DNA of 64,000 bases from Polaromonas sp. JS666 (GTDB lineage: Bacteria; Pseudomonadota; Gammaproteobacteria; Burkholderiales; Burkholderiaceae_C): contig NC_007950.1 of assembly GCF_000013865.1 (NCBI RefSeq), positions 248,001-312,000 on the forward strand, read 5' to 3'. The notes under the pieces are model-generated. The model had not been told where the DNA came from. It did no database searches and worked only from the letters and a program-made list of their open reading frames with translations. The position numbers were made by a program, and so were the translations under genes. Within the stretch, counting starts at the first letter, position 1, and every line of letters begins with the position of its first letter. This document shows, in pieces, positions 1 through 64,000 of the stretch.

Positions 1-2066
1 TTTCCATCGACAACGCCAGGTACCTTCGCAAAGGATACCGAGATATACATCGACTTCGTGCCGGATTCAGTGATGTAGTGGATTCGGCTATTCACCGCAT
101 CCAAGTCGCCGTCCGGCCGCCTATCAAAGAGGACCTTCAACGGGTCTATGTCCTTGACTTCGACCGACTTGGCTTCTGTCGCGGCCGTGCCGACGCTCAG
201 AACCGCACCCAGGGTCTTGTTGGGCCTGTATGTCGCCAACCCCTTCAAGTTCGCCTTCCAGGCCTGCATGTACAGGTTCTTGAAGTCGTCGTACGGGTAG
301 TCTTCCGGGACGTTAACTGTCTTGGAGATTGCCGTATCGATCAATGGCTGCACCGCCGCCATCACCGCCAGATGCTCCGCTGCGCTCATCTCCTGCGCAG
401 TCACGATCGACGGGGGGATGCAATCCTTGACCTGATAGGTCTTCCCCGCGACTTCGAAGGCCGGCTGGTACCTGCTTACGGCTTCCAGCAATGGCGCCCG
501 GAGCTCCTGGGCGCACACGGTCTCGAGGAACACGCGGAATGCATGATCCACCACGTTGTAGTTCACGTGGCCGTCACCAACACGCTTTTTGCGCGTATAG
601 GCGAGCGCAAATGGTGGCTCGATGCCATTGGAAGCATTGTCGGCAAAGGCCAGACTCACGGTGCCAGTTGGCGCGATCGACAGCAAGTGGCTGTTCCGAA
701 TACCGTGACGCCGAATCCTGTCCTTGAGGGACTTCGGTAGGCGGGACGCGAAGGTACCCTTCTTCAGGTACTTGTCCGCGTCGAACAGGGGGAACGGCCC
801 CTTCTCAATCGCCAGGTCAATCGACGCTTCATACGCGGCATCTCGCATCATGAGCGCGACATGCCGGGAAAACTCGACTCCTTCGATTGAGTTGTAGCGA
901 ATCCCCAGCATTGCGAGCATGTCGCCCAGGCCGGTGAACCCCGCGCCAATGCGGCGCTTTGCTTCCGCCTCTTTGCGCTGCTGCTCGAGCGGCCAATGTG
1001 TCACTGACAGCACGTTGTCCAAGAATCGAGTTTGTATCTTCACGGCGGCCTTGAAGCCTTCGTCGTCGAAAGCAGCACGTTCAGTGAAAGCACGGCTCAC
1101 GAACTTCGGAAGAATAATCGGCCCCAGGTCGCAGCAGCCGTATGGCGGAAGCGGCTGTTCCGCGCATGGATTCGTAGCCTCGATCGTCTCCACATAGGAG
1201 AGGTTGTTGTCGAGGTTCATGAGATCCAGGAACACGATACCAGGCTCGGCGAAGTCGTAGCACGACTTCATCACGGTGTCCCAGATTTCTGCTGCTGGCA
1301 CCTCGCGATAGACCCAAAGTCCATCGGATTCGCGCAGATAAGCTCCGGCACGTTGCTGCTCAACGGATGGCTCTGCCTTGTGTACCAGAGGCCACATCTC
1401 ATTGGCTTCTACTGCTGCCATGAATCCATCGACGATACCGACGGAGACGTTGAAATTGTTCCACCGGCCAACTTCGCGCTTCGCGGTGATGAACTCAAGG
1501 ATGTCCGGGTGGCTGATCTTCATCACCCCCATCTGCGCACCGCGGCGCGCCCCTGCGCTTTCCACAGTCTTGCACGATGCGTCGAACACGTCGATGTACG
1601 AGCAAGGGCCTGAGGCCGAGCTGGCGGTTCCTTTGACGACCGAACCGCGCGGGCGGATCCTGGAAAAGTCGTAGCCGACTCCACCGCCGCGCCGCATCGT
1701 TTCTGCCGCTTCGCGAAGGGCCTCATAAATGCCGGGGTAGCCTTCGGTGTCGACGCCCTGGATGGCGTCACCGACTGGCTGCACGAAACAGTTGGCCAGC
1801 GTCGCCTTGATGCCCGTGCCTGCGGCTGACATGATCCGGCCAGCGCCAATGGCGCCGCGCATCATGTTGTCAAAGAAAACGCGCTCATACTTCTCGCGCA
1901 GCTCGGGTTGCTCGGCTTGGGCAATGCCCTTGGCCACGCGGGCAAAGATCTCGGTCTCAGTGAACTCGTCGCCCTTCGCGTACTTTTCCAGCAGGACGTC
2001 AATAGACACTTGCTGGGGCGCCATGGAGGCGATCTGCAGAACTTCCATAGAAGGCTCTGACTTCAT
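1..2066 (-). CDS. nrdJ: Class II (adenosylcobalamin-dependent) ribonucleotide reductase, 3' end outside window
   Basis: Reduces ribonucleotides to deoxyribonucleotides using B12 instead of a separate radical-generating subunit. I translated the minus strand from an ATG at 2066 preceded by GGAG at about 2072-2077. About 688 residues are visible before the window edge. Hallmarks are GRIMSAAGTG and ATLANCFVQP near the N-terminus, GGGVGYDFSRIRPRG, the active-site NPCAEQ (N299, C301, E303), RRIGAGFTGLGD, and the nucleotide-site-like APTGTVSLAFADNASNGIEP. No class I NrdB-like gene is visible nearby. The gene lies downstream of the CobS-like operon on the same strand, separated by a hairpin, so it is probably its own transcription unit. 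A plasmid-borne nrdJ could supply dNTPs for replication; this role is inferred. Confidence 0.93.
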   Translation of the reverse strand, partial: MKSEPSMEVLQIASMAPQQVSIDVLLEKYAKGDEFTETEIFARVAKGIAQAEQPELREKYERVFFDNMMRGAIGAGRIMSAAGTGIKATLANCFVQPVGDAIQGVDTEGYPGIYEALREAAETMRRGGGVGYDFSRIRPRGSVVKGTASSASGPCSYIDVFDASCKTVESAGARRGAQMGVMKISHPDILEFITAKREVGRWNNFNVSVGIVDGFMAAVEANEMWPLVHKAEPSVEQQRAGAYLRESDGLWVYREVPAAEIWDTVMKSCYDFAEPGIVFLDLMNLDNNLSYVETIEATNPCAEQPLPPYGCCDLGPIILPKFVSRAFTERAAFDDEGFKAAVKIQTRFLDNVLSVTHWPLEQQRKEAEAKRRIGAGFTGLGDMLAMLGIRYNSIEGVEFSRHVALMMRDAAYEASIDLAIEKGPFPLFDADKYLKKGTFASRLPKSLKDRIRRHGIRNSHLLSIAPTGTVSLAFADNASNGIEPPFALAYTRKKRVGDGHVNYNVVDHAFRVFLETVCAQELRAPLLEAVSRYQPAFEVAGKTYQVKDCIPPSIVTAQEMSAAEHLAVMAAVQPLIDTAISKTVNVPEDYPYDDFKNLYMQAWKANLKGLATYRPNKTLGAVLSVGTAATEAKSVEVKDIDPLKVLFDRRPDGDLDAVNSRIHYITESGTKSMYISVSFAKVPGVVDG

Positions 2067-2437
2067 AACTATCTCCTTTGAAAAATGGAATGGAACACTG
2101 AATTTCGCCGGAGCGAACTCAGTTGTCCCGAGGACGCTCAGGTGAAAACCATTGCGTTTGGCTGAAAACATCAGCTTTGGAGTGCATGACTGCACAACAC
2201 TCAGCGAGAAGCGCTCGAACGAACGTCTCTTGGTGAGTGGGCTGTGGGGTGTTTTCGGAGGCGAAAGCGCCGGGGCGCTATAGGGACGTCTTGCGACTGG
2301 GCTACACACATCCGTGGCAGCTGTAAAAATTTTAATCAATCCAGCAAGGCTTTGCAACCATGCCAGTTTTTGGCGAAATTCCTTTCCTCTGGGCTCAAAA
2401 ATGAACCCAGAGGAAAGGGGTTACCCCCTCCCCTCCG
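2067..2437. other. Gene-free leader upstream of nrdJ
   Basis: No ORF with family-like composition was seen on either strand. The interval should contain the nrdJ promoter. I looked for a cobalamin-riboswitch B12 box upstream of nrdJ and saw none. The only clear structure is the hairpin at 2381-2418. Confidence 0.5.
2381..2418 (-). terminator. 13-bp hairpin at the end of the SSB/KTSC operon
   Basis: Two perfectly complementary 13-nt arms (2381-2393 and 2406-2418, CCCAGAGGAAAGG in the second) flank a 12-nt A-rich loop. It lies about 20 bp after the KTSC gene stop on the minus strand. The minus-strand downstream side has only a weak T-rich stretch, so termination may be partial. Confidence 0.6.
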
Positions 2438-2767
2438 TTACCGCGGAAAAACCGGGATGCTCCCGTCGCCAGCGACGAGAGCCCAGTTAATAGCCACCAC
2501 GTTGAGTGTGCGGCTAAGGCGATCAAATTCCTCCTTGAAGAACGATTCGGAAATGGGCTGCACTTCAAATGCGCGCTTCACTTCCCGATTGAGGTAGGTG
2601 CCAGCGGAGCCAGCAGCGACCAGAGCTTTCGCTATGCCAATTGGCACATCGAGGTACCTGTAGCAGGCCTTGCTGGTGAATTTCACCAACAAGGACCGTC
2701 CAAGGCTGTCGTAAACCACCGAGTGGAGGTTCGACGAGTCAACCGTAGTTGAGAATGAACCGGCCAT
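2438..2767 (-). CDS. KTSC-domain protein (109 aa)
   Basis: The sequence has the KTSC-domain pattern: SSNLHSVVYD, then LLVKFTSKACYRYLDVP, then AGSAGTYLNREVK. The short domain forms one small fold of unknown biochemistry and is often found beside nucleic-acid enzymes such as lysyl-tRNA synthetase-like or helicase genes. It is the last gene of a five-gene minus-strand operon and starts one base after the SSB-like gene stop, which suggests translational coupling. A hairpin follows. Role on this plasmid is unknown; the neighbours suggest DNA metabolism. Confidence 0.75.
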   Translation of the reverse strand: MAGSFSTTVDSSNLHSVVYDSLGRSLLVKFTSKACYRYLDVPIGIAKALVAAGSAGTYLNREVKRAFEVQPISESFFKEEFDRLSRTLNVVAINWALVAGDGSIPVFPR

Positions 2768-2768
2768 G

Positions 2769-3080
2769 CTATGGACGCTTCACCTGGCCAAAACTGACGT
2801 CTTGCACCAGGATCTTGACCACTGCCAGCTGTTGCTCGCCCGCGTTGACGAGCTCTTGCACCAAGGTCCCCTTAATGGTGACCCGTTGTGCCTTCGCTCC
2901 GCGCTCTGCGATCGACTCGGCAAGGGCCCCTTCGGCCCTGCAGCGCCACATTGACCGGCTGGGTGCATCGCCCGTCAGGACGCTGTGCGAAAGATTGAAC
3001 TCGCACACGACGCCCTTTTTGCCTTCTAGGAGAACCGGCTTTTCGGTCAGATCTCCCTCCATGACAATGACATTGATCAT
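2769..3080 (-). CDS. SSB-like OB-fold protein (103 aa)
   Basis: It resembles a shortened single-stranded-DNA-binding protein: MINVIVMEGDLTEKP matches the first strand pattern of SSB, WRCRAEGALAESI matches the WxxVxxFGxLAE-like segment, and TIKGTL and AVVKILVQDV match the closing strands. The middle loop is much shorter than in chromosomal SSB, and there is no acidic DxxIPF-type tail, so it probably does not recruit the usual SSB partners. Its ATG overlaps the upstream gene stop as ATGA. PriB-like or plasmid SSB function is inferred. Confidence 0.7.
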   Translation of the reverse strand: MINVIVMEGDLTEKPVLLEGKKGVVCEFNLSHSVLTGDAPSRSMWRCRAEGALAESIAERGAKAQRVTIKGTLVQELVNAGEQQLAVVKILVQDVSFGQVKRP

Positions 3081-4021
3081 GGCAGCACCAGGATCGTGAA
3101 GCAGTTCTTTTGCGAGCGCCCACCGGTGGGGTTGCTCGTAGGAAGACTGCCGTGGCTTTGGATCGCGACCTTATCGCCGATCTTCGCCCTCGATTCCACA
3201 ATTCCCCGTTCGAGGTCAGTGCCCCACACGCGGTGAAGCTTGCCTTCGTTCGGTTTATCGATCAGCTCCAGGTCGACGCAGTACTGGTCGAATGATGGAC
3301 GGGTCCCGATTGTGCGCGGCTCGACGCCGAACTTCACAACGATTCCACATACCTCTTCTTCGACCTTTGCCCTTGGCCGAGGTGACTTCGGAGCGACTGG
3401 CGCAGCGGGCTTTACTGCAGGTGCTGCCACGGGAGGCTTCACCGGCTGAGCTGGGGGGGTTGCCTTGACAACGGAGGCCGCCTGTGGAGCGGCTACCGAA
3501 GCTACCGGTGGCATCGTAGACACCACCCTCGCGTCAGCAGGTTTCGCTGCCGCGTTTCGCGCACATTCGATACCGAACTGAGTGCCAGCGGTCCGCTTGC
3601 GCAGCCAGGACTCGAAATCCCGGACGCTGACCTCCATCATCGTCGCCGGCGTGTCGCCAACCCCCATTTGAATTGGAGCAAACGGCACCCGGCTCAACCC
3701 GACGGAAGCGCGGAGAAGCGGATTCAGGAAAGTGACTTCCCGATAGACCGTGCGCGTGTCAAGGTACAGCCAAAGCTTGACCTGGGCAAGTACACGGCCG
3801 CGACTGTCGATGACAGCACGCGACGTTATCTCAGACTCCTTGTACCCCGAAAATTCGGTGTACGCCCGGGATGGGCTGGCGGTCCTGAGGATCAACTTGC
3901 GCTCTTTCACTTTCGTGATTTGAGCGATAACCGGGCTCGCCACGAAGGCGGCGACTCGGAACAGCATTTCGAGAAAGGCTGGGACGGCCGTGAGGCCGAG
4001 GGAAACTGACTTTGTGGTCAT
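3077..4021 (-). CDS. Unknown plasmid protein with hydrophobic N-terminus and C-terminal beta-rich module (314 aa)
   Basis: Three parts can be seen. Residues about 8-35 are hydrophobic and could anchor the protein in the membrane. Residues about 36-150 are mixed alpha/beta without a recognised motif. An Ala/Pro/Val-rich linker (about 165-225) leads to a compact C-terminal module (about 230-314) with GIVVKFGVEPR, YCVDLELIDK, VWGTDLERGI and GDKVAIQSHG. That pattern resembles the small domain repeated in plasmid primases and relaxase-associated proteins (YFVxLE...VWGxDLxR...GDxV). Both ends overlap neighbours as ATGA, so it is cotranslated with the CobS-like ATPase and the SSB-like gene. Function not known. 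Confidence 0.6.
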   Translation of the reverse strand: MTTKSVSLGLTAVPAFLEMLFRVAAFVASPVIAQITKVKERKLILRTASPSRAYTEFSGYKESEITSRAVIDSRGRVLAQVKLWLYLDTRTVYREVTFLNPLLRASVGLSRVPFAPIQMGVGDTPATMMEVSVRDFESWLRKRTAGTQFGIECARNAAAKPADARVVSTMPPVASVAAPQAASVVKATPPAQPVKPPVAAPAVKPAAPVAPKSPRPRAKVEEEVCGIVVKFGVEPRTIGTRPSFDQYCVDLELIDKPNEGKLHRVWGTDLERGIVESRAKIGDKVAIQSHGSLPTSNPTGGRSQKNCFTILVLP

Positions 4022-5058
4022 GCTTGAGTGTTCTCAGGATTGATGCCTGTCGCCAGTCGGAACGCCTCATGGAGGGCCGACCGGACTTCAGGACGTTGAC
4101 GGTTCGCGAGAACCGTGTCGAGCGCCATGTACAGCGGCTGCAGTTGGGGAGTGCCCCCGGCATAAGCGCGTGCGTAAAGCACTGTCCACTTCGCCATTCG
4201 TGCGGAACACCGCACGGACATCGTGCACGGCAGTGCGCCTGCGCTGTCGCTTTCGCCCATGTAGGCTTTGCGAACCGCGGAGGCGCCCTGCGCAACAGCA
4301 ATGGCGATATTTTCGATCTCACCGGCGTTCAGGCTTGGTGCCGCCAGTGATTTCTTGATGATGTCAACCTCCACGTCCTGCTCAGGATACTTCGTGTGCA
4401 CGTCGACAAAGCGATCATCGTTGGCCAGGTCCTGGTTCTGCCGGCCGTTGTAGCCAGCAGTTTTCGGGTTGATCGTCGCAAACACCCTAAAGCCGGGTGC
4501 CGGGACAATGGTCTCGCCAGTCTCTGGGATGGTGTATTGGCGGCCTTCGAGGAAGGCGTTCAATCCTGTGGCTTCACCAGGGTCGAGGACGTTGTACTCG
4601 TCGACGAGTACCGACATTCCGTGCCTGGCTGCCATCGTCACCGGGCCGTCGCGCCAGTAGACACCGCTAGGACCGGGGAAAAATCCCCCGATCACGTCAC
4701 GGCTGCTCAGCTGCGGGTTAGCGCCCAACGTTATCAGCGGCAGGTTGAGTGCCGCGTGAAACGTACACACCGCCTCGGTCTTCCCGGTTCCGGTGTGGCC
4801 AATCAGCTTCAAGCTCGTGTCGCCAGAGAACCAGAACAGCACCATCGTTTTGATGAGCTCGGGATCCCAGACGTAGTTGCTCGCTACTTTGGGCGTTTTG
4901 ACCGTGGGGGTGTCCCACGGCCGGTCAAACCCAGTGATGGGGTAACCAAATGGGACAGGAAAGACGTCTGACGCCTTGTAGTCCATGAAGGCCGGTTTAG
5001 CGGCCTCTTGTTGCACAGCGAGAGTTGCCTCTGCTGTTGCCACGTTGTCAGCACTCAT
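4018..5058 (-). CDS. CobS/MoxR-like AAA+ ATPase (346 aa)
   Basis: The ATPase signatures are complete: Walker A GHTGTGKT (87-94), Walker B VLVDE (150-154), sensor-1 ATINP (194-198) and an arginine-finger-like DDRF (about 214-217). The N-terminal VFPVPFGYPITGFDRPWD and overall length match CobS-type ATPases. CobS itself inserts cobalt with CobN and CobT, and MoxR-like members remodel proteins with a VWA-domain partner. No CobT/VWA partner is visible in this window. The gene overlaps the upstream gene by 11 bp and the downstream gene as ATGA, so it is the core of an operon with an SSB-like protein. That argues for a DNA- or plasmid-related remodelling role rather than cobalamin synthesis (inference). 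Confidence 0.85.
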   Translation of the reverse strand: MSADNVATAEATLAVQQEAAKPAFMDYKASDVFPVPFGYPITGFDRPWDTPTVKTPKVASNYVWDPELIKTMVLFWFSGDTSLKLIGHTGTGKTEAVCTFHAALNLPLITLGANPQLSSRDVIGGFFPGPSGVYWRDGPVTMAARHGMSVLVDEYNVLDPGEATGLNAFLEGRQYTIPETGETIVPAPGFRVFATINPKTAGYNGRQNQDLANDDRFVDVHTKYPEQDVEVDIIKKSLAAPSLNAGEIENIAIAVAQGASAVRKAYMGESDSAGALPCTMSVRCSARMAKWTVLYARAYAGGTPQLQPLYMALDTVLANRQRPEVRSALHEAFRLATGINPENTQA

Positions 5059-5722
5059 TGCTGCTCCTTTGATTGACGCAATCGATAGCCTGGGCTATCG
5101 CTTCGCGACGGAAAGATTTGTATTCACCTGAACGAATCTTTGCTTCGGTTTCCCGAAGAAGGGTCATCAGGGCGGCTTTCACGCCGGTTCGCAGTTCATC
5201 TGGGTCGTAACCCAAAATCTTGCAGCACCAGGTAAAAGGGAATGAGGTCTGTTTGACGCCGGAGATCATGTCCTTCGTTGGCGGTGGCCACGCGTAGAGA
5301 CTTCGGTCTTCGAGAAACATCCATTCGAGTGTGTCGATTTTTTCATCGACCCCACCCACGTCAGCAAGGCATCCGAGTACCGTTTCGAAGAAACAGGCAA
5401 CGAACTTGAAAGGGTTGACGATCAGCGCTTCAATGTCGGCCGCTTTGTCGTTCAAGGTCGGCTCGTCTTTTACGACGAACTCGATCTCGACCTGGGCGGT
5501 TTTCTGTTGCTCGATCTCCCTGAGCAGCTTTTCACCTTTGGGGGTGAAGATGGGCCGTTTGAGGATTTCGAGATGAAGCGGTTTGAGGTTGGTGTAGTCA
5601 AGAACGTAGGCGAGTCTTCGTCGCTGTTGCTCTTCACGTTCGGGTAGCACCTCTTCGTCATCCGCATGGAATGAGAATGCTTGCTGAGTGAGCGAGGCCG
5701 GCATGAATTGCGGCTTCGTCAC
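5048..5722 (-). CDS. Unknown protein (224 aa), first gene of the CobS-like operon
   Basis: No family recognised. It is soluble, starts with a charged segment (DDEEVLPEREEQQRRR), and carries an alpha-helical C-terminal half with CCKILGYDPDELRTG followed by a basic tail. The ATG at 5722 is preceded by a GGAG-like sequence (ctcctac on the plus strand). Its last 11 bp overlap the ATPase start, so the two products are probably made in fixed proportion. It could be an adaptor or substrate of the ATPase (inference). Confidence 0.6.
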   Translation of the reverse strand: MTKPQFMPASLTQQAFSFHADDEEVLPEREEQQRRRLAYVLDYTNLKPLHLEILKRPIFTPKGEKLLREIEQQKTAQVEIEFVVKDEPTLNDKAADIEALIVNPFKFVACFFETVLGCLADVGGVDEKIDTLEWMFLEDRSLYAWPPPTKDMISGVKQTSFPFTWCCKILGYDPDELRTGVKAALMTLLRETEAKIRSGEYKSFRREAIAQAIDCVNQRSSNEC

Positions 5723-5863
5723 GGGTACTCCTACGAGTAGTAGGTCAGGCTGGTCTTCAAAGTCGGGTGGCGCCAGCTATGCCAATCCCCCGAATTCTTT
5801 TATCGAATACTTGTGAATGAAAACTCTGCTTTCATTAAGAAATACTCATCGTCAAAAGAGGCT

Positions 5864-5891
5864 TGTTCAAGCGCCGAAGCGCTTGAACAAT
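5864..5891 (-). terminator. Perfect 12-bp hairpin after the 101-aa gene
   Basis: Arms 5864-5875 and 5880-5891 (TTGTTCAAGCGC and its complement) surround a CGAA tetraloop, a very stable stem. On the minus strand it follows the stop of the gene at 5904, and the run CCTCTTTTG follows the stem. It separates that gene from the downstream operon. Confidence 0.75.
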
Positions 5892-5903
5892 TCCAGACCC
5901 TCA

Positions 5904-6209
5904 TCAGATGATGACGGTCTCGCCTTCTGCCACAGCAGCAAGCACCTCGCGGTACTCTTTGCTGACGGCACGATTCTCAGAGAGGTCGCGGACAGCCTCG
6001 CTGAAACCTGCGTCGCAGAGTTCTTCTGCAACCTGGGCCGCTTGTCCCAAAGGGAGTTCGTGGATCCAGCGTGGCTCGGCTGCGTACATACCTGCCACAA
6101 GTGCCGGCGTTTTGCGGGCAGCTTTCTCGATTGCCGTCGCACGGATTTTGTGCTGGGCAGTTGCTTGAAAGTGGCTCGTGAGAGCCATTTGGTTGAAGTC
6201 GATGACCAT
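5904..6209 (-). CDS. Unknown small protein (101 aa)
   Basis: The ATG at 6209 is chosen because GGAAG lies 5 bp upstream; the longer open frame to 6353 includes low-complexity, Pro/Phe-rich sequence unlike a real N-terminus. The product is helical and soluble, begins MVIDFNQMALTSHFQATA and ends in VAEGETVII. No family recognised. It sits between a small secreted-peptide-like gene and a strong terminator. Confidence 0.5.
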   Translation of the reverse strand: MVIDFNQMALTSHFQATAQHKIRATAIEKAARKTPALVAGMYAAEPRWIHELPLGQAAQVAEELCDAGFSEAVRDLSENRAVSKEYREVLAAVAEGETVII

Positions 6210-6324
6210 GATGCTTCCTATCTTTGGGAAAAAAAAGGGGGCACCACTCCCGAAGGGAGGATGACTCCCAGCGGGGTTGAAAAAAATGGCGAGGTAAGCC
6301 GTGAGGCCTATTCGACAGTGACGC

Positions 6325-6459
6325 TTACTTTGCTTGTTCCAGAGCAGCTTCAATGTTCGCGGCGCGGGAGCTGTGGCTTTTAGCCGAAGAAACCGAAACG
6401 CTTTTGAAAGCCGAAACCGAAACGAACGCGATCAGGGCCAACACGATGATAGTTTTCAT
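6325..6459 (-). CDS. Small exported or membrane peptide (44 aa)
   Basis: The ATG at 6459 has a good ribosome-binding site (AGGAG about 8 bp upstream). The product begins MKTIIVLALIAFVSVSAF, a short positive start followed by a hydrophobic stretch typical of a signal peptide or membrane anchor, then a Ser/Ala-rich tail ending AALEQAK. The start signal and signal-like N-terminus support it being a real gene. It could be a small membrane protein; no homologue recognised. Confidence 0.5.
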   Translation of the reverse strand: MKTIIVLALIAFVSVSAFKSVSVSSAKSHSSRAANIEAALEQAK

Positions 6460-6773
6460 CAAAATACTCCTAGAGCTACCAACAATGTTGGTGAAAAACT
6501 CATCGCTTTCGCGACGAGGATTAAAAGCAAATGCGGTTAAGGCATCTGCACAGGCTGTTCACGCACAGCTATCGTCACCGGCTTTCGCTGGAGAGAAAAT
6601 TCAGCATTGAGTCCTATGGCAAGACGCAAGGCTGATTTCACTCAGGCAGGGGAAACTAGTGGGAAGGGGTATCAATGGCTGAATGCCGTTGAATCAGGGC
6701 GGGACTGTTGACGAGTGGCGCCGCACACGACCGCTTTCGCGATGGAATGGAATTTACCACGAAACCAACAAAA
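6460..6773. other. Gene-free stretch
   Basis: About 310 bp without a convincing gene. It contains a short ACCAAC/GTTGGT hairpin (6478-6492). It probably holds the promoter of the small-peptide gene. Confidence 0.4.
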
Positions 6774-6802
6774 AAAGGTGGGTGCATAACGCACCCACCT
6801 TT
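6774..6802. terminator. Bidirectional terminator after the PRTRC ThiF gene
   Basis: Perfect 12-bp arms (6774-6785 and 6791-6802, AAAGGTGGGTGC) with a 5-nt loop. A T-run follows on the plus strand and an A-run precedes it, so it can work in both directions. It lies 10 bp after the ThiF stop. Confidence 0.85.
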
Positions 6803-6811
6803 AATTTTTTT

Positions 6812-7657
6812 CTAAGCTCTAGTCACTCCCTTGGACTTTCGTCGCTCGGGAGCCGGCTTTCTCGTACGTAGCCGAATATGCGCTTTCGCGACACCGTAGC
6901 CAAAGCGCGCCCAGGCCTTCTCACAAACGGGCAACGAAGTTACCCGCCCGGTCTCCAGATTCACAAACACACCGTGAAAGGTGATCTTGTGGTGACGCAG
7001 GAGATCCCAGAGCATCGCCATCCCGTGGCTCACCAGCGTCCGGTTGATGAAGAGGCTCTGGCGTGCCAAGGCTTCCGCCAATGAGCAGCTCGGCCCTTCA
7101 TCCGGATCCACAACTTTCGGATCCATCACCTCGGGGAACAGTTCGCCGACGTGCGGCAATGTCCCTCCGTTGGTCTTCCGGTTGGCTCCCACTACCTGGC
7201 CCAGGATGGCCTGGCCATCCTTTGCCCTGTTTCCGAAGTCCAGGTAGTAGGCCCCGCTCGGGCCCCGCTCCATTGCCCGCATGATGCTCAACCGGGCCTT
7301 TCTGGTGTCGACCGCGCCGATCACGATGTCAAAGTGCAGCGTGTCGGACATGGAAACCTTGCTAGGACAGGACGTCCAGTCGGTGCCCATAGTCATGTTC
7401 ACTCGCTGCACAAGCACGTCCGCCTTGTACTGGCCAAGATCTGCAGGAAAGAACCACTGGCGCCCGATGTTTGACTCGCTCACGCGGTCGTCGTCGTACA
7501 CAGTGACGCTCAGACCGCCAGGGTGACCCAGCTTTACCAGCGCATAGTGCATTTGCGCCAGCGCCGTGATTACCTGTGAGCCGGTGCCCCCGGCGCCGAC
7601 AAGTGCAACAGAGATCGTTTTTTGCAACAGCTGTGGATTGATCGCATGTTCCATCAA
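6812..7657 (-). CDS. PRTRC system ThiF/E1-like protein (281 aa)
   Basis: An E1-like adenylating enzyme of the PRTRC cassette. E1 enzymes activate the C-terminus of a ubiquitin-like partner with ATP. The glycine-rich nucleotide loop is VGAGGTGSQ (20-28), followed by the Asp-rich YDDDRV, the NIGRQ motif (N63, R66, Q67) and the GAVDTRKAR segment (D117) that match the ThiF fold. C191 in a helical region is a possible catalytic cysteine. The zinc-binding CxxC pairs of ThiF/MoeB are not seen. Its ATG overlaps the protein A stop, so B, A and ThiF are coupled. The C-terminus is basic. Confidence 0.9.
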   Translation of the reverse strand: MMEHAINPQLLQKTISVALVGAGGTGSQVITALAQMHYALVKLGHPGGLSVTVYDDDRVSESNIGRQWFFPADLGQYKADVLVQRVNMTMGTDWTSCPSKVSMSDTLHFDIVIGAVDTRKARLSIMRAMERGPSGAYYLDFGNRAKDGQAILGQVVGANRKTNGGTLPHVGELFPEVMDPKVVDPDEGPSCSLAEALARQSLFINRTLVSHGMAMLWDLLRHHKITFHGVFVNLETGRVTSLPVCEKAWARFGYGVAKAHIRLRTRKPAPERRKSKGVTRA

Positions 7658-8250
7658 ATCACCTCCATGAGATTGACCGCGACCCCGAGCATGGATAGCC
7701 GGCTCACGAATTGCGGAGTTTCGTCCGATACCCGGCCAAGGACAGCCGAAATGCAGAGTTGATCTGCATCGTCAGCGTTGTCTTGCTCCGAGAAGAATGC
7801 CGGCAGTTCTCCGTGCGAATGGATATCCATCACCAGGTGAACGCCATCTTCCAATTGAGGGCGTTCAAATTTGACATGCCCAGCCGATACCGAAATATTG
7901 GCAAGGGGCAAGTAGCGAAACTGGCAAGTCTCGGCCTCCCACACAATCCACGCCGCTGTTTCCATGGGCGTGGCCGCGCGGGCCTGCAGAACGAACCTGT
8001 CGAGCAAGGCCTTCGGAACCGGTCCGCAGCGCAGCTTGATGCCAAGCCGAGGGCCGGCGCCGTAAGGCGTCTGCCGGGCGAACGGTGCGGAGATGGCCTG
8101 GATCGCGTGCAGCCAAGGCCGGGACACCTCCATCAGCACCTGGTGCCTCGTGAGGATAAAACGGTCACCCGTCGTCTCCAAAGGGCTTAGCGCCTCAAAT
8201 CGAGGGGCAAGCACCGTTGGGAATTGGCTTTGAATGATCGCATCCATCAC
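7654..8250 (-). CDS. PRTRC system protein A, JAMM-type isopeptidase-like (198 aa)
   Basis: The C-terminal half carries a complete JAB/JAMM metalloprotease signature: H144-S-H146, seven residues, S154, two residues, D157, with an upstream candidate Glu at E97. JAMM enzymes cut ubiquitin-like proteins from targets or precursors using zinc. The N-terminal about 90 residues are the family-specific part. Overlaps with protein B (start) and ThiF (end) are ATGA-type. The combination with E1-like, E2-like and ubiquitin-like genes fits the predicted prokaryotic conjugation-like systems. Substrate is unknown. Confidence 0.88.
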   Translation of the reverse strand: MMDAIIQSQFPTVLAPRFEALSPLETTGDRFILTRHQVLMEVSRPWLHAIQAISAPFARQTPYGAGPRLGIKLRCGPVPKALLDRFVLQARAATPMETAAWIVWEAETCQFRYLPLANISVSAGHVKFERPQLEDGVHLVMDIHSHGELPAFFSEQDNADDADQLCISAVLGRVSDETPQFVSRLSMLGVAVNLMEVI

Positions 8251-9014
8251 CGCTCTCCCAACCTGCTCAGCGTTGCACCGATTGTTTTTTTCATCGGCTT
8301 GAGCGCTGCCGCAGGGAATTCCTTCGCTTCCGTCTCCATCAGGTCGGCGATGAATGCGTAAGGATCGTCTCCCACAATCGGCACCGTGCCGTTGTAGTGG
8401 GTAAAGACGCTGCTGAAGAACAGAGCCTGCCAGGCGGAAATGTCCTTCACAGTTTTACCGGCCGGCTTGACGCCATCGCCCCAGCAAACGCTCCCGTCTT
8501 CGCCGACGTTCAGCAACGGAGCGCGGTACAGCGATGTGTCAGAGGTAGGACGTTCGCTCTTCTCCAGCGCAAAAACGTAGAGGCCTTCGAACGCGCCCCC
8601 CGCATTGCGGTTGCGCATCATCGCGAAGACTAACGCCGGCGTTGGGACATTTCCCGAGACGCCTTGGAGCCGCGATTTTCCAGCCAGTTCATGCATGCTG
8701 ACATCGAAGCTCATCAGTTGGGTGCCTTTCGGCATCCACCACGCGAGCAGGGAGTCATTTGCGACCAGCACATTGGCAGGAATCACTTCAAAGTCTTGCT
8801 TGAGACCCTGTTGGGCCTGCTGGGCAAGCAGCTTGAGGTTTTTGGATGTCAAGGTGACGCCAGGCGCCAGCTCGAATTCGCCGTCGCTCTTGCGAACAAC
8901 ATGGTGAGTTGCAAAGGTGGTTGCATCCTCTTTCTCACTGGAACCGTAGAACACGATTGCACTGCGCGGAATGTGGTTCTGCACGCTGGCGATGCCATTA
9001 ATTGAGTTTTGCAT
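8247..9014 (-). CDS. PRTRC system protein B, E2-like family (255 aa)
   Basis: This matches PRTRC protein B, a family predicted to contain a prokaryotic E2-like domain. I chose the ATG at 9014 (MQNSINGIASVQN). The open frame reaches 9131, but that extension runs toward the terminator at 9140-9170 and looks like leader sequence. The conserved-looking core includes RNRNAGGAFEGLYVFA and the GSVCWGDG segment, whose cysteine is a candidate catalytic residue. It is the first gene of the B-A-ThiF unit. The ribosome-binding site is weak. Confidence 0.82.
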   Translation of the reverse strand: MQNSINGIASVQNHIPRSAIVFYGSSEKEDATTFATHHVVRKSDGEFELAPGVTLTSKNLKLLAQQAQQGLKQDFEVIPANVLVANDSLLAWWMPKGTQLMSFDVSMHELAGKSRLQGVSGNVPTPALVFAMMRNRNAGGAFEGLYVFALEKSERPTSDTSLYRAPLLNVGEDGSVCWGDGVKPAGKTVKDISAWQALFFSSVFTHYNGTVPIVGDDPYAFIADLMETEAKEFPAAALKPMKKTIGATLSRLGER

Positions 9015-9139
9015 AGTGTTGACGCCGGGGTGCGGCGAATGAGTGCCTTGCGGCGATAGGCTGTTGGAAACGACAGCTCGTTTACCTGGGTAGGTGCAGG
9101 AATTATTGCATAGGAGCGGGTAACCGTTCAAGCAAAAAA

Positions 9140-9170
9140 AAATCCACCCGGTTTTTAAGCGGGTGGATTT
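9140..9170 (-). terminator. Terminator between PRTRC F and PRTRC B
   Basis: Arms AAATCCACCCG (9140-9150) and its complement (9160-9170) with a 9-nt loop. On the minus strand it is followed by about eight Ts (9134-9142 read in reverse), a classic intrinsic terminator just after the protein F stop. Confidence 0.85.
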
Positions 9171-9179
9171 GTTGCAATT

Positions 9180-10130
9180 TCAAGTGACAAACGTTTTCAT
9201 TGCCGTGTGGAGGTCGCCCACAGCGATTTGCATCGCCAACAGGTGCTCAACCGCCCGAACATCATCTTCCACTTGCTGGAGTGCGGACTCGGGTCTCACG
9301 GAAACCTGAAGCACGTTCTCGCGGGAGACGCCGGCGTTATGGCGATCCTCGACGGCCTCATCGAGGGCGTGCCTAAGCTGCGCGCTGTCGGTATCCCAAA
9401 GGAAGACAAAGCTCGGCTCGACACATCCCCAACGATCCTCATCGTCAGAACACCTGAGGTGACCACGCTTGATGACTTTGCGAAGCTTCAAAATCGCCGT
9501 CGCTAAGGCAGCGTCCTTCTGCGACCGGCCCTTCGCCATCTCGCGGAGCTGTTGGATCGAGGCAAGAGGCTTTGGCCCAGGCTTCTTGTAGCCCAGTTTC
9601 TTCATGTGGGCATCCCACTTTGAAGGCAAGACGTAAGGAAAGTCTTCGGGCTTCATGGCGGGGATGTCCTCACCCTCGCCCTCCCAGTGATTCATTGCGA
9701 ATTCCTCAAGGATATCCGCGTCGTTGTCACAGTGGTACCAGTTCATTGAACCGTACATATCCCGAATCACCTCGGGGGCCCAGATCTCCAGGCCCAGGTA
9801 CGCGACTTGGTCGATCGCTTTTGCCGCATCGTGGGCAAGCACTTTGTTGCGGCATCTCTTCATGAATTCCTTCATGTAGATCGGCTCTGGACAGTCCAGG
9901 AACAGCTGCACGGTGAGAAGGTCACCGCCGAACTCCGGGTTGTTTCCTGAGCGGTAGCCAGTGACTTCGGGTTGAATGGCGAGCGCGTCCTTCGGCAGGA
10001 AGCTTCTCAGACTCGCCTGCCATCGTTCGACGATTTCGATACAAGATTTTGGTAGGTCTTGTTCCGAGAGCGTGACCAGGTCGAGCAGCTCGGGGTGCAC
10101 GTTGCACAGCGCCCTTGCGAGCTTGGCCAA
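9180..10130 (-). CDS. PRTRC system protein F (start uncertain)
   Basis: Assigned by position between protein C and protein B and by its helical, Trp- and Glu-rich composition (WAPEVIRDMYGSMNWYH, NHWEGEGEDIP). It includes a basic GYKKPGPKP segment. The listed start is a TTG at 10130 without a clear Shine-Dalgarno. The frame is open further upstream past 10190 (ELTVELPLNPG still looks like protein F), but there is no ATG or GTG. The true start may be a rare codon, or the gene may have lost its start by a small indel near the protein C stop. Its biochemical role is unknown for the family. Confidence 0.6.
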   Translation of the reverse strand: MAKLARALCNVHPELLDLVTLSEQDLPKSCIEIVERWQASLRSFLPKDALAIQPEVTGYRSGNNPEFGGDLLTVQLFLDCPEPIYMKEFMKRCRNKVLAHDAAKAIDQVAYLGLEIWAPEVIRDMYGSMNWYHCDNDADILEEFAMNHWEGEGEDIPAMKPEDFPYVLPSKWDAHMKKLGYKKPGPKPLASIQQLREMAKGRSQKDAALATAILKLRKVIKRGHLRCSDDEDRWGCVEPSFVFLWDTDSAQLRHALDEAVEDRHNAGVSRENVLQVSVRPESALQQVEDDVRAVEHLLAMQIAVGDLHTAMKTFVT

Positions 10131-10189
10131 CCCCGGGTTGAGTGGAAGTTCGACCGTCAGCTCTTGCAGGTGCGGCGTCTTCGGCGGCG

Positions 10190-10612
10190 CTACAACAGAA
10201 GCGGACAGCTCGATGAAGCCAGCGTCATTGCGGAACCGCCCGTCTGCGGATCCAGCATGAGCTTTAAGTTCGCGAGCGACGGAAGGCCGGATGCTTTGCT
10301 GCGAGTTTTGCTTGCCTCGGGCGCAGCGGCTTCGAGGCAGCGAAGAAAAGACGCGGCATGGGCAGGGGCCGTCGCGCGAGCCTTTTTCGCGGGAGCCTTT
10401 GAACCTGCGCCTTTCGTACCCGTCGTACGGTGGAAGGTGTAGGTCAGCTCGCCATCCTTGCTAACTGGGCCTTGAACTTCGGCGTTCAGCAACTCAGGGT
10501 ACATGGCCGACCAGAAGTCCTTGACGGCGGCCGGGCTCATAGAGGGATCAGGATCCGTCAGTGGATTTCCATTGGACATGAAAACCCGTTTCAGTACGGT
10601 TGTAGAGACCAA
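10190..10612 (-). CDS. PRTRC system protein C, ubiquitin-like (about 140 aa)
   Basis: The N-terminal about 70 residues match PRTRC protein C, a predicted ubiquitin-like beta-grasp protein: LKRVFMSNGNPLTDPDPSMS, then VKDFWSAMYPELLNAEVQGP, then YTFHRTTGTKG. I favour a TTG start at 10612 because AAGGAG lies 6 bp before it; an ATG at 10630 gives six more residues. After GTKG there is an unusual Ala/Lys-rich linker and a further about 60 residues ending SSSCPLLL, longer than the compact members I recall. No terminal Gly-Gly is exposed unless the tail is removed. Confidence 0.8.
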   Translation of the reverse strand: MVSTTVLKRVFMSNGNPLTDPDPSMSPAAVKDFWSAMYPELLNAEVQGPVSKDGELTYTFHRTTGTKGAGSKAPAKKARATAPAHAASFLRCLEAAAPEASKTRSKASGLPSLANLKLMLDPQTGGSAMTLASSSCPLLL

Positions 10613-10929
10613 AATAAACTCCTTGCGCATAGCGCTCTAACACGCTCCCGCGGACCCGGATTAACAGGACTTCACGAAACGTGGTTTGGATAACTCCACC
10701 AGGCTGGTGGAACGAAGGTCAGCGAACTGACTGGGCAAAATAAAGCATTGCTGGCTATGGAACGGGTCCACTGTATCAGACTCTGGCCGGAGCCTCAAGC
10801 GCCTTCCCCCGCCGACCATGCCTCTTGGCGGCGCCAGGATGCTGTGATACATTTCGCGCAGGTAACCCCTCGCCAGCTGGCGCGCAGCCAGCCAATTTCC
10901 TGCTTACGCGGGTCTTAAACAAGGACTTT
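10613..10929. other. Divergent intergenic region
   Basis: Separates the leftward PRTRC C gene from the rightward unknown gene at 10930, so it should hold promoters for both. No strong operator palindrome was recognised. Confidence 0.4.
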
Positions 10930-11631
10930 ATGTCACTCAAATATCTCATTGATAGGAAGGCGCACGTCTATTGCATTGCGAATAGCCGGGAAACGCGGGT
11001 GTTGGATTTCGCGACTGTTCGCGAAGAGGCGAACGCAATGGCGGGCATGCTCGGCAATCGCGACCTTGTCATCGGTTCGTCTGAGGACGGCACGATGAAT
11101 GCGCTGGCGAAATATCGCCGGCTGAAGCTTCTTTGCGGCCGGGAGGGAAGGCGTAGCCTTTGGTTCGACCCTCGCGTAAAGCAGAAGGTCCAACATGCGC
11201 TCCTTACCGCCGTGGCGACCAGGCGGCCCATCCGGCTGATCTACGGGGATTCGGCCAGCGGCCTCGCTTGCCTGGAATACGCCGGCGTTCATGGCTGGGT
11301 AACCGCCAGCCAGCAGGACGGCGTAATAAGACCAACGCTGAGCGAGACCCAAAGTCTCGAGACGTCGTGCGCGATCCACGAACTGGACATCGTGCGGGTC
11401 ATAGATACCAGTTCAAGCCTCGACACTTATGTGCATCCGGCATTCCACTTGCCGGACATGGAAATAGTCGAGAAAAGCGAACGTGGCTTTGAGCTGCGCG
11501 TGGATGGAAGCCCGATGCTGGTGGCCGAGCACAAGGTCACGCTAACGAAGTGGACGCGGTTCTTTGCGGGATCGAGCCACGACAGGCCGCAGGTGGTGCC
11601 GGTTTTTCATCCGGAATACGACGGTGATTGA
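10930..11631 (+). CDS. Unknown protein (233 aa)
   Basis: The ATG at 10930 follows AAGGA by 5 bp; the longer open frame from 10825 is Pro/Ala-rich leader. The protein is soluble alpha/beta, with PIRLIYGDSASGLACLEYAG in the middle and a beta-rich C-terminus. No family recognised. It is divergent from the PRTRC genes and closed by a strong terminator. It could belong to the same plasmid maintenance region (inference). Confidence 0.6.
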   Translation: MSLKYLIDRKAHVYCIANSRETRVLDFATVREEANAMAGMLGNRDLVIGSSEDGTMNALAKYRRLKLLCGREGRRSLWFDPRVKQKVQHALLTAVATRRPIRLIYGDSASGLACLEYAGVHGWVTASQQDGVIRPTLSETQSLETSCAIHELDIVRVIDTSSSLDTYVHPAFHLPDMEIVEKSERGFELRVDGSPMLVAEHKVTLTKWTRFFAGSSHDRPQVVPVFHPEYDGD

Positions 11632-11634
11632 AAG

Positions 11635-11664
11635 AAGGGCCTGGTCATTGATGACCAGGCCCTT
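11635..11664 (+). terminator. Strong intrinsic terminator
   Basis: Arms AAGGGCCTGGTCAT (11635-11648) and its complement (11651-11664) with a 2-nt gap, followed by TTTTG, four bases after the stop of the 233-aa gene. Confidence 0.88.
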
Positions 11665-11688
11665 TTGTTCGCACCGCACGGCCTCAAC

Positions 11689-12981
11689 CTAAGTAGGCGA
11701 TTTCGTAAATACGATAACGTATTCTGTTGATAAATTAGAGCGCGTATGGCATTGTGGAGGCAAACCCCGTGAAAGGTTTGCAAATGCCAAGAAAGAGCCC
11801 ATTCCATATTGATCTGTCAATCGAGGAGGAGCGTGAGTTGCTGCGCCGATCCATGAAATATACGTTGCCTTATTTTGAAGTGCAACGGGCCAAGATGATC
11901 CTCATGGCGGCTACCGGAATCGACAACGATGAGATCGCCGCACGGCTTGACACGCGCCGAGAGGTGGTAAGCCTTTGGCGCAAGCGCTTCTTCGTGGAGC
12001 GATTGGCGGGCTTGGAGGAAAGAGCCCGCCCAGGTCGCCCCCGGGCTTTTCCCCCCAGAGCTCATCGTTGAGATCAAGGCACTGGCTTGTGAGCTGCCCG
12101 TCACTTTGGGCCTGCCTCTGTCCAGACTGAGCGTGGCTGATGTGGCGCGACACGCCGAGCGCTCGGGACTGGTGGCGCGCATCAGCGACAGCACGGTATG
12201 GCGCTGGCTGCATGAGGATGCGATCCGCCCATGGCAGCATCGCTGCTGGATCTTTCCACGCGATCCCCACTTCCAGGCCAAGGCCGCTCGCATCCTGGAC
12301 CTGTATGCGCGCTGCTGGCAGGGACAGGCGCTGCGCGAGGACGAGTTCGTCATCTCCACCGACGAGAAGACCAGCATCCAGGCCCGTGTGCGGATCCACC
12401 CAAGTCTGCCGACCCGCCCTGGCCAGACGATGCGCGTGGAACACGAGTACGCCCGTGGCGGTGCCTGGGCCTACCTGGCAGCCCTGGATGTGCACCGCGC
12501 CAAGGTGTTCGGCCGCTGCGAATCAAGCAGCGGCATCGCGCCGTTCGAACGGCTGGTCGATCAGGTCATGAACCAGCCGCCGTACAACGAAGCGCGGCGT
12601 GTGTTCTGGATCATGGACAACGGATCGTCACATCGCGGCGAGGCTTCGGTACAGCGCCTGACGCAGGCGCATCCACGATTGGTTCCGGTCCACGGCCCCG
12701 TGCACGCAAGCTGGCTCAACCAGATCGAGATCTACTTCTCCATCGTGCAGCGCAAGGCGCTCACGCCCAATGACTTCCCCTGTCTGCAGGCCATCGCCGA
12801 GCGGCTGGAAAGCTTCGAGCGCTACTACGAGAGCATCGCCCGTCCGTTTGAGTGGAAGTTCACCCGAGCCGACCTGAACGCCCTGATGGCACGCATGCGA
12901 TTACGCTATGCCGAAACCCACCCTCTGAAGCTCGCGGCTTGAACAATACGTGCGTGAACTTCCGAAGTGGACTACTAAGGC
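11689..12981 (+). mobile_element. IS630-family insertion sequence
   Basis: An IS630-type transposase gene is bracketed by imperfect inverted repeats about 33 bp long: the left begins AGTAGGCGATTTCG after a TA at 11690, and the right, read in reverse, begins AGTAGTCCACTTCGG near 12978. Both share a distal ACGTATT. IS630 elements insert at TA; the left flank shows TA, the right flank is ambiguous. It sits between the unknown gene terminator and the rep gene. Confidence 0.75.
11784..12942 (+). CDS. IS630-family transposase, two frames joined by a +1 shift
   Basis: The first frame (11784-12071) encodes the helix-turn-helix half, and the second (open from about 12055 to 12942) encodes the DDE catalytic half with STDEKT, WIMDNGSSH and NQIEIYFS. 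The join lies at the run TTTTCCCCCCAG (12047-12058): reading TTT CCC, skipping one C, then CCA GAG restores PPELIVEIKAL. This could be programmed +1 frameshifting on a C-run or a one-base insertion that kills the gene. Confidence 0.85.
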
Positions 12982-12990
12982 CCTCGCCTC

Positions 12991-14286
12991 TCAAGGTTTG
13001 CTAAGCAAGGTTTGCGCGAACTCAAGCAAGGTATCTGGCGATGGATCACCCCAGATATCTCGCATCAACCATTGATAGAACGCAGACTGTGAGGCCTTTG
13101 TAGACTTCGACTTCAACCGCAGGCTTGCCAGTTCCTGTTGCTCGTTGTAACGATTCACCAACGTAGCCTGGTCATCAGCATCAAGCTCTTTGAAATACTT
13201 TTCCGCCTCCTCGATCTGCTGGGCGCGGTAGAGCGCGGCGATGTCAGGCTTGGTGTTTGGTGCTGGCGCTGCAGCCTTCGGCTCAACGTCAGTCACTTCC
13301 GTGTTGCTTCCCCACTTCTTCTGCAACGCCATTCGAAAATACGCCGCGGCGTTCTCAAGTTTGTCGACCTTTGTATTGTTTTTTCGCTCATTCGTGTAGT
13401 TGATTGCGCCGCGAACATCCGCCGCGGAATACTCCTTTACGAGCTTCCTAGCTTCAGAGCTCAGCACGCCAAGCTTGATCATTTGCCCAACGAGGGCAAG
13501 TTCGCTCTCGTCGAGTGGGCTGACCACAGTGGTTGTTCGACCTGGAGTAACCTTGAAGAAGACCCCTTCCACCGTCTTGCCGACTTTTGTTTCGCGGAGC
13601 TCCACGCTGATTGCTCCCTCGGCGTTAACTTCTGCGATCGAGGGGTTAAGGACTTTTGCCTTGAATACTTTGTATTGCTCGTATGTTTTGCGGCCTGCAG
13701 ATTTGCCCAAAATCATGTCGCGGAATATTGGCCAAGGCACTATTGCGGTATTACCCAACTTCTGGAATCGAACACAGTGTTCGTAGATCCCTATTGAGCC
13801 TACTCGGCGATACTTCTTTACCACCGCCTCATCTACGAGTGCGTAGATCTCCGGATTCACTACATGTGGTTTGACTTCCGCGCTGATTCGGAAGCGAATG
13901 GTGGAACTGGTTATTTCAACGTCCGGGAACGGCACCGAAGACTTCCACTTTGAGCGCTTCGCTTCCGGAGTGATTACGTCCCAAGCGAAGATCACTCGCT
14001 GTAGCGCGGTTGCTGAGTCTTTAAGAAATTTTCGGTTCTTCGAATTGAAATCTATCGCAACCATCATCTCGTCGATTCGGACCGTCCAGAATCCATCTGC
14101 GTCCGGTTCGGATGAGTTGGCTTTTTTCAGCCAGTGGTTGAACATCTTTTTCTGCGTTGCGGTCAGTTCCACCTGAGGCATTGCATGAACGATCTGAACG
14201 GGTTTTCTAAAGGGGTCGGGTATTTCTTTGCCTGGTGGGACAAAGAGGGCGATTTGCTTCTGCGGAGAAGTTGACACCTTGGTCAT
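12991..14286 (-). CDS. Plasmid replication initiator, Rep_3/RepB-like (431 aa)
   Basis: Binds iterons and opens the plasmid origin. The N-terminal part has the winged-helix initiator pattern: VELTATQKKMFNHWLKKAN, IDFNSKNRKFLKDSATALQR, then VDEAVVKKYRRVGSIGIYEHC and RKTYEQYKVFKAKVLNPSI. The C-terminal 150 residues are a charged extension (EYSAADVRGAINYTNERK, then YFRMALQKKW). I chose the ATG at 14286; an upstream TTG at 14376 would add 30 residues. A GGTACC motif overlaps the start region, consistent with autoregulation by Rep. The iteron array lies directly upstream. Confidence 0.85.
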   Translation of the reverse strand: MTKVSTSPQKQIALFVPPGKEIPDPFRKPVQIVHAMPQVELTATQKKMFNHWLKKANSSEPDADGFWTVRIDEMMVAIDFNSKNRKFLKDSATALQRVIFAWDVITPEAKRSKWKSSVPFPDVEITSSTIRFRISAEVKPHVVNPEIYALVDEAVVKKYRRVGSIGIYEHCVRFQKLGNTAIVPWPIFRDMILGKSAGRKTYEQYKVFKAKVLNPSIAEVNAEGAISVELRETKVGKTVEGVFFKVTPGRTTTVVSPLDESELALVGQMIKLGVLSSEARKLVKEYSAADVRGAINYTNERKNNTKVDKLENAAAYFRMALQKKWGSNTEVTDVEPKAAAPAPNTKPDIAALYRAQQIEEAEKYFKELDADDQATLVNRYNEQQELASLRLKSKSTKASQSAFYQWLMRDIWGDPSPDTLLEFAQTLLSKP

Positions 14287-14483
14287 GCAGGGTACCGGTT
14301 CGGAGGACGTTGCTCGGATGGTACCTATGGAACCTTTTTGGCGCAATCCTTTTCTTCTCCCCTTCTTCGGACTCAAAAGGTCTGGACGCCAGCTGTTGTG
14401 TATTCTTTAAGAGAACACTTTAAAACCTTTAATACATTTAGGAGGGCTGAAACGTAGTATCCATGCGGGTTTCAAGGGGGTAT

Positions 14484-15170
14484 GGTACCCAGCGCTGGGT
14501 GAACGGGGACCCGATGATGGGGCGGAAGGTAGAGGGTTATGGGTAGCTGGTAACCGGAATTGGGGTTGAAGGTATGTGGATATGGGCTTGAAGGTAGCCA
14601 TAGATGGGATTCGAGTTAGGTACCGGTTAATGGGTGATTCTGAAGGTACCTGAGAGTGGGATAGGAAAACGGTATACGTTTGTGGGGAAGATATGAAGGC
14701 GCGCGGCATGTGATGGCTCATCTTGGAGTGAATATCTGCAGCATGAAGCGGCATCTCGCCCACAAAGGTATACTTTTTTGGGCGGCAATTGAGGTACCCG
14801 TTTATGGGGATTGATGAAGGTACCAAAAAATGGGTAATGCGATGCTGGCGGGCACAAGGCCTGGATAAGGTTGATCGGCGTGTTTCCCCCAGTAGTCAAC
14901 ACTTTTCAGGTACCTGGTTCTGGGTATTTAGGTAGGTATCCGTTTATGGGGCGCGCCACGTGCTTGCAGCTGTGGTAGCAGCAGTGAGTTGCTCGGGCGA
15001 ACCGCTCTTTTTCCCGTGCGCCGGCTGTAAGGTATCCACGAGTGGGGCATCGTGAAGGTATCCGTTTCTGGGGAAAGCTGAGGTACCCGTCTATGGGGCG
15101 CGATGCCGCGAAACGATGCGCCCGACCAGGTCAATGGGGCGAATTTGGCGGATAGGTACCCAAACATGGG
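14484..15170 (+). repeat. Iteron array, 17 copies: putative origin of replication
   Basis: A 16-bp motif close to GGTACCCGTTTATGGG recurs in the same orientation starting at 14484, 14528, 14549, 14571, 14593, 14619, 14645, 14671, 14767, 14793, 14819, 14909, 14935, 15031, 15057, 15082 and 15155. GGTA and TGGG are nearly invariant. Spacing is mostly 26 bp, with one 21-22 bp block, which keeps copies at two or two-and-a-half helical turns. The array lies between rep and parB, upstream of rep, as expected for an iteron-controlled origin. Confidence 0.9.
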
Positions 15171-15347
15171 GAAAAAACGGGGTGGTTTGCGCCTGTAGGG
15201 GAGAGCAAACCCCATGACCGGGTACCTAATAGCAGAAAAGCGCTTATTTCCCGGCTGGCAATTCCAGCTAAATCCGCAAATTTGCGCGTGAAATAGGGAT
15301 CGCATGGAGAGTGACTACTCACAGCCTTTGGCCTCCCCTCTTCTTCA

Positions 15348-16478
15348 CTACGACGCAGGCCCCAGTTCATACTGCCCTGAGCAGGCCTTTTCGATCAAGC
15401 TCTTGAGCTCCTCGCACTTCGTCGCTGTTAGGCCCTTCATGCTCAGATCGAGCTCGCCACGAGATGGGAAGATTTTGATGACCCCTTTGGCTCCGGCATA
15501 GCTGATACTGGTCGACTCAGCACGCTGCCTGGTCTTCGGCCCAACGAGCTTGGAATTTATGAGGGCCTGGACCTGCGACTTGCTCAAGTCCTTGGCCTGG
15601 ATCTGATCAATGATCTCGGTGGCGAGAATCTCATATTCCATCTCCCGCTCAGCATAGTCCGGCCGCACGAAGATTGCACTGATCTCGTAGGCAATGGTAA
15701 AGGCACTGGTTTGGTTATGGTCGGCCATCTTGCGCATTAATCTCTCGGGGATTTTGCCGATGCGAAAGAGCATGTTCACCTGAGACTTTGTCATCGGTGA
15801 GCCGTCCCGTTGAGTTAAATCTTTGCCAGCTTCCTCTTGAGTGGAGTACACCCCTTCGTTGAGTAGACAGGTGATTCGATAGGCTGTATCGAGGGCGGTA
15901 TGATCGCTTCGCTCGTCATTCAGCCTTGCCGATTCTTTGTAGAGTTCTCTTCGGTCAGCTAGCGGAGCGCTGATACGAATTAGCAGCTCTGGGATGCCAC
16001 CGCTTCGGGCAGCGCGCAAACGCGTACCACCATTTATGAGAACCACCCGTCCGTCACGAACAAAGCCATTTGCTGGATCGTCCTGCTGATTCTCTTGCAG
16101 AGATTCTGCAATGCGGTCCACGTCAGCTGATCGATAGAAGTGGCGTGCACCATCCGGGTTAGGGTCAACGAGGCCCAGGGGCACTGAATAGACCATGCCT
16201 ATCTGGCAGGTTGCGGGATTGAAGATCGTCCCGGGAGGGGCGGACAGGCTTTTCGCGACCCCTGAGTCTTCGGCCGTCGATGAAGGCACTGGTCGTAGTG
16301 CCGCACGCGCAAGACCGTGAGGGATCTCGCTCGTGACATTGCGGGCCTGCGCAAATCTGTTTGTCGCCACTTCTTCAGAGTGAGTTGCCATTTGAGTGGT
16401 GGCTTCGGCCAAATTCAAAACCAGCTTTGGGACTGCCGGCCTTTTTGAGTTGTTCACTTGTGGATTGGATTTGGTCAT
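15348..16478 (-). CDS. parB: ParB-family partition protein (376 aa)
   Basis: Binds the plasmid centromere and works with ParA in segregation. The ParB/Spo0J-like core begins at about 100 with VPLGLVDPNPDGARHFYRSA, followed by IAESLQENQQ and the nuclease-like loop FVRDGRVVLINGGTRLRAAR (GGTRLRAA corresponds to the ParB GExRxRA box, with the Glu replaced by Gly). A helix-turn-helix-like segment (MTKSQVNMLFRIGKIPERL) follows, then a C-terminal dimerisation-like region. The N-terminal about 90 residues are disordered-looking. It starts two bases after the parA stop. This is a short plasmid ParB, not the large PRTRC ParB. Confidence 0.9.
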   Translation of the reverse strand: MTKSNPQVNNSKRPAVPKLVLNLAEATTQMATHSEEVATNRFAQARNVTSEIPHGLARAALRPVPSSTAEDSGVAKSLSAPPGTIFNPATCQIGMVYSVPLGLVDPNPDGARHFYRSADVDRIAESLQENQQDDPANGFVRDGRVVLINGGTRLRAARSGGIPELLIRISAPLADRRELYKESARLNDERSDHTALDTAYRITCLLNEGVYSTQEEAGKDLTQRDGSPMTKSQVNMLFRIGKIPERLMRKMADHNQTSAFTIAYEISAIFVRPDYAEREMEYEILATEIIDQIQAKDLSKSQVQALINSKLVGPKTRQRAESTSISYAGAKGVIKIFPSRGELDLSMKGLTATKCEELKSLIEKACSGQYELGPAS

Positions 16479-16480
16479 GT

Positions 16481-17209
16481 TCAGCCTTTCGTCACGACTG
16501 CCTCATTGGGCATATCAAGAAGCTTCAGAATGGAGTCAGCCATGCCTTCTATCTCTCGCACGGAGTCCTCGCTGCCCTTGAGGGAATGGGCTGTTGCCCC
16601 GACAAGCATGGACCGCGTGAAAGCCTTGCGATCGCCCAAAGACACGATGTTGGATTTCTTGCTGTCCCCCAGCTGTGCTAAAGGAGGAAACGTCGAGTCG
16701 CGCCTGAGAGATTCGACGGCTGTCCTGTCGTCAATCATGTGCATCCTGGTTGAGACAGGGACCACCCTCACCGGGATATTTCGGCCGCTGATTTCGATTG
16801 CCCTTTTGGCGAGTAGCTTGGCTGCCGGGAGCGCATCGAGGTCGGGAGGATTCAGCTTTGTCGGGATGAGAACCAAATCACTGACCAGGATGGCTTGCCA
16901 AGTCGCCGGCTGTTCTACGGAAGGCGCGCAGTCCAGGACGATGATTTCATATTTGCTGGATAGCTTTTCCAGCTCTGTGTTGATGTTTTCACCGTAGCGA
17001 TAGCCAGACCAGAGCGTTGCCTTGAAATTCACCCCACCCTGCTGAGCCAGCCACTTGGCGCTTGACTCTTGCGGATCCAAGTCGCCGACCAGAACATCGA
17101 ACCCGCGAATTCCTAATGTTCCTGAGAGCTGGCATGTCGTTGTCGTTTTACCGCTGCCGCCTTTTTCATTGAAGACTGTGATAATTTTTGCTTGCTGTTT
17201 ATTTGCCAC
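16481..17209 (-). CDS. parA: ParA-family partition ATPase (242 aa)
   Basis: Deviant Walker A KGGSGKTTT (16-24) with the signature lysine K16, the GDLDPQ motif (42-47), and Walker B IIVLDCAPS with D93. The short length and absence of an N-terminal helix-turn-helix make it a type Ib-like ParA. It is cotranscribed with parB. Upstream lies the palindrome array that is the likely centromere and could also autoregulate the operon. Confidence 0.93.
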   Translation of the reverse strand: MANKQQAKIITVFNEKGGSGKTTTTCQLSGTLGIRGFDVLVGDLDPQESSAKWLAQQGGVNFKATLWSGYRYGENINTELEKLSSKYEIIVLDCAPSVEQPATWQAILVSDLVLIPTKLNPPDLDALPAAKLLAKRAIEISGRNIPVRVVPVSTRMHMIDDRTAVESLRRDSTFPPLAQLGDSKKSNIVSLGDRKAFTRSMLVGATAHSLKGSEDSVREIEGMADSILKLLDMPNEAVVTKG

Positions 17210-17364
17210 TATGGAACCCTTCTTATTTCGAACTAATTGATTAATTCGGTTTATGAGATGCTACCCCGCGTCCGCTGCATTTTAGGCGTGGGTATCAAGC
17301 ATGTCGAGCAATCACCTGCCACTAATTGCGTTTCGACAACACATATTGCCTGAGAGACTCTGAA

Positions 17365-18265
17365 GTTCAACTGGGCTGAAGCGTTTTAATTCATTAATTT
17401 CGAAATTGGTGTCGGCTCAACCAGTTGAACATAACCAAATCGTTTGAGCACCCCAAGTTCAACCGGTTGAACTTTTACAGGCTCTTTTGCGTCATGTCCC
17501 GAATTCCTATAAGCACACGAAGTCCAGTACAAACTAGTGGCATCGGCTGGCTGCGAAATCACCCTCAGCACAAAAAATGTTCAACCGGTTGAACTTTGGC
17601 GTTTAGGTGGCCGTTCGCATGATTGGTGTTGATTTCGGTGTGGTACCCATAAACCTGCCATGAAGATCGGCGCCAATTTGTCGGTGCTTGTGCGGCGTGA
17701 TGCCATTGAAGGGGGGTTCAACAGGTTGAACTTCTATGCGATGTCTTTTGCATCAATCGCGGAGAGATTCCTCAGGGCGCACCATTTCCGCCAGGAGCGA
17801 GTGGCGTCTAAATGGTGAAAGATGGCTGCCCTCTCTATCGGCCAAGTTCAACCGGTTGAACTTTGATTTCTCGGTTTTTGTGGTGAGTGCGCATGATGAT
17901 CGTTCGGGGCGGTGCCCGTGAAACCGCAATGAAGATATGACACGTTGTTGGCATTTGTGCAGCGTGATGCCGCCGATTGAAAGGTTCAACCGGTTGAACT
18001 TTTGCGCAATACCGTTTGTACCATGAGCTGATTGGTTGCCAGTGGCGCACTATGTCCGGTCCATACAGTCCGGCAAAACCAAGAGCATTCGACAGGCCGC
18101 ATGGGAAAAGTTCAACTGGTTGAACTCTGCCCTTTCGGTATGTGGCGTGCACAGTTCAGGCGTGTCATTCGGAATAATGGCCGTGCACCCGTAGTTGAGA
18201 TCGGCGGCGCGTCACAGATGTCTGGTCGGCATGATTCCCTTGCGAGGAAGTTCAACCAGTTGAAC
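17365..18265. repeat. parS-like palindrome array (eight good copies)
   Basis: The palindrome GTTCAACCGGTTGAAC or a one- or two-base variant occurs at 17415, 17459, 17579, 17716, 17846, 17984, 18110 and 18250, each usually flanked by AA and TT. A decayed copy lies at 17365. Most copies are 120-140 bp apart, and the spacers share diverged text (ATGAAGAT, GTGATGCC), so the array grew as about 130-bp units. It lies just upstream of parA. Binding by ParB is inferred. Confidence 0.85.
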
Positions 18266-18298
18266 TTTTGAGACCAAAGTAGTTTTTGGACGAAAGGA

Positions 18299-18330
18299 CC
18301 CCCGAGCACGCCTGGTGGGTGGGCTCGGGG
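18299..18330 (-). terminator. GC-rich hairpin after the integrase gene
   Basis: CCCCGAGC (18300-18307) pairs with GCTCGGGG (18323-18330) around a 15-nt loop. It lies between the integrase stop and the palindrome array. There is no strong T-run, so the terminator role is uncertain. Confidence 0.45.
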
Positions 18331-18440
18331 AAACGGCTTAAAACTCAAACAGGGTGATCTGATCCTCTGCTTCCTCGTGTGTGTTGACCAACATTGTGTG
18401 AGTGCATGGGAAGTGGCCCCAAATCCGCTGGTTCCTATTC

Positions 18441-20645
18441 CTAGCCGAGCGGGTTGACCTTGCGCGCAGCCTTGACTTTGGCGGAGAGATCTTGTCGCAC
18501 GTATTCGGCGGTAGTGTTGATCGATGCGTGGCCGAGCAGCTGCTGTGCAAGCTTGAGTCCTTCGTCGCCGTCGTTCTCGCGCAAGACCTCGTGGGCAAAG
18601 GTGTGGCGCAGCCAATGCGTGCTGAACTTGAGGATGCGGGCCTTGAGTTTTTCGTCCCGCTCCTTCCTGGCCATTTGCCTAAAAAACGTCTTCAAGGTCC
18701 GGTACAACGCGTTCGCACTCAGCGCCGAGTTATCGTTCTTCAGCTGGGTCTGATCCGTGACGGCGCGGCCACCATCCCGCACCGGCGCCTCCAGCACGGC
18801 GACGAGGGGAGGGCAGAGGTCGAATGCAGCGATGCGCGCCTCGTCGCCTTTCATCAGGGTACGCCAGTCCGCATGGTGCTCCAGAATCATGCTGAGCAGC
18901 TTCTCACTAATAGGCACATCACGCAGCTTCTGGCCCTTTCCTAATACCGTAATTACCCAATCATCGGCGGGGCGCCCGTCAACAACGGGGTGGCCCAGGC
19001 TGCTCAGGTTGGCGGATGCAATCTCGGCCAGGCGCATGCCGGTGGTCAGGGCGACGTGCAGGATCAGGCGGGTTCGGCGGGCGAGGGCGGCCTTACGCAG
19101 GGTGCCAGACCTCAGGCCGGGGAGGGCGGCCAGCGCTTCACGCACGAGATAGAGGTCATCGGTGTGCAGGCTGCGCGTCACGTCCATGGCGTGGCGCTTC
19201 ATCCCGCCGGCATCGTACTGGATGCTCGCAAACGGATTCCCTGTCACATAGGCGTTTTCGTGGAGGACGCGGTACATCTGGTACAGCACGCCGAGCGCGT
19301 AGTTCTGGCTGGACGTTTCGATCTGACCGCGCCATGGGCGCCAGCGCGGATCGTGGCGCGTGACCCGCGCCGTGCCGATGTAGCGGTCAGGAACCGCCTG
19401 CAGGAATGCCTGGTACTGCTGAGCAAGGCCCAAGGTGATTGAGGACAGGGCGCACTTGGCTTCCAGCACGGCCCAGATGTAGAAGCGCTCGACCTCGCGC
19501 CGGTAGGCGTCATAGGTCCGCTGCTTGCCCGCAGCCAGGTAGCTGTTGAGCCAGGCGCCGACGGCTTCGATGTCGGTCCTCGCGCCCAGGTGATTCGGTG
19601 TCTGCGTCCGGAACATGCCGTCCTGGCCATCCAGGGCAGGGGGGATCAGCATCAGCTCCAGCGGTGCAATCCCGGAACGCAGCACCAGAGTGGCCGAGTG
19701 CACGGATGCGGTGTCCGAGCCCGGGGTGTAGGAGAGCAGGGCGGCGGCGGGCGGGCGCTGCAGAGGCAGGATGGCCTTCGCCAGCGGCGGGGCGACTTCC
19801 CAGTGCTGGCCGCGGCGCTGCAGATGGCCCAGCGTGTCCGCATGGTCATCGAGCCATCCCTCGACGCGCGCCGCGCGGCCCGGGCCCAGGCCTTTGATAG
19901 TGCGGTGCCAGTGCCGACCGGCCACCGAGATCGCCTGCACGACGCCCGCCATGGTCGTCACCTTGCGGCGCGCGAAGGCCTTCACCAGCGAGGGGGCCAG
20001 CCACAGATTCGTCTCCTGCTCGGGCAGGGGCAGGTTGGCCAGTTGCGTCTGCAACGCATTGATGGCTTTGACCTTGGCGCCGACACTCAGGGATTGGTCC
20101 GCTACTCCCTGGTGGGCGGCGGTGCCGGCGTCCACGCCTTGCTCAGCGAGGTAGTCCTTGTACAGCTCGACCATCTCGTTTTCCGAATACATGTCCTCGG
20201 GCTGCGACTCGGCCCACTGCGTGTAGTCCATGTGGGCCTGGGCGACCGCGGCCGGTGCGGCTGCGGGCTCGGGGGTGGGGCGCTCCAGGGCCAGCGCGGC
20301 CGCCCGGGCCTCGGGCTTGTCGGAGGACCGCGCGGCCGCGAAGATCGCCTGCTGAAGCTTCTCAGCATGGCTGTTGATCTCCGCGCCGTGCGGAATGACC
20401 GGGTTGCCGTCGGCGTCGAAGTGGCGGTTCGCGTAAAACTGCCTGAAGGCCACGGCCGGCTTCATGCCGCTCATGACTCCGCGCACAAATGAAAAATCCT
20501 CCAGCGTGAGCTGCTTCAGGTTTGCCAACGTGGGCATGCGCCAGCCGACGGGCCGGCCGCGTTTTTTGGCGGCAGGGGCAGGGTGGCCAAGGGTAACCGG
20601 GCCGTCCAGCAGCAAGGTTTCCAGTGGAGTTGTCCATTCCGTCAT
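18441..20645 (-). CDS. Large tyrosine recombinase/integrase (734 aa)
   Basis: The full catalytic set is present: R538 (TTGMRLAEI), K570/K573 (GKGQK), H677-W-L-R680, H706 (LLGHASINTT) and Y715. Ahead of the catalytic domain is a SAM-like core-binding region (about 360-480). The about 300-residue N-terminal extension contains the KGLGPGRAARVEGWL helix-hairpin-like motif of the DUF3701-type integrases found on Tn3-family and genomic-island elements. The ATG at 20645 overlaps the upstream gene stop (ATGA). Family members often occur as a three-gene block with two small upstream genes, as here. Target site not known. Confidence 0.9.
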   Translation of the reverse strand: MTEWTTPLETLLLDGPVTLGHPAPAAKKRGRPVGWRMPTLANLKQLTLEDFSFVRGVMSGMKPAVAFRQFYANRHFDADGNPVIPHGAEINSHAEKLQQAIFAAARSSDKPEARAAALALERPTPEPAAAPAAVAQAHMDYTQWAESQPEDMYSENEMVELYKDYLAEQGVDAGTAAHQGVADQSLSVGAKVKAINALQTQLANLPLPEQETNLWLAPSLVKAFARRKVTTMAGVVQAISVAGRHWHRTIKGLGPGRAARVEGWLDDHADTLGHLQRRGQHWEVAPPLAKAILPLQRPPAAALLSYTPGSDTASVHSATLVLRSGIAPLELMLIPPALDGQDGMFRTQTPNHLGARTDIEAVGAWLNSYLAAGKQRTYDAYRREVERFYIWAVLEAKCALSSITLGLAQQYQAFLQAVPDRYIGTARVTRHDPRWRPWRGQIETSSQNYALGVLYQMYRVLHENAYVTGNPFASIQYDAGGMKRHAMDVTRSLHTDDLYLVREALAALPGLRSGTLRKAALARRTRLILHVALTTGMRLAEIASANLSSLGHPVVDGRPADDWVITVLGKGQKLRDVPISEKLLSMILEHHADWRTLMKGDEARIAAFDLCPPLVAVLEAPVRDGGRAVTDQTQLKNDNSALSANALYRTLKTFFRQMARKERDEKLKARILKFSTHWLRHTFAHEVLRENDGDEGLKLAQQLLGHASINTTAEYVRQDLSAKVKAARKVNPLG

Positions 20646-20944
20646 GCATGGCGCCTCGCGGCTGGGCGGCGCATCCCGTCCACCACCGTGTAGGGCCACG
20701 TCGAGCCGTAGTCCACCGAGCCGCGCGCATAGCGTTCGGCGCTCTGGATTTCCTCCATGGTCAGCTTGCGCAGCCCCTGGCAGTCAGCGGCCAGATGCGC
20801 GGCCACAAAGACGGCCTGGAGCTCAGCCTTGATCCATTCGTCGACCTGGCGCCCCTTGCGTTTGTTCGCCTCGAGCTGGAAGGCGTCATGGATGGCCCTG
20901 GCTGGCTCCTGTCTGCGACGGAACGGGTAATGGGTGTCTGGCAT
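20642..20944 (-). CDS. Small protein upstream of the integrase (100 aa)
   Basis: Basic, helical product with AIHDAFQLEANKRKGRQVDE and MEEIQSAERYARGSVDYG. No family recognised. It overlaps the integrase by 4 bp and follows the YkgJ-like pseudogene by 6 bp, so all three form one operon. Its strict coupling to the recombinase suggests an accessory role such as directionality or expression control (inference). Confidence 0.6.
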   Translation of the reverse strand: MPDTHYPFRRRQEPARAIHDAFQLEANKRKGRQVDEWIKAELQAVFVAAHLAADCQGLRKLTMEEIQSAERYARGSVDYGSTWPYTVVDGMRRPAARRHA

Positions 20945-20950
20945 TTCAGT

Positions 20951-21701
20951 TCATCCTTGTTTTTCGGGGGTGGCAGAGTTGCTTGCGGCTGGCCCTGAGC
21001 CTGCGGGCGCGGGAAACCACTGGCGCAGGTCGGCCGCGTCCATCGCCTCGCCGGCGATCAGCACGGACACCGCCAGCAGCGCCCGCGTGTCGACATAGGG
21101 CACTGGCACCTCGTGGCCGGAGGGCAGCAGCTGGCAGAGCAGCGCGTCCTCGTCCATGTTGAGGTGGCTGCGGCAGACGGCCGGGCGGTGCGCATAGACG
21201 CTGCAGCGCCCGCCGGCCAGGAAAGGGCAGGGCGTGCTGTAGCCGGCGACGGCGACGGGCACATGCGCGGCCAGCGGCACCGGGGCGCGGCCAATCGCGC
21301 GGCCCAACGCGCGCGCTTCCACCGCACTGATCTTCACGGGGATGTGGCAGCAGTGGCTGCAGCCGACGCGGCAGGCCGCATTCGGCGCGAAGGCGCTGGC
21401 CAGCGCGTCGGCGGCGCGCCGGTGCCAGGGCCACCCGCTGGGCCGTGGTGGGCGCTTTCACGGCGACGTCGAGCAGGTCCAGCACGCGGCGGCTGGCCGC
21501 CGGCGGCACCTTGGCGCACTGGCGCGCGGCCGTCTGTCCGGCACTCGCCAAGCGGGCGTTGACCGCGTCCGGGAAATGCTCGGACGGCGCCATGGGTACG
21601 CCGTTTTCAAGGCGATCGAGCGCGCCCGCCAAAGTCAACGGCGGCGGCGCGCCGGTCGGTGTTGGCAGCGCACTGGCGCAGGGATTCAATGGCTGGCTCA
21701 T
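20951..21701 (-). pseudogene. YkgJ-like cysteine-cluster protein, frameshifted
   Basis: The N-terminal part reads in one frame from the ATG at 21701 (MSQPLNP...) to ...DLLDVAVKAPTTAQRVALAP. The family core continues in another frame from about 21425: CRVGCSHCCHIPVKI, then CPFLAGGRCSVYAHRPAVCR. The CxxxGCxxCC and later Cys pairs are the YkgJ metal-binding signature. The switch falls in the GC-rich run near 21410-21430. Either the gene is dead or a base was lost in sequencing. It heads the integrase operon. Confidence 0.75.
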
Positions 21702-22102
21702 TTCGCTCAAGGGGTTGTCCGGTGGAGCTTGCGCGCCGGTCGGAAGTTGTGTTGCCTGAGGCCAGGCCATGCAGATCGGCGGCGAATGCGCCCAGCCAGC
21801 AGCGCGCGACACGGCCGTTCGTTTGCGGGATTTGACGGTGAGCTGCAAAAATTCAAAGTTAAGTGACGCAAAAAATCGGTTTTGGATCAAGGACTTAGCC
21901 ACACACAAGGCCCGATCCGGGTCAAACTTTCCAAAACCATGGGTTCATTATGGTTTAATTTAGCATCATGTCAATGATAGTTAGCCTGATGCAGCAATTA
22001 ATTACCTTTAGTTTCTTGTAAATGTTGATTCTCGCTATTGACTATAGCGACGCCCCTCCCATATGCTGTGTTCATCAGGAACTGCGTAAAAGGAGCAGCA
22101 AC
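21702..22102. other. Divergent intergenic region with a candidate operator
   Basis: About 400 bp between the leftward integrase operon and the rightward Xre-RES pair. AAACCAT (21934-21940) and ATGGTTT (21950-21956) form an inverted repeat that could be the autoregulatory operator of the toxin-antitoxin pair. Nothing else was recognised. Confidence 0.35.
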
Positions 22103-22924
22103 ATGCCCAGAGATTTCCAGCACGCCGAGGCGCCGGCCAAGCCGAGCACCAGCGCAGGCGCTTGGACTCGGACCGGCCCTCAGCCGACAGCCGCCGCCGC
22201 CAGGGCAAGCGTCGAGGAACGCATATTTTTGGTGCTGGCCAGCGGGCGCAACCTCGCCGCCGCCGGCGTCGACATGAACAGGGTCCGCGCGGTCGATTTC
22301 GGCAAGATCGTCGGTGCCGGCGCCGCCGGCGGAGCCGCTGTGGACATCTTGAGCAATATTCGCCTGGCCCACATCGAGCTGATGGGGTTTCCCACCGCCG
22401 AGGCGATGCGCGAGGAAGGTGCCTGGGTCGGCGCCGCCCTGAGCGCGCTGCGCGGCCTGGCGCCGGAGCAGATCAACAAAGTCGTCGAGCAACTGAAGGC
22501 GAAGGCCCCGAGCGCCGACGCAGCGGCTGACGAGCTCTACCAGGTGCTGACCGCGCAGGAAATGGCCGACCGGATGAAGCTCACCCTCCCCGTGATCTAC
22601 CAGCGCGAAACGGCTGGAGAACTGTTTGCTGTCCTGGAGCCGTACCGCAAGAGTGGCCGGCTTTTCCCGGCCTTCCAGCTCAACCAGAAGCTGAACCATC
22701 GGCTGCTGGTGAGGGTGATCAAAGCCTACAGGGACGCCGATGTCAACACCACGCTGCTCTGGAGCTTCCTGAGGACACCGCAGAGGATATTTGGCGGCCT
22801 AACCCCCATCGAAATGCTGGTGGGTGGGATGCCGCCGGCTTATGAGGGTCTGAAGCCCGACGAGCGGGCCGCGGCCATCCTCGATGTGGTGGCCGAAGAG
22901 CTGTCGCGCGTGCGCCTCCAATGA
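22103..22924 (+). CDS. Xre/MbcA/ParS-like antitoxin of a RES pair (273 aa)
   Basis: The ATG at 22103 follows AAAGGAG. The C-terminal half has the MbcA/ParS antitoxin features: a central helical region (VLTAQEMADRMKLTLPVIY) and a terminal LRTPQRIFGGLTPIEMLVGG segment that in this family covers the toxin active site. The N-terminal about 130 residues are extra and Ala-rich, so the protein is longer than typical (about 130-160). It overlaps the toxin start by 4 bp. Antitoxins of this family usually repress their own operon. Confidence 0.75.
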   Translation: MPRDFQHAEAPAKPSTSAGAWTRTGPQPTAAAARASVEERIFLVLASGRNLAAAGVDMNRVRAVDFGKIVGAGAAGGAAVDILSNIRLAHIELMGFPTAEAMREEGAWVGAALSALRGLAPEQINKVVEQLKAKAPSADAAADELYQVLTAQEMADRMKLTLPVIYQRETAGELFAVLEPYRKSGRLFPAFQLNQKLNHRLLVRVIKAYRDADVNTTLLWSFLRTPQRIFGGLTPIEMLVGGMPPAYEGLKPDERAAAILDVVAEELSRVRLQ

Positions 22925-23586
22925 ACATCCCCGTTTTCAAGGGCGAACTGGAAGTCGCCGGAAAGCTCCTGCCCTTCCATGGACTCGGCAAGGACACCGA
23001 GCTCGAGCGTCTCTGGCGCTATCCAGACGGGGACTGGAACGCCGCGCCGCAGGAAAATCGCAACGGACGGGTCGACCCGCCCGAGGGCCTGCGCGACCGG
23101 TTCAGCGTTCTGTACCTGGCCGACGCCGTGATCACGGCCGCGTTCGAAACCCGCGTGGTGGCCTTCAGCAAGAATTCGGACGGCAACGAGGAATTTGACG
23201 TCGTTCCAGATAGATCGAACGCAAATGGCGAAATGCCGCCTCCGCTGATGGTGGCAACCCACAGAACGCTTGCGCCCGTGGCGTTCGTGGACCTCGAAGG
23301 CGATCACATCCCCGACATCTTTGGCATCGTGCTCAAGGGCCCGCTGGTGAGCTTTGAGAAATGGCGGGAGTTGTCGCTGGCCGTGTATGAATTTCTGGAG
23401 AAAAACCCCAACCCGGCGATGCCGATTGTTGGGGTGACCTACGAGACGCAGCAGAACGGCAGCAATGGCAGGAACTACGCGATATTTGAGTGCTACAGGG
23501 ATGTCGCCCTGGTGAGAGGCGCGTCTGCAGCGCTCGACTACGACCGATTGCGAAAAGCTGTGGGCGCGCCATCTCCAGCGAGGTAG
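22921..23586 (+). CDS. RES-domain toxin (221 aa)
   Basis: RES toxins degrade or modify NAD+. The family layout is visible: LWRYPDGDWN (R33), a GRVDPP...DRFSVLYLADA segment, and AAFETRVV with E76, matching the Arg...Tyr...Glu trio of the ADP-ribosyltransferase-like fold. The gene overlaps its antitoxin as ATGA. The last about 20 residues are duplicated just downstream (23590-23673). Confidence 0.75.
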   Translation: MNIPVFKGELEVAGKLLPFHGLGKDTELERLWRYPDGDWNAAPQENRNGRVDPPEGLRDRFSVLYLADAVITAAFETRVVAFSKNSDGNEEFDVVPDRSNANGEMPPPLMVATHRTLAPVAFVDLEGDHIPDIFGIVLKGPLVSFEKWRELSLAVYEFLEKNPNPAMPIVGVTYETQQNGSNGRNYAIFECYRDVALVRGASAALDYDRLRKAVGAPSPAR

Positions 23587-23589
23587 TAG

Positions 23590-23673
23590 GTAGAGTTGGA
23601 ACGTGGCGCGTCCGCGCCGTTGGACTACAACAGGCTGCGTGAGCATAAAGGTGCAAAGCGGAGGGTGAGATAG
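23590..23673 (+). pseudogene. Duplicated 3' tail of the RES toxin gene
   Basis: Read in frame, this short segment encodes RGASAPLDYNRLR then a basic tail and stop. The intact toxin ends RGASAALDYDRLR. It is a diverged duplicate of the toxin gene end, left by recombination or by replacement of the toxin with a relative. Confidence 0.6.
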
Positions 23674-23697
23674 CCTTCCAGTTACTACCCCGGCTAC

Positions 23698-23991
23698 TTA
23701 GCTCGATCCAGACTCTCCGAGAGCCTCGGCAAGCATGGAGCGAACGGTCTGGAAGGAATCTTTTACGAATAGCTGCCTTACAGAACGAACCACGCCGCCC
23801 GCTTCATCGTCGCTATTGACGGAATCGTTGGGCTCTGTGGTCGTAATCGAGGTGGTGGCGCCATCAGCGTATCCAGCGCCTGAAACGTCCACGACAGAAG
23901 TGATCTGGTCCGCTCGCAGTAGTGCAGATCTGGGATTGACAAGGGCATCCAGCGAATCGATCAGAACCGTTACTTCAATAAACTTCCACAT
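23698..23991 (-). CDS. Unknown small acidic protein (97 aa)
   Basis: Begins MWKFIEVTVLIDSLDALVNP, a strand-rich start, and has a Thr/Asp/Glu-rich middle. No family recognised. It is convergent with the RES toxin region. Good codon structure but no motif. Confidence 0.5.
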   Translation of the reverse strand: MWKFIEVTVLIDSLDALVNPRSALLRADQITSVVDVSGAGYADGATTSITTTEPNDSVNSDDEAGGVVRSVRQLFVKDSFQTVRSMLAEALGESGSS

Positions 23992-24137
23992 TTCTGAACT
24001 CCTCTGTCGTCCGACGAAATGAAAGTGTCAACACACTAACGCAACTCCAGCACTCATGCGCCCTACAGCCTGTTGCGCAAATCCGCCGAAAACCGCCGGA
24101 CACCCTCTAGGCTCCAAATTTAAACGACTTGAGAGAC

Positions 24138-24617
24138 TCAGCCAGCGCCACAGTTTTGTTTGAGCTGCGCATCATTGACAGCCTCCGTGTAGAGAAGGCG
24201 AACAAGGCGCCAATAGCACGCAGACGATGGCCTGAGGTGATGAAAATTGAGCGCCTGTGAAACAACTATGGCGCAACGTCCCATTTGGCGGGGATCGTAG
24301 GTAGAAGTCTTGTCTTCAGCCACGGGAGGGTGGAGAAGATACGTGATATCCAATCCGGCCTTATGCATGGATTCCAGCTGACCCCAATTCGGTGCCCTGA
24401 ACCCATTTTCCAGCATCCAAAGGGCGAAGCTCCCCAAGCTGTGTTTCGCGAGAAATTCTGCACGAGATAACCAGCTCAGATCCCTCAACTCCCGTAAACG
24501 CTGCGGGAAACCGACTGAGAAATGAATTGCACTTTTCATTTCTGCAATTATTGGCGCGCTGCACGTGTCTTGTCCAGCATCCAGCGGCGGCAGAATAGCG
24601 AGCAGCAACTTTTGCAT
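24138..24617 (-). CDS. Helix-turn-helix protein, XRE-like (160 aa)
   Basis: The ATG at 24617 has GGGAGG 6 bp upstream; the longer frame to 24773 overlaps the upstream gene. An XRE-like fold can be read at about 45-110: FPQRLRELRDLSWLSRAEFL, then SFALWMLENGFRAPNWGQL and LDITYLL. The match is divergent. The upstream neighbour is also a DNA-binding protein, so the two may form a small regulatory unit. Confidence 0.55.
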   Translation of the reverse strand: MQKLLLAILPPLDAGQDTCSAPIIAEMKSAIHFSVGFPQRLRELRDLSWLSRAEFLAKHSLGSFALWMLENGFRAPNWGQLESMHKAGLDITYLLHPPVAEDKTSTYDPRQMGRCAIVVSQALNFHHLRPSSACYWRLVRLLYTEAVNDAQLKQNCGAG

Positions 24618-24663
24618 GATGCCTCCCTTGGACGCACAGACACGCTGTGCAAGCAGAACAGCG

Positions 24664-25107
24664 TCAGTTGGTATTTGAGATCTCAGCCAGGGCGGCCGCT
24701 GCTTCCCTTTTTCCCATTCTCCGCAGGCTTGCGATTCCTGGCAGTTGTGAGGCACGTGGATACGCCTGGCCATTTTTCCATTTTCGCACTGACTGATCCG
24801 ACACGCCCAATAGAGATCCGACTTCCCTATCAGAAAGACCTAATCGCTGTTGCTGTGCAGCCAGGCCAGTCGCGCTAAAACGAAGCGCAGACGTAGGTTT
24901 TTCAGCAAGCTCACGCGGAGGCATTGCTTTGGCTTGGTGTTTACTCAGCCTGGCAACAAGCCGTTCTAACTCGACCATTCTCCTTTTAAGAGCGGCGATG
25001 TCGGTTCGGTGCTGCGAAGAGGCCTTTTTAAGGGACTGAGTTTCCCCCCGGGACTCTTTGCGAGCGACTCTCGCTATTTCACTCTTGAATGCAGCGGCTA
25101 GGTTCAT
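24664..25107 (-). CDS. Coiled-coil plus helix-turn-helix DNA-binding protein (147 aa)
   Basis: From the ATG at 25107 (MNLAAAFKSEIARVARKE) comes a basic N-terminus, a short coiled coil (LKRRMVELERLVARL) and a C-terminal XRE-like helix-turn-helix (LAAQQQRLGLSDREVGSLLG, then SDQSVRKWKNGQ). This layout is a recurrent betaproteobacterial family of unknown targets. It ends about 45 bp before the next gene on the same strand. Confidence 0.65.
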   Translation of the reverse strand: MNLAAAFKSEIARVARKESRGETQSLKKASSQHRTDIAALKRRMVELERLVARLSKHQAKAMPPRELAEKPTSALRFSATGLAAQQQRLGLSDREVGSLLGVSDQSVRKWKNGQAYPRASQLPGIASLRRMGKREAAAALAEISNTN

Positions 25108-25374
25108 TGTTCTGTCCAGCGATAAAGAGGACCACATGCTACAGCAATGGTCAAGCTCAAAAGATTCGGCTACCCCCCACTGCGAATAGGAACAGGGACA
25201 ATGCTGCCATTTGTCCAACTCACCATCGGTCGGTATCGGTAAATGGGGTTGTAAGCCCAAACCCCAGAAAATTCCGGCTGGCGGAAGTCCAAGGTACGAA
25301 GCCCGGGATCGCCGCTATGGCGCGACGAACGCGGCACCAGGAGGTGTGAAAGCGCCTCGCGTGCCCTTCGAGTC

Positions 25375-26355
25375 TCAGCTCATGGGGCGATCTGCAGCGG
25401 CGCCCCAGAATTCAAGTGTCTCTTCTTCGAGTGCGCGAAGCGCTTCTGCCAAGGCTTGCTGATCGGTCTCGAACCGAGCGTCCCACACGTGTGACGCATT
25501 TTCTGCGTCGACGACCTCGAGAATCCATCCGCCATCCGAGTCCCCGTAGATTTCGACGCGGACAGATACGCCATTGCGCGTTACGTTCTTGCTCAGCGGG
25601 GATTCGATGATCTCCGGCTCCTGGCTGTCATCGAAGTCAGGCACGTCTGATTCCGCAGGGTTTTTTCGTGCAGATGACATGGCTCTCCTCGACGACACAG
25701 TGCCCATGGATTCTAGCTGCTGGCTGCGGGATCGCTTGCATGACTGCACCGCCTTGTTGATCAATTCGTCAGCCACGATGGTTAGCTGCTGAAGATTGCG
25801 CAGCAGCGCTTTGAGTTCGTCTACCGGGGCCGGCTTTTCTTCGTCGGCAAGAAGCTCGGCGGTGCCGCCAAACACCGAGTACAACTCGGCCAAGGCCTGC
25901 AGCGCGTCGTGCGCCTTCTGGGGTAGCATCATTTCGTCCTCGGACCCAAATAGCCCATCAGCAAATCCCTCGAGCTCCTGAGCGCGCAATAAGGCCAGAT
26001 TGTGCAGCGCCTGCCGCGTCGGCAGCACTTCGAACCGAGTCAAACGAAACGGATCGCGCGAGTTCTGGTGGTCGGCAAGCCGATTCCATAGGCCCTGTAC
26101 GAGAGTCCCAGTCACCTCCTCGACATCTTCTTGAGAGGCGAACACGGGCATCTCACCGCCCCATATCTGCGCGAGCGCGCCCAGGGGAGACGCGTGCAGG
26201 CGCGGGCTGGCGATATCACCCATAAAGAGTGTGCGAACGACATGAAATGGCGTCGGACACTTGTAACGCACAAGCAGCGACTGCACTTCCTTGTCAGTCG
26301 CAGCGCCGGGGCCGGTAGGATTCGAAGGACTCATTGGTGAGGGATTCGGCGCCAT
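25375..26355 (-). CDS. Unknown protein (326 aa)
   Basis: No family recognised. A helical region with FEVLPTRQALHNLALLRAQE (about 108-127) is followed by a second helical part (ELKALLRNLQQLTIVADELI), a Ser/Asp/Glu-rich linker, and a small beta-rich C-terminal domain (GVSVRVEIYGDSDGGWILEV, then HVWDARFETDQQALAEALRA). The ATG at 26355 has no clear ribosome-binding site; a second ATG at 26334 is possible. It ends next to the Tn3 remnant region. Confidence 0.5.
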   Translation of the reverse strand: MAPNPSPMSPSNPTGPGAATDKEVQSLLVRYKCPTPFHVVRTLFMGDIASPRLHASPLGALAQIWGGEMPVFASQEDVEEVTGTLVQGLWNRLADHQNSRDPFRLTRFEVLPTRQALHNLALLRAQELEGFADGLFGSEDEMMLPQKAHDALQALAELYSVFGGTAELLADEEKPAPVDELKALLRNLQQLTIVADELINKAVQSCKRSRSQQLESMGTVSSRRAMSSARKNPAESDVPDFDDSQEPEIIESPLSKNVTRNGVSVRVEIYGDSDGGWILEVVDAENASHVWDARFETDQQALAEALRALEEETLEFWGAAADRPMS

Positions 26356-26488
26356 CTCTGTCGCACGCCTTGGTTGATCTGGATCGGCAGGATTTTAGCG
26401 GCAACTGCGCCAGCTTTTCCCGATGCTCCGGCGACGTGCTGGTCATGATCAGCGCTGGGTGTAACACGCTGTACCACCGAGAATTCCG

Positions 26489-27570
26489 TCAGGTTAGCTG
26501 GAGTGCGGCGATGATCGCATCGAGATCGATCGCCTGGCCGCCGCAGAAGGTGTAGTGGCCGTTCAGGTGAATGTGTCGCCAGGCCACCGGCGACGTCGCC
26601 TTGATCAGCGCGAGGGCCTTCTCGTTGCCGCTGGCCGCGTACTTCACGAGCAGCCCTGACAGAATCGCCGAGTTGTAGTAGATGATCGCGTTGGCGATCA
26701 GCCGCGCGCACTGGTTGCTGATCTCGAGTTCGAGATCGGTGCGGCCGGTGAGTTCCTTCTTGCCACCGACCTGAGCGATGGCTGCGCGCAGTTGGTGATA
26801 GGACTCGATGCGGTTTTGGGAGCGGTGGACGTTGCGCTGCAATTGTGGGTCGCGCAGATAGCGCAGGGTGTAGGTACTACGGATGAGCCGATCGAATTCG
26901 AAGATCGCCCGGCGCGTCGGATTTGCCTGCGTGTAGTTGCATAGCTTGCGGATCAAGGTGCCCTGGGTCATCTCCTTCAGGCCGAGCGTCGCAACGATGC
27001 GGTCGATGTTGGCCTTCTCGTCGATGATCGCTTGCAGGTCGATCTGTCCGGCCGGACGCAGCAGGAATTACTCGTATTGCGCCGGGTCGTCGGCGCAGAA
27101 AATCTCGTCGAGTTCGGCCTCGAGATCTGTGAAGCGGGGTTCGAAGCGCCGCCCGAACCAGTGCAGGATGGCGAAGTTGGCCTTGTTGACGCTGTGCATG
27201 TCGCCGGTGATCGCGGTCGGCACGATGTCGCTCGTATTGCGGTACCAGATATCGAAAACGTGGTGCGCCTCGTACTCATGCGCGCCGATCAACCAGCCCT
27301 GCAGCGGCACATGGTTGCACAGCAGCGTGTAGGCGACGACGCCCTTGCCGCAGCCGAAATACTTGCTTGAGTAGCGAGCCTTGACGGTCGGCCTCTCGAC
27401 GCTGAACTTCTGGCCATCGACGCTGCCGTACAGCGTCTCCAGTTCGAACGAGTAACACTCGAAGATGGGCAGCTCGGCGATGGCGTTGCTGATGCGGTCG
27501 TTGGCCTCCTGCAGCGTAGCCAGGCGCAGGTACTGCTGGTACGTCGTCTCCAGCACATGGTACCTGAAGT
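26489..27570 (-). pseudogene. tnpA: Tn3-family transposase, C-terminal remnant with in-frame stop
   Basis: About 360 residues of the DDE domain: YGSVDGQKFSVE, AITGDMHSVNKANFAI and SQNRIESYHQLRAAIAQ. A TAA at about 27068 interrupts the frame after DPAQYE, where the copy at 34.9-37.9 kb reads DPAQYAHCLIKPAGQ. The N-terminal two thirds are missing; homology starts at YHVLETTYQQYL. It faces away from the resolvase remnant. Confidence 0.85.
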
Positions 27571-27779
27571 CTTGGAATGTCATGTGTCCCGACACCGAAT
27601 CTGACATTGAACTGCGTCTGGCGGCTCATAGGAATTTTCAAGCTGAAGGCCCAGGCGCTGGTCCCCTGCCGGCATCCGGCGGATCAAATCCAGCTTGCCA
27701 TGAAGAGTGAGGCCACGTCGTTGCTCCGATCGAGCCGTACGCCAGACACCAATCAGCGGGACACGGCGCTGGAATTCGA

Positions 27780-28132
27780 CGTCACCACGCTGAAGGACAG
27801 GCAGGTCACCTTCCGCTCGCTCACCGAAGGCATGGACACCACTACGGCATCGGGCGAGCTACTGTTCCATGTGTTCGGCGCATTGGCGCAGTACGAACTG
27901 GCCTTGATCCAGGAGTGGGTCATTGCCGGTCTCGCCGTCGCCAAGCGGCGTAGCCGAATCGGTGGCCGGCCGGCGGCCATCGTAGGCGAGAAACGGGACG
28001 CCATCATTGCCGCACTGAACTGCGGCATGTCCAAGGCTGCCGAGCGTCGCACACTTTACCGTCAAACGCACCATGCTGAGTGAGACTTTGGCTCGTATCG
28101 GATGGTCCGGTGCACATGGCATCGACACCTGA
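27780..28132 (+). pseudogene. tnpR: Serine resolvase remnant (C-terminal two thirds)
   Basis: The internal part of a Tn3-type resolvase is readable: TEGMDTTTASGELLFHVFGA, then LAVAKRRSRIGGRP. A frameshift near 28050 moves the last helix-turn-helix segment (VKRTMLSETLARIGWSG) into another frame, ending at TGA 28130-28132. The N-terminal catalytic serine part is absent. It lies 6 bp before tnpA, the usual tnpR-tnpA order. Confidence 0.75.
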
Positions 28133-28138
28133 AGATGA

Positions 28139-31100
28139 ATGACCATGCGCGGTGACAGCAACGAACGACTGACGATTCTCTCAGAGGCGGAGAAGACAGC
28201 GCTCTATGGCGTTCCAAATTTTGACGATTTCCAGCGAGTCGAATTTTTTGCCATGACCGATGCTGAGCGCTCCTTCGCTTTGCAGCGTAGGGGCACCTTG
28301 ATACAGGTGTATTGCCTGCTGCAAGTTGGCTACTTCAAAGCCAAGCAGGCATTTTTTCAGTTCACTTTGGACGAGGTGCCCGCAGAAGATGTTGCGTTTC
28401 TGCTGCAACGGTATTTCCCTGGGCAAACGATTGAGTACCAAGGAATATTACGCGCAGCGCAGAGGCATTGTCGCTTTGTTCGGCTATCGCTTGTGGACGG
28501 ACAATGATCTACCGACATTGCGCAACAAAGCAGCACTGCTGGCCAAGACAGACGTGACCCCCACTTTCTTGCTGGCAGAATTGATGGTGTTTTTGATTGG
28601 CCAGCGCATCGTGCGACCAGGCTACTCGACGCTGCAAACCGTCATCCGAGACGCGCTCACCGCCGAGCGTGAGCGCCTGGAGCAATTGGTAGAAGCGGCC
28701 TTGACCGACGTGGCACGCGAAACGCTGCAACAATTGCTGGCGCATGAGAGCACATTGTCCGATTTGGCCGCCCTCAAACAAGACGCCAAAAGCTTTCGCT
28801 ACCGCCAGATGGGTCTGGAGCGTCAAAAGCGCCTCACGCTGGCTCCCTTGTATGTCATTGCCAAGGCCCTACTGCCAAGCCTTGACATCTCGCAACTCAA
28901 CATCGCCTACTACGCCAGCTTGGCCAACTTTTACACCATCTACGATTTACGGCGATTCAAACCCGGCCAGACCAACCTGTATTTGCTGTGTTACGCATGG
29001 CAGCGCTACCGCCAGCTAACCGACAATGTGGTGGAAGCCTTCGGCTACCACACACGCCATCTCGAAGACGACACCAAGGCAGTTGCTACCACGCAGGCCG
29101 CAAAAATTCACAACGAACGTCAGCAAGCTACGCCCAGGGTGGGAGAATTGCTCTTGCTGTATGTGGACGACACGCTGACCGACGTAACCCCTTTCGGCAA
29201 CGTGCGCCATCGGGCATTTCGCATCATGCCCGAAGCAACACTACGCTCGACGGGCAAGCTCCTGACGGAAAAGCCTGTCAGCCAGATGGATTTCGCTGGC
29301 AAGCCGTGGACAAGCAAAGTGGGCTTTGCACGAAAAATTGCGCCCGCTGGCCATGGCCTTGGAATTCGCCAGTAGCAGTGCCAGTGGCAAAGTCTGGCTG
29401 GCCACGCTGCAATGGATGAAGGAGGTCTTTGCCCGCCAGCAATCACTTGCCAAACAGCCACTGTCAGAAATTCCACCACGCACGCTACCCAAACGCCTGC
29501 GCCACTTTTTGCTGAGCTTCGACCAGGATGGCAAGCCCGTTGGCCTGCGTGGCGACCGGTATGAATTCTGGGTTTACCGGCAACTGCGTAAACGCCTCGA
29601 TATTGGCGACATTTACCTTGACGACAGCGTGCAGCACCGGCGCTTTGCGGATGACCTGGTGTCCATGGAGCGCAAGGCGGAAGCCCTGAAGGCGTTGAAC
29701 ATCCCCTGGCTGCATCAGCCGGTTGACGTGGCGCTCGATGCCCTGTTCACCGAACTCGATCCGCAGTGGCGAGCGTTCGATGAGGAACTGCGCGGCGGCA
29801 AGCTCAAGCACCTGGAGTTCGACCCCGATAAAAAAACGCTGATCTGGCACCGTCCCAAGGCCGACAAGGACAAGCTGCTGCAACTGGGCTTCTACGGCAA
29901 GCTCCAGGCCCGCGACGTTGCCGATGTTTTTCGGTTTGTGAATGAACGGTGCCACTTCCTGTCAGCGATGACGCCTTTGCAGCCACGCTACGCAAAGAAA
30001 ATCGCCGACGAAGACAGCTTGATGGCGGTGGTTATTGCCCAGGCCATGAACCACGGCAACTTCAAAATGGCCGAGACCTGCGATATCCCGTATTACGTCC
30101 TGGAAGCCACGCATCAGCAGCACCTGCGTCCGGCAACACTGATCGCCGCGAACGATTTGATCAGTAATTTCATTGCCAAGCTGCCGATTTTTCCGTACTA
30201 CTCCATTGACATGGATGTGCTCTACGGTAGCGTTGACGGGCAAAAGTTTGCCGCCGCCAGCCCGACACTCAAGGCGCGCCATTCGCGCAAGTACTTCGGC
30301 AAGGATAGGGGTGTTGTCGCTTTCACATTTCTGGCAAACCATGTGGCTTTGCAAACCGAGCTGTTGGGCGCAAACCAGCACGAGAGCTACTGGGTTTTTG
30401 ACATCTGCTACAACAACACGTCTGACATTGTACCGACCACGATCACCGGCGATATGCACAGCATCAACATGGCCAACTTTGCGATCCTGCACTGGTTCGG
30501 CATGAACCTGGCGCCACGTTTCACCAATTTGCATGCGCAGTTAAAGCACCTCTATTGTGGCCCTGGCCAGGAAGGGTACGCCGATTTCTTGATCAAGCCT
30601 GTGGGTCAAATTGACCGCAACCTGATTACCTCCGAGAAGGCCAACATGGACCAGATTGCCGCCACGCTGGGACTCAAGGAGATGAGCCAAAGCGTGCTGA
30701 TGCGCAAGATCTGCACCCTGTCCGGGCATCACCGTACGCGCAAGGCCATCTTTGAATATGACAAACTGATCCGCAGCATCTACACCCTTCGCTACCTGCG
30801 TGACCCAAAATTGCAGCGGGATGTCCACCGCTCGGAAAACCGCATAGAGTCCTACCACCAGTTACGCTCCACCATTGCCCAGGTGAACGGCAAGAAGGAG
30901 TTGACAGGGCGCACAGACCTGGATGTGGCTGTCAGCAACCACTGTGGTCGCTTGATTGTAAATGTCGTGATTGCCTACAACTCCATGTTGCTGTCTGGGC
31001 TGTTGACCAAGTATCTTGCCACTGGCAACGACAAGGCACTGGACTTGCTCAGGCGAATCTCGCCAGCGGCTTGGCAGCACCTGCATTTCCTTGGGCATTA

Positions 31101-31167
31101 CGCATTCCGCGGCAAGCACAATCCGATTGACTTGGAGAGCATTTTGGCGGGGATCGACTGGGAGTAG
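28139..31167 (+). pseudogene. tnpA: Tn3-family transposase with several frameshifts
   Basis: A full-length transposase can be assembled across three frames: residues for the N-terminal domain (28139 to about 28435), the middle (about 28435 to 29295) and the C-terminal DDE domain (about 29330 to 31167; YGSVDGQKFAAAS, TITGDMHSINMAN, SENRIESYHQLRS). One shift lies near 28430 (before LSTKEYYAQRRG). At least two small indels lie near 29295-29330 (FRWQAVDK and LHEKLRPLAMALEFAS are in different frames). The element is dead. Its right inverted repeat is at 31182-31219. Confidence 0.85.
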
Positions 31168-31181
31168 CCGCCGATTTTGAT

Positions 31182-31219
31182 GATCTGGACAAATTCCGCC
31201 GGTTTGGGCTTAGAACCCC
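31182..31219 (+). repeat. Right terminal inverted repeat of the Tn3-family element (38 bp)
   Basis: Read on the minus strand it begins GGGGTTCTAAGCCCAAACC and continues with CGGCGGAATTTGTCC, the length and GGGG start typical of Tn3-family ends. It lies 15 bp after the tnpA stop. Confidence 0.8.
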
Positions 31220-31300
31220 GGCATGCGGCTTCGGACTCTTGTGAGCACCTCAGACCGATTTACAAGGGTTTACCCTATGCTCAAAGCGCTACGATTTGCA

Positions 31301-31338
31301 CCGAAACCGAGATCACCCCGGTTTGGGCTTAGAACCCC
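31301..31338 (+). repeat. Second, same-orientation Tn3-type terminal repeat
   Basis: Its outer 21 bp (31318-31338) are identical to the outer 21 bp of the repeat at 31182-31219, but the inner part differs (GGTGATCTCGG). This is the end of a second, related element or a one-ended transposition scar. It is immediately followed by a toxin-antitoxin pair. Confidence 0.7.
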
Positions 31339-31401
31339 TTAAAATTTCCTTCCCTTGAAGGTGCATAATAAGTGCATAATTGATGCATTGAAAGAAACAA
31401 C

Positions 31402-31824
31402 ATGGAAACAGCTCAATTTCTAACCCCCGCGCCAGCGGCACGTCGCGCACCAGAGGCCGCCGCCTTCTCAATTGCTGATGCACTCAAGGAGCCTGGCCAG
31501 GATCCGCTGATTTCTCCCACGCGCTACATAGACATGCTCAAGCTCGACATTGGGACATTCGCCCAACACGCGCACGTCCACAGGAACACGGTAACCCGTG
31601 CGCCGGGCGCCGCGAGCGTGCAAAGCTACCTCCGCCAAAACATACGCGTCCTTGCTGCCGCTCTGAATGCATCTGGCAATGACCTCGGGAAGGCCCTGCA
31701 GTGGTTTCGTAATGAACCGCTGCCACCATTCGCCTACAAGACTGCTGAGCAGCTGGTCGCTGACGGCCGCGCGGATGACGTGATCCGCCTGATTGACTCG
31801 TACGCCGGCGGCGCGGCCGGATGA
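31402..31824 (+). CDS. Xre/MbcA/ParS-like antitoxin, second RES pair (140 aa)
   Basis: Typical length for the family. A helix-turn-helix-like region (YIDMLKLDIGTFAQHAHVHR) precedes the C-terminal DUF2384-like segment (ALQWFRNEPLPPFAYKTAEQ, then DVIRLIDSYAGGAAG), whose tail blocks the toxin active site in this family. The stop overlaps the toxin start as ATGA. Confidence 0.85.
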   Translation: METAQFLTPAPAARRAPEAAAFSIADALKEPGQDPLISPTRYIDMLKLDIGTFAQHAHVHRNTVTRAPGAASVQSYLRQNIRVLAAALNASGNDLGKALQWFRNEPLPPFAYKTAEQLVADGRADDVIRLIDSYAGGAAG

Positions 31825-32348
31825 TCGCCGCGGTAAGTATCGGATTGACCGACCAGGTCTGCTACCGAATGCATGTGCCGCGCTGGGCGTGGGCCCCCAC
31901 CAGTGGCCTGGGCGCCGCACGCCAAGGTGGCCGCCTCAACCGTGCTGGCGTCGAGGCGCTTTACTTGGCATTGGACACGGAGACGGCGATCGCGGAGTTC
32001 CAGCAAGCGGCGGCGCTGCTTCCGCCGGCGACGTTGGTAACTTACCAGTTGACCCTGGACAAAGTCGTCGACTTCAGGGCGGGCTTCACTCCGGACTGGA
32101 ATCCGCTGTGGCAGGACTTGTCTTGCGACTGGCGCGCCATGGTTTTCGATGACAACGTGGAGCCTCCAACCTGGGTGATTTCGGACATGTGCATCGCCAA
32201 GGGCTACAAGGGCATTCTTTTCCCCTCCAGCGCGCTTGCCGGTGGCAACAACCTCGTGATTTTCAACTCCAGCATCGTTGCGACGGACAAGCTCGAGATA
32301 TTCGATCCAAAGGGCGACTTGCCCAAAAACCAAGCGTCTTGGCCATAA
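31821..32348 (+). CDS. RES-domain toxin, second pair (175 aa)
   Basis: The RES core is clear: YRMHVPRWAW (R16), GGRLNRAGVEALYLALD with Y48, and ETAIAEFQQ with E59, then CDWRAMVFD and YKGILFPSSALAGGNNLVIF. NAD+ is the likely substrate by family. It is unrelated at close range to the RES gene at 22.9 kb, so the plasmid carries two independent systems. Confidence 0.87.
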   Translation: MIAAVSIGLTDQVCYRMHVPRWAWAPTSGLGAARQGGRLNRAGVEALYLALDTETAIAEFQQAAALLPPATLVTYQLTLDKVVDFRAGFTPDWNPLWQDLSCDWRAMVFDDNVEPPTWVISDMCIAKGYKGILFPSSALAGGNNLVIFNSSIVATDKLEIFDPKGDLPKNQASWP

Positions 32349-32714
32349 CTTGGCGACCGGCTGGCGCCGCCACGGGGCACAGCCATCTGGACAGACGGCG
32401 CTGATCGCGATGGGCGTGGACCGAGACGACCGCAAAGTGGCTCGAACAGTCCGCGGGGGGTAGCTCTTACCCACCTATCTCTGCCGGCAAGCCGCTTGCC
32501 ACTATCCACCTGACTGACCAGGCGCAAGCTTGAAATCAACAACCAGCAGCTGTATCATTCCGATCGGGTACTTCTGGTGTGCCTGCCGCTCACGTTGGCA
32601 AAACCGATTAACCAGCTTTTCTTTGGGTCTACCCCAATCCCTCGTCGCAAGCAAATTACTTCATGCGCTGACGAAATAGTGAGCATTTCGAATGCTGGCG
32701 CGAAGGAGTGATTT
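32349..32714. other. Gene-free stretch after the RES toxin
   Basis: About 365 bp with no supported gene, terminator or transposon end. I searched for the missing left end of the Tn3-family element here and did not find one. Confidence 0.4.
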
Positions 32715-32861
32715 ATGGTTTCAGCGATTCAAGAGGCAGCACGTTCATCCGGGTGCACCGGTTATTTTGCATGGGAGATCACGCCGGAAGTCTTTGGCGC
32801 CTGGCTCATGTCGGCGGCATGGCTTGAAGTTTCGGGAACATCTTGCAAACTGATTGCATGA
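32715..32861 (+). CDS. Possible small ORF (48 aa)
   Basis: The ATG is preceded by AAGGAG with a 6-bp spacer, an excellent start signal. The product (MVSAIQEAARSSGCTG..., then WEITPEVFGAWLMSAAWLEV) has no known family. It may be the 5' end of a gene cut off by the neighbouring transposon. Confidence 0.3.
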   Translation: MVSAIQEAARSSGCTGYFAWEITPEVFGAWLMSAAWLEVSGTSCKLIA

Positions 32862-33045
32862 TTTCCAAAACTGACATTCAGGCCTACTTGGGGTTCCACG
32901 CCGGAACCGCCGAAAATTCCGTCGTCCCGATCAGGGGTCGGTCGAGATTCGCGAAGGTTTCTTCGGAAAATGGCGTAGGCCATTGATTTTCAAAGACTTT
33001 CCGGCATTAGTTTCCTCTACATTTCTTGCGTATTCGAGCCTCGCC

Positions 33046-34731
33046 TCACCGGACCGCGAACGCCGCATCCATCTGCCTGGCCCGCTTGACCTCATCGCTG
33101 TGCAGGTAAATCGAGGTGGTCGCGATGGAGGAGTGCCGCAAGTTGTCGCGTACGGCGGTGAGTTCTGCGCCACCTTGTAGCGCGTGAGAGGCGTGGGTGT
33201 GCCGCATCCAGTGCGGGGTTGCCCGGCGCAGCTTTGCGGCCAAGGTCGGGTTGTCCTCGACAAGGATGTCGGCGACAGTGGCGAAGAAGCGCTTCATGAC
33301 AACCCACAGACGGGCTCGGTTGATGCCGGCTTCGCCGCCGATATTGCCTATCAGCGGGATGTCTGGACTCCATTTTTGCGGCGTAGTTGGCAGGCCCCGC
33401 TGCACGAGGTAACGATCCAGGGCGGACCGTGCCAGCGGCGGCAGCGTCACCCGGCCAGCTCGGTGGCCCTTGCCGACAACGTGCAGCCAGCGCTCTTCGT
33501 GGTCGACCTCGATGGCGCCGAGGGTTGCGTGGACCAGTTCGCTGGCTCGCAGCCCGGTGGCGTACGCAAAGTCCAGCACGAAGCGCAGCCGCTGCGCGGC
33601 GGCCGGCTGCCAGCCGTACGACCACTCCAGCCCGTCGGCCACCGTGCGCAGCAACGCCCACTCGGCGTCCGAGAACGACCGGGAAGTGTCCATCCCAGCG
33701 GGCTGCACGCCGCGCACCTTGATGCCCGAGAACGGGTTCGCGAGAACGTATCGTTGTTCGATCAGCCAGCGGAACATGGCGCTGAGCACTGACAGCCCGT
33801 GCGCGGCCGAGCGCGCCGACAGTCCGCCGGCGAAGGGTCGCCACTCGGGTGAGGAGCGCGGTCGCGGCGGCCCCACCCAGCGCGAGCGAGGGGTGGGGCG
33901 GCGCAGGAACGCCCGATAGGCGACGGCGTCCTCCGTGGCCAGCGACGACAGCGCGCAGCCGCGCTCGACGATGGCCCACAGGACCAGGCGCTCGGCCTCC
34001 TTGCGGTACTTGCGCTGTGTGGCAGGTGACTCGTGCAGCGACAGCCAGGCTTGCACGGCCTGGTAGTCGTTGTCGGCGCGCATCGCGCAGGCCGAACGCG
34101 GTGCGCGCAAGGTGCCGCGCGAGCCGTCGACGTCCTCGGGCACGACGAGGTTCTCCCACGGTGACAGGTCTTTCGGTGGCGCGGCGGCCACGAGCGCTCG
34201 TGCTCGTTGCGTGAGATCCGGATGGGCGGCAAAGAACGCCTCGATCTGGCGGGCCCCCGTGGCACCGAGGCCGGGCACGGTGACCCACCAACGTCGCCGA
34301 CGCGGCACGCGCACGGTCAGGTCGGCGAGCGTTTTGATCCCAGCCGCACGCAGCGCCGCAGCCGAGCGGGGCCGAAGCCAGCGTTCGAGGTCGTCTCCGA
34401 TCAGTGGCTGGGGCACAGGCAGCGATGCGATCGTGTCCAGCGCGCGGGCGATGGTGATCGCGCGTTTGGAGCCGCGTGCGTGCGCACGCTCGAAGAGCGC
34501 GGCGAGATCAGCGCGATGGCGGCCACGCGCAAAGTCCGCCACCTGGCGGCGCAGGCGGCCCAGCAGGCCTCGGGAGGACTCATCCGTGACGCGCCGCTCG
34601 CCCAGGTAGCGCGCGACAGCCGTGCGGGAGTCTATGCCCTCATACCAGGCGCGCAGCGCCGCCAGCGCGGCGGCATTGGGCAATGCGTCGCTGTCGCTCG
34701 AACCGGCTGTTACAGACACCGAGGTTTTCAC
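33046..34731 (-). CDS. Tyrosine recombinase of the DUF3701 integrase type, TnpI-like (561 aa)
   Basis: All catalytic residues are visible: R395 (YATGLRASEL), K421 (VVGKGH), H507-W-M-R510, H533 (LRHSSIATTS) and Y542. An N-terminal about 170-residue region with VPGLGATGARQIEAFF (helix-hairpin-like) is shared with the 734-aa integrase at 18.4 kb. It starts with GTG at 34731 and is divergent from the Tn3-family tnpA at 34871, with an inverted repeat between them. That arrangement suggests it resolves the cointegrates of this transposon. Confidence 0.87.
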   Translation of the reverse strand: MKTSVSVTAGSSDSDALPNAAALAALRAWYEGIDSRTAVARYLGERRVTDESSRGLLGRLRRQVADFARGRHRADLAALFERAHARGSKRAITIARALDTIASLPVPQPLIGDDLERWLRPRSAAALRAAGIKTLADLTVRVPRRRRWWVTVPGLGATGARQIEAFFAAHPDLTQRARALVAAAPPKDLSPWENLVVPEDVDGSRGTLRAPRSACAMRADNDYQAVQAWLSLHESPATQRKYRKEAERLVLWAIVERGCALSSLATEDAVAYRAFLRRPTPRSRWVGPPRPRSSPEWRPFAGGLSARSAAHGLSVLSAMFRWLIEQRYVLANPFSGIKVRGVQPAGMDTSRSFSDAEWALLRTVADGLEWSYGWQPAAAQRLRFVLDFAYATGLRASELVHATLGAIEVDHEERWLHVVGKGHRAGRVTLPPLARSALDRYLVQRGLPTTPQKWSPDIPLIGNIGGEAGINRARLWVVMKRFFATVADILVEDNPTLAAKLRRATPHWMRHTHASHALQGGAELTAVRDNLRHSSIATTSIYLHSDEVKRARQMDAAFAVR

Positions 34732-34769
34732 AAACCGAAGTTTAGCTTCTTGGAGTGACTAGGGCGAGA

Positions 34770-34786
34770 ACAAACGTTCTGTTTGT
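34770..34786. repeat. Candidate core recombination site for the TnpI-like recombinase
   Basis: ACAAAC and GTTTGT flank a 5-bp GTTCT spacer in the 139-bp gap between the divergent recombinase and transposase genes. The arm length and spacing fit tyrosine-recombinase core sites. Inferred, not shown. Confidence 0.5.
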
Positions 34787-34870
34787 AGAATTCACATAGA
34801 CCCTCTTAAATCACTCATAAATCCATCATCCGGGCACTGACCTGCCAGGCCGCAGGACCCTTGCTCGACA

Positions 34871-37800
34871 ATGACGAAAGCAACCAACAAGCAGCTGTCC
34901 GTACTCTCGCCCGCCGAACAAGAGGCCCTGTACGGATGGCCGGACTTCGACGACGCCCAGCGCCTGGAATACCTCGCTCTGTCCGCACCCCAACTGGCCT
35001 TGGCCAGTGGCCGCACCGGTCTGCACAACCAAGTGTGGTGCATCCTGCAAATCGGCTACTTCCAGGCCAAGCAGACATTTTTCAGCTTCACCTGGGACGA
35101 CGTCGCCGACGACCTGGCCTTCGTGCTCAGTCGCTACTTCCCGGGCCAAGCCTTCCAACCCCGTGGCGTCACGAAGCATGAACACTACAGCCAGCGTGCC
35201 CTGATCGCCCAGCTGTTTGGCTACCGCCTGTGGTCCAGCGAGTTCCAGGACCACCTGGTTCCAGCAGGCCGAGCAGATCGCGCGCCGAGATGTCGGCCCT
35301 GCATTCATTGTCGCCGAACTCATCGACTACCTGCGCAGATTCAAGGTGGAGCGGCCCGGATACACGACCATGCAGACGGTGATCAGCCAGACCCTGACTG
35401 CCGAACGCCATCGTCTGTCCAAGTTGTTGTCCTCGAAGCTGGACGCCGCGACGACGACATCGCTTGCGCACTTGCTGGTGCGCGACGACACCCTGTCCGA
35501 ACTGGCCGCGCTCAAGCAGGACGCCAAGAGTTTCGGCTGGCACCAGATGGTGCGAGAGCGCGAGAAGCGCGCCCGCCTGGAGCCCCTGTACCTCGTGGCC
35601 AAGAGCCTGCTGCCGACGCTTGCGATCTCGCAGCAAAACCTGCTGTACTACGCCAGCCTGGCGAACTTCTACACCGTCTTCGAGCTGCGACGGATGAAGC
35701 CGGAACAGGCAAACCTCTACTTGCTGTGCTACGCGTGGCAGCGCTACCGCCAGCTCACCGACAACCTGGTGGATGCGCTGGGTTACCACACCAAGAAGTT
35801 CGAGGATGAGATCAAGAATCTGGCCCAGCAGGCATTCATTGAGCAGCAGCTCAAGCGTCAGAAGGAATCGCCCCGGCTCGGGCGTTTGCTCCTGCTGTAC
35901 GTCGACGACGCCTATGCCGACACGACACCCTTCGGTAAGGTTCGCCGGCGCGCGTTCAAGATCATGCCGCGTGCAAAACTGCAGCTCGTCGGCGAACGCA
36001 TGAGCACCAGACGCAGCAGCCAGCTGACGCTGCGCTGGGAGGCCGTCGACAAGGTTGCTGCTCGCGTGCGACGCCATTTGAGACCGCTGTACGAGGCGCT
36101 TGAACCGACGGCCGCCAACCCCGAGAACCCCTTCCTCGCCGCTCTGATTTGGATGAAGGACGGGTTTGCGAAACAGCAACCGCTGTCGCAACGACCGGCC
36201 GAGGAGTTCCTTGAGAAGACCGTGCCCCCGAGCCTGCGCCTCTATCTACTGACCTTCGACGCCGCAGGAAATGCCACCGGGGTGCAGCCCGACCGTTACG
36301 AACTTTGGGTCTACCGCCAGTTGCGTCGGCATCTGCACTCGGGCGAAATCTATGTGGACGACAGCCAGCAGCATCGCCACCTGAGCGCCGAACTCGTCTC
36401 GGCCGACCAGCAAGCGGCGGCCTTCGAGCAGATGGACATCCCTTGGGTGCGTCGGCCGCTGGCCGAGCGGCTCACGGAGCTGACCACGGAACTGCACACC
36501 CAATGGCTGGCCTTCGATCGCGAACTGCGCACGGGCGAACTGGCACATCTCGACTACGACGAGGCCAGTGCAACATTGACGTGCCGGCGCCCCAAAGCCG
36601 AGAACGAGGACACGCCCGACGCCTTCTACGACCAGTTGCCATTCTGCGACGTGGCTGATGTCCTGCGCTTTGTGAACCAGGAGTGCCAGTTCCTGTCGGC
36701 GTTGACGCCGCTGCAACCGCGCTACGCCAAGCAGGTCGCCGACGAGAACAGCTTGCTGGCGGTCATCGCAGCGCAGGCCATGAATCACGGCAATTTCTTG
36801 ATGTCGCGTACCAGTGACATTGCGTACCACGTGCTGGAAGCCACCCACCAGCAGTACCTGCGACTGGCCACGCTGCAGGCGGCCAACGACCGTATCAGCA
36901 ACGCGATCGCCGAGTTGCCGATCTTCCCTCACTACTCGTTCGACCTGGAGACGCTGTACGCCAGCGTCGACGGCCAGAAGTTCAGCGTCGCACGGCCCAC
37001 CGTGAAGGCGCGGCATTCGCGCAAATACTTCGGCCGCGGCAAGGGCATGGTCGCCTTCACGCTGCTGTGCAACCACGTGCCGCTACAGGGCGGGCTCATC
37101 GGAGCGCACGAGCTCGAGGCGCATCACGTCTTCGACATCTGGTACCGCAACACCTCGGACATCGTGCCGACCGCGATCACCGGCGACATGCACAGCCTCA
37201 ACAAGGTCAACTTCGCCATCCTGGATTGGTTCGGGCCGCGCTACGAGCCGCGCTTCACAGACCTCGACAAGCAGCTCGGCGAGATCTATTGCGCGGGTGA
37301 CCCGGCGCAGTACGCGCACTGTCTGATCAAGCCTGCTGGGCAGATCGACCTGCCGACGATCGTCAACGAAAAGGCGAACATCGACCGCATTGTCGCCACG
37401 CTGGGCCTGAAGGAAATGACCCAGGGCACGCTCGTCCGCAAGCTGTGTACCTACGACGCCGATCCAACGCGGCAAGCGGTCTTCGAATACGACAGGCTGG
37501 TTCGCAGCATATACACGCTGCGCTACCTGCGAGACCCGCAGTTGCAGCGCTTCGTGCACCGCTCGCAGAACCGCATCGAGTCCTATCACCAGCTGCGGTC
37601 AGCCATCGCGCAGGTCGGCGGCAAGAAGGAACTCACAGGACGCACCGACCTTGACATCGAGATCAGCAACCAGTGCGCCAGGTTGATCGCCAACGCGATC
37701 GTCTACTACAACTCCGCGATCCTGTCGCGCCTGCTGACCACGTACAAGGCCAGCGGGAACGAGACGGCGCTGGCGCTCATCACATCGACATCGCCCGTGG

Positions 37801-37895
37801 CCTGGCGGCATGTGCACTTGAATGGGCGCTACGCGTTCCGCGACGGCGGGCAAGCCATCGATCTGGACACCATCATCCGGGCGCTGAATCTATAG
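34871..37895 (+). pseudogene. tnpA: Tn3-family transposase with one N-terminal frameshift
   Basis: Near-complete transposase of about 1,005 residues. The first about 125 residues (LSPAEQEALYGWPDFDDAQR) read in one frame, and the rest reads in another from about 35245 (TTWFQQAEQIARRDVGPAFI onward). The DDE domain is intact: YASVDGQKFSVA, AITGDMHSLNKVNFAI, SQNRIESYHQLRSAIAQ. One base appears missing or extra near CAGGACCACC (about 35245). It could still be rescued by frameshifting but is most simply inactive. Confidence 0.85.
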
Positions 37896-37971
37896 CGAAC
37901 GCATCGGCCGCGCCATCTGGTCATGGGTCGCTCGGCGACGATGCCGCAGGGCCTCAGCCGAGGGAAATGAA

Positions 37972-38009
37972 GACCGGCGGAATTTTCTGAGGTTTGAGCT
38001 TAGACCCCC
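37972..38009 (+). repeat. Right terminal inverted repeat of the TnpI-type Tn3 element
   Basis: Read on the minus strand: GGGGGTCTAAGCTCAAACC then TCAGAAAATTCCGCCGG. It resembles the repeats at 31182 and 31301 but is diverged. The left partner was not found near 32.4-33.0 kb. Confidence 0.7.
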
Positions 38010-38899
38010 AGACTTCTGCGAAGAACCTCTATCCGTTTGAAAATCAAGGCCTGTCCGTGGGATAGAGTCAAGATCAACTTCATGACCCCAAATACCAAAA
38101 GCGCTCACCTATATTCATAGGCAGGCGCTAGCGATTTTCCAGATATCTGACATCCCTGCCCCCACTATGTTGCATTTCCACCCGGGGGCAGCGCACATGC
38201 TCGAGTTCGTTGTCGCCGCAGCGACTGACTACGACACTGATTGATCAGCCTACATGGCCCATTTGTATCTACACTTTGGCACATTTTCGATGCCGCTAAT
38301 GGTGGGAGCGCCCTGTACCGTTGCTTACGCTGAATCTCCCACCGGCATAACAACTTACGCATCGGGATGTGGATCAATTGCCATGGGTCCTGGGGCAATA
38401 ACATTCGCTATCGCGGCTTGAGTGCTTTCAAGCATTGCGCCAGGTCCATGGAAGACCATCTCAGCCTGGTGCCCGTGTTCATGACACTGACGGATGGCAT
38501 CGCGGCATTTGCCCCGCAGGGCAAGGCCAAGCCTTACGGCATGGGATCATTGCCTGCTCGTGTTCGAAAAAAAGCCGTTCCAAAAATGCTCCCATACCCA
38601 GCAATTCAAAACGAGGTGCCCTCAGGGGTCTGGCCTTTCTCGGTCTGGACAGGCCCTATTTAAATTCGCCGATGCTGGTCCGGCCCGAGCCCTCAAGGAG
38701 GGCAAGTCATGAGGTCGCTGCAGGTTAAACAACCGGCATCCCTGTCCCTGCGCTACCTCTAGTTTGGTTCGACTACACATCGCGCGCGTGCCGCCAGATT
38801 GTTCAATGGGGAACAAAGTTTTGGGCGACGCGGATCCGGGCGGGGTCAAATCGAGCGGCAATTTTTGTCTGCCCACCCTTAACCCATTGGACCAACCCC
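38010..38899. other. Gene-free stretch
   Basis: About 890 bp between the transposon end and the repeat-protein gene. Several short open frames are present on both strands, but none shows family features or a good start. It may be decayed sequence. Confidence 0.4.
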
Positions 38900-39118
38900 A
38901 TGTCAATAGTGACCAAGCCGACAGCCAAACAACTCGATAAACTCTCGGCGACGCAAGTGCTCGCGCTGGGCCAGGACTATCTGGGTATGCTGGGCGCCGC
39001 GCAGGCCGTGGGCCTGAAGGCCGGCAAGGACAGCTTCCTGGGCAGGCTAGGCAGCACGCCTCTTCTTTGCCCCAGGCGTTTGTGCAAGCCCTGAGCGGCG
39101 CGCAGCTCAACGCGTTAA
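38900..39118 (+). pseudogene. Giant octapeptide-repeat protein, fragment 1 (N-terminus)
   Basis: Starts ATG 38900 (MSIVTKPTAKQLDKLSATQV) with no signal peptide. A one-base loss near 39055 shifts the frame: SFLGRLGS should continue as NASSLPQAFVQALSGAQLNA, which is read in the next frame to the IS5 junction. The downstream parallel SFLSNLSSNAAGLTAKFLQA supports the reconstruction. The gene continues after the IS5 at 40279. The ribosome-binding site is weak. Confidence 0.75.
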
Positions 39119-40278
39119 GGCAACACTGAACAAGCCAGTGTTTTTGGACCACCCATCGATTTCTTTGCGTAATGTGGACTAGCCTGGGTTCAGGTGCGCG
39201 TCATTCGACGAATTACGCCCCGAATTCGAGGCCCTGGGCGCATTTCGCGCTCACTGCGGGCGGACTTATGCCGCCAAGCGTGCACGCGCCAAGTAGATGT
39301 TGGCCAGCCCGAGTGCAACAAACGCCCGCGTGGCGTTCTTCGCAAGGCCGCGATAGCGAACCTTGTTGAATCCCCACAGCCGCTTGACCACCGCGAACAC
39401 GTGCTCGACGCGCGCTCGGATCCTGGACTTGTTTCGATTCTTTCCGCGCTCGACCTCATCGACCACGCCGCCCTTGCGGGTGCGCTGGTTGGTGAAGTCC
39501 TTGGCTTGCTGCGCCTTCGATTCGATCTGCGCCTTCTGGCTGGCGTAGGCGCTGTCGCCGTATACACGCTGCTCGTTGCCGTGCAGCAGATCGGGCAGCG
39601 GGTGCTTGTCATGCACGTTGGCCGGCGTCACCATGGCGCTGTGCGTCAGCCCCGTCTGGCTGTCCACCCCGATGTGCATCTTCATGCCGAAGTACCACTG
39701 CTGGCCCTTGCGTGTCTGGTGCATCTCGGGGTCGCGCGTTTTGTCGGCGTTCTTCGTCGAGCTTGGCGCCGCAATGATGGTGGCGTCAACGATGGTGCCT
39801 GTGCCGACTTTCATGCCCTGGGCTTGCAGCACCTCGCCCACCTTCGCAAACAGCGCCTCACCAAGCTTGTTGGCTTCGAGTTTGCGCCGAAACTTCAGCA
39901 GCGTCGTGCCGTCGGGCACCCGCTCACGGCCCAGGTCGATGCCCACGAAGCGCCGCAGTGCCGCGCTGTCCAGCAGCGCTTCCTCGCAGGCCTCATCGGC
40001 CAGATTGAACCAATGCTGCACGAAGTACATGCGCAGCATGCGCTCCAGACCGATCGGCGGGCGGCCATTGCCCGCCTTGGGATAGTGTGGTTCGATCACC
40101 GAGCACAACTCTTGCCACGGCACGATCTGATCCATCGTGCCCAGAAATGCATCGCGCCTGGTCGGCCTGCGGTACTGTTCGAATCCGGCCCCTTGATCGG
40201 CGGACATGGCGAGAGTTTGTTGCTTCATCGAACCACAACGCGCCACCCCGCCGACGCGTGGACTTAATCAGCGTTGCC
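39119..40278 (-). mobile_element. IS5-family insertion in the repeat-protein gene
   Basis: 1,160 bp. Inverted repeats start GGCAACACTGAACAAG (left) and GGCAACGCTGATTAAG (right, reversed). The target TTAA is duplicated at 39115-39118 and 40279-40282, which fits the YTAR target of IS5. Removing the IS and one TTAA rejoins the host frame (LNALSPTATSSL). Confidence 0.92.
39266..40228 (-). CDS. IS5-family transposase (320 aa)
   Basis: DDE transposase with TIVDATII, VYGDSAYASQ and RARVEHVFAVVKR, and the N-terminal PPIGLERMLRMYFVQHWFN of the IS5 group. I chose the ATG at 40228 (MKQQTLAMSADQG); the frame is open slightly further. No frameshift; the IS appears intact and possibly active. Confidence 0.9.
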   Translation of the reverse strand: MKQQTLAMSADQGAGFEQYRRPTRRDAFLGTMDQIVPWQELCSVIEPHYPKAGNGRPPIGLERMLRMYFVQHWFNLADEACEEALLDSAALRRFVGIDLGRERVPDGTTLLKFRRKLEANKLGEALFAKVGEVLQAQGMKVGTGTIVDATIIAAPSSTKNADKTRDPEMHQTRKGQQWYFGMKMHIGVDSQTGLTHSAMVTPANVHDKHPLPDLLHGNEQRVYGDSAYASQKAQIESKAQQAKDFTNQRTRKGGVVDEVERGKNRNKSRIRARVEHVFAVVKRLWGFNKVRYRGLAKNATRAFVALGLANIYLARARLAA

Positions 40279-43248
40279 TTAAGCCCTACGGCGACCTCAA
40301 GCCTGAGGTACGAGTGGCTCAGGTCATTGGGCAAGAAGCAGGCACAGGATTTGCTCAACGGAGACCAGACATTCCTGGGCGAGCTTGGCGGCGGCTTGGG
40401 GTATGGGTACCTGAGTGCTGAGTTTGTAGGTGCGCTGCAGGTGAGCCAACTGCTGCAAATCCGCCAACCCGCGCAATTGAGCAAGGAGGCACTGGCAGGC
40501 CTGAGTGCAGAGCAGGCTAAGGGGCTGGTCGGGAACATATCCTTTCTGTCCAACCTCTCCAGCAACGCAGCAGGCCTGACGGCAAAGTTCCTGCAGGCGC
40601 TGAGTCTGTCGCAAGTGGGCCAGATCACCGCGAGCATGAGCAGTGCGATGACGTCCGATCAGATCAAAGCGCTAGTGTTCCAACCCAAGGACCACAACTC
40701 CAACCCCAACGGCTACTTTCTGCTCAACGCATTGAGCGCAGCGGCGGCAGCGGCGTTGACGACAAAGGCGCTTGGCAACCTGGACGGCTCGGATGCGATC
40801 TTGCTCAGGGTGCGGACGGGGATGAGGACGACAACGTTGCTGTCTAACCTGCAGGGCAACGCACAGGGGCTCACCGCCGCCTTCATAGGGTCACTGGACA
40901 CGGCGCAGCTGAACTTGCTGACACCAACTGCAGTGGCCGCGCTGACGCCATCGGCGCTGGGCGCGCTCGATGCAAACGATGCAGCGAACTTGCAGCAGGC
41001 CGCAGGGCCGACGTTTGTGGCAAGGCTGCAAGCCAATGCCAGCGGCCTGAGTACGGCCTTCCTGGGGGCGCTCACCACAGTGCAGATCGCGGCGATCAGC
41101 GCTACAGCCATGGCCGGCCTCACGGCTGCGCAGCTCGGCTCGTGGACCACCACCCAGATCAAGGCGCTCACCACAGTGCAGATCGCCGCGATTACCAAGG
41201 CGGCCTTTAGCGGCCTGACGAAGGCGCAGCTCGACTCCTGGAGCACCGCCCAGATCGGCGCCCTGTCTGCTGCTGTGGTGAGCGGTATCACAACCGATCA
41301 GTTCAAAGCCTGGTCAGGCGCGCAGATCAGCGCACTGTCTACTGATGCGGTGAGCGGCTTCACGGCCACGCAGCTCGGCTCGTGGAGCGTGACCCAGATC
41401 GATGCACTCAAGCCAGCGCAGATCGCGGCGATCACCCCCGCCGCCATGGCCGGTCTGATGGCCGCGCAGCTCGGCTCGTGGAGCGTTAGCCAGATCGATG
41501 CGCTCAAGCCAGCTCAGATCAACGCCCTCACGGTCGCCGCCATGGCCGGCCTCACGGCCACGCAGCTCGGCTCGTGGACCACCACCCAGATCAAGGCGCT
41601 CACCACAGTGCAGATCGCCGCGATTACCAAGGCGGCCTTTAGCGGCCTGACGAAGGCGCAGCTCGACTCCTGGAGCACCGCCCAGATCGGCGCCCTGTCT
41701 GCTGCGGCGGTCAGCGGTATCACAACCGATCAGTTCAAAGCCTGGTCAGGCGCGCAGATCAGCGCACTGTCTGCTGATGCGGTGAGCGGCTTCACGGCCA
41801 CGCAGCTCGGCTCGTGGAGCGTGACCCAGATCGATGCGCTCAAGCCAGCGCAGATCAACGCCCTCACGGTCGCCGCCATGGCCGGCCTCACGGCCGCGCA
41901 GCTCGGCTCGTGGACCCCCGTCCAGATCAAGGCATTCACCACAGCGCAGATCCCGAAGATCACGGCCGCCGCCATGGCCGGCCTCACGGCGGCGCAGCTC
42001 GGCTCCTGGACCACCGATCAGATTGGCGCCCTGACAGCGACCCAGGTGCCGTTCCTGGGGGACGCGGTGCTCGCGGCCTCCGAAAGCCGGCTGAGCCCGG
42101 CGCAGCTGGGCTCGCTCAGCCTGGCCCGCCTGGCCGCCGTAGCGCAATTGCTGACGCCAGAGCGCCTGGCGCACTGGAGCGAGATCGGCCTGCTCCCCTA
42201 CCTGGTCCCTCTGATGGGTCAGCCCGCCTTTGACGCGGTGGCCCTGAAGGCCCCGCAAGCGATGTTGGCCTATGCCCTGGCCGAGCAGATCCGCGGTGCC
42301 TCCGGCGCCGCCCTGCAGGCGCTGGCACCCTTGATCAACACCGCCGACAGCCTGGAGCCGCTCAAAGCCCTGCTGCAGGCGCCCAACATCACCAAGGCGT
42401 CCTTTCTGGCCATTGGCTATGACCTCGTTGCAGACGCCCTGCAGACCTATGATGACCTGGCTCTGTCGGTCACCGAGCAGGGCTGGTTCAATGCCTCTGG
42501 CCATGGCCGCATCCTCAAGGACATTGCCAGCCTCACCCAGGCCGATCTGGCCACCAAGAAGTACGAGTGGGTGGCCAAACACATCTCCGAGCTGAGCCAT
42601 ACGCAGCGCTCCTGGCTCACCATCGGGCAACTGGTCGATACTTCGCCGGCAACGATTGATCTGTATGGTCAGGCGGACAACTTTATTACGGCACTGGCCC
42701 TGGCGAAGCCCAAGCTGCAACAGCAGCTCACGAAATCGCCTTTGTACAAACTCACTGATGCGGAATTCCAGGCCCTGGACGGCAAGCTCCTGTTGCAGGA
42801 CATCGCTGTCCACATCATCTTTACCAATCCAGCGGCAGGTACCTGGGATTGGCTGCGCGGAAATGACACTAGCCAAACCAACTCGCTTTTTGTGCTGAGC
42901 GGCATGCTCGATGACCGCCACATCACGCTGATCACGGCCGAACAGTGGGTGGGCAAAGATGCCGACGGCCAAACATTACTCGACCGCATGATTGGCAGCA
43001 ACTTCAGCAGCGAGAAGCGTCCTCATTACCTGCCTCTAATTACCGCCGACACCTGGGCAGCTCCCGTGGCCGACCCCGCCAACCCGGGCTCGACCATCCC
43101 GCTGATTGATCTGCTGCCGGCAACGCCCGAGGTTATTCACCTGCTGTCCGCACAGTTGCTGGGCACTTCGGTGATAGATCCGTTTGATTCGCTCCCCATC
43201 CTGGGCAGCGAGGACGGTGATGACAACGATGCGGACGGTGATGCGTAA
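40279..43248 (+). pseudogene. Giant octapeptide-repeat protein, fragment 2 (repeat core)
   Basis: About 985 residues. Residues coded by about 41065-42045 are a tandem array of roughly 40 octapeptides with the pattern [ST]xx[Q/A]-hydrophobic-x-[A/G/S]-hydrophobic, for example TTTQIKAL, TTVQIAAI, TKAQLDSW, STAQIGAL. A 432-bp block is present twice. Before and after are diverged versions of the same unit. The fragment ends in an acidic DGDDNDADGD linker where IS66 inserted; the TAA at 43246 is IS sequence. No catalytic motif recognised. A helical solenoid or elongated surface or binding protein is the likely form. Confidence 0.8.
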
Positions 43249-43284
43249 TAGCGCGGTGAATACCGTACTTGACAGCGTAGGCGA

Positions 43285-43875
43285 TCAGATGGTGATGCCG
43301 TCAAGGCGTTCCTGAGCTTCCATCGGGTCAAACTCGCTGGGGTCGAATGCGCCCCCACATCGTTGGAGCATGGCCTGATGTTCAGGGTGTTGTGGATCAC
43401 GAATGGCTTCGAGGAATTCTTCATAGCCCGGTGCACCACCAATGTCTTCTGGTGGACAGGCGTTTCTGCCGGTCATGCACATCGCCGTGTCCAGCGGCAC
43501 GCCCAGATCCACGATGCGCTCCAACTTGACCTTGTGAGCCCAGTAGTCGCCATAGTCATAGACCCAGGTGAATGAAGTCGAACCTGCCAGGGCCTTCACC
43601 AGGGATACGCGGGACTCATCCTCGACGCCGGGCTCCATTTCCTCATCGGCCTGCCCATACATGGCATCCGCAAAGATGAATTCATGCAGGTGCCCGCCTT
43701 GCCAGCCCATGACCGCCAGCAAGATGTGATGAAGCTTGGAGAGCTTGATGGTGCTCGGCACACCGATGCGTCGCCACACAGCAGGTTTGACGCCTTTGAG
43801 CTCTACCCGAAGTTGATACGACTTCGTTGACTTCGAACGAGTCTTTGCTGGAAGCTTAAAAAGTTGCGCAGTCAT
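43285..43875 (-). CDS. Plasmid pRiA4b ORF-3-like protein, IS66 passenger (196 aa)
   Basis: Matches the pRiA4b ORF-3 family: YQLRVELKGVKPAVWRRIGV, then LSKLHHILLAVMGWQGGHLH, FTWVYDYGDYWAHKVKLE and the terminal Cys-Gly-Gly segment. Family function is unknown, although such genes are common riders in IS66-type elements. It lies between tnpC and the element end, on the same strand. Confidence 0.88.
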   Translation of the reverse strand: MTAQLFKLPAKTRSKSTKSYQLRVELKGVKPAVWRRIGVPSTIKLSKLHHILLAVMGWQGGHLHEFIFADAMYGQADEEMEPGVEDESRVSLVKALAGSTSFTWVYDYGDYWAHKVKLERIVDLGVPLDTAMCMTGRNACPPEDIGGAPGYEEFLEAIRDPQHPEHQAMLQRCGGAFDPSEFDPMEAQERLDGITI

Positions 43876-43926
43876 GCGGACAATTTTCGCATCCGTGCCA
43901 GATGCCTGGCAAATCGCAGAGTGCGC

Positions 43927-45540
43927 TCAGGCTGCCAACGGCAGGGGCTGCGCAACACCACGTCCCAGATGCTTGGCCACTGCCCAGGGAAGCAGTTCAT
44001 CAATTCGGTTAATGGGATGGTCTGCAATGCGCTCCAGCACATAACGCAGGTAGGTCTGTGGGTTGATGCCGCACAGCTTCGCTGTGCCAATGAGCGTGTA
44101 GATCACCGCTGCCGTGTGCCCCCCGCCATCAGAGCCAAAGTGCAGATAGTTTTTTCTGCCAATCGCGACCCCTCTGAGGGAGCGCTCGGCAATATTGTTG
44201 TCCGCCTCAATGCGCCCGTCATCAAGGAACTGCGTTAACGCCCGCCAGTTGCTAAGGCTGTACCCAATGGCCAGCGCCATGGGTGATTTGGCCGATATTT
44301 GACTCAGCGCGGCGTGCAGCCACTCGTGCATTTCTTCCAGAACCGGTCGCGTTCGTAATTGCCGCTGACTTCGTCGAAGTTCGGCGCTCTGTCCCCGGAT
44401 GTCAGACTCCACCGCATAGATTTTGGCAATCCGTTGCAAGGCCTGATGCGCCAAGGTGCCAGGTAAAAGCTCCTGCTGCTTGTGGATTTCAAAGTGCTTT
44501 CGTCTCGCGTGAGCCCAGCATGCAGCTTCTACAACGCTGCCATCATTAAAAAGCGCGTTGTATCCGGCAAACGCGTCGACCTGCAGCACACCGCGAAACC
44601 CTTTGAGATGTTGCCTGGGGTGTTCGCCCCGGCGATCCTCTGAGTATTGGAACCATACGGCTGGATGTGCGGTATCACCCCAACTGCGGTCGTCCCGGAC
44701 ATAAGTCCAGAGGCGGCCCAGGTGGGCCTTGCCTTTGCCCCCACCCAGTGCACGCGTGGGGGTGTCATCACTGTGGACCTTGTAGGCCTGCAGCGCATAG
44801 CGGCCGACCGCCTGCGCCAGGGGAGTCAGCAGCGCGCCCCCGCTGCCCACCCAGCCACACAGTGTGGAGGGGGCCAGGATCACGTCTTCGCGTGCACTAA
44901 TTTGGCTTTGCCGGTACAGAGGGCAGTGGTCGGCGTATTTGCTGACCATCACATGTGCAATCAAACCGGCGCCGGCCATGCAGCGATCAATCGGACGGCT
45001 CGGTGCTGCAGCCTGGGTCACCGTGTGGCATTGGGTGCAGGCAAACTTCGGGCGGATGTGGCGAATGACTTTGAAGCTGCCGGGTTCATAGTCCAGCACC
45101 TCAGAGACGTCCTGTCCAATTTGCTGCAGACCTGTTCCACATGCACCGCATTTGCAATCGGCGGCGCAGGCACTGTGGATCACCTCTTCGCGGGGGAGAT
45201 GCGCAGGCAATCCAGGCTGGACCGGCTTTGCAGATTTCGTGCGGCGCTTCTTGCGTTCATCTTCGAGGTCAGCAACATTGCTGCCTGTCGCACCGTCTTT
45301 TACATCGTCAGTTGGTGCACCGGCAGTCACCAGCGGTGCGAGTGCCGCGCTCAGGAGTTCAAACTGGGTCTGGGCGGCATCCATCTTCTCGCTGGAGCGG
45401 CCGTAGCGCATGCGCTTCAAGTGGGAGACTTCAATCTTGAGCTTCTCTATCATCTGGCGCAGTGCCTTGATCGTGACGTCGCGCTGTGTCACATCCTGCG
45501 TCAAGGAATCAATGGTTTGGAGCAGCGCCTGGGAACTCAT
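43927..45540 (-). CDS. tnpC: IS66-family transposase TnpC (537 aa)
   Basis: Catalytic subunit. A leucine-rich coiled N-terminus (LLQTIDSLTQDVTQRDVTIK) precedes a CxxC zinc-finger-like part (CKCGACGTGL, then FACTQCHT), the DDE domain (YKVHSDDTPTRAL, QVDAFAGYNALF, DNNIAERSLRGVAIGRKNY) and a C-terminal IS66 tail. ATG 45540 is preferred over an upstream TTG at 45570. Confidence 0.92.
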   Translation of the reverse strand: MSSQALLQTIDSLTQDVTQRDVTIKALRQMIEKLKIEVSHLKRMRYGRSSEKMDAAQTQFELLSAALAPLVTAGAPTDDVKDGATGSNVADLEDERKKRRTKSAKPVQPGLPAHLPREEVIHSACAADCKCGACGTGLQQIGQDVSEVLDYEPGSFKVIRHIRPKFACTQCHTVTQAAAPSRPIDRCMAGAGLIAHVMVSKYADHCPLYRQSQISAREDVILAPSTLCGWVGSGGALLTPLAQAVGRYALQAYKVHSDDTPTRALGGGKGKAHLGRLWTYVRDDRSWGDTAHPAVWFQYSEDRRGEHPRQHLKGFRGVLQVDAFAGYNALFNDGSVVEAACWAHARRKHFEIHKQQELLPGTLAHQALQRIAKIYAVESDIRGQSAELRRSQRQLRTRPVLEEMHEWLHAALSQISAKSPMALAIGYSLSNWRALTQFLDDGRIEADNNIAERSLRGVAIGRKNYLHFGSDGGGHTAAVIYTLIGTAKLCGINPQTYLRYVLERIADHPINRIDELLPWAVAKHLGRGVAQPLPLAA

Positions 45541-45626
45541 AGGGCATGACTTTGCCAGCAAATTTGCCAATGGAACAGAGCACTTTCACTGTCAACCAAA
45601 CCACTCATTCCTGCAGTGCAAAACGC

Positions 45627-45974
45627 CTACATCGCACGCGTCGGTTGCGTCGTGCGAACCGGCATTCGCCAGTCAATTCCTTCGAGCAGCATGGACAGTT
45701 GCGCTGGTGTCAGAACCACCGAACCGCTCAAGGCCTGTGGCCATATGAAGCGGCCTTTCTCAAGCCTCTTGGCAAACAGGCACAGCCCCTGTCCATCCCA
45801 CCATAGCAACTTTACGATGTCACCGCGCCGACCCCGAAACACAAAGACATGGCCGCTAAACGGATCCTGCTCCAACGCGCCTTGCGCAAGGGCGGCCAGG
45901 CCATCAAAGCCACGGCGCATGTCGGTCAGTCCGCCAGCCAGCCAAATCCGCGTGCCCGACGGCAAGCCGATCAC
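45627..45974 (-). CDS. tnpB: IS66 accessory protein TnpB (115 aa)
   Basis: GTG start at 45974 overlapping the tnpA stop. The family core is present: TDMRRGFDGLAALAQ, then HVFVFRGRRGDIVKLLWWDG and LCLFAKRLEKGRF. TnpB is required for IS66 transposition; its activity is not defined. Confidence 0.9.
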   Translation of the reverse strand: MIGLPSGTRIWLAGGLTDMRRGFDGLAALAQGALEQDPFSGHVFVFRGRRGDIVKLLWWDGQGLCLFAKRLEKGRFIWPQALSGSVVLTPAQLSMLLEGIDWRMPVRTTQPTRAM

Positions 45975-46375
45975 GCGGTCTCCCGAAGTGCCATCAGGAC
46001 GCTGCGCACACTGGCGGGATCGACGCTGCCACGCAGCAGCAAGCGGGCACAACCAATCTCAACCTCGATGACGCTCTCCTTGCTCGCAGGCCTAGCGGTT
46101 GCGGGTGCAGACACGGCTAGAAACGATTCTTGATGTTCGACGGACACAGGCAGAAGCACGGGCTGGCGAGCTGCCATTGGGGAACGTTTGCGCTCTAGTT
46201 TGGCACGCCTCCACTTGAATACCAAATTGGCATTGAGGCCATGCTCCAGGGCAACGGCGGCCACAGATGCGCCGGGTTGTTCGATCAGTTCGAGAAGCTT
46301 GCGTTTGAAGGCCGCACTGTGCCTGCGCTTTGTGTTGATGACAGGGGATGAATTCGACTCTTGCATGGTGTGCAC
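45971..46375 (-). CDS. IS66 accessory protein TnpA (134 aa)
   Basis: Helix-turn-helix DNA-binding subunit: RRHSAAFKRKLLELIEQPGA, then VALEHGLNANLVFKWRR. The C-terminal half is variable. Its stop overlaps the tnpB GTG, so the two are coupled. Confidence 0.88.
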   Translation of the reverse strand: MHTMQESNSSPVINTKRRHSAAFKRKLLELIEQPGASVAAVALEHGLNANLVFKWRRAKLERKRSPMAARQPVLLPVSVEHQESFLAVSAPATARPASKESVIEVEIGCARLLLRGSVDPASVRSVLMALRETA

Positions 46376-46474
46376 TCTGGACAGTTAAGTGCACACCTCC
46401 AATGGAGTGCATCTTCTGCCCATACTGCCCGCCACCTCAAATCTCCGCAAGAACGGTATTCACCGCGCTATTAC

Positions 46475-49036
46475 GGTGATGCGGGCACCGATGGCCCCGC
46501 GCCCTCCGTCTACCACACGGCCCTGATCAACCTCTTGACCGATGCGCAGATCGCCGCTATTGATCCGCAGGCTTTGGTGACGCCCCTTGACGCCGCCGTC
46601 GATCCCGATGACCATGGGCGTCAGTTGGCGGGCAAGAAGTACCGCACGGTTCTAGACAAGATGAATCGCAAACAACTGCTCGCGCTCACAGCTCGAGAGC
46701 TAATGACAGAAGTGACTTTTCCGGATGGCACAACAAGGCCATTGATTACGGCCTTTCCTCTCGACAATGGCGTCGATTTGTCGTATCTCGAATCTTCGGT
46801 GTTGATCTATCGAGTTAATGGCGTTCGGCTCGTGGACAGATTGAACTCACAGCAATTTGCGATGGTTTCCTCGGCCCAGTGGGCGGATCAATTCGTCGCT
46901 TCCGACGAGATGCAGACCGGTTCCGCTATCAACTTCCTAGCCAAAGAGCAATTTGACCTTCTACTGGAGGCAAGAGGGGCTGCATTGCTGCTGGCCCCGG
47001 TAAGGAACCACACCACTTACCTCATTCGGCTACTCGATGATGAGCGATTCAATCAGGTTTTTCATTACCCATGGACCAACCCTCAGGATCTTCTGACCCT
47101 TTTTGCGGAGGCAGACACCCGGCAATTGTATACACTTGATCGTCAGGCATTGGAGTCTCTCATTGAGGCTGGATTGCTGAACCAGCTCGATGGTACCGGG
47201 CAACCTTTGTTAAGCGATGTCCGCTTCAATGCGCTCAATCGCCTTGCATTACTCGGCAATGAGGCTGCTTTCTATCCAGACGCCGGGCGGTTTGACGCTT
47301 ATTTGCAGCAATTCAATGGGGCTGAAACCTTGGTCAACAGTGTTCTAGACGGACACATGGGCGCCAGCTCTCTTGCCCGGCAAGACGTGCAGCGCCTGAC
47401 ACCTGAACAGGCTGCAAAAATATACAAAAAGTTGGGGGCGAAAGAACGAAGCTACTTGACTGTCGCCCAAACCACCTATCTGCTAACTCAGCCAAGCACC
47501 GGCATCTCATTCGACATCATCAAGGATTTCGATCGAGCAGTTCAAGTTGCCACCATAGAGCTCTGGCTAGGAAAAATTTTTCAACAAAAGTATCGCCGAG
47601 AATCTTTCGAACGTTGGGTACAACAAATAGGGCTTACTTTTCAGGACGTCGCACACCTAGGGTATGCAGTAGAAATGCTGCCTATCGAAATGCGTACTAT
47701 CTTAGTACGAAGCATGACCATTGACGATGTTCTTGCTAACCTGTGGTGGTTTACGCGGCAGGAAATTGAGGGAATACCCGTCCCCTTCTTCAGCCAGCAG
47801 ATCGCGAGTGGAGAAACAAGCCTTTTACAGGCATTGGACACCGCTGGGGTTCTCAATATAGCCATGTGGATGATGCTTGGGAGCGATGTAGATGAAGATG
47901 AGATAGTCAGTGGACTGCGCCCAACACAAATCTCTCTCTTGGAGCCTAAAATTCTTTCGCGTATTGCAAACGACCTCGGGAATGCGCAAATTGCAGCATT
48001 AACTTTCTTTCAGATTGACCAGTTACAGCCCCGCACCGCACACCGATTAGCACCATTTCTCAGTGGGCCTCAGACCGTCCGGCTTTTCCAACGCGACGAC
48101 GACGATTATGACAGCTATACACTGAACGCTGACTCTTTCGCATATGTAGTCAACCACAGAGTTGAGGTATCTGAGCAGATAAATCTTTGGTTGACGAGAG
48201 AGATTGAGGAGTTAAGCGATGGGACCTCCCCACATTTCAACCATCCGCCGTTGGTCGCCGCGTTGTATGAATACTTCAGCGACGCGCAGCGCTTGCTGGT
48301 TTCAGTGGCCGCCATTCAAGGCATGACCCGGGACGAGGTGGCCCAAATGCTCGACGCTGTCCCGCTGGCGCAGCACATCGCATCGCTGACACCGACGCAA
48401 CTGGCCATGATGGACTCGCAGCGCCACTTGATCGTCAACACGCTGACCCCAGCGCAGTTCGCGGCCCTGACCGTGGATCAGCTCAGGGGAGTTGATAGCG
48501 AAAGCGGTCAACCGCTCGCGACCCTGTTGGATGCCGCGCATTTGCGCCTGCTGACGCCTGGAGTTCTTGCCGGGATATTTGACCAGTTGGGGATGGAGCA
48601 AATCACCATAGCGGTGGTGCAGCGCCTGGAGGTGGGACCTTGGCTTCTCGATCTCTTGACCCTGCCAGCGTTCCTCCCCGACTATGTTGCGTGGCTCTCG
48701 CCGGAGCAACTGCTAACGATAGTGCAGATAGTGGACTCTAACCAATTTGTGCTCGGACAGGCCCTGAGTCCTCAACAGATACCCTATCTCACCGTTGCGC
48801 AGTTGACGGCAAGACTGGATCGCACCACAAGCCTTCATCGGGCGGGGCCTTTGGTCCGCGAACTCCGCGAGGCACAGGTCACTGCGCTGACGCGGGCGCA
48901 GATTGCGAGTGGCGTGCTTTTTGAGATGATGCCCGCGCTTCAATTTAGAGACCTGACGTACCAACAGGTACTCGGCGCCCTGGAAGATGAACACTTTCCG
49001 ATTGATTATTTTGGATCTTCGTTAATTCCACTGTGA
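46475..49036 (+). pseudogene. Giant octapeptide-repeat protein, fragment 3
   Basis: Continues in frame from fragment 2 once IS66 is removed (GTDGPAPSVYHTALINLLTD). About 850 residues. The repeats are degenerate here: LTDAQIAAI, LNSQQFAMV, LTPEQAAKI, LTPAQFAALTVDQL, LTRAQIAS. Long stretches between them are predicted helical and rich in Leu, Asp and Gln. No transmembrane segment or catalytic motif was seen. It ends at the ISL3 junction, where the last residues and TGA come from the IS. Confidence 0.75.
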
Positions 49037-50326
49037 ATTTTTTCTAGGCCATCGCCAAGTTCAACTTGCCACAATGAAACAGAATCCTTGCCCGGTAGTT
49101 GGTGAAGTTGCGAAACCCACGGGCATTTGCCTTGATGAGTTGGATGGCGCTGTTGAAACCTTCCGCACAGGCATTGCTGATTCTGTGCTGGCTGAAGTTG
49201 AGTAGCCCTTCTTCGTGGCGCCTGAGCATCTTGACGACCTTTTTGACAGGCTCCAACTTGCTGCGCATCGCGTTGTTCGACCAGGCTTTGAAGAAGCGTT
49301 TGGCAGCACCCTTGTAGCTGTAGCTCCAGAACTGGGTGAAGTTTTCCTTGATACACCAAGCTCTGCTGGTTTTCAGATTGAGCTGGTTCAAGGCCCGAAA
49401 CGAGATGGCTTCAGCGCTGCGTCCATCGGGGTACTTCTTGAGCCATGCCCATTTGCTGCCAGCCAAGGGGGAGGTTCCTGCTTGGGACAACTTGCGGTGC
49501 TCCTGCTTTCTCACCGCATCCACTGCCTCGCCGAGGTACTTGGAGATGTGAAACTTGTCATGCACGATGTCCGCCTGCGGCATGCATTGTCTGGCGGCAC
49601 TCATGTACGCCGGCCACATGTCCATGGCCACCGCCTTGACCGACAGGCGCTGCGCCGGCGTGAGTGTTTCCAACAAACCAACGGCCGCTTCAAGCTTTCG
49701 CTCTGGCACCAGGTCCAGCACCCGCGAGCGGTCAATGTCGGTCAGAATGCTGGCGTAGGTGTGCCCCCTCTCGGAACTCTTCTCATCGATGCCAAGATGC
49801 GAAATCTCTTCTTCGGTGCGCCGCAGCATGCCTCTTTCCACGGCACTGACCATGATGGCGTTGACCGTGCTCCAGGACAGTCGTGTGAGCGTGCATACGG
49901 CTTGCGTGGTCGGACAGGCCTCAAGCAGTTTGATGACAAAGCCGGCCATCAGCGTGGTGACCCGGCTGTAGCGCTCGGCCCAGGGCACCGTCAATTCCTC
50001 GACCGTGCCGTCACCGTATTTGAGCTGGGGAATACGTGCCTTGATGACCGTCTCGAACTGGCAGGTATCGAGGTGGCGCCACTGGCGCTCGCTCCAACCA
50101 TTGACGTGTGCTCTCTTGGTCGCATCAGTTGGGTCCGCCCACACCTGGCCCTTCTTCAAAACAACTTCGACCACCACACGCTGCTCCGCCAAAGACAGGT
50201 CCACCTTCTTCACCGACCAGGGCGACTTCAGTCCAAGAAGATGTTCATACAACGCGGTGTCCTTCATATTGATCTTGATAATTTTGAAAAAAAGGATTTT
50301 CCTGCAGCGAGCAAAAAATCACAGTG
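49029..50326 (-). mobile_element. ISL3-family insertion in the repeat-protein gene
   Basis: About 1,298 bp. The ends share CACTGTGA followed by a T-run (left CACTGTGAATTTTTT; right, reversed, CACTGTGATTTTTTGC). I do not see a clean 8-bp target duplication: the left flank is GTTAATTC and the right flank AAATTGAT. The junction may have been altered after insertion. Confidence 0.8.
49044..50267 (-). CDS. ISL3-family transposase (407 aa)
   Basis: Intact ISL3 transposase: ISHLGIDEKSSERGH, VKAVAMDMWPAYMSAARQ, IVHDKFHISKYLGEAVD and the terminal NACAEGFNSAIQLIKANARG with the catalytic Glu. The first about 100 residues hold the zinc-finger/helix-turn-helix region. No frameshift was seen. Confidence 0.93.
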   Translation of the reverse strand: MKDTALYEHLLGLKSPWSVKKVDLSLAEQRVVVEVVLKKGQVWADPTDATKRAHVNGWSERQWRHLDTCQFETVIKARIPQLKYGDGTVEELTVPWAERYSRVTTLMAGFVIKLLEACPTTQAVCTLTRLSWSTVNAIMVSAVERGMLRRTEEEISHLGIDEKSSERGHTYASILTDIDRSRVLDLVPERKLEAAVGLLETLTPAQRLSVKAVAMDMWPAYMSAARQCMPQADIVHDKFHISKYLGEAVDAVRKQEHRKLSQAGTSPLAGSKWAWLKKYPDGRSAEAISFRALNQLNLKTSRAWCIKENFTQFWSYSYKGAAKRFFKAWSNNAMRSKLEPVKKVVKMLRRHEEGLLNFSQHRISNACAEGFNSAIQLIKANARGFRNFTNYRARILFHCGKLNLAMA

Positions 50327-51439
50327 AAATTGATGAAGAACCATTATTTTTATGAGCTAAGCCCGCACGTTGTCGGTGATCTGAACAGCAATCCTGCAGC
50401 CGTCGATCAGTTCGGTCTGACCGAACCCATTCACACATACCTGCAAGGACTGGAAGTATTCAGGCTCTATGGAGATGACCTGGGCGCCGTCTACGAATTC
50501 CTGTCCTACGCACAGCAGCTACAACTGACGAGGGCGCAGGTGCAATCAATCCCGGCGCAGCGGCTGGCGCATATATTTCTGGCCCTGACGGATGACCACC
50601 TGGCGATGCTTACCCCTGCGCAACTGGGGGGGGCGAACGGTATGGTTAGCTACCTCAGTCCGCAGGAAATTGGCCAGCTCAAAGGGCCGCAACTCCTGGC
50701 TGTCGGTCATTTCTTGTCGCGAGATCAAATTGCATCACTTTCTCTCAGCCAGCTAACGCCAGCGTTTGTTGCCGCCATGACGACGGCGCAAATCGCAGGT
50801 CTGACAGTCAGTCAACTGAGCCAGCAAGTCGTCGCGGACATGCGGGGCGATCAGGTCGGTGCCCTCAGTGAAACCCAGGTGCTGCGACTGGCCGAGGCAG
50901 GGGTGATGCTCAACCAGGTGCAGTTCGACGAACTCGCGCCAAGCATAGTCGCCTACAACCTGACCGAGTTCGAGCAGGCCTATGGAGACGTGCTGCTGGA
51001 CAACTATTTTGTTAATTTGGACGCATCCAGCTGGTCGACTTTGGAGCAAAGAGACGACTTGCGGTCCGATGCGCCGCATATGCTTGAGTTCCTCACCCAC
51101 ACACAGCAGCACAATGCAAGTTTCGTGGACGTCATCCGAACCTTCGACGTGCCCGCCTGGCTGGACCCGGTGCACACGAACGACGCGCCACCTGTGGCGC
51201 TGCTGGCCCCGGACCTTGTGAACAACATAAGCCCCACCGTGCTGACAGAGGTGGTGGAGATTGGCACTCAGTGGGAAGATGTGGCGCATCAGCTAACGCC
51301 AGATCAGTTGAGGGCCATGCCTCAGAACCTATTTATGACAATCAGTGCAACCTTTAACAATGACAACCTGCAATTCAGAGACCCGGCCAGCCAGGCCACC
51401 GTGCAGCAACTGTTCTCGCAGTATGGACCGCCTCCGTAG
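50324..51439 (+). pseudogene. Giant octapeptide-repeat protein, fragment 4 (C-terminus)
   Basis: About 370 residues with the same repeat style: LTRAQVQSIPAQRLAHI, LTPAQLGG, LSPQEIGQL, MTTAQIAGLTVSQL, LTPDQLRAMPQNL. It ends QQLFSQYGPPP at TAG 51437-51439. The apparent ATG at 50333 only follows the IS; it is not a natural start. The C-terminus shows no sortase, autotransporter or RTX-type signal. Confidence 0.75.
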
Positions 51440-51689
51440 CAATCAGCCGTCACGGGCTTCACGTGCATCCGCATTGAGACCCGCTTCAGGGGTTCCACGG
51501 TTGGGTCGAGGACTGGCGCGCCGACCTTAGGCTCCGGTGGGTGATCCACGGTTTTCACCGTGGCCCTCAGTCCGGCTACCATCGTCACGTTTCCAGCCCG
51601 GTTCTGTCGCAATAAGCGTAAACGACAATCCAGCTCATGCTTGATTTCCGCAAGAGTTCGATTATTGGTGCCTTGCGCAAGGTGCTCAT
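51440..51689. other. Gene-free stretch after the repeat-protein gene
   Basis: No supported gene. A minus-strand open frame crosses it, but its sequence runs antisense through the IS66 remnant and the repeat gene end and shows no family features. Confidence 0.4.
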
Positions 51690-51990
51690 TCGTAAGCGGC
51701 CAGTTCTCCCACCTTGCTAGACGTACCGACGTGGGCGATGCTGTCCATCTAACTTTAGATGGGTGCGTATGGATATCAAAGAGAAGCCGCGCCGGCGGCA
51801 CAGCAAAGAACTCAAGGCGCGGGTTGTGGCTGCGTGTGCGGTGCCGGGCGCATCGGTTGCTGCGGTAGCGCAGTCCAACGCGCTGAACGCCAATCTGGTG
51901 CATCAGTGGCGCCGAGGTCGAGGTTTCACCTTGGAACCGGCCGCTACGAAACCAGCGCCGGCCCCGCTGTTGCCGCCGACCGAAAACTGA
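51690..51990 (+). mobile_element. IS66-family left-end remnant with truncated tnpA
   Basis: Begins GTAAGCGGCCAGTTCTCCC, the GTAAGCG end typical of IS66. A tnpA-like reading frame (ATG 51769; RRRHSKELKARVVAACAVPG, then NALNANLVHQWRR) is cut at about 51975-51990, where IS21-type end sequence starts. It is unrelated at close range to the intact IS66 at 43-46 kb. Confidence 0.8.
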
Positions 51991-52083
51991 CCCACTTGAG
52001 GCTACTGTGCCGACTCAAAACTGACCCAGGTGTTTTACTTGCCTTGCCTATTTTTTGGGCAGGGAAAAAACAAGGTGATCACC

Positions 52084-52658
52084 ATGGAAATGTTGGGAAG
52101 AATTCGACGCATGCATCTACGCGACAAGGTGTCGCTGCATGAAATAGCCAAGCGCACGGGACTGTCGCGCAACACGGTACGGAGCTGGCTGAGGATGCCA
52201 CAGGAAGTGCAGGTTCCGACGTACAGCCGCACGGCTGGGTTTAGCAAGCTCAGTGGTTTTGTTGCCGAACTGGAGCAGTCGCTCAAAGCCGACGCACTGG
52301 CCCCAAAAAGGACAGACGTACAGCACGCGCATTGTTTGCGCAAATCAAGGTCAGTGGCTACGCCGGAGGCTACACCCGCGTCACCGACTACATCCGAGCC
52401 TGGCGCGCCAGCGCTGGCAAGGACGTCAAGGCATTCGTGCCACTGAAGTTCGACCTGGGCGAAGCATTCCAGTTTGACTGGAGCGAAGAAGGCATGGTGG
52501 TGGGCGGCATCTATCACCGCATGCAGGTCTCCCACATGAAGCTGTGTGCCAGCAGAGCCTTCTGGCTGGTGGCCTACCCCAGCCAGGGCCACGAAATGCT
52601 GTTTGACGCCCATACGCGGTCCTTCAGCGCGCTTGGAGGGGTTGCCCGACGTGGCATC
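52084..52658 (+). pseudogene. istA: IS21-family istA, frameshifted and cut by a transposon
   Basis: The N-terminal helix-turn-helix (LGRIRRMHLRDKVSLHEIAK) reads from 52084. After a frameshift near 52330 the DDE start follows: VPLKFDLGEAFQFDWSEEG, then AHTRSFSALGGVARRGI. The reading ends exactly at the GGGG end of the transposon. The IS21 end repeat lies just upstream (CGACTCAAAACTGACCCA, about 52011-52028). The remainder of istA and istB is not present on the other side of the transposon at 61037. Confidence 0.82.
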
Positions 52659-52659
52659 T

Positions 52660-52775
52660 GGGGTGCTCTTGTTTTTAGTGCGTTTTAGGACGTTTCAGGA
52701 GCCCCTATCCATGCGGGTTTCCAGGGGTCGGTATCTCGCAACCCGCATGGATGCTTGATTCTCTGACCCCCTCAC
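52660..52775 (+). repeat. Left terminal inverted repeat (about 116 bp)
   Basis: Starts GGGTGCTCTTGTTTTTAGTG and includes TTTAGGACGTTT, then ATCCATGCGGGTTT (52707-52720) and its complement (52740-52752), then GATTCTCTGACCCCCTC. The right end carries the same blocks in reverse order, roughly 85% identical by eye. Confidence 0.85.
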
Positions 52776-53319
52776 TCCGGAAACCCGCATGGGGCCTACA
52801 TTCCGTGTTGGCGGCACGATTTCAAACAGTTTGTAACTGTCCCGGCCTTGACCGCCCGCAAGCCGATAATGCCCAGCTCAAAAGCAAAATCAAGGATTCC
52901 AGTGGAACATTGGAGAGCGCCCTTCCTGGGACTGCGTGACATCCCGGCAGCCCTGGACGACTTCGAACTCACGACCTTTTTCTCGTACAGCGCCGCCGAA
53001 CTGGCGGTCATCCGGTCTTTACGTAAACCGCTGCATCGGTTCGGCCTGGCCATCCACATGGGGTTCATCCGCATGAGCGGACGCACCCTGGATGCGGTGG
53101 ACAGAATCCCGAAAGCGCTGTGGAGCCATCTTGGCACCCAGCTCGGCATCGAACCGCCCGAGATGGGCACGCTGCGTTCCCTCTACATGGAGCGCATGCG
53201 CACGCTGTCCGAACACCAGCAACTGGCCTATAGGACCCTGGGGTTCCAGCAAATGACGGAACACCAACGACGCTACATGGTGCGCTGGCTGCGCGAAACC
53301 CTCACAAGAAACAGAATCG

Positions 53320-54870
53320 GTTCCGGCTGTTTTTATGCTGCCGAAGAAGTTGGATTGATCTGGAAGCCGAGCGCGGCGGCGCGGCGCTTGAGGGCGGCGA
53401 TTGAACGCTGGCGCTGCTGTTCTTCGTAGCGTTGCTGCCCCTGGTCAACGAAGCCTTCACCGCGGGTCAGCATGAAATACACCATGCGCGCGAGCTTGTG
53501 CGCCGTGGCGGTATTGGCCCGAGGCTTGTCCATGCGGCTGCACAGTCGCCGATAGAACGCCCCAAGCGCGGAGCCGCTGTGCGACAGGCTCATCGCGGCC
53601 ATCTTCAGGGCTTGGCGCACCCGGTTGGCTGATCGCTTGGTCTTGGCCGACAGCACTTTGCCCCCGCTGATCTTGGTGCCCGGGCACAGGCCCAACCAAG
53701 AGCAGAAATGCTTGACGTTGGCAAAGCGGCTCAAGTCCGGGCCAATTTCAGAAAGAATCTTCATCACCGCAGTCAAACCCAGCCCGTTGATGCGCGTGAG
53801 GTCCACCCCCGCCCAGTTGGCCAGGGTCTGGCGGGCGTCAAACTCCTGGCGCAGCTTGCTGCCAGCGCGTGGCACCTTGCCCAGATCGATCTTGCGCTGG
53901 CCCAACTCGACCAGCAATGACTGCAGCTTCACGTCGCACTCGGCCATGTGGCGTGCAATGTCGTCGTACATCGCCAATGCCTGGGCAAGCACGAACAGGT
54001 GCTCTTCGCGCCAGTTGCCGGTCAACGCCTTGGTGATTTCCTCAGCACTTGCCTTGATGCGGCTGTGGCGGTGCCGCGCCAGCGCCTTGGGGTCGCGCTC
54101 GCCGGCAACGATCTCGCGGATGATCGCCTGCCCGGTCATGCCCATGACATCGCTGAGCACCTCGGTGAGCTGGATGTTCATCTGCACGAGGGCCTTCTGC
54201 ATGCGCTGCACCCAACTGGCCTGCTCGGTGAGCAGCACCTCGCGCTGGCGGGCCACGGCGCGCACGACGCAGACCTCCCTGTCAGGGCGCCAGGCTGCGC
54301 GCAGAAACCCCAGGCTCATCAGCTTTTGCAACCACTGGCAGTCCTGCACATCGCTCTTGCGCCCGGGTACGTACTTCATCTGCCGTGCATCGACCAGCCA
54401 CACCTTCAGCCCGCGCTGCTCCAGCACCTCGTACACCGGAATCCAGTACACGCCGGTGGACTCCAGCGCCACCGTATCGACCCCGCACGCGAGCAGCCAG
54501 TCGGCCAGCGCACTCAAATCGTCGGTCATCGCCCCGAACTCGCGTACCGACTCCTCGGACAAATGCGCCGGTATCGCCACCCAGTGGCTTGATGCACCGC
54601 CATCGATCCCCGCAGCATTTGGAAACACCTCGTCTTCTCGCTTGCGAATTGCCATGGCTTACTCCAAAATTGTTGACGAACGGCAGCGCCATGGGAAGCG
54701 TCGAATTTGACTCGATCTCACAAACGGGATGCGCATCGCTGCGCTCACCAATGTCGCCGACGATTCCCGGACCATGCTCAATAACGGGCTCACTCAGCGG
54801 TGATGGCGATCACCGCAAGCTCGCACCAATGACTTGTCGGTCATCTCGGCGCTGCCGTTCACCTTGTAGC
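53320..54870 (-). mobile_element. IS110-family insertion inside tnpA
   Basis: Boundaries are approximate because IS110 elements lack terminal inverted repeats. The left edge is near AACAGAATCGGTTCC (about 53310-53325) and the right near AAATCTGTTTCTTC (about 54870-54883), where transposase-like reading resumes. Confidence 0.75.
53333..54655 (-). CDS. IS110-family transposase (440 aa)
   Basis: A DEDD-type transposase: AAGIDGGASSHWVAIPAHLS (RuvC-like first Asp), VALESTGVYWIPVYEVLEQR, and the C-terminal transposase_20 part INGLGLTAVMKILSEIGPDL and FCSWLGLCPGTKISGGKVLS with the Ser region. The N-terminal and C-terminal domains are both intact. Members use guide (bridge) RNA from the element's non-coding ends in some groups; I did not resolve such an RNA here. 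Confidence 0.93.
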   Translation of the reverse strand: MAIRKREDEVFPNAAGIDGGASSHWVAIPAHLSEESVREFGAMTDDLSALADWLLACGVDTVALESTGVYWIPVYEVLEQRGLKVWLVDARQMKYVPGRKSDVQDCQWLQKLMSLGFLRAAWRPDREVCVVRAVARQREVLLTEQASWVQRMQKALVQMNIQLTEVLSDVMGMTGQAIIREIVAGERDPKALARHRHSRIKASAEEITKALTGNWREEHLFVLAQALAMYDDIARHMAECDVKLQSLLVELGQRKIDLGKVPRAGSKLRQEFDARQTLANWAGVDLTRINGLGLTAVMKILSEIGPDLSRFANVKHFCSWLGLCPGTKISGGKVLSAKTKRSANRVRQALKMAAMSLSHSGSALGAFYRRLCSRMDKPRANTATAHKLARMVYFMLTRGEGFVDQGQQRYEEQQRQRSIAALKRRAAALGFQINPTSSAA

Positions 54871-57499
54871 GCAAATCTGTTTCTTCGGGAACGCCTGGCC
54901 CGCGCGCGGGATTGGGATGCTCAATAGCCGCTCGGACCACACCTCGCTTCTTCCAGAGACCAAGCGCTGGTTCTACGACCACCGCATACTGCAAATTGCG
55001 CCCCGTGAACTCAAAAGCCTGATAGCTGGTGCACTCAAAGACCATGAAGCGCAACAGCTCAAGGCGATTGAGCATGCGTATGGCCAGCAAAAGCTTCAGG
55101 AGTGGGAGTTGGCCCTGAACTCCAAGACCAAGGATGGCACCCCATTGCAATCCTGGCTGTGGGCGGCACCGCTGAAGCAGTCCACGGTCCAGATCACCCA
55201 GTTTTTTGACAAGGTGGACCATTTGCGCACCATGGGTGTTGCCGACCATTGGCCCGCCACCGTGAATGACGCGGCCGTTCGCCACTATGCCCGGCGTTGC
55301 GCACACCGCGCGCCATCGGTCAGCAAGCGCATTACCCCGACACGCCGCAGTCTGGAAGTCGCGTGTTTTCTGCGCTATGCCCTGTGCACGTCCTCGGACC
55401 AGTTGCTTTTGATGCTGCGCCGCTGGATTCGCAAGATGGCCAACGATGCCGCGCGCGAAACCACGCCCAGCTATGCGGACGCCCACGCCAAACTGACGAA
55501 GTTTGCGCTGAGCGTCAAAAAGCTGGCCAACGAGGAAGCGCTTTCGCACGCCGATCTCAAATCCAAGCTGGTCGAAGTGACTACTGCGGTACTGACCGAC
55601 CCCAAAATCAGCCGCTCTGCGCTGGCAAGAACCTACCTGGTTGATCATCCAAACCAGTCGCGTGCTTTGTTGGGCAGGCTGCTGACGCTGCCTCTGGCCG
55701 CCCAGGCAGATCATCCAGTGATGCAAGCGCTGGAAGTGCTGCGCAAAACCTACGCCGCCCGTGCGACATCCCTGGCCACGACACCAACCATCAAACTGGG
55801 GAACCGGTGGCAGAAGGTGATCGCTGGCGCCGACCGCCAGAAGGCCCTGGCCGCGTTTGAATGGGCGACGCTATTTGCCTTGCGCATGGCGCTGCGAAAC
55901 GGTTCCGTGTACCTGGATCACAGCTTCGTGTTTCGCAGCCAGGCCACGCTTTTCATCACCAGGGAAGACTGGCAAAAGAGTCGGGACATGCACTATTCCC
56001 AACTGGGCCTCTCCATGGACCCCAAGGAAACCCTGGAGCCGTTGGCAGAACACCTGGAAAAGCGGCTGCAAGACTTTGCTGCGGCCGCGTCATCTGGCCA
56101 AATTCAGGTTGACGCTGACGGCATTCACCAGGAGCGCAAGGTGGCCAGTCCTGAAGAGGTTCGGGTGACCGCGTTGCGCCGCGCCCTGATGGAAGGCAGA
56201 CCACTGGGCCAGTTGCCGGAAATCGTGTTGGAGATTGACAGCGCCGTGCGGTTTAGCTGGATGCTGTTGGGCCGCGAACCCAACAGCCGACGAGAGCTCC
56301 TGATGGTCTACGCGGCGGTCTTCGCCCATGGCACCTCGATGTCAGCGTCTGACGTATCGCGCATGATTCCGGAATTGCCGGTGGAGGCGGTACGCCAGAC
56401 CATGAAGCGTCTGAGGGATGAACGCCGGTTGCGCCAGGCCAGCGATGCTGTCGTCCAGTACCTGCACCGGTTTGAAATTGCCAAGCACTGGGGCCGCTCG
56501 GATCTGGCGTCCTCGGACATGATGAGCCTGGAGACCGAGCGCGCCATTTGGCAATCGCGCGCCGATCCACGGCGGAAAACTGCATCCATTGGGATCTATA
56601 CCCATGTTCGGGACGGCTGGGGCATTGTGTACGACCAGCCCATTGTGCTCAATGAGCGCCAGGTCGGGGTCGCCATCGAAGGTGCTATTCGGCAAAGCGC
56701 GGTGGAAGACGTGGGCCAACTTGCCGTCGACACCCATGGGTACACGGATTTCGGCATGGCGGTGGCCAAGCTGCTCAGGTTGGACCTGTGTCCCTGCCTG
56801 GCGGACATCAAGCACCGCAAGTTGTACGCGCTCAAAGGCTACACGGTGCCGGACGTTCTGGATCGAGTCGTGGCTTGCACTCTGGAGCTTTCTGTCATGG
56901 AGGCTGTGCTTGACGAATTGGTGCGCATTGCGGCGTCCATTCGCAGCGGTCAGTGCAGTGCCGTACAGGCGTTGACCCGGTTCGGATCTGCCGCGCGCGG
57001 CCAATCCGTTTATGACGGCGGCGTTCAGTTCGGGCAGTTGCTATGCACGATCTTCAAGGTGGACTATTTGTTGAATCCGCTGTTCAAATCTGAGATCCGT
57101 CATGCGCTCAACCGTGGGGAGTCCTCCCACACCTTGCAGCACGCCATCCATTCCGGGAAGATTCCAGCAGCGCTTTCCAAGCGCACGGAGTCGCTCGCGG
57201 CCGTGTCGTCGGCACTGAGCCTTTTGTCCAACAGCGTGATGGCGTGGAATGCGGGGCACATGCAACCCGCTTGGGAGGGGATCAAGGCTGCTGGCGGCGA
57301 GCCACTCACTGAGGATCTGCGCCGCGTTGCGCCCACCAACATTGAGGGGATCAACCTGCGCGGGACGTTTGATTTTCCGGTGGAGAAATTTGCTCAGCGA
57401 ATTCTGCCCAGCTCTGTGAATCTCAAAGATTTGGGTAAGAGGCGTATCGCATGATGAGGTAGTCCGCTGGGACCGCCAAAAATTCCGCGGCTACCCTAC

Positions 57500-57527
57500 T
57501 TGTTAATTTAACCTATTGGGTTATAAT
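57500..57527 (+). promoter_or_regulatory. mqsRA promoter and MqsA operator
   Basis: TTGTTA (57500-57505) and TATAAT (57522-57527) are separated by 16 bp. Between them lies the palindrome TAACCTATTGGGTTA (57509-57523), close to the AACCT-N3-AGGTT box bound by MqsA. Repression by blocking RNA polymerase is therefore likely. Confidence 0.75.
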
Positions 57528-57533
57528 GACGAC

Positions 57534-57836
57534 ATGGAAAAAGGCACTCCTCACTGCAAGCTGCCAGTCGTTCAAGCCTTGATCGAAGCCGGGAGGGTCC
57601 AAGCAACGGCAAGCGCCTTCGGCGGTGCTCGTGACTTGGGTATCAATGACCTGACTGGGATGTGCGCTGTTGTCATGTCGCTCACGTTCGCCAACTTCTA
57701 CAAGAGCATGACGACCCATGCCGATCACCGGATTTGGCAAGACGTGTACCACGCCAAGACAGCCAACAGTGCCGATGTGTACTTGAAGCTAACCGTCATT
57801 GATGACGTTTTAATTGTTTCTTTCAAGGAGCTGTGA
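57534..57836 (+). CDS. mqsR: MqsR-family toxin, mRNA interferase (100 aa)
   Basis: A RelE-fold ribonuclease that cuts mRNA at GCU-like sites in the E. coli homologue. The length (100 aa versus 98) and motifs match: MEKGTPHCKLPVVQALIEAG, NFYKSMTTHADHRIWQDVYH and LKLTVIDDVLIVSFKEL. K57, Q69 and Y83 align with the catalytic residues K56, Q68 and Y81. The ATG at 57534 is preferred over a TTG at 57516, which lies inside the operator. mqsA follows after 2 bp. Confidence 0.93.
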   Translation: MEKGTPHCKLPVVQALIEAGRVQATASAFGGARDLGINDLTGMCAVVMSLTFANFYKSMTTHADHRIWQDVYHAKTANSADVYLKLTVIDDVLIVSFKEL

Positions 57837-57838
57837 CC

Positions 57839-58240
57839 ATGAAATGCCCATGCTGCGGTGCCGCAGAACTGATCCACGACACCCGCGATATGCCCTATAC
57901 CTACAAGGGCGAATCCACCACCATCCCAGCTGTGACAGGCGACTTTTGCCCGGCTTGCGGTGAGATTGTATTGAACCGTGAACACGGTGACCGCTACAGC
58001 GAAATGCTGGGCCAGTTTCAGCGCCAGGTGAACGCAGCCTATGTCGATCCCGGCTACATTGCCACCATGCGTAAGCGGCTTGACCTAGACCAGCGTCAGG
58101 CCGCTGAAATATTCGGTGGAGGGGTCAATGCCTTTTCTCGTTACGAGAACGGCAAGACCAAGCCACCATTGGCCCTCGTCAAGCTGCTCAAGGTGCTTGA
58201 GCGTCACCCAGATCTGCTCAACGAAGTCAGAGTCGCCTGA
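57839..58240 (+). CDS. mqsA: MqsA-family antitoxin (133 aa)
   Basis: The N-terminal zinc site (C3, C6, C37, C40) and C-terminal XRE helix-turn-helix are intact. N97 and R101, the base-contacting residues of E. coli MqsA, are conserved at the same numbers (GVNAFSRYENGK). AAGGAG (57825-57830) precedes the ATG at 57839. The 3' end overlaps the convergent tnpS gene by about 37 bp. Confidence 0.93.
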   Translation: MKCPCCGAAELIHDTRDMPYTYKGESTTIPAVTGDFCPACGEIVLNREHGDRYSEMLGQFQRQVNAAYVDPGYIATMRKRLDLDQRQAAEIFGGGVNAFSRYENGKTKPPLALVKLLKVLERHPDLLNEVRVA

Positions 58241-59814
58241 CCTCGATTGGACACTCCCTCAATGCTCGCTCCATTGCCAAAACCAGCTTCCACAAATTCC
58301 CGCAAATGCGCCAAGTCAGTCTTCGCATACGCGGCAGTAGTCTGTACCGATGCGTGGCCAAGTAGCGCCTGCGCGGCGGGCAGTGGAACACGTTTGTCCA
58401 CAACCAGCGTTCTGGCATAGGCATGGCGTAACCAGTGCGGCGACACGGTGCGCAGCAGCGTGCCACTCTGTGGATCGCCTTGCTCAATTTCTCGGGCCAC
58501 CGCCAGCAGCACTGCTTTGACTTCGTTGTAGAGTCCGCGTGCGCCAAGGTACCCGGCCTTTTCCCCATGGATGAGCGGTATCTGTTCAAGGGTATCTGGC
58601 AGTTCAGGCAGGCCTCTTGCCAGTCGATAGCTCAACAGCACATGGGAGCAAATGGTGGGCAATGGAATTTGGCGAATCTTGTTGCCCTTGCCAACCACGG
58701 TCAGGGTGACGGCGCCAACTTTGTCGGACTCAACGCGTGGCAAGGCCTTCGATGGATTCCAGGCAAGCTCGGCAAGCCGCGCCCCGCTAAACCGGAACAA
58801 ATGCCAGATTGCACAGCGGCGCCAGACGTTGGCATCGGCTGTTTGTAATGGCGGCGACGTCTGCAAGCTGCGCTCGATAAACGCATCGCACCGCGCCAAA
58901 AGCTCCGAACTCACCATGCGCGTTGGCGCAAACCCGGCTTGTGCCCTGGAGCCACCGGTAAGGCCTGCCGCGGGGTTGCCCTGTAAATATCCGGTGTTGT
59001 GCCAGTAGCGGTAAAGACTCGCCACGACCGCGAGCGAGCGCGCCTGTGACTTTTCTGCCATGGGCCGCATCTGTGCCGGCGTATCCCCCTCGAGCGGTTT
59101 GTTGCCAGACTGCATTTTCTGCATGCGCGACTTGTATTTCAGCAAGTCCTGCCGCGTCAGATCTGAGAGCGGCCCCAGGTTCTGCTCTTGGCACCAGGTG
59201 ACCAATCGTTCTAACTCTTTCGTGTACGCCCTCCAGGTGTGCCTGGAGCGGCTGGTACGCTCACGCAAGAATGCTGACAGCGCCGCATAGTCATCGCTGG
59301 CGCCCAAGGTGTTGGTGTGTTCATGGGGGTTATAGAGCCTGCCGGTTCTTTGCAGCCAGGCGCGCAGTGCGAATGCAAATGGAACTTGGCTGTCGTTCGG
59401 GCTGGTTTGGGTGGTCTTCGCCGGCATGCCCGCCGTCACCAAACGAAACCGCGTTTTGTGCGACTTGAGCACCGCCAAAACAATGCTGGCCGGATCCGGC
59501 GCATCTGGCCCCGCCACCACATGCAGTTTGCCCTTTTGCCAATACTCCACGACTGCCGGGGCATTCAACAGGAGTTTGCAAACCCGCGGCTTTGCGCGCC
59601 GAGCGTGCGGCAGTGCCCCGTAAACCTTGATCAGTCGCTGCCAATTCCAGTTTTCGTACACCGGGTGCATCAGTGCGTTGGCCAGGTACTGGGCGGCAAG
59701 TTCTGGGGTGGTCGGTACCGCATGTGCTGGCTCCACGCCATGGTCTACCCACAATTGAGACGATGCTGGCAAAGCCGTCCCACGCACGGTGACCTCGGAA
59801 TGCGTGTCAATCAC
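58204..59814 (-). CDS. tnpS: Tyrosine recombinase, TnpS-like cointegrate resolvase (536 aa)
   Basis: Catalytic residues R346 (FSGARLAEL), K376 (VVGKGNK), H460-W-L-R463, H487 (LLGHASVQTT) and Y496 are present. The about 150-residue N-terminal extension is typical of the TnpS group. It starts with GTG at 59814 overlapping the tnpT stop (GTGA), so the pair is cotranslated. In Tn4651 the two genes are divergent around the rst site; here they are codirectional, which is different. Confidence 0.85.
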   Translation of the reverse strand: MIDTHSEVTVRGTALPASSQLWVDHGVEPAHAVPTTPELAAQYLANALMHPVYENWNWQRLIKVYGALPHARRAKPRVCKLLLNAPAVVEYWQKGKLHVVAGPDAPDPASIVLAVLKSHKTRFRLVTAGMPAKTTQTSPNDSQVPFAFALRAWLQRTGRLYNPHEHTNTLGASDDYAALSAFLRERTSRSRHTWRAYTKELERLVTWCQEQNLGPLSDLTRQDLLKYKSRMQKMQSGNKPLEGDTPAQMRPMAEKSQARSLAVVASLYRYWHNTGYLQGNPAAGLTGGSRAQAGFAPTRMVSSELLARCDAFIERSLQTSPPLQTADANVWRRCAIWHLFRFSGARLAELAWNPSKALPRVESDKVGAVTLTVVGKGNKIRQIPLPTICSHVLLSYRLARGLPELPDTLEQIPLIHGEKAGYLGARGLYNEVKAVLLAVAREIEQGDPQSGTLLRTVSPHWLRHAYARTLVVDKRVPLPAAQALLGHASVQTTAAYAKTDLAHLREFVEAGFGNGASIEGVSNRGQATLTSLSRSG

Positions 59815-60743
59815 GCGGCGGGCCTTTTAACGGTCCTACGCCGCTTGGCCAGACCCGGCGGTGGCGCCGGTACCGTATCGTGCGTGCGGCTCTTGAGGAA
59901 CCCATCGACCTGGACCTTGAGCGATGTATTGATGTATTTCAAGGCGGACACTTCACCGGCCGCCTTGTCACGCTGCGTGCGCACTTCCAGCAAATCGGCT
60001 TCCAGTTGTTCGATCCGCCCCGCCAATGTGGCCTCCCGTTTTTCGGCAAACTTGGACTGGCTGGCCATGCGACTGACCTCCACCTGGGCAGTTTGGCGCT
60101 GTTGGGCGGTTTCTTGCAGCAGTTGCTTGGAGAGACCGTCGTAGCGCTCCCGGGCGGCGGCGATGGCCTCCATCTTTTCATCTTCCAGTGCCGCACGCGC
60201 CGCCAGCAATTCGGATTCGCGCCCACGGCTTGCCTGCAACTCGGTTTGAAGCCCGGCATTGCGTTCAGTCAACACGGCATTTTGCGACTTCGCGTGCGCC
60301 AGCTGGGTATCGCGCTCAGCCGCTGCTGCCCGCAATTCGGCGAGTTCCTGCAGCAGGACCTGGCTGCGAAGCTTTTCTTCGACCAGTTCACTTTTGGCGG
60401 CGTCCGCAATGCCCTGGGCCTGCGATTTGAGCTGCAGGACTTCGGTGAGCTGAATCCCCACGGCGGCCTGCCACAGCTGACCCATGAGTGCCGCAATGTC
60501 GGCCGGCACTTCCGGAATGGGCGGGATTTGGCTGTCGGCACCCACGATGTCCTTTTCCAGGGCATTGATTTCGTGGGCGATGGTGGCGGGGTTGCCGCCA
60601 CCCAGGCGCTCGCGAACCTTTCGCACGGAGACGGCCCGTCGGAAGGAAGGCGTTGACGCCGTGCCGGCGATCCCGGCCTCCCGGAGCAGGCTGGAGATGG
60701 TTTCACGCACTTGGGCAGGGGTGGCGACGGTGGGACGCGGCAT
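59811..60743 (-). CDS. tnpT: TnpT-like coiled-coil DNA-binding protein (310 aa)
   Basis: From ATG 60743 (MPRPTVATPAQVRETISSLL) a KfrA-type N-terminal DNA-binding domain (about 1-120, with VRKVRERLGGGNPATIAHEI) is followed by a long Ala/Glu/Gln-rich coiled coil (about 125-270) and a basic tail (KRRRTVKRPAA). TnpT assists TnpS at the resolution site. The longer frame to 60791 begins in leader sequence. Confidence 0.85.
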   Translation of the reverse strand: MPRPTVATPAQVRETISSLLREAGIAGTASTPSFRRAVSVRKVRERLGGGNPATIAHEINALEKDIVGADSQIPPIPEVPADIAALMGQLWQAAVGIQLTEVLQLKSQAQGIADAAKSELVEEKLRSQVLLQELAELRAAAAERDTQLAHAKSQNAVLTERNAGLQTELQASRGRESELLAARAALEDEKMEAIAAARERYDGLSKQLLQETAQQRQTAQVEVSRMASQSKFAEKREATLAGRIEQLEADLLEVRTQRDKAAGEVSALKYINTSLKVQVDGFLKSRTHDTVPAPPPGLAKRRRTVKRPAA

Positions 60744-60822
60744 GGTGAGCAAAAACAGGTTTGTATAACATTGAAATATAACGTTAGACAATTAATTTTT
60801 CAAGGCTTTAAATACATCAATA

Positions 60823-60844
60823 TCTGATAATTCTTATTATCAGA
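60823..60844. repeat. Candidate core resolution site for TnpS
   Basis: TCTGATAAT (60823-60831) and its exact complement ATTATCAGA (60836-60844) flank a 4-bp spacer in the AT-rich region upstream of tnpT and inside the transposon end. Arm length and spacing fit a tyrosine-recombinase core; rst function is inferred. Confidence 0.6.
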
Positions 60845-60920
60845 GCTATTGAGGCGTTGAAACGAGTCAGGCGTCGCTCATGCGGCCAGGCGGGGCCTGA
60901 AAAGGCTACAAAAACGGGGA

Positions 60921-61036
60921 ATGGAGGGGGTCAGAGAATCCAGTATCCATGCGGGTTACAAGAGACCGACCTCTGGAAACCCGCATGGATAGGGGCCTCC
61001 CAAACGTCCTAAACCGCATCAAAAACAAGAGGACCC
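60921..61036 (-). repeat. Right terminal inverted repeat (about 116 bp)
   Basis: Read in reverse it starts GGGGGTCCTCTTGTTTTTGA and contains TTTAGGACGTTT, CCTATCCATGCGGGTTTCCA, then AACCCGCATGGAT and GATTCTCTGACCCCCTC. It mirrors the left repeat at 52660-52775. Confidence 0.85.
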
Positions 61037-61288
61037 CCAGTTAGAGTTGCCGGACACAATGAAAATTGGTGTTTAATAAACGTTCGTTAAGCTCAAGGCA
61101 AATGGCAGCTTTAAAACTTCAAGGTTAGCCATTCGGCACAGGCCGCCATCCGGGTAGGGTCAACCGCCCGGACACCGGTTTTTGCCAGTGTGCCAAGCTT
61201 TTAGAACGGCCCTGTCATGACCCACGGAATGCCCAATCGGCGGCTTTGTTGAATGCGGATTAACTGAATCACTTTTAGGAGGTAAAAC
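61037..61288. other. Promoter region of the OYE-TetR genes
   Basis: No gene. AACG-TT-CGTT with AT-rich flanks at about 61075-61090 could be a TetR-family operator. AGGAGG lies 6-7 bp before the ATG at 61289. The sequence directly after the transposon is not the missing half of istA. Confidence 0.4.
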
Positions 61289-62365
61289 ATGTCACGTCTA
61301 TTCTCAAAAACCACGCTGGGATCACTCCCGCTGCAAAATCATCTGCTCATGTCGCCGTTGACGCGCAACCGCGCCACCGGCAACATCCCGAACGCGCTCA
61401 TGGCGCAGTATTACGCGCAGCGGGCCACGGCGGGGCTCATCATCAGCGAGGGCACCTCACCGTCGCCCAACGGACTGGGCTATCCGCGCATACCGGGCAT
61501 TTTTTCGGCCGAACAGATAGCCGGCTGGAAACAGATCACCGATGCGGTGCATGCCCAGGGCGGCAAGATGTTCATGCAGCTCATGCACTGCGGACGCATC
61601 GCCCATCCGCTCAATCTGCCCCAGGGCGCACGCGTGCTGGGGCCGTCGGCCGTGGCCGCCGCCGGTGACATGTACACCGACGCCGAGGGCCTGAAACCGA
61701 ACGCCCTGCCGCAGGCGATGACCGAGGCCGACATCAAAACCGCCATCGAGGAGTTCGCCCAAGGCGCGAAGAACGCGGTGGCGGCGGGATTCGATGGCGT
61801 CGAGCTGCACGGGGCGAACGGTTATCTGCTCGAACAGTTCATTCGCCCGAACTCGAACCAGCGCACGGACGGCTACGGCGGCGCCATCGAGAACCGGGCG
61901 CGCTTCGTGCTCGAAGTCGCTGACGCCGTGATTGAAGCCATCGGCAAAGACAAGGTCGGCATCCGTTTATCGCCCTTCGGCGTGTTCAACGACATGCCGC
62001 TGTACGACGCGATGCAAGCTGATTACACCTGGCTGGCGCAGCAACTCAACGCCCGCGGCGTGGTCTACATCCACCTGGTCGATCACTCGGCCATGGGTGC
62101 ACCCACCGTGCCGGACGCCATGAAAGCGGCATTCCGCCAATTATTCAAGGGCACCCTGGTTCTCTCCGGCGGCTACGACGCCGCATGCGCCGAGGGCGAC
62201 CTGGTGGCAGGCAAGGCCGATCTGGTCGCCGTGGGCAGGCCTTTCCTGGCCAACCCCGATCTGATCGCACGCTGGCAGGCGGGCGCGGCGGTGAATGCGC
62301 CGGACATGAGCACGTTTTACACGCCCGGTCCCGAAGGCTATACGGATTACCCGACGCTGGCTTGA
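61289..62365 (+). CDS. Old Yellow Enzyme-family ene-reductase (358 aa)
   Basis: An FMN enzyme that reduces activated alkenes or nitro compounds with NAD(P)H. It has MSPLTRNRATGNIP, MQLMHCGRIAHP (Q97, H100), the substrate-anion pair H174 and N177 in ELHGANGYLLEQFIRPNSNQ, Y179 as a likely proton donor, R226 and VAVGRPFLANPDL. Length and start agree with NemA/XenB-type members. A TetR regulator gene follows 45 bp downstream on the same strand, a frequent partner. Confidence 0.93.
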   Translation: MSRLFSKTTLGSLPLQNHLLMSPLTRNRATGNIPNALMAQYYAQRATAGLIISEGTSPSPNGLGYPRIPGIFSAEQIAGWKQITDAVHAQGGKMFMQLMHCGRIAHPLNLPQGARVLGPSAVAAAGDMYTDAEGLKPNALPQAMTEADIKTAIEEFAQGAKNAVAAGFDGVELHGANGYLLEQFIRPNSNQRTDGYGGAIENRARFVLEVADAVIEAIGKDKVGIRLSPFGVFNDMPLYDAMQADYTWLAQQLNARGVVYIHLVDHSAMGAPTVPDAMKAAFRQLFKGTLVLSGGYDAACAEGDLVAGKADLVAVGRPFLANPDLIARWQAGAAVNAPDMSTFYTPGPEGYTDYPTLA

Positions 62366-62410
62366 CCGTAAAAAGGACAGTTTCACTTTTGAATTGATGG
62401 GTCTCTAACC

Positions 62411-63022
62411 ATGGCGAAACAAGCTTTCAGACATACACGCGAAGAGATACTCGGGCTGTCGGTGCCGCTTTTCGCAACGATCGGCTTCGACGGGGTTTCG
62501 ATGCGGGCTATCGCGGCTGCCGTGGGTGTGACGCCTGCGGCCCTCTACCACCACTTTTCGGACAAGGAGCAGCTCTGTCTGGAGGCTGTCGGCTACGCTT
62601 TCATGGAAAAGGTGGGGCCCTTGAAATCCCTTTTGGTCAGCGCAGGAGAACCCTGGAGCCGGCTCGAAGCATTCGTCATCCAGTTCACGCGCATGCTGGC
62701 CAGGGAGAAAGACTTCCGGCGCCTGATGCAATGGGTGCTGCTCGACAGCAATGAACCGCGCCTGCAAAGCCTGGTGGACTGCGTCTTTCGGGACCTGTTC
62801 AACGCGCTGCACAAGCTCGCCTCAAAGCTCGCCCCGGAGCATGATGCCCACTTGCTGGTCATCTCCATCATCGGCCTGGTGAACTACCCTTTTGAAACCC
62901 AGTCGGTGCGGCGTTTCCTGCCGGGCTACACCGATCAGCAGGAAGACCCCGAGGTCATTGCGCGGCATGTCATCGGCCTGCTGCGCCATGGTCTTGGCGC
63001 GGGCCACGACGAAAAATCATAG
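62411..63022 (+). CDS. TetR-family transcriptional regulator (203 aa)
   Basis: N-terminal helix-turn-helix: TREEILGLSVPLFATIGFDG, then MRAIAAAVGVTPAALYHHFS. The C-terminal ligand domain is helical. Its position behind the ene-reductase suggests it senses an electrophile or substrate and represses that gene. Confidence 0.9.
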   Translation: MAKQAFRHTREEILGLSVPLFATIGFDGVSMRAIAAAVGVTPAALYHHFSDKEQLCLEAVGYAFMEKVGPLKSLLVSAGEPWSRLEAFVIQFTRMLAREKDFRRLMQWVLLDSNEPRLQSLVDCVFRDLFNALHKLASKLAPEHDAHLLVISIIGLVNYPFETQSVRRFLPGYTDQQEDPEVIARHVIGLLRHGLGAGHDEKS

Positions 63023-63090
63023 CAATGCCCCGACCAGGGCAAACGTGCGGAGCAGACGTCCCTGCTCCATGACTGCAAGGAGAAGCAACG

Positions 63091-63678
63091 ATGAAATTGA
63101 AAACATGCCTGATCCTGTCGGCACTGATCGTCGGCGCCAGCGTACAAGCGGCGCAAGATCCCGCAGCCAAGCCGGCCGAGCCGGCCAAGGTGTCCGTGCT
63201 GCAAAAAGCGGAGGAAGGCGCGAAGAAGGCGGCAGCAGAAGCCAGGGAGGCAACGCACAAGGCTGCAGAGGCCGCCCAGCGGGCCGCGGAGAAGGCCGAG
63301 CAGGCCGTCAGCGACACCTCGCAAAAAGCTGCGGACGCTGCCCGGCAAGCGGCGCAGGAGGCCGATGAAGCCGCTAAAAAAGCAGTCCGCAAGACGGCAG
63401 AGGCCACTAAAAAAGCGACCGTAGCGACCAAAGAGGCCGCCCAAAAAGCCGAGGAAGCGGCCAAAAAAGCAGCGGCAGCCACCAAGGAAGCTGCACAGAA
63501 AGCCGGGGAAGCTGCCAAAAAAGCGGCCAAGTCGGGCAAGGAGGCAGCGCAGAAAGCGGCCGAAGCCACGCGGGACGCCGCACAGAATGCCTGGGAAGCA
63601 ACCAGGGAAGCCGCCGACAAGGCGCTTGAAACGACCAAGGAAACGGCGCGGGACATCAAGGATGCGGTGACGAAATAA
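63091..63678 (+). CDS. Exported Ala/Lys/Glu-rich helical repeat protein (195 aa)
   Basis: AAGGAG lies 7 bp before the ATG. A signal peptide is clear (MKLKTCLILSALIVGASVQA, cleavage near A20-A21). The mature part is a tandem 11-residue-type amphipathic helix repeat such as KKAAEATKKA and KEAAQKAEEA, as in LEA-like or apolipoprotein-like helices. It is almost free of Cys and aromatic residues. Membrane-surface or stress protection is a guess. Confidence 0.75.
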   Translation: MKLKTCLILSALIVGASVQAAQDPAAKPAEPAKVSVLQKAEEGAKKAAAEAREATHKAAEAAQRAAEKAEQAVSDTSQKAADAARQAAQEADEAAKKAVRKTAEATKKATVATKEAAQKAEEAAKKAAAATKEAAQKAGEAAKKAAKSGKEAAQKAAEATRDAAQNAWEATREAADKALETTKETARDIKDAVTK

Positions 63679-63769
63679 GCCTTTCCGGGCGGGCAGACTG
63701 GCTGCCCGGAAAACTATCACATCGCTGTGCTTTCGTTTTTCATTTTTATCACTGATAGAGAGGTTTTCC

Positions 63770-64000
63770 ATGTCCGAATCCAACAAACCCGGCGCCACGA
63801 GCAAAGACAAACTGATCGCCGACATGAAGCGCATCGTCGCCGATGCCGATGAGCTCCTGCGCGCCACCGCCGATCAAGCGGGCGAGAAGGTCGCCGGCTT
63901 GCACACCCGTCTTCAGGAAAATCTGAAGGCGGCCCAGGACCGACTTGCCGAGTTCGCGGCCACGGACGTCGACAAAACCAGGCAAGACCTCCGGGACGCG
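63770..64000 (+). CDS. DUF883/ElaB-YqjD-like protein, 5' part
   Basis: The ATG at 63770 follows AGAGAGG. The visible 77 residues (KDKLIADMKRIVADADELLR, then LHTRLQENLKAAQDRLAEFA) match the soluble helical part of DUF883 proteins, whose C-terminal membrane anchor would lie beyond the window. Such proteins bind ribosomes or sit at the inner membrane in stationary phase. Confidence 0.7.
   Translation, partial: MSESNKPGATSKDKLIADMKRIVADADELLRATADQAGEKVAGLHTRLQENLKAAQDRLAEFAATDVDKTRQDLRDA

What the first reader, a model, noticed from the sequence alone, without database searches (positions are those of the whole stretch)
38900..51439. A giant octapeptide-repeat gene broken by three different insertion sequences
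Four plus-strand pieces share the same [ST]xxQ-hydrophobic-x-A-hydrophobic octads. Removing IS5 (TTAA duplication) and IS66 (GGTGATGC duplication) restores one reading frame at both junctions. With ISL3 removed the gene would encode about 2,280 residues. I do not recognise the protein as a described family. An eight-residue helical-looking unit is unusual compared with 33-35-residue solenoid repeats.
Basis: partly seen in the sequence, partly recalled or inferred. Interest (0 to 1): 0.8.

Follow-up and report, generated by a model that had tools for sequence, protein, structure and literature searches.

The report
Broken giant ALTTAQ-repeat protein gene
A plasmid of an environmental bacterium carries the remains of a very long protein gene, built partly of eight-residue helical steps; its relatives may be sugar-coated proteins exported to the cell surface.

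Summary
Pieces of one gene (38900-51439) are split by IS5, IS66 and ISL3; codon phase matches across IS66 and ISL3. The ISL3 duplication (ATTATTTT) was missed, its borders were about 16 bp off, and a frame shift in piece 1 is a fourth lesion. Octads are dense only in 41044-42126. "No described family" is wrong: the repeat is Pfam PF20080 (ALTTAQ), and the solved chain 9zem "HeliScrew4" matches by sequence. AlphaFold2 shows 4-6-residue helices every eight residues (pLDDT 93.7). Contig sizes equal those I recall for Polaromonas sp. JS666. PF20080 occurs in 103 of 399 genomes of the family, in none of five congeners. New at family level: a GT41 glycosyltransferase type, in 70 of those 399, occurs there only with ALTTAQ genes. 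It lies 3-5 kb from an HlyD (type I secretion) gene in 10 of 10 genomes; HlyD lies within 35 kb of the giant gene in 7 of 10. Fifteen of 17 giants carry an FrpC-module motif. I infer glycosylated, type-I-exported helical rods; this is not shown. The window copy is dead and divergent, lacks the module, and its genome lacks that glycosyltransferase.

The parts
38900..39118 (+). First piece of the ALTTAQ gene: ATG, octad-like residues at once, no signal peptide apparent to the eye; changes frame in its second half (frame-shift lesion)
   Evidence: ATG frame closes at 39094; another frame, open 38941-39129, ends in octad residues and agrees with the frame beyond IS5
39119..40278 (-). IS5-family insertion, TSD TTAA, TIR 16 of 25
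   Evidence: PF01609/PF05598 transposase 39266-40246; ends and TSD; two partial relatives but no other full copy in the genome
40279..43244 (+). Second piece (P0001 from about residue 65): loose octads, dense octad array, then a non-octad tail
   Evidence: PF20080 145 bits, 14 stretches; period 8
41044..42126 (+). Dense ALTTAQ octad array (361 residues), including a 432-bp repeat
   Evidence: TRF 41107-42015, period 432, 2.1 copies, 91% matches; AlphaFold2 pLDDT 93.7 with short helices at period 8
42127..43242 (+). Non-octad tail of the second piece, without detected relatives
   Evidence: 0 hits at E<=1e-3 among 131 proteins compared; none confirmed in genome contigs; only its own genome among 399 of the order
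43245..46474 (-). IS66-family insertion, TSD GGTGATGC, TIR 24 of 25
   Evidence: PF03050 transposase 43927-45570; ends; no other full copy in the genome
46475..49012 (+). Third piece (P0002): orphan first half, degenerate octads in the second half
   Evidence: Only itself in the protein search; about 26% identity over about 400 residues to relatives' arrays, E 2e-8 in a database of 131 proteins
49013..50342 (-). ISL3-family insertion, TSD ATTATTTT, TIR 20 of 25
   Evidence: PF01610 transposase 49044-50267; ends; four other full-length copies in the genome at 87-88%
50343..51439 (+). Fourth piece (P0003): degenerate octads and the gene's end
   Evidence: PF20080 E 0.0072, 16.4 bits, below the cut-off; 9zem E 1.4e-4; octad profile 23.5 bits, best scored shuffle 8.8

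Best explanation
This is a pseudogene of a giant ALTTAQ-repeat (PF20080) protein, formerly about 2,270 residues, on a plasmid of an environmental bacterium. Three transposition events and one frame shift killed it. In its working state the octads each formed a 4-6-residue helix plus a turn, stacking into a long helical screw (shown by prediction for the dense array, inferred for the rest). By analogy with relatives (inference), such proteins are made without a signal peptide, are O-glycosylated on their many Thr/Ser by a dedicated GT41 transferase, leave through a type I system and act as long surface or extracellular rods in adhesion or as a coat. This copy lacks the relatives' FrpC-like module and its genome lacks the GT41 partner, so it may have belonged to the ALTTAQ proteins without that pair.
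For: PF20080 over cut-off. 9zem by sequence for all three long pieces (the third only at E 0.0085). AlphaFold2 model of the array. TSDs and phases. The three long pieces are stop-free over 1,095-2,964 bases; 0 of 2000 simulated sequences were, for each. The link to secretion and glycosylation, from relatives: (1) GT41 type at E<=1e-130 in 70 of 399 genomes, 31 genera, all 70 ALTTAQ-positive. (2) GT41 gene 3-5 kb from an HlyD gene in 10 of 10 genomes. (3) Giant within 35 kb of HlyD in 7 of 10, 0.26 expected under uniform placement; GT41 within 40 kb of ALTTAQ in 18 of 30 genomes with printed positions (11 on other contigs, 1 at 433 kb). (4) ABC component LssB-type TIGR03375 over cut-off in 3 of 3 tested. 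(5) T1SS genes within about 10 kb of the ALTTAQ gene in 4 of 7 plasmid records read. (6) FrpC module by sequence in 3 of 4 relatives tested (not 123).
Against: The genome's only ALTTAQ signal is this locus. It has no GT41 relative at 1e-20, and its three HlyD hits (E<=1e-15) lie on the other two contigs. The FrpC-module motif is absent from the pieces, and it is found in only 5 of 112 other proteins, so the module is not general in PF20080. The tail of piece 2 and the first half of piece 3 have no detected relatives, so most of the protein is not shown to be octads. A model of piece 4 alone is poor (pLDDT 56.3). 33 of 103 ALTTAQ-positive genomes lack the GT41 type. Three of 7 plasmid loci read show no T1SS and two of these (Shinella, Roseateles) no GT41 either, within the stretches shown. 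Secretion and glycosylation are inferred from gene neighbourhood and co-occurrence only.
Confidence: 0.72

Rival explanations
1. The pieces are two or more separate ALTTAQ genes that insertion sequences happened to land between.
For: GC differs (63.5% piece 2, 53.8% piece 3, 57.2% piece 4) and octad density differs. Several giants have a second ALTTAQ-like gene beside them.
Against: Each stop-free run begins inside an IS rather than at a stop and start of its own. Codon phase matches at IS66 and ISL3. Their TSDs lie inside open frame on both sides.
Confidence: 0.06
2. The protein is a type-I-secreted adhesin of the LapA/RTX kind, with octad rods in place of beta-sandwich extenders, held at the cell surface.
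For: LssB-type exporter near giants; FrpC-like module by sequence in three relatives, with its motif in 15 of 17 giants.
Against: The window gene lacks the motif, as do 107 of 112 other ALTTAQ-search hits; no retention module or adhesive domain was sought; LapA features are recalled.
Confidence: 0.35
3. The protein is a scaffold for a protease or other partner: many ALTTAQ proteins are fused to a calpain-like Peptidase_C2 domain.
For: PF00648 is listed beside PF20080 in many of the 113 hits.
Against: No Peptidase_C2 match in P0001, P0002 or P0003 at E<=1.
Confidence: 0.1
4. The residual frames are still expressed as shorter functional proteins from IS-borne promoters.
For: Frames remain open over 365-988 codons.
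Against: Three insertions plus a frame shift; stop-free runs begin inside IS elements; recent inactivation explains the open frames equally well.
Confidence: 0.08

Closest known systems
Pfam PF20080 ALTTAQ_rpt
   Same: Octad [ST]xxQ-h-x-A-h; 14 stretches, 145 bits in piece 2
   Different: Pieces 3 and 4 are below the cut-off; long orphan stretches; gene broken
PDB 9zem HeliScrew4 (120 residues)
   Same: Sequence match E 3.3e-10 over 101 residues, same octad
   Different: Looks like a regular, designed sequence (my reading of the alignment); not among the rows shown by either fold search; no paper with that name in the library
Mesothelin superhelix (7ued, 8cx3)
   Same: Best Foldseek match of the array model, E 8.9e-5: many short helices
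   Different: TM 0.2-0.25, rmsd 10-13 A; may be only a common arrangement
Type I secreted RTX proteins with the FrpC module (6sjw)
   Same: Three relatives match the module; LssB-type T1SS near giants
   Different: Window gene has no such motif; most relatives with the motif read SPI, TPI or TPL just before it, where I recall Asp-Pro at FrpC's cleavage site

Membership tests
PF20080 ALTTAQ repeat | Whole-protein score over the Pfam gathering cut-off (26.4 bits) | tested here: met
   Piece 2 (P0001): 145 bits, E 4.7e-43
PF20080 ALTTAQ repeat | Same cut-off in pieces 3 and 4 taken alone | tested here: not met
   10.1 and 16.4 bits; above scored shuffles with a richer octad profile
PF20080 ALTTAQ repeat | Eight-residue period | tested here: met
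   Lag-8 identity z 9.4, hydrophobicity z 14.1 in residues 320-680; period-8 helices
HeliScrew fold (9zem) | Same three-dimensional screw | tested here: inconclusive
   Sequence match; 9zem is not among the rows shown by the fold searches, so coordinates were not compared
T1SS/GT41-linked ALTTAQ giants | GT41 transferase in the same genome | tested here: not met
   0 matches at E<=1e-20 in G000
T1SS/GT41-linked ALTTAQ giants | C-terminal FrpC-like calcium module | tested here: not met
   No FrpC chain in phmmer of P0001 or P0003, nor in the 60 of 179 rows shown for P0002; motif absent
T1SS/GT41-linked ALTTAQ giants | T1SS genes near the gene | tested here: not met
   No T1SS hit in the window at E<=1e-6; HlyD hits of G000 on C1 and C2 only
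LapA-type adhesin | Membrane-retention module cut by LapG (recalled) | not tested
   Not searched
Mesothelin family | Same fold | tested here: inconclusive

The most novel reading that the evidence does not exclude
ALTTAQ giants define a class of all-helical, octad-built surface rods with their own machinery: a dedicated cytoplasmic GT41 glycosyltransferase that sugars the Thr/Ser-rich steps and an LssB-type type I exporter, with a calcium module near the C-terminus. The window gene is a dead, divergent member that has lost, or never had, these partners.
Probability: 0.55. Interest if true: 0.7.

Novelty: new member of a known kind. Interest (0 to 1): 0.5.

Why it matters
The broken gene itself is of modest interest. 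Following it gave a testable role for a widespread Pfam repeat whose name and accession occur in no paper of the library (0 each). In 399 genomes of the family, one GT41 glycosyltransferase type occurs in 70 and never without an ALTTAQ gene; in the ten genomes looked at it lies beside type I secretion genes. If right, this links bacterial GT41 enzymes, whose substrates are mostly unknown (recalled), to a class of giant secreted proteins built on the shortest regular helical repeat step that I know of.

Tried and rejected
Phage origin: no match in phages; in viral contigs one stretch matched a pattern and was not confirmed; PHROGs hits are weak, within the array only, with no known function. 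Close relatives of the gene: none for P0002 in plasmids or genome contigs (18 stretches, none confirmed). In 299 family genomes P0002 hit only its own and, weakly, an octad stretch in G195. P0002 and P0003 found only themselves in the protein search. Those searches could not reach proteins longer than 1.75 times the query, so a full-length homologue could be missed there; searches do not have that limit. No scan of metagenome contigs was available. NCBIfam gave nothing over a cut-off for the pieces; Rfam nothing in the window.

Limits of the association: the GT41 threshold E 1e-130 was chosen after seeing the gap between 437 and 388 bits, and one search scored at most 3 candidates a genome, so some GT41 genes may be missed. 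Among genomes with only the weaker GT41 class, 16 of 48 have ALTTAQ, also more than the rest (17 of 281, p 7e-7), so part of the association may be shared lineage or genome size. The 35-kb limit was also chosen afterwards; the ten genomes were picked for long open ALTTAQ frames and include congeners. The seven plasmid loci were picked by me from 64 records, not at random.

Literature: searches gave no papers; some gave listings, none of whose 26 papers I judged relevant (in one search none of the 12 listed held the GT41 phrase). Only listings and abstract starts were seen; no paper was opened.
Full report
Where it is. The window is G000:C3:248001-312000 of a 5,898,676-base genome in three contigs of 5,200,264, 360,405 and 338,007 bases. 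These equal the sizes I recall for Polaromonas sp. JS666 and its two plasmids; the name comes from memory, and the taxonomy lookup only gives its lineage, Comamonadaceae. I treat it as a non-pathogenic environmental bacterium. 'Family' below means the family used by the genome search.

The break. The stop-free frames are 40009-43248, 46352-49036 and 50288-51439. Between them lie transposases of IS5, IS66 and ISL3 type. A search for ends and duplications gave IS5 39119-40278 (TTAA, TIR 16 of 25), IS66 43245-46474 (GGTGATGC, 24 of 25) and ISL3 49013-50342 (ATTATTTT, 20 of 25). The ISL3 duplication was not in the finding. Codon phase at the two copies of each duplication is equal for IS66 and ISL3. 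At IS5, the frame beyond the element agrees with the frame read at the end of the first piece but not with the ATG frame, so that piece also carries a frame shift. In random sequence of the same dinucleotide make-up, 0 of 2000 were open over the length of each long piece. IS66 and IS5 have no other full-length copy in the genome; ISL3 has four at 87-88%. So it is one gene with four lesions, and by arithmetic about 2,270 residues.

The repeat. Piece 2 scores 145 bits against PF20080 ALTTAQ_rpt (cut-off 26.4) with 14 stretches; pieces 3 and 4 are below the cut-off. Period 8 is strong only in residues 320-680 of P0001. A profile of 600 four-octad windows from other genomes found weak octads in pieces 3 and 4 (13.4 and 23.5 bits; best scored shuffles 5.6 and 8.8) and none in P0001 681-1053 (61-84 of 100 shuffles per piece gave a score). 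That stretch has no relative in the searches made with it. The solved chain 9zem, HeliScrew4, matches pieces 2, 4 and, barely, 3.

The relatives. PF20080 has matches at E<=0.001 in 103 of 399 family genomes (100 over the cut-off) and 49 of 141 genera, but in none of the five congeners listed. Its only signal in the own genome is this locus. I read 17 long frames between stops (2,789-4,471 residues; not all are certainly intact, as two lack the usual end); in the printed starts octads begin soon after the first Met in most, and 15 of 17 carry the motif LD[LV][ND]G[DN]G near the end. Of 112 other proteins found with piece 2, only 5 carry it. Two of the giants and a Pseudomonas plasmid protein match the FrpC module 6sjw at E 8e-31 to 1.5e-36; a Shinella protein of 2,262 residues does not. 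Among 113 proteins found with piece 2 (one of them the window's own), many bear PF00648 (Peptidase_C2), some PF05345 or PF13205 (Ig-like), and a few PF00353 or PF05860 (the meanings of these accessions are recalled).

Neighbours. Of 64 plasmid records with a match I read seven. T1SS genes lie within about 10 kb of the ALTTAQ gene in four: Pseudomonas sp. DTU, P. asturiensis, Pseudoroseomonas and Cereibacter sphaeroides 2.4.1. A TPR/GT41 protein lies near in five, these four and Rhodovastum; they are homologous to one another, and the three tested are PF13844 Glyco_transf_41. Rhodovastum has flagellar genes but no T1SS in the stretch. Shinella H4-D48 and Roseateles XES5 have neither within the stretches shown and sit beside katG and its regulator. 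In ten genomes of the family chosen for long ALTTAQ frames, an HlyD gene lies within 35 kb of the giant in 7 of 10 (0.26 expected under uniform placement), and the GT41 gene lies about 3-5 kb from HlyD in 10 of 10. Three of three ABC proteins tested are LssB-type TIGR03375 over cut-off and three of three HlyD proteins pass TIGR01843; three TolC-like proteins stay below theirs.

Co-occurrence. With the P. asturiensis GT41 protein as query on a draw of 399 family genomes bearing the same handles as, 70 have a hit at E<=1e-130, in 31 genera. All 70 are ALTTAQ-positive, and 33 ALTTAQ-positive genomes, the own one included, lack it. For 30 genomes with printed positions of both, 19 have them on one contig, 18 of these within 40 kb. 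The cut was set at a visible gap; at most 3 candidates a genome were scored; lineage is not corrected for except by counting genera; the weaker GT41 class is also enriched (16 of 48 against 17 of 281).

Reading. Shown: one broken ALTTAQ gene; the octad screw by prediction; the association of ALTTAQ, GT41 and T1SS in this family. Inferred: export by T1SS, O-glycosylation of the octads by GT41, a role as surface rod. Not shown for this gene: it lacks the calcium module, and its genome lacks the GT41 partner. I therefore file it as a divergent, dead member of PF20080 and put the novelty in the family's proposed machinery.

Noticed in passing
G000 and 398 other family genomes: A GT41 glycosyltransferase type (70 genomes, 31 genera) occurs in this draw only in genomes with ALTTAQ genes, and in ten examined lies 3-5 kb from a T1SS HlyD gene.
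   Followed up: partly
L045, L046, L047, L051-L053, L055-L057: Giant ALTTAQ frames often have a second ALTTAQ-like frame beside them with a different start, judged from the first 60 residues printed.
   Followed up: no
L097 (Rhodovastum atsumiense plasmid): The ALTTAQ gene sits beside a flagellar gene set with the GT41 gene downstream.
   Followed up: no
L098 10298-17589 (Pseudomonas asturiensis plasmid): The ALTTAQ region is annotated as three successive CDS, so it may be broken there too.
   Followed up: no
window 6812-9131, minus strand: ThiF-family and prokaryotic E2 family D genes near each other, perhaps a ubiquitin-like conjugation set.
   Followed up: no
window 12991-14376, minus strand: Rep3-type replication initiator.
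   Followed up: no
window 18441-20699, 29326-37895, 54917-59814: Three Tn3-family transposase genes and three phage-integrase-type genes surround the locus.
   Followed up: no
mesothelin entries 7ued, 8fsl, 8cx3 against the array model: Mesothelin fills the top eight Foldseek places, and one hit (P0024) carries PF06060, which I recall as the mesothelin family.
   Followed up: no
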